From: Verrucomicrobiales bacterium
Lineage (GTDB): Bacteria; Verrucomicrobiota; Verrucomicrobiia; Verrucomicrobiales; DEV007
NCBI GenBank assembly: GCA_002698785.1
Contig: PAAG01000025.1
Coordinates: 1-43,889, forward strand
Length of the DNA stretch: 43,889 nucleotides
Direction: 5' to 3'
Shown: piece after piece, positions 1 through 43,889 of the stretch
Numbering within the stretch: the first letter of the stretch is position 1
Layout: every line of letters begins with the position of its first letter
Made by a program: the position numbers and the translations under genes
Notes under the pieces: model-generated
Seen by the model: the letters and a program-made list of their open reading frames with translations, nothing else
The model's database searches: none
Told to the model about the DNA's origin: nothing

Positions 1-87
1 AAAACTGAAAAACTGAAAAACTGAAAAACTGAAAAACTGAAAAACTGAAAAACTGAAAAACTGAAAAACTGAAAAACTGAAAGGCTG
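1..87. repeat. 8-bp tandem repeat (AAAAACTG)
   Basis: The window opens with the octamer AAAAACTG repeated head to tail: a partial first copy at 1-7, nine exact copies to 79, then a degenerate copy AAAGGCTG at 80-87. The array is cut by the window edge, so its true length is unknown. It lies just beyond the 3' end of the YdcF-like gene on the minus strand. It has no spacers and is not a CRISPR. An array of short perfect units is expected to vary in copy number between strains. Confidence 0.95.
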
Positions 88-136
88 ACCCGCAGCCTTG
101 CGGCGCACGGGGATTGCTGAAAGGCTCAGGATTGAT

Positions 137-772
137 TCAGTAACGCACCCGATAATACAAGTATTTTATGACCTCGTTCTGGAACGATATGAGACCGTCT
201 TCTTCGAGCCACCAGTTGTCTGGAGTGTAGCGGAGCTGCTCCAGAGCAACGATGTGAACTTTGATGCCCGAATCGCTGAATCCGCTTCGGTAGAGTCTCG
301 CAATTCTGCGGCTTGGGAATGTGTCGGTCAAGACTGCCAGCGATTTTACTTCGTTCTTCAGGCACCACGCTTTCGTCCCCTCCAACTCTTCTTTCGAGCT
401 CGATACTGTTTCTTCCAATATTACGATGGCGTCTCGCGGGACTTTCAGCGCTTCCAGCACTTCGATTGTTTTCTTGTGTGCTGGCTCTGTAATACCCAAT
501 TCCTCGGATGGGGATGGTTTTACAACGAAGGTCACCAATTGTGAACTGACTCCTTCGTGAAAATATTCGGCTGCCGCAAAGGGGCGCACTTCGAGGTTTC
601 CTCCCGGTATCAAAATCGCATCCACTTGTTCGAAGGGTGGATCCTCCACGACCCAGAAGTGTGCGATTCCTCGTAGAATGGGGCGGTGAAAGGCGAACAG
701 AATTGTTCCGATGATCGCCCAAACGAGTAGGACGATGAGTAGTGCTTTGGCTATGGCCAGTAGTTTTTTCAC
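137..772 (-). CDS. YdcF/DUF218-family membrane protein
   Basis: The 211-residue protein has one N-terminal membrane segment (about residues 5-28) followed by a DUF218 (YdcF/SanA-like) Rossmann-type domain. Family marks are 'DAILIPGG' near residue 51, the central 'ILEETVSSSKEE' stretch and 'SLAVLTDTFPSRR'. Family members are implicated in envelope or cell-wall processes, but no reaction is established, so the substrate is unknown. The GTG start at 772 follows no clear Shine-Dalgarno site. The gene follows the GbsR-like regulator on the same strand with a gap of about 160 bp, so co-transcription is possible but not shown. The family assignment is fairly safe and the function is open. Confidence 0.8.
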   Translation of the reverse strand: MKKLLAIAKALLIVLLVWAIIGTILFAFHRPILRGIAHFWVVEDPPFEQVDAILIPGGNLEVRPFAAAEYFHEGVSSQLVTFVVKPSPSEELGITEPAHKKTIEVLEALKVPRDAIVILEETVSSSKEELEGTKAWCLKNEVKSLAVLTDTFPSRRIARLYRSGFSDSGIKVHIVALEQLRYTPDNWWLEEDGLISFQNEVIKYLYYRVRY

Positions 773-909
773 GGTGGATTCGCATTCGTGAAGGGCGCGT
801 TGCGTTGTTGTATATCGAGCCGGTCGGAAACTCGATGCTACCGCCCCCGGTCGATTCGCTCTCTTTCGAGTGCGAAAACCGGCAATTCTCTAGTTTGGGA
901 ATGGCGGGT

Positions 910-925
910 ATCTCTAATAAGAGAT
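910..925. promoter_or_regulatory. perfect inverted repeat ATCTCT-AATA-AGAGAT
   Basis: Six-base arms (910-915 and 920-925) flank a four-base spacer a few bases beyond the stop codon of the GbsR-like gene and about 140 bp upstream of the YdcF-like start. No T-run follows on the minus strand, so a terminator is not supported. It could be an operator for the YdcF-like gene or chance. Confidence 0.3.
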
Positions 926-931
926 CCTGGG

Positions 932-1510
932 TTATGTATGCGGCTCCGGTTCGTCGGGGTGCCGTTTCATCAAGTCAAACAACGACTTAGGTATCGGTGC
1001 TGAAAAGAAGAACTCGAGGAGCGGTAGCATTTGGAGTGCCTTTTCGTTCCAATTTTTTAACGCGGCTAGTCTATGTTCCAAGTGAGACATAGACTTTTTC
1101 GAAAGGTCCTCTGATGCTTCTATACTCTTTTCGATTTTTTCGAAATAGGTATCATTGCCTTCGAGGTGTGGGCGGACCGTCTCTTTCAGCGCGCCTCCGA
1201 CGAGACGGCGCATGCTGGTTTCTGCTTCGTAGAAGGTGCGACGATCGCGCGGAACATAGACGATGGTGGCGGCGCCTGTTTTGGTAAGGAATTTGAGGCC
1301 CTGGCTGGCGGACCCTTTGCTGATGCCGAGCCTGGAGACAATTTCGTCAAATGGAATCGGATCTTCTGCTGCGAAGAGGAGTCCGAAAAGCTCGCCCACG
1401 GAGCGGGGGAGATTGAGTGCGGATGCGAGCCGGACGAAAAAGTGGATGAATTCGCTCTCTGATGCACTCAGAGCGTCTGGACGATTGTCCTGATTTTCCA
1501 GCGATTTCAT
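932..1510 (-). CDS. GbsR/MarR-type transcriptional regulator
   Basis: The 192-residue protein carries a MarR-like winged helix ('SVGELFGLLFAAEDPIPFDEIVSRLGISKGSASQGLKFLTKTGAA', written here only as the landmark around residues 37-82) followed by a long helical C-terminal region. This is the layout of GbsR regulators, which in Bacillus control choline/betaine genes; other GbsR-like proteins control osmolyte or envelope genes. I chose ATG 1510; a GTG lies one codon upstream, and GAGGAG sits just before both. Overlapping inverted repeats at 1551-1575 lie about 40 bp upstream and probably form its own operator. No osmolyte genes are adjacent, so the ligand is unknown. Confidence 0.8.
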   Translation of the reverse strand: MKSLENQDNRPDALSASESEFIHFFVRLASALNLPRSVGELFGLLFAAEDPIPFDEIVSRLGISKGSASQGLKFLTKTGAATIVYVPRDRRTFYEAETSMRRLVGGALKETVRPHLEGNDTYFEKIEKSIEASEDLSKKSMSHLEHRLAALKNWNEKALQMLPLLEFFFSAPIPKSLFDLMKRHPDEPEPHT

Positions 1511-1550
1511 CACTCCTCAACGGTTCACTAAGACAGTCATACAACTTGGT

Positions 1551-1575
1551 TTTGAAAGTTCAAACATTTTTGAAC
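1551..1575. promoter_or_regulatory. probable operator: three alternating TTTGAA half-sites
   Basis: TTTGAA-AG-TTCAAA (1551-1564) overlaps GTTCAAA-CATT-TTTGAAC (1558-1575), giving three half-sites in alternating orientation. The element lies 41 bp upstream of the GbsR-like start in an A/T-rich stretch. Position and symmetry suggest negative autoregulation; binding is inferred. Confidence 0.5.
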
Positions 1576-1642
1576 CAAAAAAACTATTTAATGATTCCTG
1601 AATGTAAGGAACTAATAATCAGGAAGGCAAGCCAAATCCTTC

Positions 1643-2590
1643 TCAGCCGAGCGCTTCTAGAAGGTAATTGCGTGAACGAAGAACGTCTTCTCGGCTCAGA
1701 CGAGGGCTGAGTTCGGCCACGAGAGTGTGATTCGGACGGACAAATTCGCGAATCATCGAAAAGTCGACGGTTCCGGTTCCAGGGATTTGGTGGTCGTGGC
1801 CTTCGTCATCGACGTCATGGAGGTGGAACCCGAGGATTTTGTCAGAAACGCTTTCGAGCAGTTCTCGATGTTCTATCAAGCCGACGCTTTGCTTTAACTG
1901 TGCATGCCCCGTGTCGTGCCAGTAGTGGAGTTTACGGTTTCCCATCGGAAAGCCCTCGGCTGACGTGTCGGTGAGGTGCGAGAAAAAATGGGGGAACTCG
2001 TCGTCGAGTGGTAATTCGAGAATCCCTTCGCGATTTTCTGCGGCCAATCGTATGCCATGCTCGGTCGCAAAGGGGAGGAGTTTGCGATAGCCATCGATCA
2101 CTCGCTGCGTCGCGGTCCCTTCTGTGGAAGCTTTTTTTCGGAGCTTATCGATCGCTTTTTGTCGTGCGCTCTCGGAGGCATCAGGATCTGCGATGGCAGG
2201 CTTCGGAGAGAGGAATGGGAAATCGACACTCCCGCTGTGCATGACCACGTTTTGTGCTCCGACGGATTTTGCGAATTCAACCGTTTGTCGAGAATAGCGA
2301 AGCCATGTTTCTCGCTCGCCGATCTTCTTAGCTGAGGGTTGGAAGAGGTTGGGGGCGGCGTGTTGCACCGAACTCGGAAGCGGACAGAAATTGTGAACCG
2401 ACGAGATCTGGATGATTCCTTCCTCAATAGCTTTCAGAATTCCGGGGACTAAAACGACGCGTATCCCATGGCTCAATTCCGCTTGGTGGAAACCCAGATC
2501 CCTGATTTCGCACAGCATCTCATATCCGTCGTTGTGTCTCGCTGAGCACCAGCAAGTCGACAGTGAGAGTCTGTGAGAAAGGTCGGTCAT
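1643..2590 (-). CDS. sugar phosphate isomerase/epimerase-like TIM-barrel protein
   Basis: The 315-residue protein has the xylose isomerase-like/AP endonuclease 2 TIM-barrel fold. Likely metal ligands sit at strand ends: E185 in 'AAENRE', H225/D226 in 'WHDTGH', H256/H258 in 'FHLHD' and E293 in 'AELS'. 'VVMHSG' near residue 116 is another fold landmark. Such enzymes isomerise or epimerise sugars and inositols or cleave AP sites; this sequence does not tell which, and a sugar-type substrate is only the commonest case. The gene diverges from the WcaF-like acetyltransferase across about 140 bp. No pathway partner is adjacent. The ATG at 2590 has no strong ribosome site. Confidence 0.75.
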   Translation of the reverse strand: MTDLSHRLSLSTCWCSARHNDGYEMLCEIRDLGFHQAELSHGIRVVLVPGILKAIEEGIIQISSVHNFCPLPSSVQHAAPNLFQPSAKKIGERETWLRYSRQTVEFAKSVGAQNVVMHSGSVDFPFLSPKPAIADPDASESARQKAIDKLRKKASTEGTATQRVIDGYRKLLPFATEHGIRLAAENREGILELPLDDEFPHFFSHLTDTSAEGFPMGNRKLHYWHDTGHAQLKQSVGLIEHRELLESVSDKILGFHLHDVDDEGHDHQIPGTGTVDFSMIREFVRPNHTLVAELSPRLSREDVLRSRNYLLEALG

Positions 2591-2733
2591 GGGGGCTTGG
2601 GGAGGAATCTTTCGATGGGAGAGCCGAGGTGGTCAAGTGGATCTCCCGAATGACCCTTTCATGTTCTTCCTTGATTGAATCATATTCTGACACGATAGAC
2701 GAAAAGGCCCTCTTCACACGGGAGTATGTTTTT

Positions 2734-3306
2734 ATGTCCTACGATCCTGCCGAATGCGAAGTTGATCTGAGTAAGTATTCCGCAGGCGACTACAATCCCG
2801 GGAGCCTGGTGAAGCGGGTGTTGTGGCTGTGGATCAGTCGTTGCTTTTTCGAGACGTGGTTTCCCTGGCCTTCGTCTTTGAAATCGAAAATTCTTGGGAG
2901 TCTGGGAGCCGAAATTGGCGAGGGAGTCGTTTGGAAGCCGTGTGTGAAGATCAAGTATCCCTGGTTTTTGAAAGTGGGAGATCATAGTTGGATCGGCGAG
3001 CACGCGTGGATCGATAATCTCGCTCCAGTCGAGATCTTGAACAATGTCGTGATTTCGCAGGGTGCCTATCTTTTGACCGGAAACCACGATTACAAATCCC
3101 GCGATTTTGATTTGCGCATCGGCCCGATTCTTCTCGAGGCCGGTGTATGGGTCGGAGCGAAAGCGATTGTCTGTCCCGGAGTGACGTTGAAAAAAATGTC
3201 GGTTCTGGCGGTGGGGTCGATTGCGACTGGAGATCTTGAGGCCTACGGGATTTATTCCGGAAATCCTGCGGAAAAGGTGAGGGAGAGGGTGGTCCGGCTG
3301 GCTTAG
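2734..3306 (+). CDS. WcaF-like hexapeptide-repeat acetyltransferase
   Basis: From ATG 2734 the protein has 190 residues. It opens with the 'LSKYSAGDYNPG' region typical of WcaF-type colanic acid acetyltransferases and continues with a left-handed beta-helix hexapeptide region ('AEIGEGVVWKPCVKIKYP', 'SWIGEHAWIDNL', 'GVWVGAKAIVCPGVTL'). A catalytic histidine is likely in 'TGNHDY'. These enzymes transfer acetyl from acetyl-CoA to polysaccharide sugars in the cytoplasm. The frame is open upstream to 2563, but that extension has no family similarity, and GGGAG at 2720-2724 lies nine bases before ATG 2734. It stands near the methyltransferase cluster, which fits surface polysaccharide modification. 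Confidence 0.85.
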   Translation: MSYDPAECEVDLSKYSAGDYNPGSLVKRVLWLWISRCFFETWFPWPSSLKSKILGSLGAEIGEGVVWKPCVKIKYPWFLKVGDHSWIGEHAWIDNLAPVEILNNVVISQGAYLLTGNHDYKSRDFDLRIGPILLEAGVWVGAKAIVCPGVTLKKMSVLAVGSIATGDLEAYGIYSGNPAEKVRERVVRLA

Positions 3307-3716
3307 GAGGGAGAGAGTTTTCTTCCCGCAAAGCTGTAGGTCAGCGCATCAAAGCCTGTATGGGTTGGAGGTATAGAAAAAGCCATGACTATTTCTGCAA
3401 ATCCTTGTGGTTCTGGCGTTCGAATTTTCGTTCAAAGTCGCAGTCAGAAGACTCATTTGTTTTGGCTGCGGAATCCACCGATCCTTCTTCCGACCAGACA
3501 GCGGGAACGAATAAACATCGAGAAACGGTTTTGTCCGGGGGGTAAGTAGTCTTACGCGCTGGACACAGTAAACCAGTTTCGCGATATGCGTTTCTGGGGC
3601 CTCCAATCTTTCATTTCTCCGCCTTTCGCCATGCTTGAGTGACGGCGCTTTGCGACAGCTTTTTTGTCAGGACTTCGTCAACGCACACACTGAGAACGTT
3701 GCAGCCTCCCTCTTTT
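3307..3716. other. 410-bp gap without a supported gene
   Basis: This stretch lies between the convergent 3' ends of the acetyltransferase and the FkbM methyltransferase. Short open frames exist on both strands, but none has a family motif, a ribosome site or protein-like composition. I found no strong hairpin with a T-run. Confidence 0.5.
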
Positions 3717-4826
3717 CTACACCGTCAGTAGAATGCGTTTGGCTGCCCGATAGGATTTCCGGAAGACCTCGAAATTTCGAAAGAAAACAGCGGAGCCCCA
3801 GGACTGTGGAGGGAGCGATTCGGAAACCGTATCGAGCGAGACGTCAGCAGTTCCCCAGCGCGAGCAAATGGTGAAATACCAATAGCACTCGTTTTCGTGG
3901 GCTTGAGAGATGAGTTGGTCGAGGCTGTTGGTGCAGTGATTTCCCCAGAGGGGTAAGTCTTCTGACCAGAATTCCGCGAAGATGACCTCTGGATGAACTG
4001 TGCTCCCCAGTGACTCAATCACTGCGCCGTCCTGGCCTTCTGCATCGATTTTCAAGATGCCGGGGTTTGGCGGAATCAGGTCCTTCTCTACAAGTGCCGT
4101 AAGACTATCCAACTGGATTGTCTCTCGGTCACCATAAGTAAGTCCTTCCGGCAGGGGGTGGGGACTAATAGTTGAGAAAGCGACAGGATTTTCTACGAAC
4201 GGATTTCCCTCTGTGGAGAACTTCACTGGATGCAACTCTCCAGAGCCGGAAACCGAGGATATGCCAAGGGGAAGATACGTAAGCTCAGGATAGGTGGCAG
4301 TGAGAGATTCCCAAAGGTCTTTGTGCTCTGGATTGGGTTCGATTGCGGTGACATGATAGCCCTGCTTCAAGAGGGGGATGGCAAATGCCCCCTGACACGC
4401 GCCGACATCAATGACGTGAGTATTGGAGAGAAACGGAAGAATTCCCTGCGCCAGACGAATCTCGACTGGGAGAGTCGTATTCGAAGTTTCCAGAGGAGGA
4501 GTTGGCGAATCGGATACGGACGCTTCACTATGCGGAGATTGTTCGACTTGAGAAGATGTGCTTTTGCCTTCAACGACTCTGGGTATCAGCGATTGCTGGA
4601 CATCGGTCAGGTGCTGAACAGCTTCCAATAGCGAAGTCTGGACATATGCTTGTGCTTCCTGGGCTGAGATCAAGGTGCTGACTTGACTCCCCACACCAGT
4701 GACCTGGTTCTCAACCTGGGTGACCTGGCCTTCAAGACGACTGATTTGGCCTTCCAGTCGACCAAGTTGGGTTTCGATCCTTGAGATCGTATTTCGAGCT
4801 TCGGCTAGTCGGCGAAAGAGGGACAT
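3717..4826 (-). CDS. FkbM-family methyltransferase with N-terminal coiled coil
   Basis: From ATG 4826 the protein has 369 residues. Residues about 8-60 form a heptad-like coiled coil with internal repeats ('RLEGQ' twice, then 'QVENQVTGVGSQV'), followed by a Ser/Thr/Pro-rich linker. The C-terminal half is an FkbM SAM-dependent methyltransferase, with motif I 'VIDVGACQGAFAIPLL', acidic loop 'AIEPNPEH' and FkbM motif 'ILKIDAEGQDGAVI'. FkbM enzymes O-methylate sugars or polyketides. An upstream in-frame ATG at 4916 would overlap the previous gene by 79 bp, whereas 4826 leaves an 11-bp gap, so 4826 is preferred. It is the last gene of a three-gene minus-strand unit. The coiled coil suggests oligomerisation or tethering. 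Confidence 0.85.
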   Translation of the reverse strand: MSLFRRLAEARNTISRIETQLGRLEGQISRLEGQVTQVENQVTGVGSQVSTLISAQEAQAYVQTSLLEAVQHLTDVQQSLIPRVVEGKSTSSQVEQSPHSEASVSDSPTPPLETSNTTLPVEIRLAQGILPFLSNTHVIDVGACQGAFAIPLLKQGYHVTAIEPNPEHKDLWESLTATYPELTYLPLGISSVSGSGELHPVKFSTEGNPFVENPVAFSTISPHPLPEGLTYGDRETIQLDSLTALVEKDLIPPNPGILKIDAEGQDGAVIESLGSTVHPEVIFAEFWSEDLPLWGNHCTNSLDQLISQAHENECYWYFTICSRWGTADVSLDTVSESLPPQSWGSAVFFRNFEVFRKSYRAAKRILLTV

Positions 4827-4837
4827 TACTTTCAGTT

Positions 4838-6769
4838 TCAGTGGAGGGTCAGAGATTGCAAGCTTGGGCAGTCCAATGCTTCGTGTGCTGCGATTACGAT
4901 TACCCGTGCCAGGCAAGCAGTCTCGTTTTCACTGGCGACGGGCCACGATGTGGGATACTCGGGGTGGGCGGGAAGAAAGCGGGGCATGTAACAATTGCTG
5001 AAGTATTTCTGAAGCAACTCGAACAATAGTCTGCGTGATGGGCGGTTGCCTCTGCCGTGATAAGCCTGGGTAGGATCTGAAATGGGTTCTGATAGCAGGA
5101 TATCCTCATCATCGTCGGGGTTCACGCAGGTACTCAGGATGACGTACGATTTTGAAAGCGTAGCCAAGTTTTTGATTCCGCTTTCGAGATCGGTGAGGTG
5201 GTAAAGCAGTCCATAGGCAAATACGACATCGAAAGGGGAGATGCCGACGGGCTCTTCTTCGAGGTCGATTCGCAAAACGTTCTGGTCAGGAAACTTTTCG
5301 GTGAGGACATTGATCAACTCGGGACGAACATCTGACAAAGTGAGGTCGAAGCCGCGATCGATAAAAAAGGGACTGAGGTCTCCCTGGCCGGAACCCAGTT
5401 CGAGAATGCTTTTTCCATCCAGGGGCAGTTCCATCTGAGCCAAGTGTTCGAGGCGTCTGCTGTTCAATCTCTGGTAGGCAGAGGAATTGAACGAAGTTTC
5501 ACTTACGGGACTCGATGTGGAGTGCAGATGAAATCGATTGTCAGCAGGGCGGCCGAGTTCGAGGGAGTCCCAAATCCAGTCACCGATACCGCGATCACTC
5601 CAAAGTGGAGCCAACTTTGCTGCGCGCTCACGAATTGCCTTTTGTTGTGAGGGGGCGAGCAGGTAGCCGAGAGAGGCCGCGACTTTGCCTGAGTCGTAGG
5701 GACAACAGGTTCCTAGCTGGAACTGGTTCACAAAGGCGGCCGCGGAAGTGTGTTGTGAGCCAATCACAAGAAGGGGGATGCCTGTTGTGGCGGCGAGGTT
5801 GAGCATGCGGGAAGGAAGGCTGAAGCGTGAAATCGCTTTGCGATCGTCTTTCTCTGAAAGGTCACCCGAGGGAATGATTGCCACATGGTATTCCTCTAAT
5901 TTTGCCAACAGATCTTTCTCGTGTCGAAACTCCGCTCCGTGGAATCGAATGCCCGCATTCTCGATGTCATCTTTCAGATCTGGAAACGAGAGGTTCTTCT
6001 GCGGGCAGAACCAGTCAATGGTATGGGGAAGAGGCGCTACGGATTCGATAAGCTGTCGCATCCATGAGGCTGACCACACATTTCCTATCATCACGATCCG
6101 CTCCGGACTCTCGGGCGGAATTGTAGACGGAGATACTCGCAGGGAATGCTGAGAGGCAACAGGTGGAAGAAAATGAACTGGTCGGCCGAACTTCGACTGA
6201 AGCGCCTGGCAGAGCAAAGGGGATACCGCGAAGGAGACTCGCGAACATCGAAGTAATTCGCTTTGTAATTTGTAAGGAATGAATGACTCGATCAAGTGCG
6301 TGTCGTCCAGAATGTATGTGCAGAGAGGTGCCCCGGTTATCTGGTGGGCTGCGATAGCATTCCAGGCGTCCTCCACATGATATGGGATACAGAGAATACG
6401 ACGAATCTTCTGGCCCTGCAGGGCTATGACAATGGCATTGAATGCACTCTGCCGGTCAGGGGTAGTCTGGCGTTCGATGTAAAGCTGCGTAGAACCGAAA
6501 TCCTGGTCATCGTTATCGGTTCGGAATGTCCGGAGGGAAATAAATGCGTTGTTGTCAGGAAATAGACGCTGCAGATAGAGACCAGTGCCGTGAGAATTAT
6601 CGAGTGCAGGTCCGTGAATGATCAAGTCTTTGGGGACATGAAATTCGGCTGGATCGAGGGGATTGTTGAGGCATGTAGGGAGATATCCCGCACTTTCGCG
6701 CAAGGCCTGGGCACGCTCGTTGTTTGCGGTCAATATTTCTGCCAGCTTGCTTGTGTCTGGTGCCGTCAT
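4838..6769 (-). CDS. glycosyltransferase-methyltransferase fusion protein
   Basis: The 643-residue protein appears to have two parts. The N-terminal ~400 residues look like a GT-B type glycosyltransferase ('RIVMIGNVWSASWM', 'FHGAEFRHEKDLLAKLEEYHVAIIPSG', 'SRFSLPSRMLNLAATTGIPLLVIG', the usual pattern of a nucleotide-sugar C-terminal lobe). The C-terminal part (about 430-640) is a class I SAM methyltransferase with motif I 'ILELGSGQGDLSPFF', 'LTLSDVRPE' and 'FDVVFAYGLLYHL'. One polypeptide could therefore add a sugar and methylate it. Its start overlaps the stop of the upstream FkbM gene by four bases (ATGA), a translational coupling. The methyltransferase call is strong and the glycosyltransferase call moderate. 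Confidence 0.8.
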   Translation of the reverse strand: MTAPDTSKLAEILTANNERAQALRESAGYLPTCLNNPLDPAEFHVPKDLIIHGPALDNSHGTGLYLQRLFPDNNAFISLRTFRTDNDDQDFGSTQLYIERQTTPDRQSAFNAIVIALQGQKIRRILCIPYHVEDAWNAIAAHQITGAPLCTYILDDTHLIESFIPYKLQSELLRCSRVSFAVSPLLCQALQSKFGRPVHFLPPVASQHSLRVSPSTIPPESPERIVMIGNVWSASWMRQLIESVAPLPHTIDWFCPQKNLSFPDLKDDIENAGIRFHGAEFRHEKDLLAKLEEYHVAIIPSGDLSEKDDRKAISRFSLPSRMLNLAATTGIPLLVIGSQHTSAAAFVNQFQLGTCCPYDSGKVAASLGYLLAPSQQKAIRERAAKLAPLWSDRGIGDWIWDSLELGRPADNRFHLHSTSSPVSETSFNSSAYQRLNSRRLEHLAQMELPLDGKSILELGSGQGDLSPFFIDRGFDLTLSDVRPELINVLTEKFPDQNVLRIDLEEEPVGISPFDVVFAYGLLYHLTDLESGIKNLATLSKSYVILSTCVNPDDDEDILLSEPISDPTQAYHGRGNRPSRRLLFELLQKYFSNCYMPRFLPAHPEYPTSWPVASENETACLARVIVIAAHEALDCPSLQSLTLH

Positions 6770-7944
6770 GTTGCGTTGCTTTCAAAAGAGGGCATAAATT
6801 TTCCTTTTGCTCTGAAGACGAGGTCACACTGATAGAGCTGTCCTGATTCGGGAGTTCGCCATCCAGCGGATACATCGTGCAGCTCGAATCCGAATTCTCG
6901 CATGAAGAGAAGCACGTCGACCATATCAGGAGCTTCATCCACTTGAAACAATGTGGTTTCGAGAATGATGAAGTCGAGCCGGTCACATACTGCCATGGCT
7001 CCCTTGAGAACCTCAAGCTCGCCCAACTGAACGTCGGCTTTGAGAATGCCGCGCTCGGGAAGTTGCTCCCCAAGCTGTTCCGCGATGGAGTCGAGCGTTC
7101 GACAGGCTACCGAGACAGTTTCAGAGGATGTAATGACGACAGTCGAGAATAATGAGCTGTTGTAGAGGTTGCTCGAAAGAAAAAAGCTACGAGTGCCATT
7201 TTCTCCCGTAAGAGCGCAATTGAAGCAATGCTTCGTCTTCAGGCGCGAAGAATAGTAATCCCGCGCGTTTTTTGGATATTCCTCATACAGGGGATCTACG
7301 AGAACATAAACCGAATTCGGGAACACCCGAGCCATCGTATCTGACCAGATGCCTGTTGAGCAACCCGCATCGATAATGAAGCCGGGCTCATAGTTCAATT
7401 TCTCAAGTCGTTTTGCTACCTGCCATGCCTCAACCATTCCGTGGTAAAGGTCGGCAGGTGGTATGTCTGGAATGTATGGAACGCCCCCGGTTTGGGTACG
7501 TTTTTCTTCTTGAGAGAGTCGTGCCAAGATCTCCGGGAAAGTATCGGGTCTGGCATCGGCTAGGGCTTCCAGCAGTGGAACATTCTCGAAGAGATCCCTG
7601 GCAGAGATACAGGCAGTGCGAATTCCCCAGAGGTTCTCCGCACGGTCTCGCGATTCAATTGAGTCTACCACATTGCCGCAGGCATGGGTTGCCATGCTCA
7701 GCGTATCCTGACAACGCTCTACACGTGGATTTTGCAGAAAATTGTTTTCCCAGAAAACCAAGACGGGGATCGGAAGGGTCCGAACGAGATTCTCCTGAAT
7801 TCGCAGCACCTCAGGTCTCTCTGAAGCCAGTAGGATGCAGGCTTTGGGGGAGCGCTCGGTGAACACCACTGCAAGCGACTGCCACATTTCGGGGAGTCCC
7901 GATGGCAGTTCAAACAGTACAAACGGTCCGGTTTGTGGGAGCAT
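6766..7944 (-). CDS. FkbM-family methyltransferase
   Basis: The protein has 392 residues from ATG 7944; GTG 7950 two codons upstream is an alternative. The N-terminal ~160 residues match no family I recognise. The rest is an FkbM methyltransferase: motif I 'FIIDAGCSTGIWSDTMARVF', 'YVLVDP', 'ILKADVQLGELEVLKGA' and 'LDFIILETTLFQ'. In the FkbM motif the usual 'KID.EG' is replaced by 'KADVQLGE', as in a subgroup of the family. It is the first gene of the three-gene unit and overlaps the next by ATGA. Likely role: O-methylation of a glycan or secondary product, with unknown acceptor. Confidence 0.82.
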   Translation of the reverse strand: MLPQTGPFVLFELPSGLPEMWQSLAVVFTERSPKACILLASERPEVLRIQENLVRTLPIPVLVFWENNFLQNPRVERCQDTLSMATHACGNVVDSIESRDRAENLWGIRTACISARDLFENVPLLEALADARPDTFPEILARLSQEEKRTQTGGVPYIPDIPPADLYHGMVEAWQVAKRLEKLNYEPGFIIDAGCSTGIWSDTMARVFPNSVYVLVDPLYEEYPKNARDYYSSRLKTKHCFNCALTGENGTRSFFLSSNLYNSSLFSTVVITSSETVSVACRTLDSIAEQLGEQLPERGILKADVQLGELEVLKGAMAVCDRLDFIILETTLFQVDEAPDMVDVLLFMREFGFELHDVSAGWRTPESGQLYQCDLVFRAKGKFMPSFESNAT

Positions 7945-8051
7945 CTCCACGGGGAAACCGGAAATGAGGATAGGTTCACTAATGGGTGCGGTAGGGTAAG
8001 TCTCCTTGTGAGATTGCGACCTCCTAAAATGCGTGTCAACATGGAACTCTT
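7945..8051. promoter_or_regulatory. divergent promoter region, FkbM unit / radical SAM gene
   Basis: About 107 bp separate two divergent starts, so both promoters must lie here or inside the genes. I could not pick convincing -35/-10 boxes or a strong symmetric operator. The placement supports shared control of the radical SAM gene and the methyltransferase unit. Confidence 0.45.
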
Positions 8052-9128
8052 ATGCCCCGAAACGTCACCGCAGAGATATTTCTTTTCGACACCTGCACCC
8101 ATCGCTGCGGATACTGCTACCTGGCAGAGACCGGCCGTGTTCTGGATCGCAGTCAGTTGGAGAGATTCCGCAACGAAGAATTTCTGCAACAGTTTATCAG
8201 CTTCTTCGTTCGTCGCTCAAAAGAACAGGACATTCGGTGGAAGTTCTCGCTGACTGGGGGAGAGCCTATGTTGATGCCTAATATTGAAAGGATCTTCGGT
8301 GCCTGGGCTGAGGTGGATTCCTCCTTTTCCATTTATACGAGTCTGAATGTCAGTCATCGGTCCCCTGCCTGGGACGCTATTGTCAGGCATGCGGCTTGTA
8401 TGGACTACGTGATGTGTTCTCTGCATTCGGAAGATCGCAAAACGGAAGACCGGTTCTTCGAAGGAATGGAGCGTCTGCGGGATGCTGGTGTTCCCGTTCT
8501 AATGAGAGTGGTAGGGCATCCTGAGAGGCTTCAGCATCTCGATCGATGGGCAGAAAAGTGCGAGGAACTCAAGCTGCCATTTTATCCGACAGCAATGTTA
8601 GGAGAGCACTATCCAACTCGTTACACTGATAAAGAGCGGGCTATCTTGAATAAATACCAAAAGACTCTGGGCCAGTGGCTCCTGATGGAAGGCGGCGTCG
8701 ATACGAGGAATGTTCGCTGCTCCGCTGGTGCAAAAGTTATCTACCTCTACCTCGAATCGGGTGAGATTTATCCATGCATTCATTTGCAGGAGCCAGCGAT
8801 AGGGAATCTCTACGAAGACAGGCTGGAACTGGGAGAAAGCGATGCTCGAAAACCTTGTCCAGCTGCGGGAATCGCCTGTTCATGTGATATTCATTACTTT
8901 CACGATATCGTATCAGGCGCAGAGGATTCTGCGGGATTGAGGAAGCTCCTCTCTGGTGAGGTCTCAATTGCCGACGAGCAGACATTCCATGAAGTGGTGC
9001 GGCAAAACGGGCTTCGAACCAGCGGCGTGCGTCGGCCGATGGAATATACAGTAAACGACGATTCTGAGCTGAAAGTTCCGCTGGAGGTAGCCAAAAAGGG
9101 ACTCAAAGAGTTTCTTCAAGGGAGGTAA
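8052..9128 (+). CDS. radical SAM protein with SPASM-like C-terminal cysteines
   Basis: The 358-residue protein has the radical SAM signature C15-x3-C19-x2-C22 ('DTCTHRCGYCYL') and the SAM-binding 'GGEP' at 69-72. The C-terminal half has more cysteines (C223, C242, C269, C276, C278) placed like an auxiliary Fe-S cluster of SPASM/twitch proteins, with the landmark 'GEIYPCIHLQEPAIGNLYED'. Such enzymes modify peptides, sugars or cofactors. No RiPP precursor is obvious nearby, so the divergent glycosyl/methyltransferase genes make a carbohydrate-linked substrate plausible. ATG 8052 has GGAA a few bases upstream. Its 3' end converges on the nitrate reductase gene with 43 bp between. Family call strong, substrate unknown. 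Confidence 0.85.
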   Translation: MPRNVTAEIFLFDTCTHRCGYCYLAETGRVLDRSQLERFRNEEFLQQFISFFVRRSKEQDIRWKFSLTGGEPMLMPNIERIFGAWAEVDSSFSIYTSLNVSHRSPAWDAIVRHAACMDYVMCSLHSEDRKTEDRFFEGMERLRDAGVPVLMRVVGHPERLQHLDRWAEKCEELKLPFYPTAMLGEHYPTRYTDKERAILNKYQKTLGQWLLMEGGVDTRNVRCSAGAKVIYLYLESGEIYPCIHLQEPAIGNLYEDRLELGESDARKPCPAAGIACSCDIHYFHDIVSGAEDSAGLRKLLSGEVSIADEQTFHEVVRQNGLRTSGVRRPMEYTVNDDSELKVPLEVAKKGLKEFLQGR

Positions 9129-9171
9129 GGGAAAGGCTCCAGTAAAGCCAAGCGAAACGGGGGAGGCAAAC

Positions 9172-11385
9172 CTACTGCTCTATTCTTACGGCGCAGCTCT
9201 TGTAGCTCGGTTGCCTCGAATAGGGGTCGAAAACGGCAAGAGTGAGCCGGTTGGTTGTCTCTTCGTGCATCGGAATATAGACGGTGCCTTGCATAACGGT
9301 TGAAGTGACGAAGACGAGGATCTCAATTGTACTCCTTCGGGATGAGACCTTTACGATATCCCCGGAATTGACTCCGAGGGCGGCTGCATCTTTGGGATGG
9401 ACTTCGATGTGATTGGTTCGTGGGGAAAGGCGGCGAAGCACCCCGGATTTTCCTGTCCGTGTCTGAGTATGCCACTGGGCCGACGTGCCCCTGCCAGTCA
9501 GGAGGCGAAGTGGATACTCATCGTCAGGGGGCTCAGGATCGGGAGTGATTGTTTCAAAAATGAATTTGGCTCTCTTTTCTTTCGTGAAAAACTTCCCGTT
9601 AGAGAAGAGGCGCCTTTCTCTGTGCGGAGGGGACGCTTCTCCTTCTGGCCACGGCCATTGGACGCCTCCTTGTTCGTCAATTTGCTGATATCCGTTGATT
9701 CCTGAGATATCGCAGGGTTGGCCCTTGCTGAGCCTCTGCATGATACGAAAGACCGCTTCGGGAGAATTCCATTCGGAGAACATTGCCCCGCATCCCCATT
9801 CGTCGGCGAGAAGGCGAAAGATCAAAAAATCACTGAGAGCCTGGCCGGGTGCTTTCGCGACTTTCTTTACGATTCCGATGCGCCGCTCCGAGTTGATGAG
9901 CGTTCCATCTTTCTCACCCCATCCTGCAGCAGGCAAAACAAGATCGGCAGCCTTTGCGGTATCGGTAGTGTGATACATATCCTGAACGACGAGAAAATCG
10001 AGTTTGCTCAGTACTTCGGAAAAATTCTTGCGCCCGATCCAGGAATGCGAAGGGTTTGTGGCAATAATCCAGAGAGCTTTGATTTTTCCTTCCTTCACTC
10101 GTTCTACAATTTGATCGTAAGCGAGGCTGTTTTGGTCAGGGATGCGGTCCACGGGAAAGCCAAGGGTCGATGCCACTTTTTCACGATCGGTGGGATTGGT
10201 GAAGTCGTGTCCTCCGAGCAGGTTTGTGGTATTGCTGAACAGTCGGGAACCCATGGCATTGCATTGCCCGGTAATGGAATTCGCACCGGTGCCGGGCTTC
10301 CCTATGTTCCCTGTCATCAGAGCGAGATTGATAATCGACTGAGCGGTGCGAGTCGCCTCATAGCTCTGATTTACGCCCATGGTCCACCAGAAGGACACTC
10401 GTTTTCCACTGCCAATCAGTTCGGCAAGTGACTCCAGCTGCTCCGCTGAAATCCCGGTTTTCTCACTGACCAGGTCGATTGGAAAAGCGGCCACGTGGGT
10501 TTTGAAGTCCTCAAAATCTGCGGTGTGTGCTTTGATGAAAGAATGATCGAGGAGGTTCTTTTGGATCAAAAGGTTGGCGAGACCATAGAAGAGAACGAGA
10601 TCGGATTTCGGCTGGAGCGCAATATGGCGCGTCGCCTGCATGGCCGTTTCAGTGCGGCGTGGGTCGATGACTACAATTTCCGGATTGCGTTTGTTCCTTA
10701 GTACCCGCTGCCACATGATCGGGTGAGCTATGCAGAGATTGGACCCGACGAGAACGAGCATATCGGACTCTTCGAAATCTGCGTAGGTAAAAGGAGGGGC
10801 GTCGAAACCAAATGACTCTTTGTAGGCGCGTACAGCGGTGGCCATGCATTGTCGAGTATTCCCGTCGCCGTGAATCATTCCCATTCCAAATTTCGCGAAA
10901 GCTCCGAGTAGGGCCATCTCCTCTGTACAGATCTGGCCGGTGCTCAGGAAGGCTACGGATTCAGGGCCGTGCTCTTCGATTACAGACTTCATTCGCGTGC
11001 TGAAGGTCTTTGCCGCAGTAGACCAGTCGACTGGTGCAAAGTTTTGATCTCGGGATTCTCGGAAAAGTGGAGTAGTGGCTCTGTCAGGTGAAGCCAACGG
11101 TGCCAGGGCCTCCCATCCTTTTGGACATGCCATCCCGATATTGACCGGGTAGTCGCCAGCTGGCGAAAGATTAGTGGCCGCTCCCTCGCGCAAATGCACA
11201 TTGAGGGAGCAGCCGGTGGAGCAGAATCCGCAAATCATTGAGGTAGTTGCCTCGGGTGCCAGGGATGAAGGAACCTGACCGAGACCGAAGGCGCCGGGCT
11301 CACGAACAAGCTGTTCGGTAAGTGGCCCGGAAAAAGTTCGAGCGCGACTGAGTAGTGGTTCAGTGATGCGTCGCAGAGTGCTCAT
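9172..11385 (-). CDS. nasA: assimilatory nitrate reductase catalytic subunit (molybdopterin)
   Basis: From ATG 11385 the protein has 737 residues, the size of NasA/NarB enzymes that reduce nitrate to nitrite in the cytoplasm. An N-terminal [4Fe-4S] site is C52-x2-C55-x3-C59-x27-C87. Mo-bis-MGD landmarks include '[12 protein letters not shown]', '[11 protein letters not shown]', '[18 protein letters not shown]', and the C-terminal '[21 protein letters not shown]' region (first 20 residues shown elsewhere as '[12 protein letters not shown]'). The Cys in 'RQCMA' fits the Mo ligand of periplasmic/assimilatory types. An in-frame start at 11460 would overlap the upstream gene by 101 bp; 11385 overlaps by 26 bp. 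It is the last gene of the nitrate operon, next to its probable electron-transfer partner. No BFD domain is present. Confidence 0.92.
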
Positions 11386-12916
11386 GGCTTGGATAAATAC
11401 CGCCCGGCATTTTGGGAACTTCGACGGCCTGGAAATAGAGAGCGCGGGCGAACAGCTCACTGGCGATCATTAACAATAGGGTGACCGGCTCCAGGATAGG
11501 TAAGAAGATGGATATGATGGCGCAAAAGAATGCGATCGCTCCGAGACCGAGTCGGGACAACCAAACGGAGCCCAGTGGACCTTTGATCAATCGAGCGGAC
11601 TTCGGAAACGGAGAACAAGATTCTGCGGCGAGGTAATATTCGAAGGCCAACTTCGCAGCGATAGCTGCAGCAGCCACGACAGGGAATGTGAAACTCGCAC
11701 CGATGGCAATGGTAGTGAGACCAAAACGCGTTGCAGTATGAGAGAGTTTCCAGAAAGGTCGTTTGGTGAAGGCGTATACCATCATCGAACAGAAAACACC
11801 GGTAAGGCCTGCCATCACTGCCCCCGCTCCAACGGCCAATTCAATAAACTGCGGTAATTCCAGCCAGAGTGTTCCTAAATAGGCGGCGAATGCTCCAGCC
11901 CAAGCTCCAAAGACGAGGATCTCCCGGCTGAGCCACGATTTTCGCCAACCGAGGAAACTTCGCCACCCCTGCAAAGGGCGTCCGAGGTGAAAAGTCGCTC
12001 CGGCCAGGCCGACCTGGCAGACGATGAATCCGAGGACAGCGTGCCAGGTGCCGGGGGCAGAGGAGAAAGAGAAAGCTCGTGTAATCCAGTCGAACAAGAG
12101 GAGACCGGCAGCAGCCTGAGTCATTACTAACATGAACACCAAGGGAGTGTGCCTGTGAGCTGGGGTCAGGTCGGCGCGATCAGCTGCTGCCGGTTCCTCA
12201 TCCGCATCCTGACGGAGATTCAGAAAAGTAGTAGTAGGGCGAGTTATGGAAGAGGGAACAGTGCCAGGTAAAAGAGACGTGTCGGGAGTGGAACGTTCGG
12301 AGACAGCTGAAACAGAAACGATTCGAATTTTGATGGCCTCATTAGGGCAGGCTTGCACGCAGGCGGGTGCTTCGCCTTCTTTCAGGCGTCCATGGCACAT
12401 ATCGCATTTTCGAACGATACCGAGACGGTCGTTGTATTTCGGCACGTCGTATGGGCAGGTTAGTGTGCAGTATTGACAACCAATACACTGGTCATCGAGA
12501 TGGCGAACGATACCAGTTTCTGCATCCTTGTCATAGGCAAGGGTAGGGCAACCGTTCGCACAGGCGGGGTCCGAGCAATGATGACACGCTGTGGTCACCG
12601 TCTGCTGAGTCGCGGTGTCAGCCTCGGGAGTGTAAAGGGTGCCAACGTCGCGCCATGATTCACCTTCGTCGAGGCCGTTCAGGCTATGGCAGGCTGTTAC
12701 GCAGGCCTTGCACCCACTGCAGGCGTCGAGGTCGACTTCGAAAGCGTACTGTTCCCCCTCTCCCGGGCGGGAGAGAGGGATAAGGTCCTGGTAGTATTTT
12801 GCCTGGACCGGTTCAGTAGCATCCGAATGAAATTGGGAAAACCGCTCAACGGCTGTGAGCGACTGCTGCTCTGCAAGCAAGTCGTCTATCAGGCTGGTGG
12901 CGGGTACGAGTTTCAT
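11360..12916 (-). CDS. DmsB-DmsC fusion: four-cluster ferredoxin plus membrane anchor
   Basis: The 518-residue protein joins two subunits that are usually separate. Residues about 55-200 carry sixteen cysteines in four groups (C66/69/72/76, C111/114/119/123, C144/147/150/154, C171/174/186/190), enough for four [4Fe-4S] clusters as in DmsB/NrfC. Residues about 255-500 form an eight-helix-like DmsC quinol-oxidising anchor. In DMSO reductases these parts pass electrons from menaquinol to a molybdoenzyme. Here the gene sits between nitrite reductase and nitrate reductase, so it probably feeds NasA from the quinone pool. The ferredoxin side must face the cytoplasm if so, since NasA has no Tat signal. 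It starts by a TGATG overlap. Confidence 0.88.
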
Positions 12917-14691
12917 CAGGCAGCCATGGTTTCAAGCGCTTCGATGTCGTGGCGAGAGGTGAACTCAAGAAATGTCTCGGAGCCTTCGCGGTTGGCGAGA
13001 TAGGCACGGAGGAGTGATTCAATTTTTGTATTGAGTTCTTCACCTGCCGCTACACTCTTGTAGATCTGGCGCCCGAGCCGTTTGTTGTCTCCGCCGAAGC
13101 CTCCACCAATAAAGACGTGGTAGCCTTCGACAGGTTCTGCTTCTCCTTCGACCTGCACTTTGCAGGCGAGTAGACCGATATCTCCGATGTAGTGCTGCGC
13201 GCATGAGTGCGGGCAACCAGTAACATGAATGTTGATCGGCTGATCGAGTGTCAGCTTCGACTCAAGGTAATCGACGACTTCCATGGCGTGGCCCTTCGTG
13301 TCAGAGCTGGCATATTTGCAGTAGCGATTGCCTGTGCAGGCAGCTGTTCCTCCCCGAATGTGACTCGCTTCGCACCGAATCCCGCCTTCAGCGAGTTTCG
13401 CCTTGGCTGCTTTGATTTTATCGTCGGGAATGTTCGGAATGATGAGGTTCTGGAAAATGGTAAGGCGTAAATCGCCCGTTCCGAATTCTTCAGCGACATC
13501 AGCGATCAGTCGTGCCTCGTCGGTTTGAAGAAGACCAACAGGAACGTATACGCCTAGCATGTTTAACCCCGCCTGCTTCTGCGGCTGCACACCTACGTGA
13601 GAGTGGGGGATGTTCGGCTTCTCATGTGGTTCGATGAGATCCGTAAATGCAGGGTCGTTGAAATCGAAACGAATGAGAGGCTCATCGAGCAGCTTGTCAG
13701 TTTCTTCGAGATACTTCTCGTAACCCCATTCTTTGATCAGATAGATCATACGGGATTTGCCGCGGTTGCCGCGATTTCCATTGCGGATGAAAACGCGCGT
13801 CAGTGCTGCCACGGCATCAACTGAGTCATCGGGTGCACAGATAGCTCCGCAATCTTCGGCGAACTCCTGGTGGCCAGTCACTCCGCCAAGAAGGATGCGG
13901 AAGTAGACTCCGGCTTTCACTTTTCCGTGAAGCGGGTGTCCTTCTGGTGGCTCTTTCAATTTTATAGCTCGAAGACCAATGTCATTGGTGTCTTCGGCTA
14001 CTCTTACAATACCACCACTGTCGTAGGAGATATTAAATTTTCGTGGCAGGTTGTAGAACTCCTGCTGATTGATGATGTAGTGCGAGAGGTCCTGCACATA
14101 GGGGAGAACATCGATCAATTCATACGGATCTAATCCGGATGTTGGCGTCGCTGTGAAGTTCCTCAAGTTGTCTGCGCCGGACCCACGGGAATGTAGCCCG
14201 CAGTCTTGAATGCGGCGAAGCAACTCGGGAGCGTCTTTCGGCTGAACAACACGCACCTGGAAGTTGTTCCGAGTAGTGATCTGCAGGTAACCCCATGCAA
14301 TATCATCAGCGATTGAAGCGAGTTCACGCAACTGATAGGAACTCACTGTCCCTCCAGGTATCCGAAGTCGGCACATGTAGCCTTCGTGAACCGGAGCGAG
14401 CCAGAAGAGACCGTTCCATTTGAAACGGAAGATGTCTTCCTTCTCGGGGGGAACATTTCCTTTGGCTTTCTTCCGAAGTTCTGGAAGAGCATCAAAGGGA
14501 TTGAGTTCGTTTTTGATCTTCTCTTCGGCTGTGATCTTTTCCTTCTTTGCTTTTGGAACTGGTCCGTCGTTCGGTGCAGCATCCGCGAAGCTCATGCCGC
14601 GGTTTCGCATTCCCGTGAAGAATCCGTCGAGGTATTGCGCCTGGTCGGAATTTACCGGTTCTCCGGCGATTTTGTCAGGTATCAGGCTCAT
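12916..14691 (-). CDS. nirA: siroheme nitrite reductase, NirA type
   Basis: The 591-residue protein has the duplicated ferredoxin-like/siroheme fold of ferredoxin-dependent nitrite reductase, which makes ammonium from nitrite by six-electron reduction. The cluster/siroheme cysteines are C452-x5-C458 in 'ACTGNRYCKYA' and C493-x3-C497 in 'TGCPHSC'. The 'ACTG..YC....SDTK' form resembles plant/cyanobacterial nitrite reductase rather than sulfite reductase. 'ITTRNNFQVR' and 'NISYDSGG' are further family marks. An N-terminal extension of about 60 residues is Lys-rich. It lies one base after the CysJ-like gene and overlaps the DmsBC gene by TGATG, so supply of electrons by the flavoprotein is likely. 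Confidence 0.92.
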   Translation of the reverse strand: MSLIPDKIAGEPVNSDQAQYLDGFFTGMRNRGMSFADAAPNDGPVPKAKKEKITAEEKIKNELNPFDALPELRKKAKGNVPPEKEDIFRFKWNGLFWLAPVHEGYMCRLRIPGGTVSSYQLRELASIADDIAWGYLQITTRNNFQVRVVQPKDAPELLRRIQDCGLHSRGSGADNLRNFTATPTSGLDPYELIDVLPYVQDLSHYIINQQEFYNLPRKFNISYDSGGIVRVAEDTNDIGLRAIKLKEPPEGHPLHGKVKAGVYFRILLGGVTGHQEFAEDCGAICAPDDSVDAVAALTRVFIRNGNRGNRGKSRMIYLIKEWGYEKYLEETDKLLDEPLIRFDFNDPAFTDLIEPHEKPNIPHSHVGVQPQKQAGLNMLGVYVPVGLLQTDEARLIADVAEEFGTGDLRLTIFQNLIIPNIPDDKIKAAKAKLAEGGIRCEASHIRGGTAACTGNRYCKYASSDTKGHAMEVVDYLESKLTLDQPINIHVTGCPHSCAQHYIGDIGLLACKVQVEGEAEPVEGYHVFIGGGFGGDNKRLGRQIYKSVAAGEELNTKIESLLRAYLANREGSETFLEFTSRHDIEALETMAA

Positions 14692-14692
14692 A

Positions 14693-16447
14693 TCAGTAAA
14701 CGTCCCTCTGGTATCTCTTTTCCTTTTTCAGATTGTTGATGAACTCGGCAGCACCTTCTTCTCCGAGACCACCGTGAACGGCGGCCACGTGGAGGAGTGC
14801 GTTGTCGACATCTTTGGCCATGCGCTTGGCATCGCCACATACATAGAAATGGGCTCCTCCATCGAGCCATTTCCAAAGTTCCTCTCCGGCTTCTCGCATC
14901 TTGTCCTGGACATAGACTTTTGTGTCGCTGTCGCGGGACCAGGCGAGGTCGAAGCGGTGGAGACATCCCTTTTCCTGCATGCCGAGCAGCTGATCTCGGT
15001 AAAGGAAGTCAGTTGATTCGTGGGGGTTTCCGAAGAAGAGCCAGTTCCGGCCCGTTGCATCTGTTGCCTCCCGCTCTTCCAGGAATGCACGGAATGGTGC
15101 GATTCCCGTTCCGGGGCCACACATGATGACATCGGTTGAGAGATCGGTTGGCAACTTGAAATGTGCTGCAGATTGGAGAAACACCGGCACGGTGCCATCT
15201 CCATTCACACGGTTCGCGAGATATGTCGAACAGACCCCTTCCCGGTATCGACCGTGACTCTCGTAGGTGACTTTTGCCACTGTGAGATGAACCTGTTCCG
15301 GGTGCGCCTTGGGGCTGGAAGAAATCGAGTAGAGTCTCGGTCCCAACTTGCGTAGAAGTGCTACAAAGTCTGCTGCCTTATCGAAAGAGACCGGCGCCTC
15401 AATCGCAAGATCGATCAGCTCACGGCCCCAGAGAAACTCTTCCAGAGGAGTTTTGTCCTCATTGGTGGAGAGTTCTTTGAGATGTTCGGACCCGGAAAGT
15501 TCCGCCCAGTCTGCGACGGTCATCGCGCTCACAGCGCGAATGTCGAAGTCCTCGATCAAAGCGTCACGAAGTGCCTTCTCTTCCTTGTCAGGGGTGGTCA
15601 CCACCTCAACGGGATCCAGTCCGAGAACTTTAATGAGTTCGTCGACGGTTTCCGCATTGTTTTTCGGGTAGATACCTAACACGTCACCAACATCATAGGT
15701 GAGGCCCGAGCCTTCGAGGCTGAACTCGAAGTGACGAGTGTCCCGTGGAGATTCCTCTCCGTTGAGCGGCACGTTTCCAATGAGCTTTGCCGGGAATGGA
15801 TTCTTCTTCGAATATCCGGTATCCTTTTTCTTCGCCTTGGGCGCGTCGGAATCGGAAGTATCGCCGTCGTCTCCACCGAGCTTCTTCAACTCGGTAAGAA
15901 CGCCGGAAAACCACTCTGCAGCCGGTTCTTCGAAGTCGGTATCGCAGTCGACCCGCGGGTGGAATCGCTTGGCCCCGAGCGCTTCGAGTCGCGCGTCGAA
16001 CGCTTTCCCCTGAGCACAGAACTGGAGATAATTAGTGTCTCCAAGAGCAAGCACCGAGTAGGAGAGGTTCTCCAATGATGGGTGATCGTCGCTATTGAGA
16101 GTATTCCAGAACTCGACAGCATTGTCGGGTGGATCACCATCGCCCCAAGTGCTGGAAACGAGGATGAGATGCTTCTCTTTAGTGAGGTCGATTTCGCCGA
16201 AGTCCTCCGTGCTGAGACAGGGGGCGTCGAAGCCCGCGGAGGATAACTCCTCCGCGAACTCCTCGGCCAGTGTCTCACTGTTACCGGATTGGCTCGCGTA
16301 CAGAACGGGTGTGCGGAGCTTTGGTTTGCTGACAACAGCAGGGGAAGCCGAGGCTTCTCCAACCAATCCGGCGATGTACCCGTTCAGCCATAAGATCTGA
16401 GCAGGCGTGAAGGGAGCGGAATCGGGAATTGATGGTAATGAGTTCAC
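14693..16447 (-). CDS. CysJ-type FMN/FAD diflavin reductase
   Basis: The 584-residue protein has a flavodoxin domain (about 47-190; 'VLYASQSGNSETLAEEFAEE', 'VSSTWGDGDPPDNA', 'LALGDTNY') and a ferredoxin-reductase-like FAD/NADPH domain ('RLYSISSSPKAHP', 'GVCSTYLANR', 'MCGPGTGIAPFRAFLEER', 'FYVCGDAKRMAKDV'). It ends in 'KRYQRDVY' like E. coli CysJ, with a terminal aromatic residue. CysJ takes NADPH electrons to the siroheme subunit of sulfite reductase. Here the partner one base downstream is NirA, so the pair probably acts as an NADPH-nitrite reductase. The start is GTG. Sulfite reduction as a second role cannot be excluded. Confidence 0.88.
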   Translation of the reverse strand: MNSLPSIPDSAPFTPAQILWLNGYIAGLVGEASASPAVVSKPKLRTPVLYASQSGNSETLAEEFAEELSSAGFDAPCLSTEDFGEIDLTKEKHLILVSSTWGDGDPPDNAVEFWNTLNSDDHPSLENLSYSVLALGDTNYLQFCAQGKAFDARLEALGAKRFHPRVDCDTDFEEPAAEWFSGVLTELKKLGGDDGDTSDSDAPKAKKKDTGYSKKNPFPAKLIGNVPLNGEESPRDTRHFEFSLEGSGLTYDVGDVLGIYPKNNAETVDELIKVLGLDPVEVVTTPDKEEKALRDALIEDFDIRAVSAMTVADWAELSGSEHLKELSTNEDKTPLEEFLWGRELIDLAIEAPVSFDKAADFVALLRKLGPRLYSISSSPKAHPEQVHLTVAKVTYESHGRYREGVCSTYLANRVNGDGTVPVFLQSAAHFKLPTDLSTDVIMCGPGTGIAPFRAFLEEREATDATGRNWLFFGNPHESTDFLYRDQLLGMQEKGCLHRFDLAWSRDSDTKVYVQDKMREAGEELWKWLDGGAHFYVCGDAKRMAKDVDNALLHVAAVHGGLGEEGAAEFINNLKKEKRYQRDVY

Positions 16448-16480
16448 GATTCTAAAATTGTTTGAGGTTGTGAGGCCGGA

Positions 16481-17278
16481 TCAGGCGGCCTCGTCCATTT
16501 GGTAGACTCTTTCTTCGAGGAAGCTGATCAGCTGCTCGCGATACTCGAGATATCTCGGGTCGGACATGATGTCTCGACGATCCCTCGGTCGTTCGAAGTC
16601 AATCTTTACGATCTCACCCACGCGTGCGGCTGGGCCGTTGGTCATCATCACTACGCGGTCAGCGAGGTAAATCGCCTCATCCACATCGTGGGTGATCATC
16701 ATGGCTGTGAGTCGTTCCCGGTTCCACAGATCGATAAGGACCTGCTGTAGTTCGAACTTGGTCAGCTTGTCCAGCATCCCAAACGGCTCATCGAGGAGTA
16801 GCATCTTCGGCGAGAGCGCGAATGCTCGTGCCAGTCCGACACGCTGTCTCATTCCTCCGGAGAGTTCAGAGGGGCGCTTGTCCTTCGCACCGTGGAGACC
16901 CACGGCGTTCAGGTAGTATTCGACGATCTGGTTCCTCTCTTCCTGGGTGGCGTGGAAGTAGACCTGCTCGACTCCGAGCATGACATTGTCCCATGTGGTC
17001 ATCCAGGGCAGGAGACAGGGCGATTGGAATACCACACCCCTGTCGGGGCCAGCTCCTTCGATTTCTTTATGATCCAGCAGGACAGATCCCTCACTGATAT
17101 CGTTCAGACCAGCTACCATAGAAAGGACGGTCGATTTCCCGCACCCGGAGTGACCGAGCACGCAGACGAACTCTCCTTTCTGCATCTTCAGGTCGAAACC
17201 TTTTACGATGACGGCGTCGCCAGATGGCGTCTTGTAAGTTTTGCCAAGATTGATGGCTTCAAAATATGTTTCAGGCAT
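16481..17278 (-). CDS. nrtD: nitrate ABC transporter ATP-binding protein
   Basis: The 265-residue ATPase has Walker A 'GHSGCGKST' (42-50), Q-loop '[10 protein letters not shown]', signature 'LSGGMRQRV' and Walker B 'MLLLDEPFG'. It belongs to the NrtD/SsuB/TauB group that drives uptake of nitrate, sulfonates and similar anions. It lacks the NrtA-like C-terminal regulatory domain of cyanobacterial NrtC. It follows the other ATPase gene with three bases between them, and the two probably form a heterodimer on NrtB. Which of the two is called nrtC or nrtD is arbitrary here. Confidence 0.9.
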
Positions 17279-17281
17279 GAC

Positions 17282-18184
17282 TTAGGCAGCGGTTATGGTT
17301 TTCTTGGGTTTCGGACGAAGACCAAAGAACCAGCTCGGCTTGTGTCGGCTGATGTCCATGGGACGAATGTTAGGCAATGAGACTGCCTTGGTACCTGAGG
17401 CGGCACGTTCCTTTTCTTTTTCGTTGAGAAGGAAGTTGATCACTTCGGTGCGAAGCTTCTGATACTCGGGGCTGGTCATGATCGCCTTCCTGTCACGAGG
17501 GCGTTCGTAGCTCACAACCGTTTCTGGTCCCAGAGTGGCAGGAGGCCCAACGCTGATCGGGATAATCCGGTCAGCCATGTAGAGCCCTTCATCGACATCA
17601 TTGGTGATGAGGATGATTGTCTGCCCGAGCTCTTTCCAGATCCCGAGGATCTGATCCTGAATTACGCTTCGCGTAAGAGCGTCGAGAGCGCTGAGTGGCT
17701 CGTCGAGCAGCAGCACATCCGGATTCATGGAAAGGGTGCGGGCTACCGAGTTTCGCTGGCGCATCCCTCCCGAGAGTTCGCCCGGCTTTTTGTGCAAGGC
17801 GTCAGTGAGATTGACCCGGTCTATTGCAGTCCGGATCTTCTCATCTTTACTCTCGGAAGACTCACCTGCGTATACCTCGTTTACCGCGAGTTCTACATTC
17901 TTGTAGACATCAAACCAGGGAAGGAGTGAGTAATTCTGAAAAACAAGGCCGCGTTCGGGACTAGGTCCTTCGACCTTTTTCCCGTTCACGATGACTTCGC
18001 CCTTGTCGGGCTTAATAAGACCGGCGATCAAATTCATGATCGTCGATTTGCCGGTGCCTGAGTAACCGAGCATGGCGATGAATTCGCCTTTCTCGATGTG
18101 GAGGTTGATGTCCTCGAGCACCTCGCTGCGATTCGTTCCGGAGCCGAAGCCGACCGATACGTCGTTTAGTTCAATATAGGCCAT
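17282..18184 (-). CDS. nrtC: nitrate ABC transporter ATP-binding protein
   Basis: From ATG 18184 the protein has 300 residues: Walker A 'GYSGTGKST', Q-loop 'VFQNYSLLPW', signature 'LSGGMRQRN', Walker B 'VLLLDEPLSALDA'. The open frame runs on to 18298, but that part lies inside the permease gene and has no family similarity. The C-terminus carries about 40 extra residues after the ATPase core ('KAVSLPNIRPMDISRHK'), far short of the regulatory domain in cyanobacterial NrtC. It is probably paired with the 265-residue ATPase. The gap to NrtB is 37 bp. Confidence 0.9.
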   Translation of the reverse strand: MAYIELNDVSVGFGSGTNRSEVLEDINLHIEKGEFIAMLGYSGTGKSTIMNLIAGLIKPDKGEVIVNGKKVEGPSPERGLVFQNYSLLPWFDVYKNVELAVNEVYAGESSESKDEKIRTAIDRVNLTDALHKKPGELSGGMRQRNSVARTLSMNPDVLLLDEPLSALDALTRSVIQDQILGIWKELGQTIILITNDVDEGLYMADRIIPISVGPPATLGPETVVSYERPRDRKAIMTSPEYQKLRTEVINFLLNEKEKERAASGTKAVSLPNIRPMDISRHKPSWFFGLRPKPKKTITAA

Positions 18185-18221
18185 GATAGTTTTATGGCTG
18201 ATTGTTAGTCGAGCGGCAGGA

Positions 18222-19469
18222 CTAGATGTTCTGCTCTTCGAAGGTGACGAGGCGCTGGCAAACCAGCATGATACGGTCGAGAAAGAATCCGATGGCACCG
18301 ATTACGAACACAGCCACGATAATTTGCGCGGTGCTCATGGTGTCGCCGTTCTGGTACATGTCCCAGACGAACTTTCCGAGGCCCTGGTTCTGCGCCATCA
18401 TGTCGGCGGCGATGAGAACCATCCAGCCAACTCCGATAGAGAGGCGAAGACCAGTAAAGATGAGTGGTAGGGAAGCGGGGAGAACAATTTTCCCGATCCG
18501 CTTTGCCCAACCAAGTTTAAGTACCTTGGCGACGTTGAGGTGATCCTTATCAACGGAAGCGACGCCCACCGCAGTATTGATCAATGTAGGCCAAAGTGAG
18601 CAGAGCATCACAACACCGGCTGATGTGAAAAGCGCGCGCTGCCAGATGGAGTCGGACGGTGGAGTCGCGATACCCCAAGTCGTGAATACGAACACGATAG
18701 GGAACCACGCGAGAGGGCTCACTGGCTTAAATAGCTGGATGAGCGGGTTCATCGCAATGTTGAACATCGGCGAAATCCCGCAGAGAACTCCAATCGGAAC
18801 TGCAACCACTGTGGCTACGATAAATCCGATTGCCACTGTCAGCAAAGAGATCCAGATCTGGTCGTAGAACGTCTTATTTCCCTGGTAGGTCTTGGAGGCG
18901 AACATCTCCGAATTCTCTTTATACTTTGCTGCTTTCTCGGTATCACCCTCTGCGGCGGCCTCTTCTGACCTTGCGAGAAACTTGTCGACGCGTTCTTGCT
19001 GCGAGATCATGTATTCCTTTTCAGCAAGTTTCTCTGCCTGAGCGAAGCCGTTGATCGACTTCGGGTCCATACCGTCATTATCCGCAAAGTAGGGAGCCTC
19101 TAGGCCCTCGATGCTTTCCGGAAAAGGATGACTGAAGGCGGGTATAGCTGTACCGGTCAGAGCATACCATGCCTGGTGTGGGCTTGGAATCTGAACGCTG
19201 TCTGTTTGTACTGCCTTCGCGAGGACTGCCCAGGCGATAACGAAACCTGCGAATGCAACGATCGGGAGAAGCGTGTTCAACGCGATTTCACGAAGTTGCT
19301 TTGCTGGTTCGTCTTTCCCAATCAGCCGGGCGAAAGGGGAGAAATACCCCAGGCCCAGCTTGTTGAGTGTATGTGCAACCCGGTTTGGGTTGTAAGTGAA
19401 TTTTGATTTCTTTGCTTTGACGGCGCCTTCTGGGGGCGCCGTCGTCGTATCTACTACTGCTCCATTCAT
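18222..19469 (-). CDS. nrtB: nitrate ABC transporter permease with a large inserted segment
   Basis: The 415-residue permease is of the NrtB/BPD_transp_1 type ('FKPVSPLAWFPIVFVFTTWG', 'INTAVGVASVDKDHL', 'LGWAKRIGKIVLPASLP', 'GVGWMVLIAADM'). It is well over 100 residues longer than usual NrtB. The extra part lies between the first membrane helix (about 65-88) and the second (about 208-232). It is hydrophilic, Glu/Lys/Ala-rich and likely helical ('AEKLAEKEYMISQQERVDKF', 'AAAEGDTEKAAKYKEN'). By the usual topology this segment would face the periplasm and could contact the binding protein. It is second after nrtA in the operon. Confidence 0.88.
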   Translation of the reverse strand: MNGAVVDTTTAPPEGAVKAKKSKFTYNPNRVAHTLNKLGLGYFSPFARLIGKDEPAKQLREIALNTLLPIVAFAGFVIAWAVLAKAVQTDSVQIPSPHQAWYALTGTAIPAFSHPFPESIEGLEAPYFADNDGMDPKSINGFAQAEKLAEKEYMISQQERVDKFLARSEEAAAEGDTEKAAKYKENSEMFASKTYQGNKTFYDQIWISLLTVAIGFIVATVVAVPIGVLCGISPMFNIAMNPLIQLFKPVSPLAWFPIVFVFTTWGIATPPSDSIWQRALFTSAGVVMLCSLWPTLINTAVGVASVDKDHLNVAKVLKLGWAKRIGKIVLPASLPLIFTGLRLSIGVGWMVLIAADMMAQNQGLGKFVWDMYQNGDTMSTAQIIVAVFVIGAIGFFLDRIMLVCQRLVTFEEQNI

Positions 19470-19522
19470 AGCTACTGACTTGGTGTTAAAGATTGCAATT
19501 ACAGTGTTCGATTGGCGGGCTC

Positions 19523-20890
19523 TTATTTGAGCCCGATGTCGAACGACTGGATGTATTCGTTAGGCTTGGTGCCGTCGTAGGTCTTGCCGTCGATGAATTC
19601 CGAAGTGGGCTCTTTATAGCCACCGCTTTCGAAAGCAGCGAATGCCTCAGCGAAGTCTTCTTCTTCGAATTCGCCATCATCAATGAGCTCCTTCACGGCT
19701 TCCATGTAGACGTCAGGACGATAAATTTTCTCTGCCATCTCCTTAAAGTAGCTGTCAGGCTTCTGCTCGGCGATCTGACCCCAACGGACCATCTGAGTGA
19801 GGAACCAGACGCAGTCGCTGTAGTAAGGATAACTGGCGTTGTAGCGGAAGAAGACGTTGAAGTCAGGCATCTCGCGCTTGTCACCTTTTTCGAATTCGAA
19901 AGTTCCCGTCATGCTGTTGCTGATCACCTCAACAGGCGCACCGACGTAGTTTGGCTGAGAAAGAATCTCGGCAGCTTCAACACGGTTTTCAGGTGCTGCG
20001 TCGAGCCAGTGTCCAGCGCGGATGAGCGCTTTCGTTACCGCGATCCAGGTGTTTGGATTGGCTTCAGCCCACTCTTTGGAAACACCGAATACTTTTTCCG
20101 GATTGTTCTTCCAGATGTCGTAGTTCGTTGTTACAGGAACACCGATGCCTTTGAATACGGCCTGCTGGTTCCATGGCTCACCAACACAGTAGCCAACGAT
20201 TGTTCCCTGTTCGAGAGTCTGTGGCATTTGTGGCGGAGGAGTTACAGAGAGTTCTACATCACCGTTGAGGAATCCGGGAACGTCTACCTGCCCAGTTGAT
20301 GGGTCGAAGTAGAATCCTGGCTTGATGCCTGCAGCGGCGAGCCAATAGCGGATTTCGTAGTTGTGCGTCGAGACTGGGAAAACCATTCCCATCTTGAGCT
20401 TATTGTTGGCGGCGACAGCTGCGTCGGATATCGGCTTCAGGCTCTCTGCGGTGATGGGGTGGATGGGCTTGCCATCTTCATCGGCAGGAACGTTTGGCTT
20501 CATCTGTTCCCAGAGGTCGTTGGAGACAGTGATGCCGTTACCGTTGTAATCGAGACTGTAGGCAGTCATGATGTCTGCCTGCGTTCCGAAACCAACAGTG
20601 GCTCCGATAGGCTGGCCGGCCAGCATGTGGGCGCCGTCGAGGTCTCCGGTGATCACGCGGTTCAGCAACTCTTTCCAGTTGCCCTGTGCTTCGACAGTGA
20701 CGCTGAGGCCCTCATCATCGAAGTATCCTTTTTCTTTCGCTATGACGATAGGGGCACAGTCAGTCAGCTTAATAAAGCCGAACTTCAGCGTGTCCTTTTC
20801 GACATCCAACAGATCAGCCTTCGCGGGTACGATGAGAGCAACGACCGCTGCAATCATCGTGGGTTTGATCAATTTCAGTTTAGGTATCAT
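19523..20890 (-). CDS. nrtA: nitrate-binding periplasmic protein
   Basis: The 455-residue protein starts with a signal peptide (about residues 1-26, '[18 protein letters not shown]') without a lipobox, then an NrtA/CmpA-type periplasmic binding fold ('[21 protein letters not shown]', '[15 protein letters not shown]', '[15 protein letters not shown]', '[19 protein letters not shown]'). It binds nitrate or nitrite and hands it to NrtB. Unlike many NrtA proteins it has no N-terminal cysteine anchor, so it may be freely soluble. Bicarbonate (CmpA) is the alternative ligand, made unlikely by the operon content. Confidence 0.9.
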
Positions 20891-20941
20891 TTCGTTTCGT
20901 TTCTGGTTTAACTAGGTGGGGGTGGGGGCTTGGGCTGAAAA

Positions 20942-22039
20942 TCAAAGTAATTTGAGGGAGATGTTTCGGTCGCTGGCTTGCTGGGATGCAGTTGCCTGGT
21001 CGAACAGGTCCTCACGAAAAATTCGGTTAATCGAGGGGCCCGACTTCACCTCTGCGTCAGTGATGAGGCCAGCGTATCTCATCTGGGCGAGGAGCCAGTT
21101 GGCCTTGTCCAGCGTGGGACGGTTCACCTCTGGATGTGAAAAGACGTGGAATCTCTCGCTGGAGACAGCGCCCTCTGATTCGTCGCCTGCAAAGAGGCTC
21201 GAACGAATAAGGTCTTTATCCAGTCCCAGGAATTGCGGGTGCGAAAGGATGTCGGCAGCGATGTCTCTGCCCTCCGGAGTCTCGCAATGGGCTGCTGCTT
21301 CAGCGATGGCTTCAATCAAAGCCATGTGAAGATCATGTTCGCGCTCTTCGAAAGCCTCGGTGACGACGAGTGCTTTTTCTGGATGCATTGGGGCAACCTG
21401 GGCAGATTCGGCCACGATGACTCCTGCTTCTTCCTGCACAGCTTGAGTGTTGAATGGTTCCCCGACGCAGTAGCCATCGATATTTCCACTGGCAAGGCAA
21501 GTTGCCATCAGTGAAGGAGGAAGGATGATCACTTGGTAATCGCGACCACTTTGCAGCCCGGCAGGACGAAGCCAGTGGAGAAGGAGGAAATGGTGTGTGC
21601 TGAACAAGTGAGGGACGGCAAAAGTGACCGGACGATCTCTTCGTTCCGTCTGAATGTATTTCGCCAGCGTTTTGGGATCGAGCACTCCTCTTTCATTGAA
21701 CTCATTGGAAAAGGTAATGGCGTCTCCATTGGAGTTGAGAAGATAGCCCGTCAGACAAGGTTGACGCAAAACTCCGAGGCCCCAGTTCAAGGCGAAGGCA
21801 AGACCTACAGGAGCGTGCGCAGCTTCGAGTTCTCCATACGCTACCTTGTCGCGGATGGAAGCCCAACCTGGCTCACGCATCAGTTGCACGTTGAGTCCGC
21901 GGCGGGCAAAGATGCCTGCCTCGGCTGCTACAGCGATGGGAGCGCAATCGACGAGAGGGACGAATCCTATTCGTAAAGTCTCGTTTTGTCTGTTCAATTT
22001 TCTTGGCACGCACAATCTATTGAGCCTTTTACGTGCCAT
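20942..22039 (-). CDS. cytoplasmic NrtA/NasS-like ligand-binding protein
   Basis: The 365-residue protein has the same fold as NrtA ('LRIGFVPLVDCAPIAVAAEAG', 'GELEAAHAPVGLAFAL', 'GNIDGYCVGEPFNTQAV') but no signal peptide: its N-terminus is Arg/Lys/Asn-rich. It therefore most likely stays in the cytoplasm. Two relatives fit: NasS, which senses nitrate and holds the antiterminator NasT, and the regulatory domain fused to cyanobacterial NrtC. 'REPGWASIRDKVAYGELEAA' is NasS-like. No nasT/ANTAR gene is in the window. It is the first gene of the nitrate operon and diverges from the LysR gene, so it is probably a nitrate sensor. A GTG start at 22009 is an alternative. Confidence 0.85.
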   Translation of the reverse strand: MARKRLNRLCVPRKLNRQNETLRIGFVPLVDCAPIAVAAEAGIFARRGLNVQLMREPGWASIRDKVAYGELEAAHAPVGLAFALNWGLGVLRQPCLTGYLLNSNGDAITFSNEFNERGVLDPKTLAKYIQTERRDRPVTFAVPHLFSTHHFLLLHWLRPAGLQSGRDYQVIILPPSLMATCLASGNIDGYCVGEPFNTQAVQEEAGVIVAESAQVAPMHPEKALVVTEAFEEREHDLHMALIEAIAEAAAHCETPEGRDIAADILSHPQFLGLDKDLIRSSLFAGDESEGAVSSERFHVFSHPEVNRPTLDKANWLLAQMRYAGLITDAEVKSGPSINRIFREDLFDQATASQQASDRNISLKLL

Positions 22040-22112
22040 CGCTATCGGTTGGTCCGGGAATTGCTTTCAATGATTTCATCGGATGCATGAGAATCACTCA
22101 TGATTGAACGGG
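22040..22112. promoter_or_regulatory. divergent promoter of the nitrate operon and lysR, with operator
   Basis: Only 73 bp separate the two divergent genes. CATGAG-AATCA-CTCATG (arms 22086-22091 and 22097-22102) is a perfect inverted repeat that contains the LysR-type T-N11-A pattern (T22088 to A22100). It lies a few bases before the LysR start, a usual place for autorepression. The gap is too short for a NasT-type two-hairpin leader RNA. Binding by the adjacent LysR is inferred. Confidence 0.55.
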
Positions 22113-23048
22113 ATGGAAATATTGGACAGTAGACAACTCCTTGCTTTTCAGGCTTTAGCAAGGCATGGAAGCTTCACGGCAGCGGCGAGATCTTTGAGTT
22201 TGACCCAGTCAGCGATCAGCCATTCGATCAAAGCTCTGGAACAAACTCTCGACACAAAGTTGTTCGAAAGGCTCGGGAAAACGGTGCGTTTGACTCGCTC
22301 GGGAGAAGCGCTTCTTTCGCACTCTGAACGCATCTTGGCTCGCATGTTGAGAGCTCAGGATGACATTCGATTACTTGAGAAACCAGGACACGGGCGACTG
22401 CGAATTGGAGCCACGGTGACGATCAGTCAATACGTCCTTCCCTCGGTTTTGAGGGAGTTGAAAGAGAGTTTTCCTGCTTTCGATATCTCCATTGTGACAG
22501 ACGATTCACGTGGTCTGATGGAGATGATCGACAAGGGTGATATCGATGTCGCAATTGCTCTTGAAACGGCGCTTTCTGAGCGGATGACGAAGGAGTTTCT
22601 ATTTGAGGATTGTATTCAGATGGCATTGTCTCCCTTGCACCCTCTGGCTTCGAAGGAGGAGATCACGGCGGATGACATTGCGCGGGCAAGTTTCATCTTC
22701 TACAGCCAATCGAGCGAAACATTCCGGCTGCTCGAGCAGGGGTCATCTCAGAATGGTTATCGTCTTAACACGGCTCTCCAAGTCGGAAGCATGGCCGCCA
22801 TCAAAGAGATGGCCAAGATTGGAATTGGAATCGGGCTTCTTTCTCCCTGGGTAGCGGAAGAAGACATTTCTGATGGATCACTCACTTTCCGGCCACTCCC
22901 TTGGAATGATATGGTTCGGCGCTGGTCGATTTTCAAAGACCCTCGACATGACGGCCAACTAATCGAACGTGTGTTTGCCGGAATTTGCAAGAATGTCGTG
23001 GATACCTTGCTCCTCCGAACTGATTACCTCACAGCTGAGACAGCTTGA
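22113..23048 (+). CDS. LysR-family transcriptional regulator
   Basis: From ATG 22113 the protein has 311 residues, with an N-terminal winged helix ('LLAFQALARHGSFTAAARSL', 'TQSAISHSIKALEQTL', 'KLFERLGKTVRLTRSGEALL') and the two-lobed LysR effector domain ('RLRIGATVTISQYVLPSVLR', 'IDVAIALE', 'MAKIGIGIGLLSPW'). A TTG three codons upstream is an alternative start. LysR-type activators such as NtcB or Nac control nitrate genes in other bacteria, and the divergent position makes the nitrate operon its likely target. Its stop codon abuts the stop of the convergent GAF gene with no base between. Confidence 0.88.
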   Translation: MEILDSRQLLAFQALARHGSFTAAARSLSLTQSAISHSIKALEQTLDTKLFERLGKTVRLTRSGEALLSHSERILARMLRAQDDIRLLEKPGHGRLRIGATVTISQYVLPSVLRELKESFPAFDISIVTDDSRGLMEMIDKGDIDVAIALETALSERMTKEFLFEDCIQMALSPLHPLASKEEITADDIARASFIFYSQSSETFRLLEQGSSQNGYRLNTALQVGSMAAIKEMAKIGIGIGLLSPWVAEEDISDGSLTFRPLPWNDMVRRWSIFKDPRHDGQLIERVFAGICKNVVDTLLLRTDYLTAETA

Positions 23049-23996
23049 CTACTGGAAGCAGACGATGACGGAGTTCAAGAGTGCTCCGTCAATGATGGGG
23101 ATCGTCAGCAGCGAGTCATACTCCGATCCTGGAGGTTGAATAATTACCTCGGGTATTCCCTTCAGCCAACATTTCCCGATTGGCCCTTCACCGTGTTTGA
23201 TTGTTTTTGTGAGATCTGCGGTGGTCACATGTTCCGTGTCTCCATCAATCCCTGCGCCGAAGAAAAGGTGACTCCGATCAGGACTCGGGAGCCATATCTC
23301 GAAACGACGTGCGATGGGCGTCGATTTTGAAGAAAGAAATGTGACGACCGTATCGAAAGATTCCGCTTCAAAGAAGGGAAGGGCAATACCGGTACGAATC
23401 CCAGCCTCTGCTGCGTATCGAGCACGTAAAAAGGAAGAAGAACCCGATAGTTTCTCCATCAAAGTAGGCAATCGATTGACCAGCGTCGTTCCCGGCAGTC
23501 CGTGACCTCGCGGAAACTGGATTGACTTCGACAAATGCTCGAACCGATCGAGGTCTCCGTAATAGCCGTCTTTGAAATCCAGGCTGTCGACGTCGTTGAG
23601 TTTCCAGATTTCGATCGCACCTGACAGAGCTTCGGAATCTCCACACAGAAAGACAATTACGGCGCGAAGGAATTCTCCCGAGAAAATGGGAAGTGCGATC
23701 GCAGATGTCAGCCCTGCATCATGGGCTTCTTTTGTTCGCTTGAAGTAAGTTCCCTCGAAATCATTCAACACGATTGGGCAGCGGTTTTGCCATGCCTGAC
23801 CGGGAAGCCCCTCTCCATATGGGAAGCGAACGGAGCTGCTATGTTCGCGGAATTCTTCCAATTCTCCGTAGATCCCGTCGTAGAGTTCGAGCTCGGAGCG
23901 ATTTTTCGAAGGAACCCAGATCTCAGTAACGCGAAGAAAGGGGCGCTTTCCCGGGGAAGAAGCATTCGGGCTGGAGTCAAGGGTTTCGGTAGTCAT
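23049..23996 (-). CDS. protein of three tandem GAF-like domains
   Basis: The 315-residue protein is three copies of one ~104-residue unit, roughly 24-119, 128-223 and 232-315. Each copy begins with 'EIW', has a Gly-rich turn 'GEGLPGQAW' (61), 'GHGLPGTTL' (164) or 'GEGPIGKCW' (269), then an 'A..AG..(S/T).IALP' helix-strand and a final 'V.VF' strand. This is the outline of GAF small-molecule-binding domains. There is no output domain, no signal peptide and no membrane helix. It follows the globin gene and closes the heme-protein cluster, so it may sense NO, nitrite or redox state and act on a partner. GAF assignment is by pattern; the partner is unknown. Confidence 0.75.
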   Translation of the reverse strand: MTTETLDSSPNASSPGKRPFLRVTEIWVPSKNRSELELYDGIYGELEEFREHSSSVRFPYGEGLPGQAWQNRCPIVLNDFEGTYFKRTKEAHDAGLTSAIALPIFSGEFLRAVIVFLCGDSEALSGAIEIWKLNDVDSLDFKDGYYGDLDRFEHLSKSIQFPRGHGLPGTTLVNRLPTLMEKLSGSSSFLRARYAAEAGIRTGIALPFFEAESFDTVVTFLSSKSTPIARRFEIWLPSPDRSHLFFGAGIDGDTEHVTTADLTKTIKHGEGPIGKCWLKGIPEVIIQPPGSEYDSLLTIPIIDGALLNSVIVCFQ

Positions 23997-24013
23997 TGGA
24001 ATTGAGAGAGGGG

Positions 24014-24054
24014 AAGCAAGAACAGGGCCGATCGAAGCAGCCCGGTTCTTGCTT
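24014..24054. terminator. strong hairpin between globin and GAF genes
   Basis: Ten-base arms AAGCAAGAAC (24014-24023) and GTTCTTGCTT (24045-24054) are exactly complementary. They continue past one mismatch into GGGC/GCCC around an 11-base loop. A T-run (TTTT) follows only on the plus strand, while both flanking genes are on the minus strand. It may be a terminator or attenuator that lowers GAF expression, or an mRNA-processing or stability hairpin for the globin transcript. Confidence 0.6.
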
Positions 24055-24077
24055 TTCTGAACCTGAAATTTGAAGAA

Positions 24078-24488
24078 TCAGGAATAGGATGCATCCTTCA
24101 TCACAGTAGCCAGGGTGTTATAGGTTTCGGCCCATGCAGCCTTGGTTTCCTCGGTGAAGTCATCTCCAAGGCCCACAGCCAGAGTGTCCAATAGAGCGGC
24201 TCCGACTGTGTCGTAGTGCTCAGCTTTGACCCCGTAATCAACGTGGCGCTTTCCGAGGTTTTGCACGGCAGGGATCAGAGCTTCCAGATTGTCGAGGCCG
24301 CGAACGGCCGTCGTAATCATCTGCATCAGTTTCTTGCCTTGTTCCTTCATGTCCGCCTCTGCAAAAAGGGGCTTCACGTCTGGATCGAGAGCGAAGAGTT
24401 TTCCGTAGAAAATCTCTGCTGCCTGATCTGCGATGGGAACCACTTTTTCCCAACTTCCCTTTACGAGTTCTTTTTGTTCTTCTGTCAT
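24078..24488 (-). CDS. single-domain globin (Vitreoscilla hemoglobin type)
   Basis: The 136-residue protein is a myoglobin-fold bacterial hemoglobin without a reductase domain. The proximal heme ligand is H82 in 'LGKRHVDYGV', and Q50 stands at the distal E7 position 32 residues before it, as in Vitreoscilla hemoglobin (Q53/H85). 'ALIPAVQNLGKRH' is a strong family mark. Such globins bind O2 and NO, and can turn NO into nitrate when a reductase supplies electrons. It is placed 12 bp after a cytochrome c lipoprotein gene and near nitrate/nitrite enzymes, so NO defence is the most likely role. It has no export signal. Confidence 0.92.
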   Translation of the reverse strand: MTEEQKELVKGSWEKVVPIADQAAEIFYGKLFALDPDVKPLFAEADMKEQGKKLMQMITTAVRGLDNLEALIPAVQNLGKRHVDYGVKAEHYDTVGAALLDTLAVGLGDDFTEETKAAWAETYNTLATVMKDASYS

Positions 24489-24500
24489 GTTGATGAATTG

Positions 24501-24887
24501 TTAGCGTGGAGTGGCAATCATGAACTTCACGGCAGCGGTGACCTGTTCATCGGTCAAGCTCTTGTTGTCTCCCTTGGGTGGCATGTGGCCGTAGGTTCCT
24601 TGAAATCCGTTGATCGCGTGATCTATGAGAGTCGCCTCTCCCTTCTGCATCCGCTGATCCCACTCAGACTTATGGTGAATCATGGGGGCCCCTTCTTCGC
24701 CTTCGTTGTGGCAAAGGCCGCATGTTTCAGCATAGACCGACTTCCCGAGGACGAGTTCCGGGTCTTCCGGCTCCCATTCCCAGGGGAGGGCGGGTTTGGC
24801 AGATTCCTTCTTCTCCTCTTTGCAACTCACAGTGAAAGCGAGGATGGAAAGTAGGAGCGTGAATGGAGAGAGAGTGCGCACTTTCAT
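24501..24887 (-). CDS. cytochrome c lipoprotein (class I, c5/c555-like)
   Basis: The 128-residue protein has a lipoprotein signal with lipobox 'FTVSC' (C22), a linker and one heme c site, C56-G-L-C59-H60. A likely Met ligand is in 'YGHMPPKG' near residue 102. The size and the layout 'Y..TCGLCH...G.....H....W' suit small mono-heme electron carriers of the cytochrome c5/c555 kind. It would sit on the outer face of the inner membrane or on the outer membrane. It lies 14 bp after the DUF3365 gene in the same operon and probably shuttles electrons for the multiheme protein. Confidence 0.88.
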   Translation of the reverse strand: MKVRTLSPFTLLLSILAFTVSCKEEKKESAKPALPWEWEPEDPELVLGKSVYAETCGLCHNEGEEGAPMIHHKSEWDQRMQKGEATLIDHAINGFQGTYGHMPPKGDNKSLTDEQVTAAVKFMIATPR

Positions 24888-24901
24888 AGGACTAAGCTGA
24901 A

Positions 24902-25516
24902 TCAGTCAACTGGGATGCGGATAACGACTCCGCCCATGACGTCGCCCTGCTTGAATTCAGGATAGTCGTCTTTGCGGTTCTCGTGATCGTTGTGGCACTC
25001 CCAGCATGCAGCGGCGACGGCCTTGTCAGGATAGATTCCGATGAAGTATTTCTGGTCGCCGATGGTTTCTTCGCCGTAGAAGTTTTCACCGTCTGTATCG
25101 ATGGAATGTTGGAGGCCTTCCTTTACCACAGGAGTCTGCTTCATCGAGTTCTCGTAGTTCAGAGGCCAGAGTGATTGCAGCGAGTAGCTGAATGGCACAG
25201 GCTTGTCGGGCACGAGGTCGACTTCTTCAGCTCCACGGCGGAACATCTGGGCGGGTAGAAGCAATGTCTTATTTGCTTGCCACTCTTCATGCGGTGTGAT
25301 CACGCCTTCACTTTTCAAGCGAGTCACGATGTCGCGGGCATAGACTTTACGGTCCGACTTCAGGACGATGTAAAGGCTGTCAGCGAGCTGCTGGGGAGTG
25401 AACTGTGCTCCAGCTGCCGCCTGCGAGTCAGAGCAGGACGTAAGCACAGAGCCAGTGGTGACAACCGCGACGGCCAAGGCCAGGGCGATTCCGATTTTGG
25501 CTATTTTGTTTTTCAT
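24902..25516 (-). CDS. DUF3365 (Tll0287-like) heme lipoprotein
   Basis: The 204-residue protein has a signal peptide with lipobox 'LTSC' (C28), then a DUF3365 domain. The landmarks are 'LKSEGVITPHEEWQANKTLL', 'AQMFRRGAEEV', 'FSYSLQSLWPLN', 'QKYFIGIYPDKAV' and one heme c site C171-W-E-C174-H175. Relatives of cyanobacterial Tll0287 bind a c-type heme in a PAS-like fold and are thought to act in redox sensing. Here it may be an electron-transfer or sensor component of the neighbouring cytochrome chain. The gap to the multiheme gene is 53 bp. Confidence 0.85.
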   Translation of the reverse strand: MKNKIAKIGIALALAVAVVTTGSVLTSCSDSQAAAGAQFTPQQLADSLYIVLKSDRKVYARDIVTRLKSEGVITPHEEWQANKTLLLPAQMFRRGAEEVDLVPDKPVPFSYSLQSLWPLNYENSMKQTPVVKEGLQHSIDTDGENFYGEETIGDQKYFIGIYPDKAVAAACWECHNDHENRKDDYPEFKQGDVMGGVVIRIPVD

Positions 25517-25569
25517 TTTTGTTTGGTACTAGGATTCGCGAGCACACGGCTCGCAGTGCTGGTGATGGT

Positions 25570-26961
25570 TTAGTTCGAGCTTTCGATTTTCTTACGGTGG
25601 GCTTCCCGTCGCTCTTCAACCTCGCGGACCCAGTCGAGACTTTCGACGTGGACCTCCGGTTTCCCGTTGAAGTTGTTTTCGATCAGCTTTCGATCAGCGA
25701 GGGAATCCATGGTAAAGCCGAGGCCGTGACAGTTCATGCACACCCCGCGATACATTTTCTCGTTGGGGTGAAGGTTTGCATTCTGGTTGTGTTGTACAAC
25801 CTCTACCTTTGTCCCAGAGGTGGAGTCCGTGCGCGTCTCGCGGGGCAGATGGCAGGTGGCGCAAGAGACTCCGGTTCCTGCTGGTGCCTTACCATTCAAC
25901 TCGGCATTCCAGAGTGCGAAATGGGGTGATGCGCTGAAGTTATTCGTATGGTCGTCGTCATGACACTGCATGCAGGCCTCGGCGGCTGCATACTCCCGGT
26001 CGAAGCGGTGGGCACCGTGACAGGATGTGCAATCTAGCGACTCATGAGCCATCTCTGGTTTCATCGGGAGCCGAGCCATCGACGGCTCCATGGGAGAAAG
26101 GTCCACGGCGAGGCGCATGCCATGTTTCCCTTTCCTAAAATCCTGGGTCTCGAGGGTGTGACAAGTAGCGCAGGATTCGATGGCTGGTTTGTCCTGCCAT
26201 GCCGCGCCTTTTCCATGGCAGTCACTACAGTTCACCCCGGCGGCAGCATGAGCCGTACTGGCCCAGTCAGCCACATGTTCCGGGGCGGACGCGATTCTGT
26301 CCGCAGGTGCATCAGGAGTGGTACTCGGTGGGCGCTCGTTTCCGGCCGATATCCATCGGTAGACTGCCTTTGAGAGTTCGCGTTTTGGTTCTGGCAGGAC
26401 TGCGGGTTCGGCAAGGTGCTCACTGAGGAAAGACTCGAAGAGCGAGAGGTTATCATGAAAATTGTGACATCCAGCAGTCTCGCAGCTGTTAAAGGCCAAT
26501 CCCTCATGCGTCTCTCGATGCTCCAGCGTTACATCGTGGCAATGCGCGCAATAATCGGGCGGAATCGTCACGGCCATTGGGTGGGTTCGGTCTTCGAGAT
26601 GCTCCGCGTGGCAAGTAACACAGTCCGTAGCCTTGATGTGCTCCAGGAAAATCGCGTTCTCAGGATTTCGAAACTTGATGACCGGGTGAGAGTCGTTCGC
26701 CAGCTCGAGATCCTGCTTGTGGCATTCCATACACGCCTTGTTGCTGACTCCAGAACTGGTGAAGAGGCCATCGACCGGTTCGCTGTCATGACAGACATCG
26801 CATCGCTGTTCGATTTGGTGATGGCCGTCTGTCGTGATTCCCGGAAGGAGTTCGCGCTTGTCTTCTTTCGCAAAGAATACCCACGTCAAATACCCCGCCA
26901 GCAGGAGTGTGACTCCTGCCCAGATCCAGATGGGGCGTTTGCTGGCTGCGAACAAAGACAT
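25570..26961 (-). CDS. membrane-anchored multiheme cytochrome c (11 heme sites)
   Basis: The 463-residue protein has an uncleaved membrane anchor (about 11-31) and then ten CxxCH sites (C54, C77, C114, C138, C245, C264, C311, C330, C367 and C408) plus one CX4CH site ('CETAGCH' at 160-166). Many extra histidines could serve as sixth ligands, which suggests bis-His electron-transfer hemes. The sites form two groups (54-166 and 245-412) joined by a heme-free Pro-rich linker, like two fused smaller cytochromes. It is NapC/NrfB-like in style but too large for either. It starts by a TGATG overlap with the flavocytochrome gene, so the two are probably made and used together. Confidence 0.88.
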   Translation of the reverse strand: MSLFAASKRPIWIWAGVTLLLAGYLTWVFFAKEDKRELLPGITTDGHHQIEQRCDVCHDSEPVDGLFTSSGVSNKACMECHKQDLELANDSHPVIKFRNPENAIFLEHIKATDCVTCHAEHLEDRTHPMAVTIPPDYCAHCHDVTLEHRETHEGLAFNSCETAGCHNFHDNLSLFESFLSEHLAEPAVLPEPKRELSKAVYRWISAGNERPPSTTPDAPADRIASAPEHVADWASTAHAAAGVNCSDCHGKGAAWQDKPAIESCATCHTLETQDFRKGKHGMRLAVDLSPMEPSMARLPMKPEMAHESLDCTSCHGAHRFDREYAAAEACMQCHDDDHTNNFSASPHFALWNAELNGKAPAGTGVSCATCHLPRETRTDSTSGTKVEVVQHNQNANLHPNEKMYRGVCMNCHGLGFTMDSLADRKLIENNFNGKPEVHVESLDWVREVEERREAHRKKIESSN

Positions 26962-28967
26962 CAGTAGAGGTAGACAGAGAGAATGTGGAAACAGAGCAGA
27001 ACCGGGAACGGCCAGAACAGGATCACGTGCGCCCAGGTCAGCGAAGGGCGAATACGGCGGGCATAAACAGCAGCCTTTCCAGTTCCGCGAACTTCAAGGG
27101 ACGCAATGATTCCGGCGAAAGCGCCGAGGATGTTCAGCGCAACGAAAACAAACATGAGCCAGAAGTTCAGGTTATCTCCAAACTTGAACCCGGTATGCGC
27201 AAAGAGCCCTATCAATGACGCTGTACCAAAAGCTGCATGAAAGGCGCGCCAATTGATAAAGTTCCCGAAAGTGAACCAGGAAAAGCGCTTTCGCAGCGAC
27301 ATCACCAATCCAATCAGAGACAAACCCAGCAGCGTATATCCCGTGACTTGCTTTGACACAAAATCGCGCCACAGGGAATCGAGTTTGTACCATGGATCTT
27401 CGACCGAACCAGGTATGGTAAGGGGCGGAGCAAAGATGACGAGCAGTGCCAAAAGAATCGCCGCACCTGAGAACCACATCAAAAGACGTGACTTCGGGGT
27501 AGCTGCTTCGGACGCAGGGATGACCTCACCTGCTAGTTCCGCGACCAACGGTTTACAACTTCCGCAGACGCTTCCCGCTCCCGTCTTTGAAGAAAGACCT
27601 TCCAGGTCTCTGTTTCCTTCTTCGATCAATTTGCAAAGCGTTCCTTTCGTCACCTGCATGCAGTTGCAGACGATGGCTTTATCCGCCCATGTCGTTACCG
27701 AACACTCGCTGCCGTCGCTCCAGATCTGCCCCGTAGATTCGAAGTGTTCGCGCTGACTCTTCTTCAGTTTCTGCTTCTGGAGAATGGCGGTCTGAACCTG
27801 TCCGACCTCGGGCCACGAACCCACTACTAGAGCACCCTTGAGGCGGAGTTTTGCGTCAAAACTGAGGTGCCGATACTCAGTCTCGGATTGGTAGGTAGAA
27901 GTCTCACCTGGCTGTAGCGGTTCCCCTAACGTTACCACGTCGACTCCCATCATCTTGAGTCGAGTGGAAGTATCGGCTCCGGTAAATTTCTCCTTCTTTT
28001 TCCCGCTCAGTATTTTCGCGAGAGTATCGGCCATCTGGTATCCCGGAGCGGCTAGGCCATAGATTCGGTTGCCGTGTTCAGCACACTCACCGATTGCGTA
28101 GATATCGGGAATCTCGGTTTCAAGACTGTTATTGACTTTGATTCCTCCACGGCCTCCGAGAGGAATTCCCGCCTCTTTGGCTAGCGATGACTGTGGTCGA
28201 ATGCCCGCCGCGACGATCAGTAGATCGACTTGGATATCATCAGATCCATCGAGGTGAATTTTGAGACCATCATTCGTTTTCTCAATCGACTCGGTCTTAG
28301 TTTCCAGGTGGAGTTCAAAACCTTGTTTTTTGATCTCGTTGAGAAGGATCTCGCTGGCTGATGGATCAAGCTGCTGAGGCATTAGAAAGCGCGCAAGCTC
28401 GATGATGTGGATATTCTCGACTTCCAGGTATTGGAGTGCTTGCGCAGCTTCCAGTCCTAACAAACCACCTCCGATCACTGCTGCGGATCTTGCCTTTTTT
28501 GCGACATCGCAAATCGTGGCGAGATCTTCGATGGTGCGATACACATGCACCCCGTCGAGATCGTGACCGGGAAAAGGGGGTACAAAGGCGTAGGAGCCCG
28601 TTGCAAATACCAGAGAGTCGAATGGGTAGGTCGCTCCTTTGTCGTCAGTGACAGTCTTTTCTCCTGGATTCAGAGAGGAAATTCGTGTGCCGGTCTTAAG
28701 TTCGATTCCATTTTCCTCATACCATTCAGCAGGGAGCAATTCGAGTCTGCTCGGTTCACGGTTTAGGACATAGCTCGACAGCCTGACCCGATCATATGCC
28801 GGACGCGGCTCTTCACCAAAAACAGTTACAGAGTGTTTAGATGTGTAACCGGAGGAGACAAGCTTCTCGCAAAACTTCGCGCCGACCATGCCATTGCCGA
28901 TGACAAGCGTGCGATGCTTTTCGACAGGCGATGACTCGTTTGATGTCACTTTGTTCCGAGGTTTCAC
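26961..28967 (-). CDS. NirB-like FAD/[2Fe-2S] reductase fused to a di-heme cytochrome b-like domain
   Basis: The 668-residue protein has three parts. Residues 20-400 are a NirB/NasB-type FAD-NAD(P)H oxidoreductase with 'VIGNGMVGAKF' (22-32) and 'VIGGGLLGLEAAQAL' (164-178). Residues 431-475 are a BFD-like [2Fe-2S] domain with C434, C436, C468 and C471. Residues 493-668 hold about five membrane helices, two of which carry histidine pairs exactly 13 residues apart: H577/H591 and H647/H661. That is the spacing of trans-membrane di-heme cytochrome b. NirB has a siroheme domain where this protein has the membrane part, so it cannot reduce nitrite like NirB. It probably moves electrons across the membrane to the multiheme cytochrome. 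The GTG start is uncertain. Confidence 0.88.
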   Translation of the reverse strand: MKPRNKVTSNESSPVEKHRTLVIGNGMVGAKFCEKLVSSGYTSKHSVTVFGEEPRPAYDRVRLSSYVLNREPSRLELLPAEWYEENGIELKTGTRISSLNPGEKTVTDDKGATYPFDSLVFATGSYAFVPPFPGHDLDGVHVYRTIEDLATICDVAKKARSAAVIGGGLLGLEAAQALQYLEVENIHIIELARFLMPQQLDPSASEILLNEIKKQGFELHLETKTESIEKTNDGLKIHLDGSDDIQVDLLIVAAGIRPQSSLAKEAGIPLGGRGGIKVNNSLETEIPDIYAIGECAEHGNRIYGLAAPGYQMADTLAKILSGKKKEKFTGADTSTRLKMMGVDVVTLGEPLQPGETSTYQSETEYRHLSFDAKLRLKGALVVGSWPEVGQVQTAILQKQKLKKSQREHFESTGQIWSDGSECSVTTWADKAIVCNCMQVTKGTLCKLIEEGNRDLEGLSSKTGAGSVCGSCKPLVAELAGEVIPASEAATPKSRLLMWFSGAAILLALLVIFAPPLTIPGSVEDPWYKLDSLWRDFVSKQVTGYTLLGLSLIGLVMSLRKRFSWFTFGNFINWRAFHAAFGTASLIGLFAHTGFKFGDNLNFWLMFVFVALNILGAFAGIIASLEVRGTGKAAVYARRIRPSLTWAHVILFWPFPVLLCFHILSVYLY

Positions 28968-29050
28968 GCTCCAACAAAAGAGCGCGAATCGTACCTTCGG
29001 ATTGAGCGCAGATTGTCATTTCGATGAATTACATTCACGAATAAACTGCA

Positions 29051-29070
29051 AATGCCTAATACCAGGCATT
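29051..29070. promoter_or_regulatory. palindrome AATGCCT-N6-AGGCATT upstream of the flavocytochrome operon
   Basis: Seven-base perfect arms (29051-29057 and 29064-29070) surround the spacer AATACC, about 85 bp upstream of the GTG start and just after the porin terminator. It is the only strong symmetric element in this promoter region. It does not match the FNR/NnrR, NsrR or NorR consensus as I know them. The regulator is unknown. Confidence 0.45.
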
Positions 29071-29083
29071 CTGACATAGCAAT

Positions 29084-29116
29084 AAAAAAGAGGAGACGGG
29101 AAAACCCATCTCCTCT
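29084..29116 (-). terminator. rho-independent terminator after the porin gene
   Basis: Read on the minus strand, the stem AGAGGAGA/TCTCCTCT (29109-29116 and 29089-29096) continues past one mismatch into GGG/CCC around a four-base loop, and a T-tract follows (29088-29084). It lies 56 bp beyond the porin stop codon and separates the porin from the flavocytochrome operon. Confidence 0.88.
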
Positions 29117-29171
29117 CTTGTGTTGAGGAAGCTGCGATTAGGCGGCTCCCCTGTATTGTTGGGAAAATCTC

Positions 29172-30410
29172 TTAGTATTTGAAGTCGAGTTCGAGCGAAG
29201 CTCTCGTCACATCAGGCTGTCCGCCCATGCCGTCGAAAAACGCTGCTTTCGCAAGAATCGAAAGACCGTTGCCAAGGTCTTTGCTTGCTACTAGATCGAC
29301 TTCCTGGCCGAGAGCTACATCGTAGCCGTCATCCCAGAAGTAGTGATAAGCCGCTACGAACTTTGCGCCGAATGGAATCGGAGTAGCGACAGAAGCATAC
29401 CAGTCAGTGAGGCCACCAGCAGGTGTTGCGAGGAAGCGGTCAGCAAATCCGTTGAACTTGTGATTGGTTCCAAGAGGGAAGGCAAAGCCGCGTCCGCTTG
29501 AAGATCCAAGATACTCCATTCCCAGTGTTCCTTTCACAGTCTCTGTGAGATTACCGGAAACCGATGCGTGCACATAGTTTGCTTCGTAGTCGATCGGGTT
29601 GCTGTATGCGTCGATCTGGTGGGCATACTCGAGGTAGTAGTCCATTCCAGTGTCGCAAAGCGGTCCAGCAAGAGAGAACCCGAAGCTGGTGTTGCTGTTG
29701 ATATCGCCAGCGAGGTTGTGAAGGTCGAGCGAGTAGACATAGGTCGTCAACGTGCCGAGCGGTGTATTCTTGAACTTCGTGTTGAAGATGTGCGAGTTTC
29801 CGGTGAAGTCCGTGTGAGGTGGGAAGAATACATCTGATCCGAAGATCCGATTCACCTGCCAGATGAAGCCGTAGTAGACTTCGATGTCCTTCGTTGGATT
29901 AAAGGTGATTCCTGCAGCGTCGTAGGTCTGCTCGTTCTGACGCCAGCCGACGTTGCCGACCCATCTCCAGTTATCGAGAATGATTCGCTGACGACCAACC
30001 TTGACGCCCCAGACGTCGCTTGGTGCGGTGTAGGACACCCATGCCTGATTCAATTCATGAGACTCGGGGTCTGCGATGATTGTTTTTCCGGCAGGCCCGT
30101 GGACACTGGCAGCGCGATAGCTGTTGCGGTCCACTGCGAGCGTTCCTTCGTATTCACCGAAAATCTGGAAACCTCCCATCTCCCGGCTGAGCAAACCGAC
30201 TCGGTTACGCATCGTGCCTGCATGCGAAACATCCAGCCCTTCCTGGTCGCCATATTCATAGCGGATCCTGGTATCAAGAGTTGGTTTTACTAGAGCAGGC
30301 ATTTTGTCGTTCAAAACGACTTTGCCATATTCTTCGCCAGCAGTGCCGACGGCCATCCAACTGCCAGCTGCAGTTGCCATTAGGAGTGTTACAAAGCGGT
30401 GGACTTTCAT
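29172..30410 (-). CDS. outer-membrane beta-barrel porin (alginate-export-like)
   Basis: The 412-residue protein has a signal peptide (about 1-24, 'LLMATAAGSWMAVGTAG') and a barrel-like alternation of aromatic and polar residues to the end 'ASLELDFKY'. The pattern 'TLDTRIRYEYGD', 'NRVGLLSREMGGFQIFGEYE', 'SYTAPSDVWGVKVGRQRIIL' and 'YDAAGITF' is that of the alginate-export/OprD-like porin family. It probably lets small anions or oligosaccharides across the outer membrane. Its place between the heme cluster and its own terminator, facing the same way as the nitrate genes, fits a nitrate/nitrite channel; substrate is inferred only from context. Confidence 0.8.
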   Translation of the reverse strand: MKVHRFVTLLMATAAGSWMAVGTAGEEYGKVVLNDKMPALVKPTLDTRIRYEYGDQEGLDVSHAGTMRNRVGLLSREMGGFQIFGEYEGTLAVDRNSYRAASVHGPAGKTIIADPESHELNQAWVSYTAPSDVWGVKVGRQRIILDNWRWVGNVGWRQNEQTYDAAGITFNPTKDIEVYYGFIWQVNRIFGSDVFFPPHTDFTGNSHIFNTKFKNTPLGTLTTYVYSLDLHNLAGDINSNTSFGFSLAGPLCDTGMDYYLEYAHQIDAYSNPIDYEANYVHASVSGNLTETVKGTLGMEYLGSSSGRGFAFPLGTNHKFNGFADRFLATPAGGLTDWYASVATPIPFGAKFVAAYHYFWDDGYDVALGQEVDLVASKDLGNGLSILAKAAFFDGMGGQPDVTRASLELDFKY

Positions 30411-30790
30411 ACTTGCCTTAAAGCTAGAGCCGGATTCAGACCAGTTAGCGAACGATTACAGCACCTTTAAGAATGAAATTCTTCATGGGAAACATGAGAA
30501 TGATTAATCGAACTCATTTCGAACTGATTTTGCGTAACTCACGAACCTAAGGTGAGTTGTGGTATGAGCGATTTTCATAACCGCGATTGAGATCCGAAAG
30601 GCTTGGGCGTGATCCCATTGAATCAAAGGCTTTCTTATCAACTAATTCGCCTCTTGGGATGGTCGGGTGAAGATGATTCAACTTACCCCTGAGAAGGGTG
30701 GTGGATGACCTCAGTTCTGACTGCCCTGTTACTCCATAAATTCGAGAGAAATCGACCCGATTTTCTCGGATCTTGCCTCAGAGTCCGCCT
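30411..30790. promoter_or_regulatory. 380-bp region upstream of the porin
   Basis: No gene is supported here. It must hold the porin promoter and the 3' end of the operon that ends at 30791. CATGAG at 30493-30498 followed by CTCAT at 30513-30517 repeats, with wider spacing, the half-sites seen between the LysR gene and the nitrate operon. A further A/T-rich stretch lies at 30470-30540. Confidence 0.45.
30743..30768 (-). terminator. hairpin after the tandem paralog operon
   Basis: Arms CGAGAGAAATCG (30743-30754) and CGATTTTCTCG (30758-30768) pair with one bulged base around a three-base loop, 22 bp beyond the stop codon at 30791. The T-run after the stem on the minus strand is weak, so it is a probable but imperfect terminator. 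Confidence 0.45.
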
Positions 30791-32083
30791 TCAGTATTTC
30801 GGGAAGAAATCCGGACTGGGAAAGCGTTCGTTGATGCTGGCGGCTCCGTCTCGCATGTATTCTTCGCGCGGCAGGTGAACGTCGGGCCAGTTTGCAGGTC
30901 GGACGCGGACGATCCGGGGCGGGCGTATGCCTTCGGTGATGAGATCCGTCGCAAAGCAAATCTGTATTCCGCTGCTCCCTAGGGGTGGCTCTTCCGTTTT
31001 TGTCACTTCGAGAATGGATCCTTTGGCTGACATTTGTGTAGGTCCGGCGCTGCCTCCTTCGGTATGCTTCAAGGTGTTTTCCACCGGGTTCATCAGCATC
31101 TTCGCGTCTTTGGTGAAATCGGCGTAGAGGGAGTCGTCGATGCCGCCGAAAAGCGTGGCCGTTACTGTGGCGCTGCCAAACTTGCCATACTCGACTTCAT
31201 CGATCCACGCGGGCACCCAGCGACTGCGAATGAAAGCCTTGTGGTTTTCAGCCTGTAGCTGGGCGGCACGGTTTATTGCTGTGTCATCCAGCCAGATGTC
31301 GGAGATATGAAAGCGGGTGAAGACTCCTCCCGGTGTTGGCCTCCATGTGATTCCCAGTTGGACGACCTGTCCGTCTAGAGGCTTCTTCCCATTTTCAGGC
31401 CAAGTGCCTTCGTCGACGAGATCGGAAATTCCGAGGCGTTCACGCCCTCGCCAGATGCGGGTCGAGGCATCGAAGCTGAACGTTTCCTCTTGGGCGGGCG
31501 CTGTAGTGGCTTCCGTGGGCTCTCGTCTTGCGACAATCAGCCCTTGGTAGTTCTCGATTTCTAATTCCTTGAGCTTCCATACCAAGCCTTCTCGCTGGCA
31601 GTGGCTCATTTCATCTTCCAGAAGAAGAACATGGTTCTCTGCCGGCGCGGTTCCCGGATCACCGTAGCCCGATTTTTTTTCCTTGTTGTTGATCGGTAGA
31701 ACTGGCACCGAGGAGATCTTTGGATCCGGCGGAAGAAAGGCGCGGACGTGCAGCATGGTTCCGAGCGGGATGTCCCGCAGGTCGGCAGGCGCACCGTGAT
31801 AGCGAACGATCGCGTACGGGAGTAGAGCGAAAGGTTGTGGCTCGTTCCGGCGGAACGCATTTTTCCCCTCGACGCGGAGGCTCCCGCGACGGGTGGCGTG
31901 ATCGACGAACACCAGTTCTCCCCGGTATGAATGGGCCTTTTCGAGGGGAGGAAATTTCCCCGGCTTAGGGCGAAAGACTTCTTCTCCGGATTCTTCACCA
32001 ATGGCAGGCAACTGAATGGCGAGCATGGACAGACTCGCCAAAAGGCCAATACGAAAGTCGAAGCGCGAAGAGAGCAAAGCCAT
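30791..32083 (-). CDS. secreted protein of unknown function, paralog 2
   Basis: The 430-residue protein has a signal peptide (about 1-28) and no family I recognise. It is a close relative of the protein encoded just upstream: '[14 protein letters not shown]', '[10 protein letters not shown]', 'LPPDPKISSVPVLP', '[12 protein letters not shown]', 'SHC', '[12 protein letters not shown]' and 'RFPSPDFFPKY' are shared. The pair look like a tandem duplication. The repeated 'FVDHA.RRGS' near residue 60 suggests an enzyme or binding fold, but no catalytic motif is clear. The start overlaps the previous stop by TGATG. Related unknowns may exist next to DUF1552 genes in this phylum; I cannot check. Confidence 0.75.
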   Translation of the reverse strand: MALLSSRFDFRIGLLASLSMLAIQLPAIGEESGEEVFRPKPGKFPPLEKAHSYRGELVFVDHATRRGSLRVEGKNAFRRNEPQPFALLPYAIVRYHGAPADLRDIPLGTMLHVRAFLPPDPKISSVPVLPINNKEKKSGYGDPGTAPAENHVLLLEDEMSHCQREGLVWKLKELEIENYQGLIVARREPTEATTAPAQEETFSFDASTRIWRGRERLGISDLVDEGTWPENGKKPLDGQVVQLGITWRPTPGGVFTRFHISDIWLDDTAINRAAQLQAENHKAFIRSRWVPAWIDEVEYGKFGSATVTATLFGGIDDSLYADFTKDAKMLMNPVENTLKHTEGGSAGPTQMSAKGSILEVTKTEEPPLGSSGIQICFATDLITEGIRPPRIVRVRPANWPDVHLPREEYMRDGAASINERFPSPDFFPKY

Positions 32084-33408
32084 CAGTACTTCGGAAAAAT
32101 GTCTGGACTGGGGAAACGCTCTTCGACGCTGGGGCCGCCGTTTCTTAGGTATTCTTCACGAGGGACTTGGACTTTGGGCCAATCACTGGGACGAACGCGA
32201 ACGACGCGAGGCGGGCGAATACCCTCAATGATGAGGTCGGTATCGAAACGGATCTGTATGCCACTGCTGCCGAGCGGTGGTTCTCCCGGTGTCTGTATGA
32301 CTTCCAGGATTTTCCCCTTCGATGCCATGTGGGCCGGACCGTAGGCACCGTGGGTGTGTTTCAGGTTGTTCTCGACCGCATTCATCAGGGCAGATGAGTC
32401 TTTCTTAAAGTCGGCGTAGAGCGAGGGATCCATACCGCCGAACAGTGTGGCGGTAACTGTGGCGCGACCGAATTTGCCATATTCGACATCGTCGATCCAT
32501 GCAGCCATCCAGCGACTGCGAATGAAGGCCTTGTGGGTTTCGGTCTGGTTGTGTGCGGCGCGATCCAGTGACTCTTCATCGAGCCAGATGTCCGAAATGT
32601 GGAAGCGGGTAAAAATTCCGTCTTCGGTCGGCTTCCAGGTGATACCTAGCAGCACGGGCTGACCCTCAAGAGATTTCTTTCCTTCCGCTGGCCACGTGCC
32701 CTCGGTAACAAGATCTTCGATACTGAGAAATTCGCGACCGCGCCAGATGCGGGTAGCGGCATCAAAGGTGAGTTCTTGCTCTTCGACTTCTCCACCTTCG
32801 CCCTGCTTCGGCAGGCGAGCGGCGATGATCATGCCCTCGTTGTTCTTGATCTCCATTTCCTGGAGTCTCCAGACAAGTCCCTTCCGACGGCAATGGCTGG
32901 GTTCGTCTTCCAGGAGAAGGACATGATTCTCTGCTGGGAAGATACCAGCGCCGCGGTTGTGATTTGCATCCTTGGACTTGTTGTCCACGGGAAGTACTGG
33001 CACCGCTGATATTTCTGGATCTGGGGGAAGAAAGGCGTGAACATGCATCACGGTGCCGAGCGGCACGTCCCGGAGGTCCGCCGGTGCTCCGTGGTAATTG
33101 ACGATACCATAGGGAAGAATCGCGAATGGATGCGGATCGTTTCGGAAGAACTTGCCGTTTCCTTCGACACGGATGCTGCCACGACGATTCGCGTGGTCAA
33201 CGAAGATCAGTTCACCACGGTAGGAATGGGCTTTTTCCAGAGGAGGAAACTCTCCGCCTATTGGCCGGAAAGCCTCTGGTTCGGATTCCTCAGGCTTTGC
33301 TGGTTCATCGGCAAAGCTGCCAGAATAAACCACTAACAAACCGGCAAGAACTAAGGTCCAGCAGGGATAATCAAATGAGATGTCAAAGACACGATGGAGA
33401 CGTCTCAT
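32083..33408 (-). CDS. secreted protein of unknown function, paralog 1
   Basis: The 441-residue protein has a signal-like hydrophobic segment ('[17 protein letters not shown]', about 18-34) and then the same ~400-residue domain as its downstream paralog, most aligned positions being identical by eye. Differences lie mainly in the N-terminal linker and in a middle loop ('[17 protein letters not shown]' against 'EPTEATTAPAQEETFSF'). It starts with an ATGA overlap at the end of the DUF1552 gene, so it belongs to the same operon. It may be an envelope or extracellular protein that works with the DUF1592/DUF1552 pair. Function unknown. Confidence 0.75.
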
Positions 33409-34778
33409 ATCGCGATCACTTTGTTACTGTCACCAAACTGATCCGTTTCCACACCCATGCGCTGAGCCATGAGAAGGAGCAGATTGCTCATGTGTGCGTC
33501 CGAGTTCACGGGGCGACTGCAAATCTGGTAGTGTGAGGTGGCGATCTTTCCGTCTTCACCGACCGCATAGTCCTCGAAGGTGGTTGCTTCCCGGTTGAAG
33601 TCGAGATGGCTGCCATGATTCAGGCCCAGATCAGAACCGCCCGCGAGAACGAGTGGCAGGTTGGCGTTTCCGTGGCTGTGGCCGTAGCACATGCCGCTGC
33701 CGAAAAGGGACATCGTTGAGCCGAGAAGCGATTTGCCGTTCAAGTCTTTCGTTTCCGCTAGACGAGTGAGAAAGTAGCTGAATTGCTCGATCGCGAAGGC
33801 GTCGTAGTTGGTCAACTTTTCCATGTAGCCCTCATCACCTCCGTGGTGGCTGAGCTGGTGACGGGACTCTGTGATGCCAATTTCAGGAATGGAGAACGCA
33901 TCTCCCTCGCCGCCGAGGCTGAATGTGGCGACTCGAGTGACATCGGTTTGAAAGGCCAGCACCATGAGGTCATAGACGGTGCGGAAATACTCACCTGCCT
34001 GGGTCTTGGGAATATCGCGGTCAGTGCGGGCGCGATCGGCGTCAGAGATTTTAGGCAATGGGGTATCGAGCCAGGCATCGGCCCGCTTCGTGCGGATCTC
34101 TGCTTCACGGACGGAAGTCAAATACTGGTCGAGACGGCCCTTGTCAGCCGTTCCCATTTGCTTCTCGAGTTGGCGAACCTCCGCAAGGTTGTCATCCAGA
34201 ACGCTGGCCTTGCGGCGCAGGGCTTTCCGCTGTGCTTCCTTTCCGCCCTTTGGCTCTTCGAATAGAGAAGCAAACATTTCGCTGCAACGACGTAGCGCTG
34301 GCAATTGCACACCGTCAGCAGTCCAGGCAAGCGAGCCCTGTGTCAGGGCAATTTCCATGGACGGATAGCGCGTATGCTGCGCGGTGACTTCGGCCATTTT
34401 CTGGTCCACCGATATGGTATTGCGATCCGACGGACCAAGCTTGCCGCCGGTCAGCCAGATGGAAATGCAATTGTGGTGATGACCAAGGCCACCGGGATGG
34501 TGGAGACCGCTGATCGGAGTGATCACATCGCGATGTTTTTCCAGAGGTTTCAGTGAACGAGAAAATTCGTAATCCTTGCCTGGTGTGGTGATCTGGTAGT
34601 TCAGCGAATGAACGCCATTAGCGAGATAAATAAAGGCGCTGCGTCGTGGTGACTCGGTCGCTTTTTCCGACGCTCGGAGCGGCACCATGCATTCGAGAAA
34701 CGGCAGCGAGATGCAGGAACCCATCGCTCGTAGAGCATGGCGGCGGTCAATTCGCCAGGATTGAGAAAGGTAATTCAT
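33405..34778 (-). CDS. Tat-exported DUF1552 protein
   Basis: The 457-residue protein has a twin-arginine motif at residues 12-13 ('[18 protein letters not shown]') followed by a DUF1552 domain ('[16 protein letters not shown]', '[20 protein letters not shown]', '[19 protein letters not shown]', '[10 protein letters not shown]'). DUF1552 proteins are frequent in Planctomycetes and Verrucomicrobia, where they are usually encoded beside DUF1592 heme proteins; the reaction is unknown. The fold resembles the alkaline-phosphatase/DUF1501 group, so a metal-dependent hydrolase is possible. It is the second structural gene of the operon, separated from DUF1592 by the four-helix-bundle element. Confidence 0.9.
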
Positions 34779-34786
34779 GGGGAAGG

Positions 34787-34814
34787 CGTTAGCTTTTAGC
34801 GGTTAGCTCTTAGC
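34787..34814. repeat. left heptamer array (four NNTTAGC units)
   Basis: CGTTAGC, TTTTAGC, GGTTAGC and TCTTAGC lie head to tail. The array runs from just upstream of the DUF1552 start into the end of the four-helix-bundle gene, whose stop codon and last residues (L-R-A-N-R) are encoded by it. It is inverted relative to the array at 35182-35202. Confidence 0.85.
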
Positions 34815-35155
34815 TTTTGTATGAAAGCGTTGAGCATGCGTTTGATCTCGGTGAGTTCGGCGTTTGTCGTTTCGAAGATTTCTGCAGAAATATACCTCAA
34901 GTCGCAAGCGAGGATGAGTTGATATTCGAGTTCTGAAGCAGAACCCATGGCCATGTCGAGAAACCTAGCGAAGTCTTTATCTGTGCTCCGCCCACAACCT
35001 TCCGCGATATTAGTTGGGATTGAGGAAACTGAACGACGCATCTGGCTAAGTAAGCCATAGGTTTCGATGCTAGGAAAGCTTTGGGTAATGCGGTAGATAT
35101 CAAGAGTAAGTCCATGTGAGCGATTCCAGATTTGGAGGTCTCTAAAGTTTTTCAT
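34796..35155 (-). CDS. four-helix bundle protein (S23 / 23S rRNA intervening-sequence family)
   Basis: The 119-residue protein has the family pattern: '[20 protein letters not shown]' , '[21 protein letters not shown]', '[21 protein letters not shown]' and '[15 protein letters not shown]' (first 20 residues of each). These proteins were first found in intervening sequences of 23S rRNA genes and also occur alone across genomes; no enzyme activity is known. Here the gene splits two operon partners, DUF1592 and DUF1552, and is bounded by inverted heptamer arrays. That looks like an inserted cassette rather than a functional member of the operon. Confidence 0.9.
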
Positions 35156-35181
35156 TCACAGTTGGCATTCTTCATCGGGAA

Positions 35182-35202
35182 GCTAATCGCTAACGGCTAA
35201 TC
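35182..35202. repeat. right heptamer array (three GCTAANN units, inverted)
   Basis: GCTAATC, GCTAACG and GCTAATC are head to tail, and their complement reads NNTTAGC like the left array. The array begins three bases beyond the DUF1592 stop codon. With the left array it forms imperfect inverted repeats around the four-helix-bundle gene. Confidence 0.85.
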
Positions 35203-35205
35203 GCT

Positions 35206-37671
35206 TCATCTCTTTTGAATCAAATCGGATGTTGCTACTGCTCGGACGATGTCCTGCACACCGCCGGGTGTTTTCTTCACTTGTTCGACAATGTCGAGGA
35301 CGCCGTCTTCATCGTCTACTGTCAGCACGCGACGAAGGGCGTAGGTGCAGAGATGTTCGATGAAGGCGTGCTGGAAGGTCTTGCGGTCTTTCAGCAGCAG
35401 TTTTTTAAACTCGTCTGCATTTTTGAAAGCGCGGCCATCTGGCATGACGCCCGAGGGATCCACGAGGGGATTTTCTCCTTTTCCAGTCGGCACCACCTCG
35501 CGGTCTCGCCACTGGCCGATAGCGTCGAAATTATCCCAAGCCAAGCCTAGGGGATCGATCTTCGAATGGCAGGCTGCACAGTTCGCATCCTGGGCATGCA
35601 CTTCCAGTCGCTTACGAACGGTAATCTTGTCCCCTTCTGGCGGAACCGGCTCGATGGGATCGACGTTGGCTGGGGGCGGGGGAGGAGTCTTGTTGAAAAT
35701 TGCTTCGCTCAGCCAGACCCCGCGATGCACTGGGCGGTGGCGTGTCCCGTCAGAGGTTAGTCCTAACACTGCTCCCATTGTGAGGAGTCCTCCGCGCTTG
35801 TCTTCCGGCGTGAGAGACACTCGCTGAAACTTGTCCGACTTTGGTTCCGGTAACCCGTAGAAGTCACAGAGACGGGCGTTTGCCATGGTCCAATCGGAAT
35901 CGATGAAATTTTCGATAGGGAGGTTACTGACAAACATCTCACGAAAAAATTCCACTGGCTCAGAACGCATGCTCGTTTCCAGCCACGCATCATAAGTAGG
36001 GTAGAGCTTCTTATCTGGTGGAAACATTCCAACGCGGTGCAACTGCAGCCACTGGCGTGAGAAGTCTTCAATGAAACGGTCGGCTTTTCCGTCCGCAATC
36101 ATCCTGTCTACTTCCTTGGCAAGGCCTTCGCCGCCGAGTTTGCCACCTTTGGCAGCGTCAGAGAGAGCTTTGTCAGGCATTGAACTCCAGAGAAAATAGG
36201 AAAGCCGTGAGGCAAGTTCTGCATCAGTCAGTTTCTCGCGAGGCACCTTGTCACCCTCAACGAGATAGATGAAATTCCGTGACGTGAGAACGCTGAGCAA
36301 AGCCGTGCGGTAGGCGACTGTTGTGGTTTCGCCCGCCTCCCGATCTTCGCGATAGGTCTGCAAGTAGCGATCCAATTCATCGAGCTTGACCGGGCGGCGC
36401 CAGGCCCGCTCGGCGAAGCGCTGCAGGTGCTTTCCGACCACTTCAGGTGTCGCATCTTCCGGAGGCATGATGCCCTCCCTTCGAGTCAGCTCCTCTGCAG
36501 AGACCAGTGGTCCCTCCCATTCCATCCAATCGAGAAGAACCGTTGAAAAGATACCGTTGCCCTTGTCGTCGAACATTTGGGGAGCATTGGGATTCAGTAG
36601 CAAGGTCTCACTACTGTGAGTGAAAATGTAGCCGCCACGACTGGAGAGTGCGTTGCGGAAGGCCGCTCCGGCTCGCCGGTCCACCACGTCGGTTGCCACC
36701 ACGCAGAAATGGAGAGTCGCCGGCATTTCGAGAAACACGTCGAACTCATAGACCTGCGGTTTGTCCTCTGGTGCTGTGATGTCGAATTCGATGATGCCGT
36801 CGACCGTTTCCTCAGTCGTCCGGGTGCCGATACTAAGGTGAGCCGGTTGCCCTCTAGGTGGACGAACACCGCTGGCCTGGATGCGAAGCTTATACAGACC
36901 ACTGTGCTCCGGTCCCGTTTTGCCAAACCAGTTGGGTGCCAGCGCGCTCTGGACGGTGCCTGGAAACATCAGGTAGCGCAGTGGCCTCTTGATGCCAAAA
37001 CGATCCAGAGCCTCTTGCTGGGCCTCACCTCCGCCGTATCGGAGTTCTGCCGCCGTTTTTCTGATCTTACGTGCTTCTACCGGTTCAGCCGTCGGAAAGG
37101 CGCGGTCGAGAACGAGTTCCGCCGCCTTATAGTAGCGGTCCACGTGAGAAGGGGAGAGTGACAACTCTGAGCCGATGCGCTCGTAACCGTGCCAGAGCGT
37201 GTCTTCGTTCAGTTCCCCCGGTTTCGTGGGATCGTAGCGCACACCGAGGAGATCGTAGACAGTGTTTTGGTATTCCTTTCGGCTGAGTCGGTAGTGAGAT
37301 ACCGGAGGTCGAGCCGCCATGCGTGCTGCTCTGCCCTCTTTGATTTTTCCGTCGAGTTTCGCGACGAAAGAGGAGATCTCGTCCTCCGTCGGTTGCGGTT
37401 CGTCCTCGGGAGGCATTTCCGCCGAGTTAACCTTTTCGATTACCTCGGCCCAGAGATGCGAGTCGGCTCCCTGTTTGAAGTCACGAGAAAGAGTATCCAC
37501 TCGCAGATGGCCTTTCTCCTTGTCAGGGCCATGGCAGCTCACACAGTGAGTTTTGAGGAAGGCCTCGATATCTTTTGTCTCATCTCCGTAGACCCACCCA
37601 TTGAGGCTGAGGCCGGCCGGAATCATGACAGAAGCGGTAAGGAGCAATCGGAAACAAAAACGGGAAAACAT
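35206..37671 (-). CDS. DUF1592-type multidomain c-heme protein
   Basis: From ATG 37671 the protein has 821 residues (a TTG five codons upstream is the alternative). It has a signal peptide, then a cytochrome c site C43-V-S-C46-H47. The domains then run DUF1587 ('[18 protein letters not shown]'), DUF1595, DUF1592 ('[17 protein letters not shown]'), DUF1588 ('[11 protein letters not shown]', '[18 protein letters not shown]') and DUF1585 near the end, with a second CxxCH in '[20 protein letters not shown]'. Such proteins are typical of Planctomycetes and Verrucomicrobia and are often linked to carbohydrate use, but no reaction is proven. It heads the operon with DUF1552 and the paralogs. Confidence 0.92.
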
Positions 37672-37839
37672 GTTCGCAGGTATCAAAGGCGCCGGATGAA
37701 ACCTCTATCCTGCTATATCAGAGGGATCAACGCCATGGTTTCCTCTCACGTTTTCGCGCATCTGGCAGGCAGTAGGGCGGAAGGAGCGAAAGTAATGAAA
37801 GGCGTAGGATGGCGGGCTCATTGTTCTCGTTCGGCCTCG

Positions 37840-40146
37840 TCAAGATCCAGACTCGGAGGAAGGCTTTCGATTCCTTTTCCGCCGCGACTGTGGCCGCTTC
37901 CGTTTCGTCCTTTTCTTTGGTGCTTCAGATCTTGGTGGATCTGACTTTTTCTTCCGGGAATTACGGGAGGATGTCTGTTTTCGTTGCCCTCTCTTCTTCG
38001 TGTTCCGGCTGGATTTCTTTTTGCTTCGGCGATTCCTGCCAGAAGACTTTGCTTTTGATACCGGTCGAAAATCCACTTCCTTTGTGAAGGCATCCACCTT
38101 GTCCACTTCGACGAGGAGGATGTCGCCCAGTTTGATTGTTCGGTTGGTTCGACGGCCAATCAGTTGCACTCGTGCTGTATCGAATTCGTAGAAATCGTCG
38201 TCCAGGCGTGAAAGGGGAACGCCACCCCTCATCCCCAGATCGGGAACATCGACGAACAGGACAAAATTTCGAATATCGGTGACGAGAGCTTCGTATTGGT
38301 GACGAGATTTGGATTTCAGCTGCGCCTGAAGGTAGGCATACAGTTTCACATCCTTGCTGTCTCGCTCGGCGTCGGATGAGTTCCTCTCGGTCGTGGAAAT
38401 GTGCTCGGCAATTCGCGTCAGCACCGGTACCGGTATCTTTCCCTTTCCGAAGAGAGTGCGGTGTACGATGAGGTCGGCATACCTTCGGATTGGCGAGGTG
38501 AAGTGGGCATACTTCTGCTTGGCAAGGCCATAGTGGCCCAAGGGCTCGACCGAGTATCTCGCCCGCATCAAGGACCGCAGAAATCCGATTTTCAATGCGG
38601 CACCGATCGCCAGGTTGTTGAGACGTCTCAGTAACTTCTGGACCTCCTCTTTCTTCTCCAGATTTCCGCAGGCAAGATTGTGGCTCAATACTTCCTGCCG
38701 GTAATCAAAGAGGCGCTTTGGTTCGGGACTTTCATGCACGCGGTGGATGGAAGGCTTTCGCAATTTCATCAGTCGCCCGGCGACGGCTTCGTTTGCGAGC
38801 AGCATGAACTCTTCAATCAACTGATGGGACTCATCATTGTCGACCTTTTCAATTGCTTTGACCTTTCCACTGTCATCGAGACGGATCTTGGTCTCGGGAA
38901 AGTCAAGGTCGAGGGAGCCTGCTGCGAATCGACGCTTTCGGATCTTCTGAGCGAGTCTTCCCGCATCTTGAACCATTTCCTCGATGGGGTCTTTCGCTTT
39001 TCTGTTCAGAACCTCGAGTGCCTGTTCGTAGCTGAAACGGCGGCGCGAGTGAATGACCGCTTCGTGAAATCGTGTGCGAATCACTTTGCCATCGTCCGAC
39101 AGGAGAAATTCCACACATTTGGTGAGGCGATCTACGTTCGGTTTTAGTGAGCAGAGTTCGTTGGATAAAGCCTCGGGCAACATCGGAATGACCCGGTCGA
39201 CAAGGTAGGTTGAGTTGCCTCTTTTCTTCGCCTCCTGGTCGAGAGCTGACCCGGGCTTCACGTAGTGCGATACGTCAGCGATATGCACCCAGAGTTTCCA
39301 TCGGTTGCCTTTCGCAGGTTCGAGGAAGAAGGCATCGTCGTAATCTTTAGCATCTGCTGGGTCGATATTGATCACACTGTGATCGCGACAGTCGACTCGC
39401 CCGGCGATGTCCTTCTCGGAGACCTTTGAGCCAATTCGGCGAGCCTCCTGCAGCACTTTTCGAGGGAACTTCAGTGGTAGATTGTAATTTCGAAGAACAG
39501 CGAGCATGTCCACACCCTCTGCCGTCGGCGGTCCCAGGACTTCGGTGATGATACCTTCGGGATTGGTGTGCCGAGACTCCCATTCTTTCAGTTCAACGAC
39601 CACTTTGTCTCCCGGCCGGGCCGAGCGACCGACGTCTTTCGCAGGCGGCACATAGATGTCGTGATTCAGCCTTGGATCGTCGGGAATGACATAGAGAAAT
39701 TGTCGCCCCTTTTTCAGGGTGCCCACGATTTGTGTTCGGCGTCTCTCTAAAACGCGAACGACTGTTCCGGTATTTGTTTTCTCCGATTTGGAACGCTTAC
39801 CTTTTGGGCGCACGTCGAGCCTGACAAGCACTCGATCATCGTTCATTGCCGTGCCCGTGCCACTTTCCGGAATAGCAATTTCAGAACGGCCAACCTCGTC
39901 GGGTAACAGGAATCCTCGGCCTTTCCGAGTGATTTGGATTCGACCGGGTATCAGGTCCGCTTCGCGTGGCAGGATGTAACGGTTTCCCTTGATGCGGGCT
40001 ACCTTGCCGAGACGTTCCAATTCACGGAGTGACCGCTGTAGATTCTGCTGCTCGTTGGGTGGCAGTTTGAGTCCCTTGAGTAGTTCGGGGATGTTTGAGG
40101 GCAGGTAGTTTTTCCGCCCGAGTAATTTCAGGATTTTATCTTCCAT
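37840..40146 (-). CDS. rnr: ribonuclease R
   Basis: The 768-residue protein has an N-terminal winged-helix-like part, two cold-shock domains, the RNB catalytic domain ('INIDPADAKDYDDAFFLE' with the metal-binding aspartates, 'VHIADVSHYV', 'SIHRVHESPEPKRL', 'AHFTSPIRRYADLIVHR') and an S1 domain near 'DIRNFVLFVDVPDLGMRGGV'. It degrades structured RNA from the 3' end. About 85 C-terminal residues are extremely basic (Lys/Arg/Ser-rich), as in many RNase R proteins. It is monocistronic in this window, with 168 bp between its end and the DUF1592 start. Confidence 0.95.
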   Translation of the reverse strand: MEDKILKLLGRKNYLPSNIPELLKGLKLPPNEQQNLQRSLRELERLGKVARIKGNRYILPREADLIPGRIQITRKGRGFLLPDEVGRSEIAIPESGTGTAMNDDRVLVRLDVRPKGKRSKSEKTNTGTVVRVLERRRTQIVGTLKKGRQFLYVIPDDPRLNHDIYVPPAKDVGRSARPGDKVVVELKEWESRHTNPEGIITEVLGPPTAEGVDMLAVLRNYNLPLKFPRKVLQEARRIGSKVSEKDIAGRVDCRDHSVINIDPADAKDYDDAFFLEPAKGNRWKLWVHIADVSHYVKPGSALDQEAKKRGNSTYLVDRVIPMLPEALSNELCSLKPNVDRLTKCVEFLLSDDGKVIRTRFHEAVIHSRRRFSYEQALEVLNRKAKDPIEEMVQDAGRLAQKIRKRRFAAGSLDLDFPETKIRLDDSGKVKAIEKVDNDESHQLIEEFMLLANEAVAGRLMKLRKPSIHRVHESPEPKRLFDYRQEVLSHNLACGNLEKKEEVQKLLRRLNNLAIGAALKIGFLRSLMRARYSVEPLGHYGLAKQKYAHFTSPIRRYADLIVHRTLFGKGKIPVPVLTRIAEHISTTERNSSDAERDSKDVKLYAYLQAQLKSKSRHQYEALVTDIRNFVLFVDVPDLGMRGGVPLSRLDDDFYEFDTARVQLIGRRTNRTIKLGDILLVEVDKVDAFTKEVDFRPVSKAKSSGRNRRSKKKSSRNTKKRGQRKQTSSRNSRKKKSDPPRSEAPKKRTKRKRPQSRRKRNRKPSSESGS

Positions 40147-40612
40147 AGTATTCCGCCAGCACGACGCCGGGGTTCAGGACAGCCGCTGGTAATTTGCCCG
40201 ACGGGGCTTGGCTGAGTGCGGCTCAAGACGTATCTAAAGCGAGCCGGCAGCGCGGTAGTCCTTTATAGATGAGGCGACTATCGTCCGTTTTGCAGCGAAT
40301 TGCAAGTTTTCCCCGTCGTCACACGGTTTGTATGCCGGATACTTGCCGTCTTGGTGTGGCCATTTCGTGGTTGTGATAGGTTGAGGTTTCAGGATAGGTA
40401 ACAAAGGGAAACGGTTCTTCTTGGCGTTTGGGCTGGGTGCGACAAGTACCAATTGAGTTCCTTTTTGGCGGATGGTCATTCTTCCGCGCACGGTCAATCG
40501 CAATGCCGAATGAGTATCGTCTTCGGAACTGTTCAAAGTTGAAGGCTTATACAGGACTCACGGGCGATAGGGTATTGCACTTTGGTAGACCGACAGATAT
40601 TCTCTAAGAACG
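40147..40612. other. 466-bp region upstream of rnr and of the oxidoreductase
   Basis: It lies between the divergent rnr and oxidoreductase starts, so promoters for both are expected here. One minus-strand frame is open from about 40479 (ATG) or 40536 (TTG) to 40234, encoding up to 100 residues with 'LRLTVRGRMTIRQKG' at its start. It has no family similarity I recognise, so I leave it as possible only. No tRNA- or RNase P-like motif was found. Confidence 0.45.
40234..40479 (-). CDS. possible small basic hypothetical protein
   Basis: From ATG 40479 the frame gives 81 residues beginning 'MTIRQKGTQLVLVAPSPNAK'; a TTG at 40536 would give 100. The composition is protein-like at first and Pro/Lys-rich later. 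There is no signal peptide, no known motif and no clear ribosome site. It sits alone upstream of rnr on the same strand. It may be chance. Confidence 0.3.
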   Translation of the reverse strand: MTIRQKGTQLVLVAPSPNAKKNRFPLLPILKPQPITTTKWPHQDGKYPAYKPCDDGENLQFAAKRTIVASSIKDYRAAGSL

Positions 40613-41623
40613 ATGCGCGGATTTCTTATGAATAGGTATGGTGGCCCTGAGGTCACCGAGTTGCGGGACGATATTTCCAAGCCAACTCCGCAGGCTGGAG
40701 AAGTATGTGTAAGTGTCTGTGCTGCTGGTCTCAATCCAGTGGATTTCAAAATCCGGGAAGGCAAACTCAAAGCCATATATCGTTATCAGCTACCGGTGGT
40801 TTTGGGAGGAGAAATTGCAGGATTTGTTCATTCTGTCGGGCAGGGAGTGACTCGGTTTTCTGAGGGGGACCGCGTTTTCGCCCGACTCAGTAAGAAAGGA
40901 ATGGGAGGCCTCGCCGAGTTCGTGGTGGTGGAGGAAAGGCATCTTGCAATTGTTCCGGATTCGCTCGATTTCGAGACAGCAGCTGCGGTTCCTCTGGCTG
41001 GACTTACCGCCTTGCAGGTTCTACGTGACGAGATTGGTGTTCGGGAAGGTCAGCGGATTTTCATCACTGGGGGAGCTGGTGGTGTGGGCACCTTTGCCAT
41101 TCAGATTGCAAAATACTTCGGTGCCACTGTTATCACGACAGCCTCGCCTCGCGGAGAGAAGTTGGTTCGCCGTCTCGGGGCGGATGAGGTGATCGATTAC
41201 ACGAGCGAACGCTTCGACGAGCTTCTCAGCGATTGTGACGGGGTGTTCGATTTGATCGGTGGCATGGATCTGGAGCGGTCCTTTTCCGTGACTCGCCGCG
41301 GGGGAACGGTAGTCTCTGTCGCGGGATTGCCGGAGCCCCAGACCGCCTTCCGCGATTTGGGGCGTGGCTTCGGCATGGCAGCATTATTCTGGGTGATCAG
41401 TTTTCGTCTGCGCCGTATCGCCTCACGGTACGGTGTAAGGTATCGTTTCATGTTCATGCACCCAAGCGGAGCTGACTTGGATTTTCTTGCGTCCTTGATC
41501 CAAGAAAAGAAAGTCGAGGTAGTGGTGGACAGTGTATTTTCTTTTGAGGATACCCATGAAGCATTTGCTCTCTTGGAGAGCGGTAGGGCAAAGGGAAAGA
41601 TTGTAGTTAAAATCGCGGAATGA
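40613..41623 (+). CDS. NAD(P)H:quinone oxidoreductase-like (MDR superfamily)
   Basis: The 336-residue protein is a medium-chain dehydrogenase/reductase of the quinone-oxidoreductase type: 'VLGGEIAGFVHSVGQGV', 'FETAAAVPLAGLTALQVL' and the nucleotide-binding loop 'ITGGAGGVGTFAIQIAKYFG'. It lacks the zinc-ligand cysteines of alcohol dehydrogenases. Relatives reduce quinones, enones or reactive carbonyls with NADPH. The end 'AFALLESGRAKGKIVVKI' is the usual family C-terminus. It stands alone, convergent with the acetyltransferase, with 94 bp between the 3' ends. Confidence 0.9.
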   Translation: MRGFLMNRYGGPEVTELRDDISKPTPQAGEVCVSVCAAGLNPVDFKIREGKLKAIYRYQLPVVLGGEIAGFVHSVGQGVTRFSEGDRVFARLSKKGMGGLAEFVVVEERHLAIVPDSLDFETAAAVPLAGLTALQVLRDEIGVREGQRIFITGGAGGVGTFAIQIAKYFGATVITTASPRGEKLVRRLGADEVIDYTSERFDELLSDCDGVFDLIGGMDLERSFSVTRRGGTVVSVAGLPEPQTAFRDLGRGFGMAALFWVISFRLRRIASRYGVRYRFMFMHPSGADLDFLASLIQEKKVEVVVDSVFSFEDTHEAFALLESGRAKGKIVVKIAE

Positions 41624-41717
41624 TGGAGGGGGGATCGAAATTTTCCCGTCGCAGTGTCGTGGTTGATAGTTGGCGAAATTCTTCTCTTCTCAGTGAGAGC
41701 AATCGTGACCAGGAAAA

Positions 41718-42275
41718 CTATCCGATCGCTTTGACAACCTTTGCAGGGACGCCAGCTACCACAACGTTGTCGGGAACGTCCTTCGTGACAGCAGCGATGA
41801 TGGAGTTTTCCCCGATGGTCACGCCGGGCATGATGGTAGCATTGGCACCAATCCAGGCTTTCTTCTTAACGCGAATCGGCGCCACCGTAAGTGAGTGACG
41901 TTCTTCGGGCGAGATAGGATGCCCTTCGGTGAGCAGGCTCACTTTCGGTGCGATAAAGACACCGTCCTCAATGGTGATCCCTCCGAAATCCAGAAAAACG
42001 CAGTCGAAGTTAATGAAGACGTTCTTACCTATCTTCGTGTGTTTCCCGTAGTTAATGTGAAATGGAGGGAAGATCGCGCTGCTCTCGTCAATTTTGCTAC
42101 CCGTGATCTGGCCCAGGAGCTCACGCATTTCATCCGAATCTTCGGACTGGTTCAAGCGGAGTAGCCATTTCCTCGTGGCGAACGAGGCATCCCGGAGTTT
42201 GGAGTATTCAGGGTCGTCAAAGGCAATGGTCTCGCCATTGCGCAGTCGCGAAAAGATGTCAGATGTTTGTTTCAT
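41718..42275 (-). CDS. LacA/NodL/Maa-type sugar O-acetyltransferase
   Basis: The 185-residue protein has the N-terminal helical Mac domain ('MKQTSDIFSRLRNGETI', 'RKWLLRLNQ') and a hexapeptide beta-helix ('INYGKHTKIGKNVFINFDCV', 'ITIEDGVFIAPKVSLLTEGH', 'WIGANATIMPGVTIGENSII', 'VVAGVPAKVVK'). The histidine in 'LTEGHP' is the expected catalytic base. These enzymes acetylate sugars or oligosaccharides with acetyl-CoA. No sugar operon is adjacent. The divergent region upstream holds only degenerate sequence. Confidence 0.92.
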   Translation of the reverse strand: MKQTSDIFSRLRNGETIAFDDPEYSKLRDASFATRKWLLRLNQSEDSDEMRELLGQITGSKIDESSAIFPPFHINYGKHTKIGKNVFINFDCVFLDFGGITIEDGVFIAPKVSLLTEGHPISPEERHSLTVAPIRVKKKAWIGANATIMPGVTIGENSIIAAVTKDVPDNVVVAGVPAKVVKAIG

Positions 42276-42448
42276 TTTGTGTCAGAGGTCCCTGCCTGTT
42301 TTCAAGAATCGGGTCCGAAATATCATTTCAGTTTTTCGTGAAGAAGCCCGCCTGCTGTGCAGATGGAATTTCCTCCATAGGATCAGAGGGATCGAAATGG
42401 TGGGCTTCTTCGGTTGTATGCGGATTTGCGGAATATACGGCGAATAAT

Positions 42449-42768
42449 GTGGCACGAGTATCTGGCACTTCGCCGGCGATTGTTACTTTTCGTATTCACA
42501 ACAGCCAGTTGGGGCGTTTGTCTCACTTACGTTTTTCCCGTGCAAGTCAGGGCTGGAGTGATATGGTTACGTACTACGGAGAAAACCTCGGTCAAATTTC
42601 GCACGGTTATGATATGGTGAGTGGTCCTATGGGGGGGGGACATTTAATGATTGGGGACCATCTTTGTTTTGGGATCCGAACAATTTGCGCCAACCGTGGC
42701 CCAATCTCTTTCAGTATAGTATCCACACTAAGGAAGCAGTCGGAATCTTTAATCGTGGACTACGTTGA
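42449..42768 (+). pseudogene. frameshifted ORF around a G9 tract
   Basis: One reading frame gives a protein-like stretch ('ARVSGTSPAIVTFRIHNSQL' ... 'YYGENLGQISHGYDMVSGPM') up to the G9 run at 42631-42639. From there the same protein continues in another frame ('GTFNDWGPSLFWDPNNLRQP' ... 'YSIHTKEAVGIFNRGLR') to TGA at 42766-42768. One more G would join them into a single frame of about 106 codons from GTG 42449; the true start may lie further upstream. The downstream ORF begins in that TGA (TGATG). No family is recognised. It is a pseudogene, a phase-variable gene or a sequencing slip. Confidence 0.5.
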
Positions 42769-43082
42769 TGATAGAGTCGTTTGAACCAGAATTCAGGAGG
42801 CACTTTGAAATTGTCGTGTGGTGTCTCGAACACTTTTTCCCGTATGATCATGATTCTGCTCTTCAAATCGTCGAAGAATTTTGTGACGGGTATCCTGAGT
42901 CCTATCAAACTGATATTTGCCTCAGGGAGAATCCGTATGATATGGCTGTGAAATTTTATTATTATCGGACACTGATGCGAGGCAAATCGGGCGCAGGGCT
43001 GCACTTTTTTGCATGGAGAAGAGAGCACGGTTATGATCAAATTCCTGAAGAAGCTTTTCGGTATTGGCGGGAGAATAGCTGA
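42768..43082 (+). CDS. small hypothetical protein, translationally coupled
   Basis: From ATG 42768 the protein has 104 residues (a TTG codon lies just before). It is acidic and aromatic-rich, likely alpha-helical ('FRRHFEIVVWCLEHFFPYDH', 'ALQIVEEFCDGYPESYQ', 'KFYYYRTLMRGKSGAGLHFF'), with no signal peptide or membrane segment. Composition and length look like those of small immunity-type proteins, but I recognise no family. It starts inside the stop codon of the frameshifted ORF, so the two were probably an operon pair. Confidence 0.55.
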   Translation: MIESFEPEFRRHFEIVVWCLEHFFPYDHDSALQIVEEFCDGYPESYQTDICLRENPYDMAVKFYYYRTLMRGKSGAGLHFFAWRREHGYDQIPEEAFRYWRENS

Positions 43083-43269
43083 AGACGAACGTCAGTTTAA
43101 ACGGACAAGTTTAAAGCAGTTTAAAGGAACAGACATACAATTAGATTTACCAGCCTCGCGGGCGATTGCGTATCCGATGAGCTTGCTGATGATGGCCTTG
43201 AGGATCCTCGCACTGGGCTTACGACGAGGAGAGGTCCGAAAAAGAATCGCGAATTGCGAGAAAAGGTGA
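43033..43269 (+). CDS. possible small basic protein overlapping the previous gene
   Basis: From ATG 43033 the frame encodes 78 residues starting 'MIKFLKKLFGIGG', an N-terminus common in small real proteins, and ends in a hydrophobic-basic segment ('PMSLLMMALRILALGLRRGE'). It overlaps the previous ORF by 50 bp in another frame. There is no recognised domain. It may be a decayed remnant. Confidence 0.35.
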   Translation: MIKFLKKLFGIGGRIAEDERQFKRTSLKQFKGTDIQLDLPASRAIAYPMSLLMMALRILALGLRRGEVRKRIANCEKR

Positions 43270-43371
43270 CAAATTCACGAGCAATTCATCCCAAATCGCT
43301 TATGGATGGGGTGTTCCGGAGATGGTCAAAAGGGCTCCTGCGGCACACTTTATCAACAATTCATTCAAAAC

Positions 43372-43572
43372 ATGCCACAAGGAACAATCAAAAAACTCAT
43401 CTCGGATAAGGGCTTCGGCTTCATTACTAAGGAAGAGGGAGGCAGCGACCTCTTTTTTCACCGTAGTGCGTGCACGGACTCTTTCGAGGAACTTCGCGAG
43501 GGAGACACAGTCGAATTCACTCCTGGTCAAGGCCCCAAGGGTCCTTGTGCTGAGAACGTCAAGAGCATCTAA
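43372..43572 (+). CDS. cold-shock domain protein (CspA family)
   Basis: From ATG 43372 the protein has 66 residues, the normal CspA size. RNP1 is 'KGFGFI' (13-18) and RNP2 'DLFFH' (26-30); 'GTIKKLISDKGFGFI' and 'FEELREGDTVEFTPGQGPKG' are family-typical. It binds single-stranded RNA or DNA and acts as an RNA chaperone. The frame is open upstream to 43306, but those residues do not belong to the family. It is monocistronic in this window. Confidence 0.93.
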   Translation: MPQGTIKKLISDKGFGFITKEEGGSDLFFHRSACTDSFEELREGDTVEFTPGQGPKGPCAENVKSI

Positions 43573-43590
43573 CTTCCCCTCCCAGTCTCG

Positions 43591-43616
43591 TGAGCCGCTC
43601 GCCATTGACCGGCTCA
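43591..43616 (+). terminator. hairpin after the cold-shock gene
   Basis: TGAGCCG (43591-43597) pairs exactly with CGGCTCA (43610-43616) around a 12-base loop, 18 bp after the stop codon. No T-run follows, so it is an intrinsic terminator only in a weak sense or an mRNA-stability hairpin. Confidence 0.4.
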
Positions 43617-43797
43617 TGGATGGGAACCGACTCGAAAGATCCGGGTCGCTGCTTCACGTCGTAATCACTTCAACCAGGGGAGTCGAAGTCGAATTTCGAA
43701 CCCTGTTCGATTACTTCTGTGGTGATCCTTCCTGAAGATTCGATTCGGACCGACAAAAAAATGGGGGCAGATCCCCGGCATCAATTAGACGATATAT

Positions 43798-43889
43798 ATG
43801 GCCAATTTTGAAATGGATGGCGGAATCAAGATCTACCTTCGGGAGATCGGGAAAACCCCGCTATTGACTCGCGAAGAAGAGGTGGAACT
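43798..43889 (+). CDS. sigma-70 family RNA polymerase sigma factor (5' end only)
   Basis: Thirty codons and part of the next are present, from ATG 43798 to the window end. 'GGIKIYLREIGKTPLLTREE' is region 1.2 of group 1/2 sigma-70 factors (RpoD/RpoS-like), where 'YLREIG..PLLT.EEE' is almost invariant. The start lies 12 bp after an in-frame TAG. The N-terminal extension found in RpoD is absent, so a short group 2 sigma factor is likely. Confidence 0.88.
   Translation, partial: MANFEMDGGIKIYLREIGKTPLLTREEEVE

Follow-up and report, generated by a model that had tools for sequence, protein, structure and literature searches.

The window, by which we mean the whole 43,889-nucleotide stretch analysed here, carries a gene with a GTG start codon whose product joins a NirB-type FAD/NAD(H) module and a BFD [2Fe-2S] motif to a C-terminal membrane domain (Table 1). 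An earlier note on this DNA had proposed the same architecture, and it was recovered in our searches as Pyr_redox_2 and Fer2_BFD matches followed by five predicted helices. The fusion was aligned with ten full-length relatives. E190 of the FAD/NAD(H) module was invariant in all 11 rows, and an acidic residue here is what we take to be a sign of NADH preference. Likewise, C434, C436, C468 and C471 of the [2Fe-2S] motif were present in 11/11 aligned fusions.

Table 1. Positions, within the window, of the fusion gene, its parts and the genes around it
Feature	Position	Strand	Remark
Fusion gene, 668 aa: FAD/NADH, BFD [2Fe-2S] and predicted five-helix di-heme b domain	26961..28967	(-)	
NirB-type FAD/NAD(H) module, residues 19-303	28059..28913	(-)	Pfam Pyr_redox_2, E 2.7e-53
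BFD [2Fe-2S] motif, residues 432-478	27534..27674	(-)	Pfam Fer2_BFD, E 1.7e-10
Membrane domain, residues 490-668, five predicted helices	26964..27500	(-)	AF2 model (low confidence here) and charge pattern; helix limits by eye
H577, putative inner-heme ligand, helix 3	27237..27239	(-)	invariant, 11/11
H591, putative outer-heme ligand, helix 3	27195..27197	(-)	invariant, 11/11
H647, putative inner-heme ligand, helix 5	27027..27029	(-)	invariant, 11/11
H661, putative outer-heme ligand, helix 5	26985..26987	(-)	invariant, 11/11
Partner: 463-aa cytochrome c, 10 CXXCH and 1 CX4CH, N-terminal hydrophobic segment	25570..26961	(-)	one-base overlap with fusion gene
Partner: Tll0287-like (sCache_heme) protein, one CXXCH, lipobox-like N-terminus	24902..25516	(-)	Pfam PF11845
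Accessory: monoheme cytochrome c, lipoprotein-like	24501..24887	(-)	in 5/14 loci
Accessory: single-domain globin, resembles globin part of flavohemoglobin	24078..24488	(-)	in 7/14 loci
Alginate_exp-family porin-like gene, 204 bp upstream of fusion	29172..30410	(-)	link not constant
Nitrate-type ABC transporter: two NrtA-like, NrtB, NrtC, NrtD	16481..22039	(-)	
NasA-type molybdoenzyme, Fe-S+DmsC anchor, NirA-type siroheme reductase, CysJ-type flavoprotein	9172..16447	(-)	

The closest known counterpart of the soluble part is NirB, the large subunit of NADH-dependent assimilatory nitrite reductase, which also combines an FAD/NADH unit with one BFD motif, aligns with residues 22-479 and shares the nitrate context of the fusion. 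However, NirB continues into a siroheme half. The NCBIfam NirB model TIGR02374 matched the fusion over profile positions 3-465 of 794 only, scoring 437 bits where the cut-off is 578, indicating that the siroheme half is absent and that the membrane domain stands in its stead. The earlier note had gone further and called the siroheme half replaced. This order of events found no support, as the fusion tree is unrooted and weak (15 fusion rows representing 14 genes, L123 and L130 being one and the same gene, after removal of the short matches L037, L041, L042 and L043), and a separate NirB occurs in four of the nine fusion genomes of the phylum survey, as it does in G437 (L022).

Within residues 490-668, histidine occurs at 577, 591, 647 and 661 and nowhere else, and the spacing is x13 in both pairs, as the earlier note had pointed out. 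These positions were also the only columns with His in at least ten rows of the 11-fusion alignment; no aligned relative lacked any of them, and all four fall inside predicted helices, albeit at low confidence. At least two H-x13-H motifs arose in 0.12% of 100,000 shuffles of this region, and in view of this and the 11/11 conservation a chance pairing was rejected. The two-pair pattern was found by regular expression in the fusion genes L087, L088 and L123/L130 as well, and it is kept in L103, a variant cut by the contig end. The two inner loops carry three and five K+R, and the outer loops two and one (helix limits set by eye), in keeping with the positive-inside rule.

Database searches placed this domain in no known family. 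Residues 490-668 matched no Pfam family up to E 1 and no PDB sequence up to E 10, and the membrane-domain profile gave a single, chance-like PDB match (E 1.6). Weak matches to MFS_1, an unrelated membrane family, appeared in three fusion members (best E 0.0038). In the AF2 model of the full fusion, block pLDDT was 39-76 across the membrane part and 54-76 in the blocks holding the histidines, while the membrane domain modelled alone reached pLDDT 54.5 and pTM 0.34. Foldseek with the lone model returned nothing at E <=0.001 (best E 0.40, a succinate dehydrogenase chain), and flavoprotein chains were among the matches listed for the full-length model. As these models are of low confidence, the heme geometry of the membrane domain is putative.

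A relative was nevertheless suggested by the literature. Excerpts of He et al. 2017 (PMC5566968) describe five-helix PCC3/PCC4 inner membrane proteins which carry two H-x13-H motifs and are encoded beside multiheme cytochromes. We compared the membrane domain by hhalign with nine proteins carrying two H-x13-H, all of which adjoin multiheme cytochromes and carry the published motifs, and obtained a match of 97.3% (E 2.7e-11, 80 columns) that spans helices 2-4, without helix 5. With the PCC3/PCC4 protein, as excerpted, the fusions share H-x13-H in helices 3 and 5 (11/11); they also share W-x3-H ahead of the first His pair (11/11) and a neighbouring multiheme c cytochrome. In contrast, W-x3-H ahead of the second pair is found in 2/11 fusions only, and SGXXG in helix 4 is found in none of the 11, G615 and G619 forming G-x3-G instead. 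Moreover, the PCC3/PCC4 protein is a separate polypeptide (273-325 aa among the nine compared), has a long stretch inserted ahead of helix 5 and lies in a PCC gene set, whereas the window's membrane domain is joined to NirB-type FAD and BFD modules and its context is linked to nitrate. On the evidence of these alignments, the membrane domain and the PCC3/PCC4 "inner membrane protein" are distantly related. The earlier note had known of no described enzyme with this domain order. We found no description of the fusion, or of its nitrate linkage, in the open-access literature searched; the membrane domain itself is not wholly new, since the excerpts of PMC5566968 already contain five-helix proteins with two H-x13-H beside multiheme cytochromes.

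The fusion was also found in other genomes of the window's phylum, the nearest named relative being a Verrucomicrobiales MAG. Outside this phylum, it occurs in a Gammaproteobacteria MAG and in two genomes of the phylum to which that MAG belongs. An assembly or annotation artefact was rejected on the grounds of this occurrence in two phyla. Nine of 11 weak matches were included in alignment A6 (L112 and G835 left out), and neighbours were counted in 14 loci, leaving out G1142 (L130, on a 4.6 kb contig). The search for the same fusion and its neighbours, which the earlier note had proposed, revealed two constant partners. In 14/14 loci from both phyla, the fusion is followed by a multiheme cytochrome that has ten or eleven sites for c hemes. 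For 11 hemes, ten free histidines were conserved in 14/14 rows and two more in 13/14, so by count bis-His ligation is possible at every heme, which fits a wire. The profile of this cytochrome matched octaheme and pentaheme nitrite reductases over short stretches (best E 3.7e-8), and phmmer gave a hydroxylamine oxidoreductase match (E 1.1e-6). We rejected a reading as nitrite reductase as the less probable one, given that two His are available per heme, a matter of bookkeeping rather than structure, and no free catalytic heme is thus indicated.

The second constant partner, a Tll0287-like c-heme protein, was likewise present at 14/14 loci, with a lipobox-like Cys in 12/14. It resembles the stand-alone Tll0287/sCache_heme proteins of PMC12889525 in belonging to PF11845 and carrying CXXCH. 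In all 14, however, the only cysteines, signal-peptide or lipobox Cys aside, are the CXXCH pair, indicating that the axial Cys reported for Tll0287 in excerpts of that paper is missing here. The same excerpts associate tight NO binding with a signalling-associated member and a redox-related role with the stand-alone member tested, and a reading of the partner as an NO sensor was not adopted.

We propose, with a probability of about 0.7, that the fusion acts as an NADH:periplasmic multiheme cytochrome c oxidoreductase, exporting electrons via two hemes b. Cytoplasmic NADH would reduce the FAD, and the BFD [2Fe-2S] cluster would relay single electrons to a first heme b, ligated by H577 and H647 and close to the inner face. 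From there they would pass to a second heme b, which lies closer to the outer face and has H591 and H661 as ligands. Electrons would then leave to the product of the next gene, an apparently membrane-anchored c cytochrome with 11 heme sites here, and the Tll0287-like heme lipoprotein would receive them after it. On this reading, the fusion probably moves electrons out of the cytoplasm and onto a wire-like multiheme protein that lies beyond the inner membrane. An NAD(P)H-fed trans-membrane di-heme b-type domain had been suggested in the earlier note, and as a prediction it is strengthened by the conserved histidines, the positive-inside loops and the multiheme cytochrome c in 14/14 loci. To our knowledge, few single bacterial proteins take electrons from NADH directly across the inner membrane and deliver them, with no quinone in between, to cytochromes of the periplasm. 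If true, this would be a compact, testable NADH-to-periplasm carrier whose modules differ from those that make up NADPH oxidases.

Electrons might instead stop in the membrane, with the di-heme domain reducing (mena)quinone, the DmsC-anchored nitrate reductase using the quinol, and the multiheme cytochrome serving as a side branch or quinol-fed partner. Such an NADH:quinone reductase would suit the Fe-S and DmsC anchor beside NasA in the window, and excerpts of PMC5566968 suggest quinone as a possible redox partner of the five-helix di-heme proteins described there. However, we consider it unlikely, as the multiheme cytochrome adjoins the fusion throughout, whereas an Fe-S+DmsC gene was found close to it in no loci other than the window, L077, L083, L084 and, via L022, L101. 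In the stretch examined, L078-L082 carry neither NasA nor a DmsC gene. Flow could also run inward: the heme proteins would oxidise a periplasmic or extracellular reductant, e.g. Fe(II), and the fusion would pass the electrons on to NAD+. NirB-type modules run from NADH, which counts against this, and the uphill transfer would require strongly reducing donors. The porin-like gene upstream of the fusion would fit inward flow, but it belongs to the Alginate_exp type, and such a gene was seen close to the fusion in 5/14 loci only (the window, L077, L080 and L081, plus L083 by Pfam; the count does not take in a large ORF of L084). Even with the Fe(II) oxidation proposed, in the excerpted text, for PCC3/PCC4 clusters with their related domain, inward flow appears very unlikely.

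The last alternative is an enzyme like those of the ferric reductase domain superfamily (FRE, NOX, SpNOX, MsrQ/YedZ), whose outer heme would reduce O2 or Fe(III) directly with the cytochromes as auxiliaries. The superfamily shares the NAD(P)H-flavin-heme-heme trans-membrane logic and the placement of four His in helices 3 and 5, including, according to the excerpts of PMC5566968, the H-x13-H pair logic. Yet no member reached the PF01794 (Ferric_reduct) cut-off, 2/11 matching weakly (best E 3.2), and the extra His four residues past the second helix-3 ligand, NOX-specific in excerpts of Zhang et al. (PMC3591440), occurs in 1/11 fusions. The match of the fusion profile to a pair of MsrQ-type proteins was 3.5%, a weak test with a two-sequence alignment. 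Moreover, in the fusion the flavin module sits at the opposite end, belongs to another family and is accompanied by [2Fe-2S], five helices are predicted, and the acceptor is apparently the c cytochrome, whose constancy also speaks against this reading. The kinship with ferric reductases and NADPH oxidases that the earlier note had drawn was accordingly not borne out as membership, and we hold direct reduction by the outer heme to be the least probable reading considered.

The preferred reading, NADH-driven export to the periplasmic cytochrome, leaves the use of the electrons to be considered. A nitrate-type ABC transporter is linked to the fusion in 9/14 loci. In the phylum survey, a NasA-type nitrate reductase was present in 9/9 fusion genomes versus 45/374 genomes overall (hypergeometric 2.5e-9, relatedness ignored). 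Among six further fusion genomes, two passed the survey threshold of 1e-150 and four passed 1e-50, and no NasA was seen in the other two; the searches scored only part of the first-look candidates in each genome, and a negative therefore does not prove that the gene is absent. The NasA proteins of G437 and G561, from the second phylum, are 35-37% identical only. Since L078 and L102 showed no nitrate genes within 19 and 18 kb, respectively, a nitrate role is not universal. We tentatively suggest that electron export serves nitrate assimilation, with nitrite or NO handling at the periplasmic heme proteins as the likeliest route. It is more doubtful still that a single dedicated NADH-driven machine of nitrate-assimilating bacteria is made up of the fusion, the c cytochrome with its 11 sites and the Tll0287-like lipoprotein; such a machine would reduce nitrite or NO outside the cytoplasm during nitrate uptake. 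We know of no need for periplasmic electron export in nitrate assimilation, nor of a function there for nitrogen-oxide reduction outside the cytoplasm by such a machine. If true, periplasmic electron export would be tied to nitrate assimilation.

The nitrate linkage did not figure in the earlier note. The hosts of the fusion appear for the most part to be bacteria with nitrate as a nitrogen source. In a variant of the fusion (L089/L103), FAD_binding_6 and NAD_binding_1 are inserted ahead of the same membrane domain, and the partner genes are the same.

In the fusion, a Pyr_redox_2 domain occupies residues 19-303 and a BFD [2Fe-2S] motif residues 432-478 (both Pfam), while residues 22-479 align to the NirB equivalog model. 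This match scored 437 bits against a cut-off of 578 and was limited to positions 3-465 of the 794-position profile, indicating that the siroheme half is absent, as the earlier note had read this NirB-like protein. Searches with residues 490-668 returned no Pfam family up to E 1, and the PDB gave no sequence match at thresholds up to E 10. This membrane domain contains four histidines in total (577, 591, 647 and 661), which form two H-x13-H pairs, and two such pairs arose by chance in 0.12% of trials when the domain was shuffled. All four histidines were invariant among 11 aligned full-length fusions (that of the window and ten relatives 40-52% identical to it), as were the four BFD cysteines; no further column across the whole protein held a histidine in at least 10 of the 11 rows. 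The two x13 pairs noticed earlier in a helical membrane part were thus confirmed, and the aligned relatives, tested for loss of these residues, all kept them. The pattern also occurred in three further fusions (L087, L088 and the gene of G1142), as well as in that of L103, which is cut at a contig end. Taken together, the fusion is a real, conserved and biologically coherent protein, and its four histidines are putative ligands of two b hemes.

Coordinates of the features discussed
Feature	Location	Strand	Remark
Fusion ORF	window 26961-28967	-	668 residues encoded
NasA, then fused Fe-S + DmsC membrane anchor	window 9172-12916		assimilatory-type NasA
LysR-type regulator	window 22104-23048	+	divergent from nitrate transporter; also between electron-export genes and transporter
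GAF-domain protein	window 23049-23996	-	between electron-export genes and transporter
Variant fusion of G580	L089 1-1695 / L103 1-1695		N-terminus missing at contig end
PCC4-like cluster	G000:C3:117000-133000, locus L129 4647-14001

An AlphaFold2 model was built from 16 sequences, only two of which spanned the whole membrane domain. It had a mean pLDDT of 78.3 and placed helices at residues 492-512, 525-561, 570-592, 600-627 and 631-651/653-667, so that the histidine pairs were assigned to helices 3 and 5. The expected placement within helices was therefore returned, but at low confidence, with a pLDDT of 54-76 in the blocks holding the histidines and 39-76 across the membrane domain. The domain modelled alone was poor (pLDDT 54.5, pTM 0.34), and a fold search with it was uninformative. 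With helix limits set by eye, Lys/Arg counts of 3 and 5 were obtained for the inner loops and of 2 and 1 for the outer loops, suggesting that the flavin module lies inside and the C-terminus outside.

The phylum survey covered 387 genomes, of which 24 matched the fusion at E 1e-60 or better; the match extended through the membrane domain in 9 of them, the window's own included, and a separate NirB-type ORF was also matched in 4 of these 9. One additional congener (G395) was found among 56 relatives, and a Verrucomicrobiales MAG (L001), the nearest named relative, was the sole locus of 44 matched to the protein end in the genome-contig scan. Within the order, a membrane-domain profile matched 15 of 239 genomes, seven strongly (own included) and eight weakly, and the window's own genome held one weak match besides its strong one. 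In the phylum of the Gammaproteobacteria MAG G437, to which L022 belongs, 14 of 398 genomes matched, three of them strongly (G437, G561 and G580), and there was a single weak match among 198 genomes in the phylum of G431 (Bacteroidota). G437, G561 and G580 have the same kinds of partner gene 3' of the fusion; the fusion, sought elsewhere, is present in further genomes with its partners kept. The G580 variant carries a FAD_binding_6 and NAD_binding_1 unit between BFD and the membrane domain. In the FAD-BFD tree, which is unrooted with weak support and long branches, one branch separates all fusions from the remaining sequences (support 72/39, recovered in 68% of bootstrap trees), so the fusions may have arisen once.

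The 11 weak matches in the phylum of G437 are open frames of 275-349 aa. Multiheme cytochromes adjoin all ten whose surroundings were examined, and eight of the ten also adjoin a protein with two 4Fe-4S-like motifs. Nine aligned weak matches share, invariantly, W-x3-H-x13-H twice and an intervening SGXXG, identical to the motifs given for the PCC3/PCC4 'inner membrane protein' in the portion of He et al. 2017 (PMC5566968) consulted. The fusion membrane domain aligned to these nine proteins over helices 2-4 with 97.3% probability, but retains the motifs only in part. A separate PCC4-like cluster (L129) lies elsewhere in the window's own genome, with a cNMP/4Fe-4S protein, a 278-aa di-heme-type membrane protein with a Ferric_reduct match below threshold, a 950-aa multiheme cytochrome, alongside additional multiheme proteins. 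In G586, a PCC-like membrane protein adjoins a predicted frame with 24 CXXCH (L108 8020-9891). Weak Pfam matches of the membrane domain were to cytochrome b561 (5/11 members, best E 2.2e-4), DUF4405 (4/11, 0.028), MFS_1 (3/11, 0.0038) and Ferric_reduct (2/11, 3.2); of these, b561 and Ferric_reduct comprise membrane proteins that bind heme b, unlike MFS_1. SpNOX is a bacterial NADPH oxidase. Criteria for ferric reductase domains and NADPH oxidases were those in the consulted part of PMC3591440, and excerpts of PMC5615132 describe a different porin-multiheme cluster, with eight-heme cytochromes, in Verrucomicrobia.

Downstream of the fusion, 14/14 loci (window, L001, L077-L085 and L101-L103) encode a multiheme cytochrome c together with a Tll0287-like protein, and in the window the cytochrome start overlaps the fusion gene end by one base. 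The cytochrome has 10 CXXCH and one CX4CH in 12/14 loci, 9+1 in L001 and 11+0 in L103, and its N-terminal hydrophobic peak exceeds 1.6 in 13/14 (1.46 in L102). Ten free histidines are invariant and two more occur in 13/14, a number that would allow bis-His ligation of every heme and suits an electron-wire role. In 12/14 loci the Tll0287-like protein bears a lipobox-like Cys; past the signal region it has no Cys other than those of CXXCH, indicating that it lacks the axial Cys reported for Tll0287 itself (PMC12889525). By tblastn, a monoheme c protein was found in 5/14 loci and a flavohemoglobin-like globin in 7/14.

Downstream of the fusion, the window encodes two NrtA-like proteins, NrtB, NrtC, NrtD, a CysJ-type flavoprotein, a NirA-type reductase, an Fe-S + DmsC protein and a NasA-type molybdoenzyme. 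A nitrate-type ABC transporter lies inside the examined stretch in 8/14 loci; gammaproteobacterial L101 was also counted as linked (9/14), since the end of L022, which carries the transporter on the same contig, overlaps it exactly. The stretches of L001, L085 and L103 are truncated, and none was found in L078 (19 kb) or L102 (18 kb). At E 1e-150, NasA was detected in 45 of the 374 genomes surveyed, among them 9/9 fusion genomes (hypergeometric 2.5e-9, ignoring relatedness; the nine represent four families), and the fusion, present in only 9 of these 45, is thus accessory. Six more genomes with the fusion were checked: G395 and G1142 reached this threshold, G437 and G561 only 1e-50 (37% and 35% identity), and searches of G580 and G430 found none. 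In G319, G194, G211, G235 and G317, NasA is located elsewhere in the genome. The Fe-S + DmsC anchor beside NasA suggests quinol-fed nitrate reduction, and the GAF-domain protein and LysR-type regulator are candidate regulators. The NirA-type and CysJ-type proteins (window 12916-16447) share a similar N-terminal 'Q..(Y/W)L.G(F/Y)..G' stretch, which may be a docking helix common to both.

On the simplest reading, electrons would pass from NADH through FAD and [2Fe-2S] to an inner and then an outer heme b, and from there to the partner c cytochrome and the Tll0287-like protein. An acidic residue, E190, is invariant in the aligned fusions; such a residue at this place favours NADH over NADPH, suggesting NADH as the donor. 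NirB-type modules take electrons from NADH, a direction that fits outward flow. An electron-export core is likely. As terminal acceptor, nitrogen oxides are suggested by the nitrate linkage and by the globin, and we hypothesize such a role; Fe(III), O2 or a further cytochrome might serve instead. We found no description of the fusion or its nitrate-gene linkage in the open-access literature, the scope of our search, and NirB, BFD, DUF4405 and multiheme do not occur in PMC8238504. At window 30791-37686 lie genes for DUF1552 (HXXSHH) and planctomycete-type cytochrome c/PSD proteins and two ORFs without a Pfam match, all apparently unrelated to the fusion.
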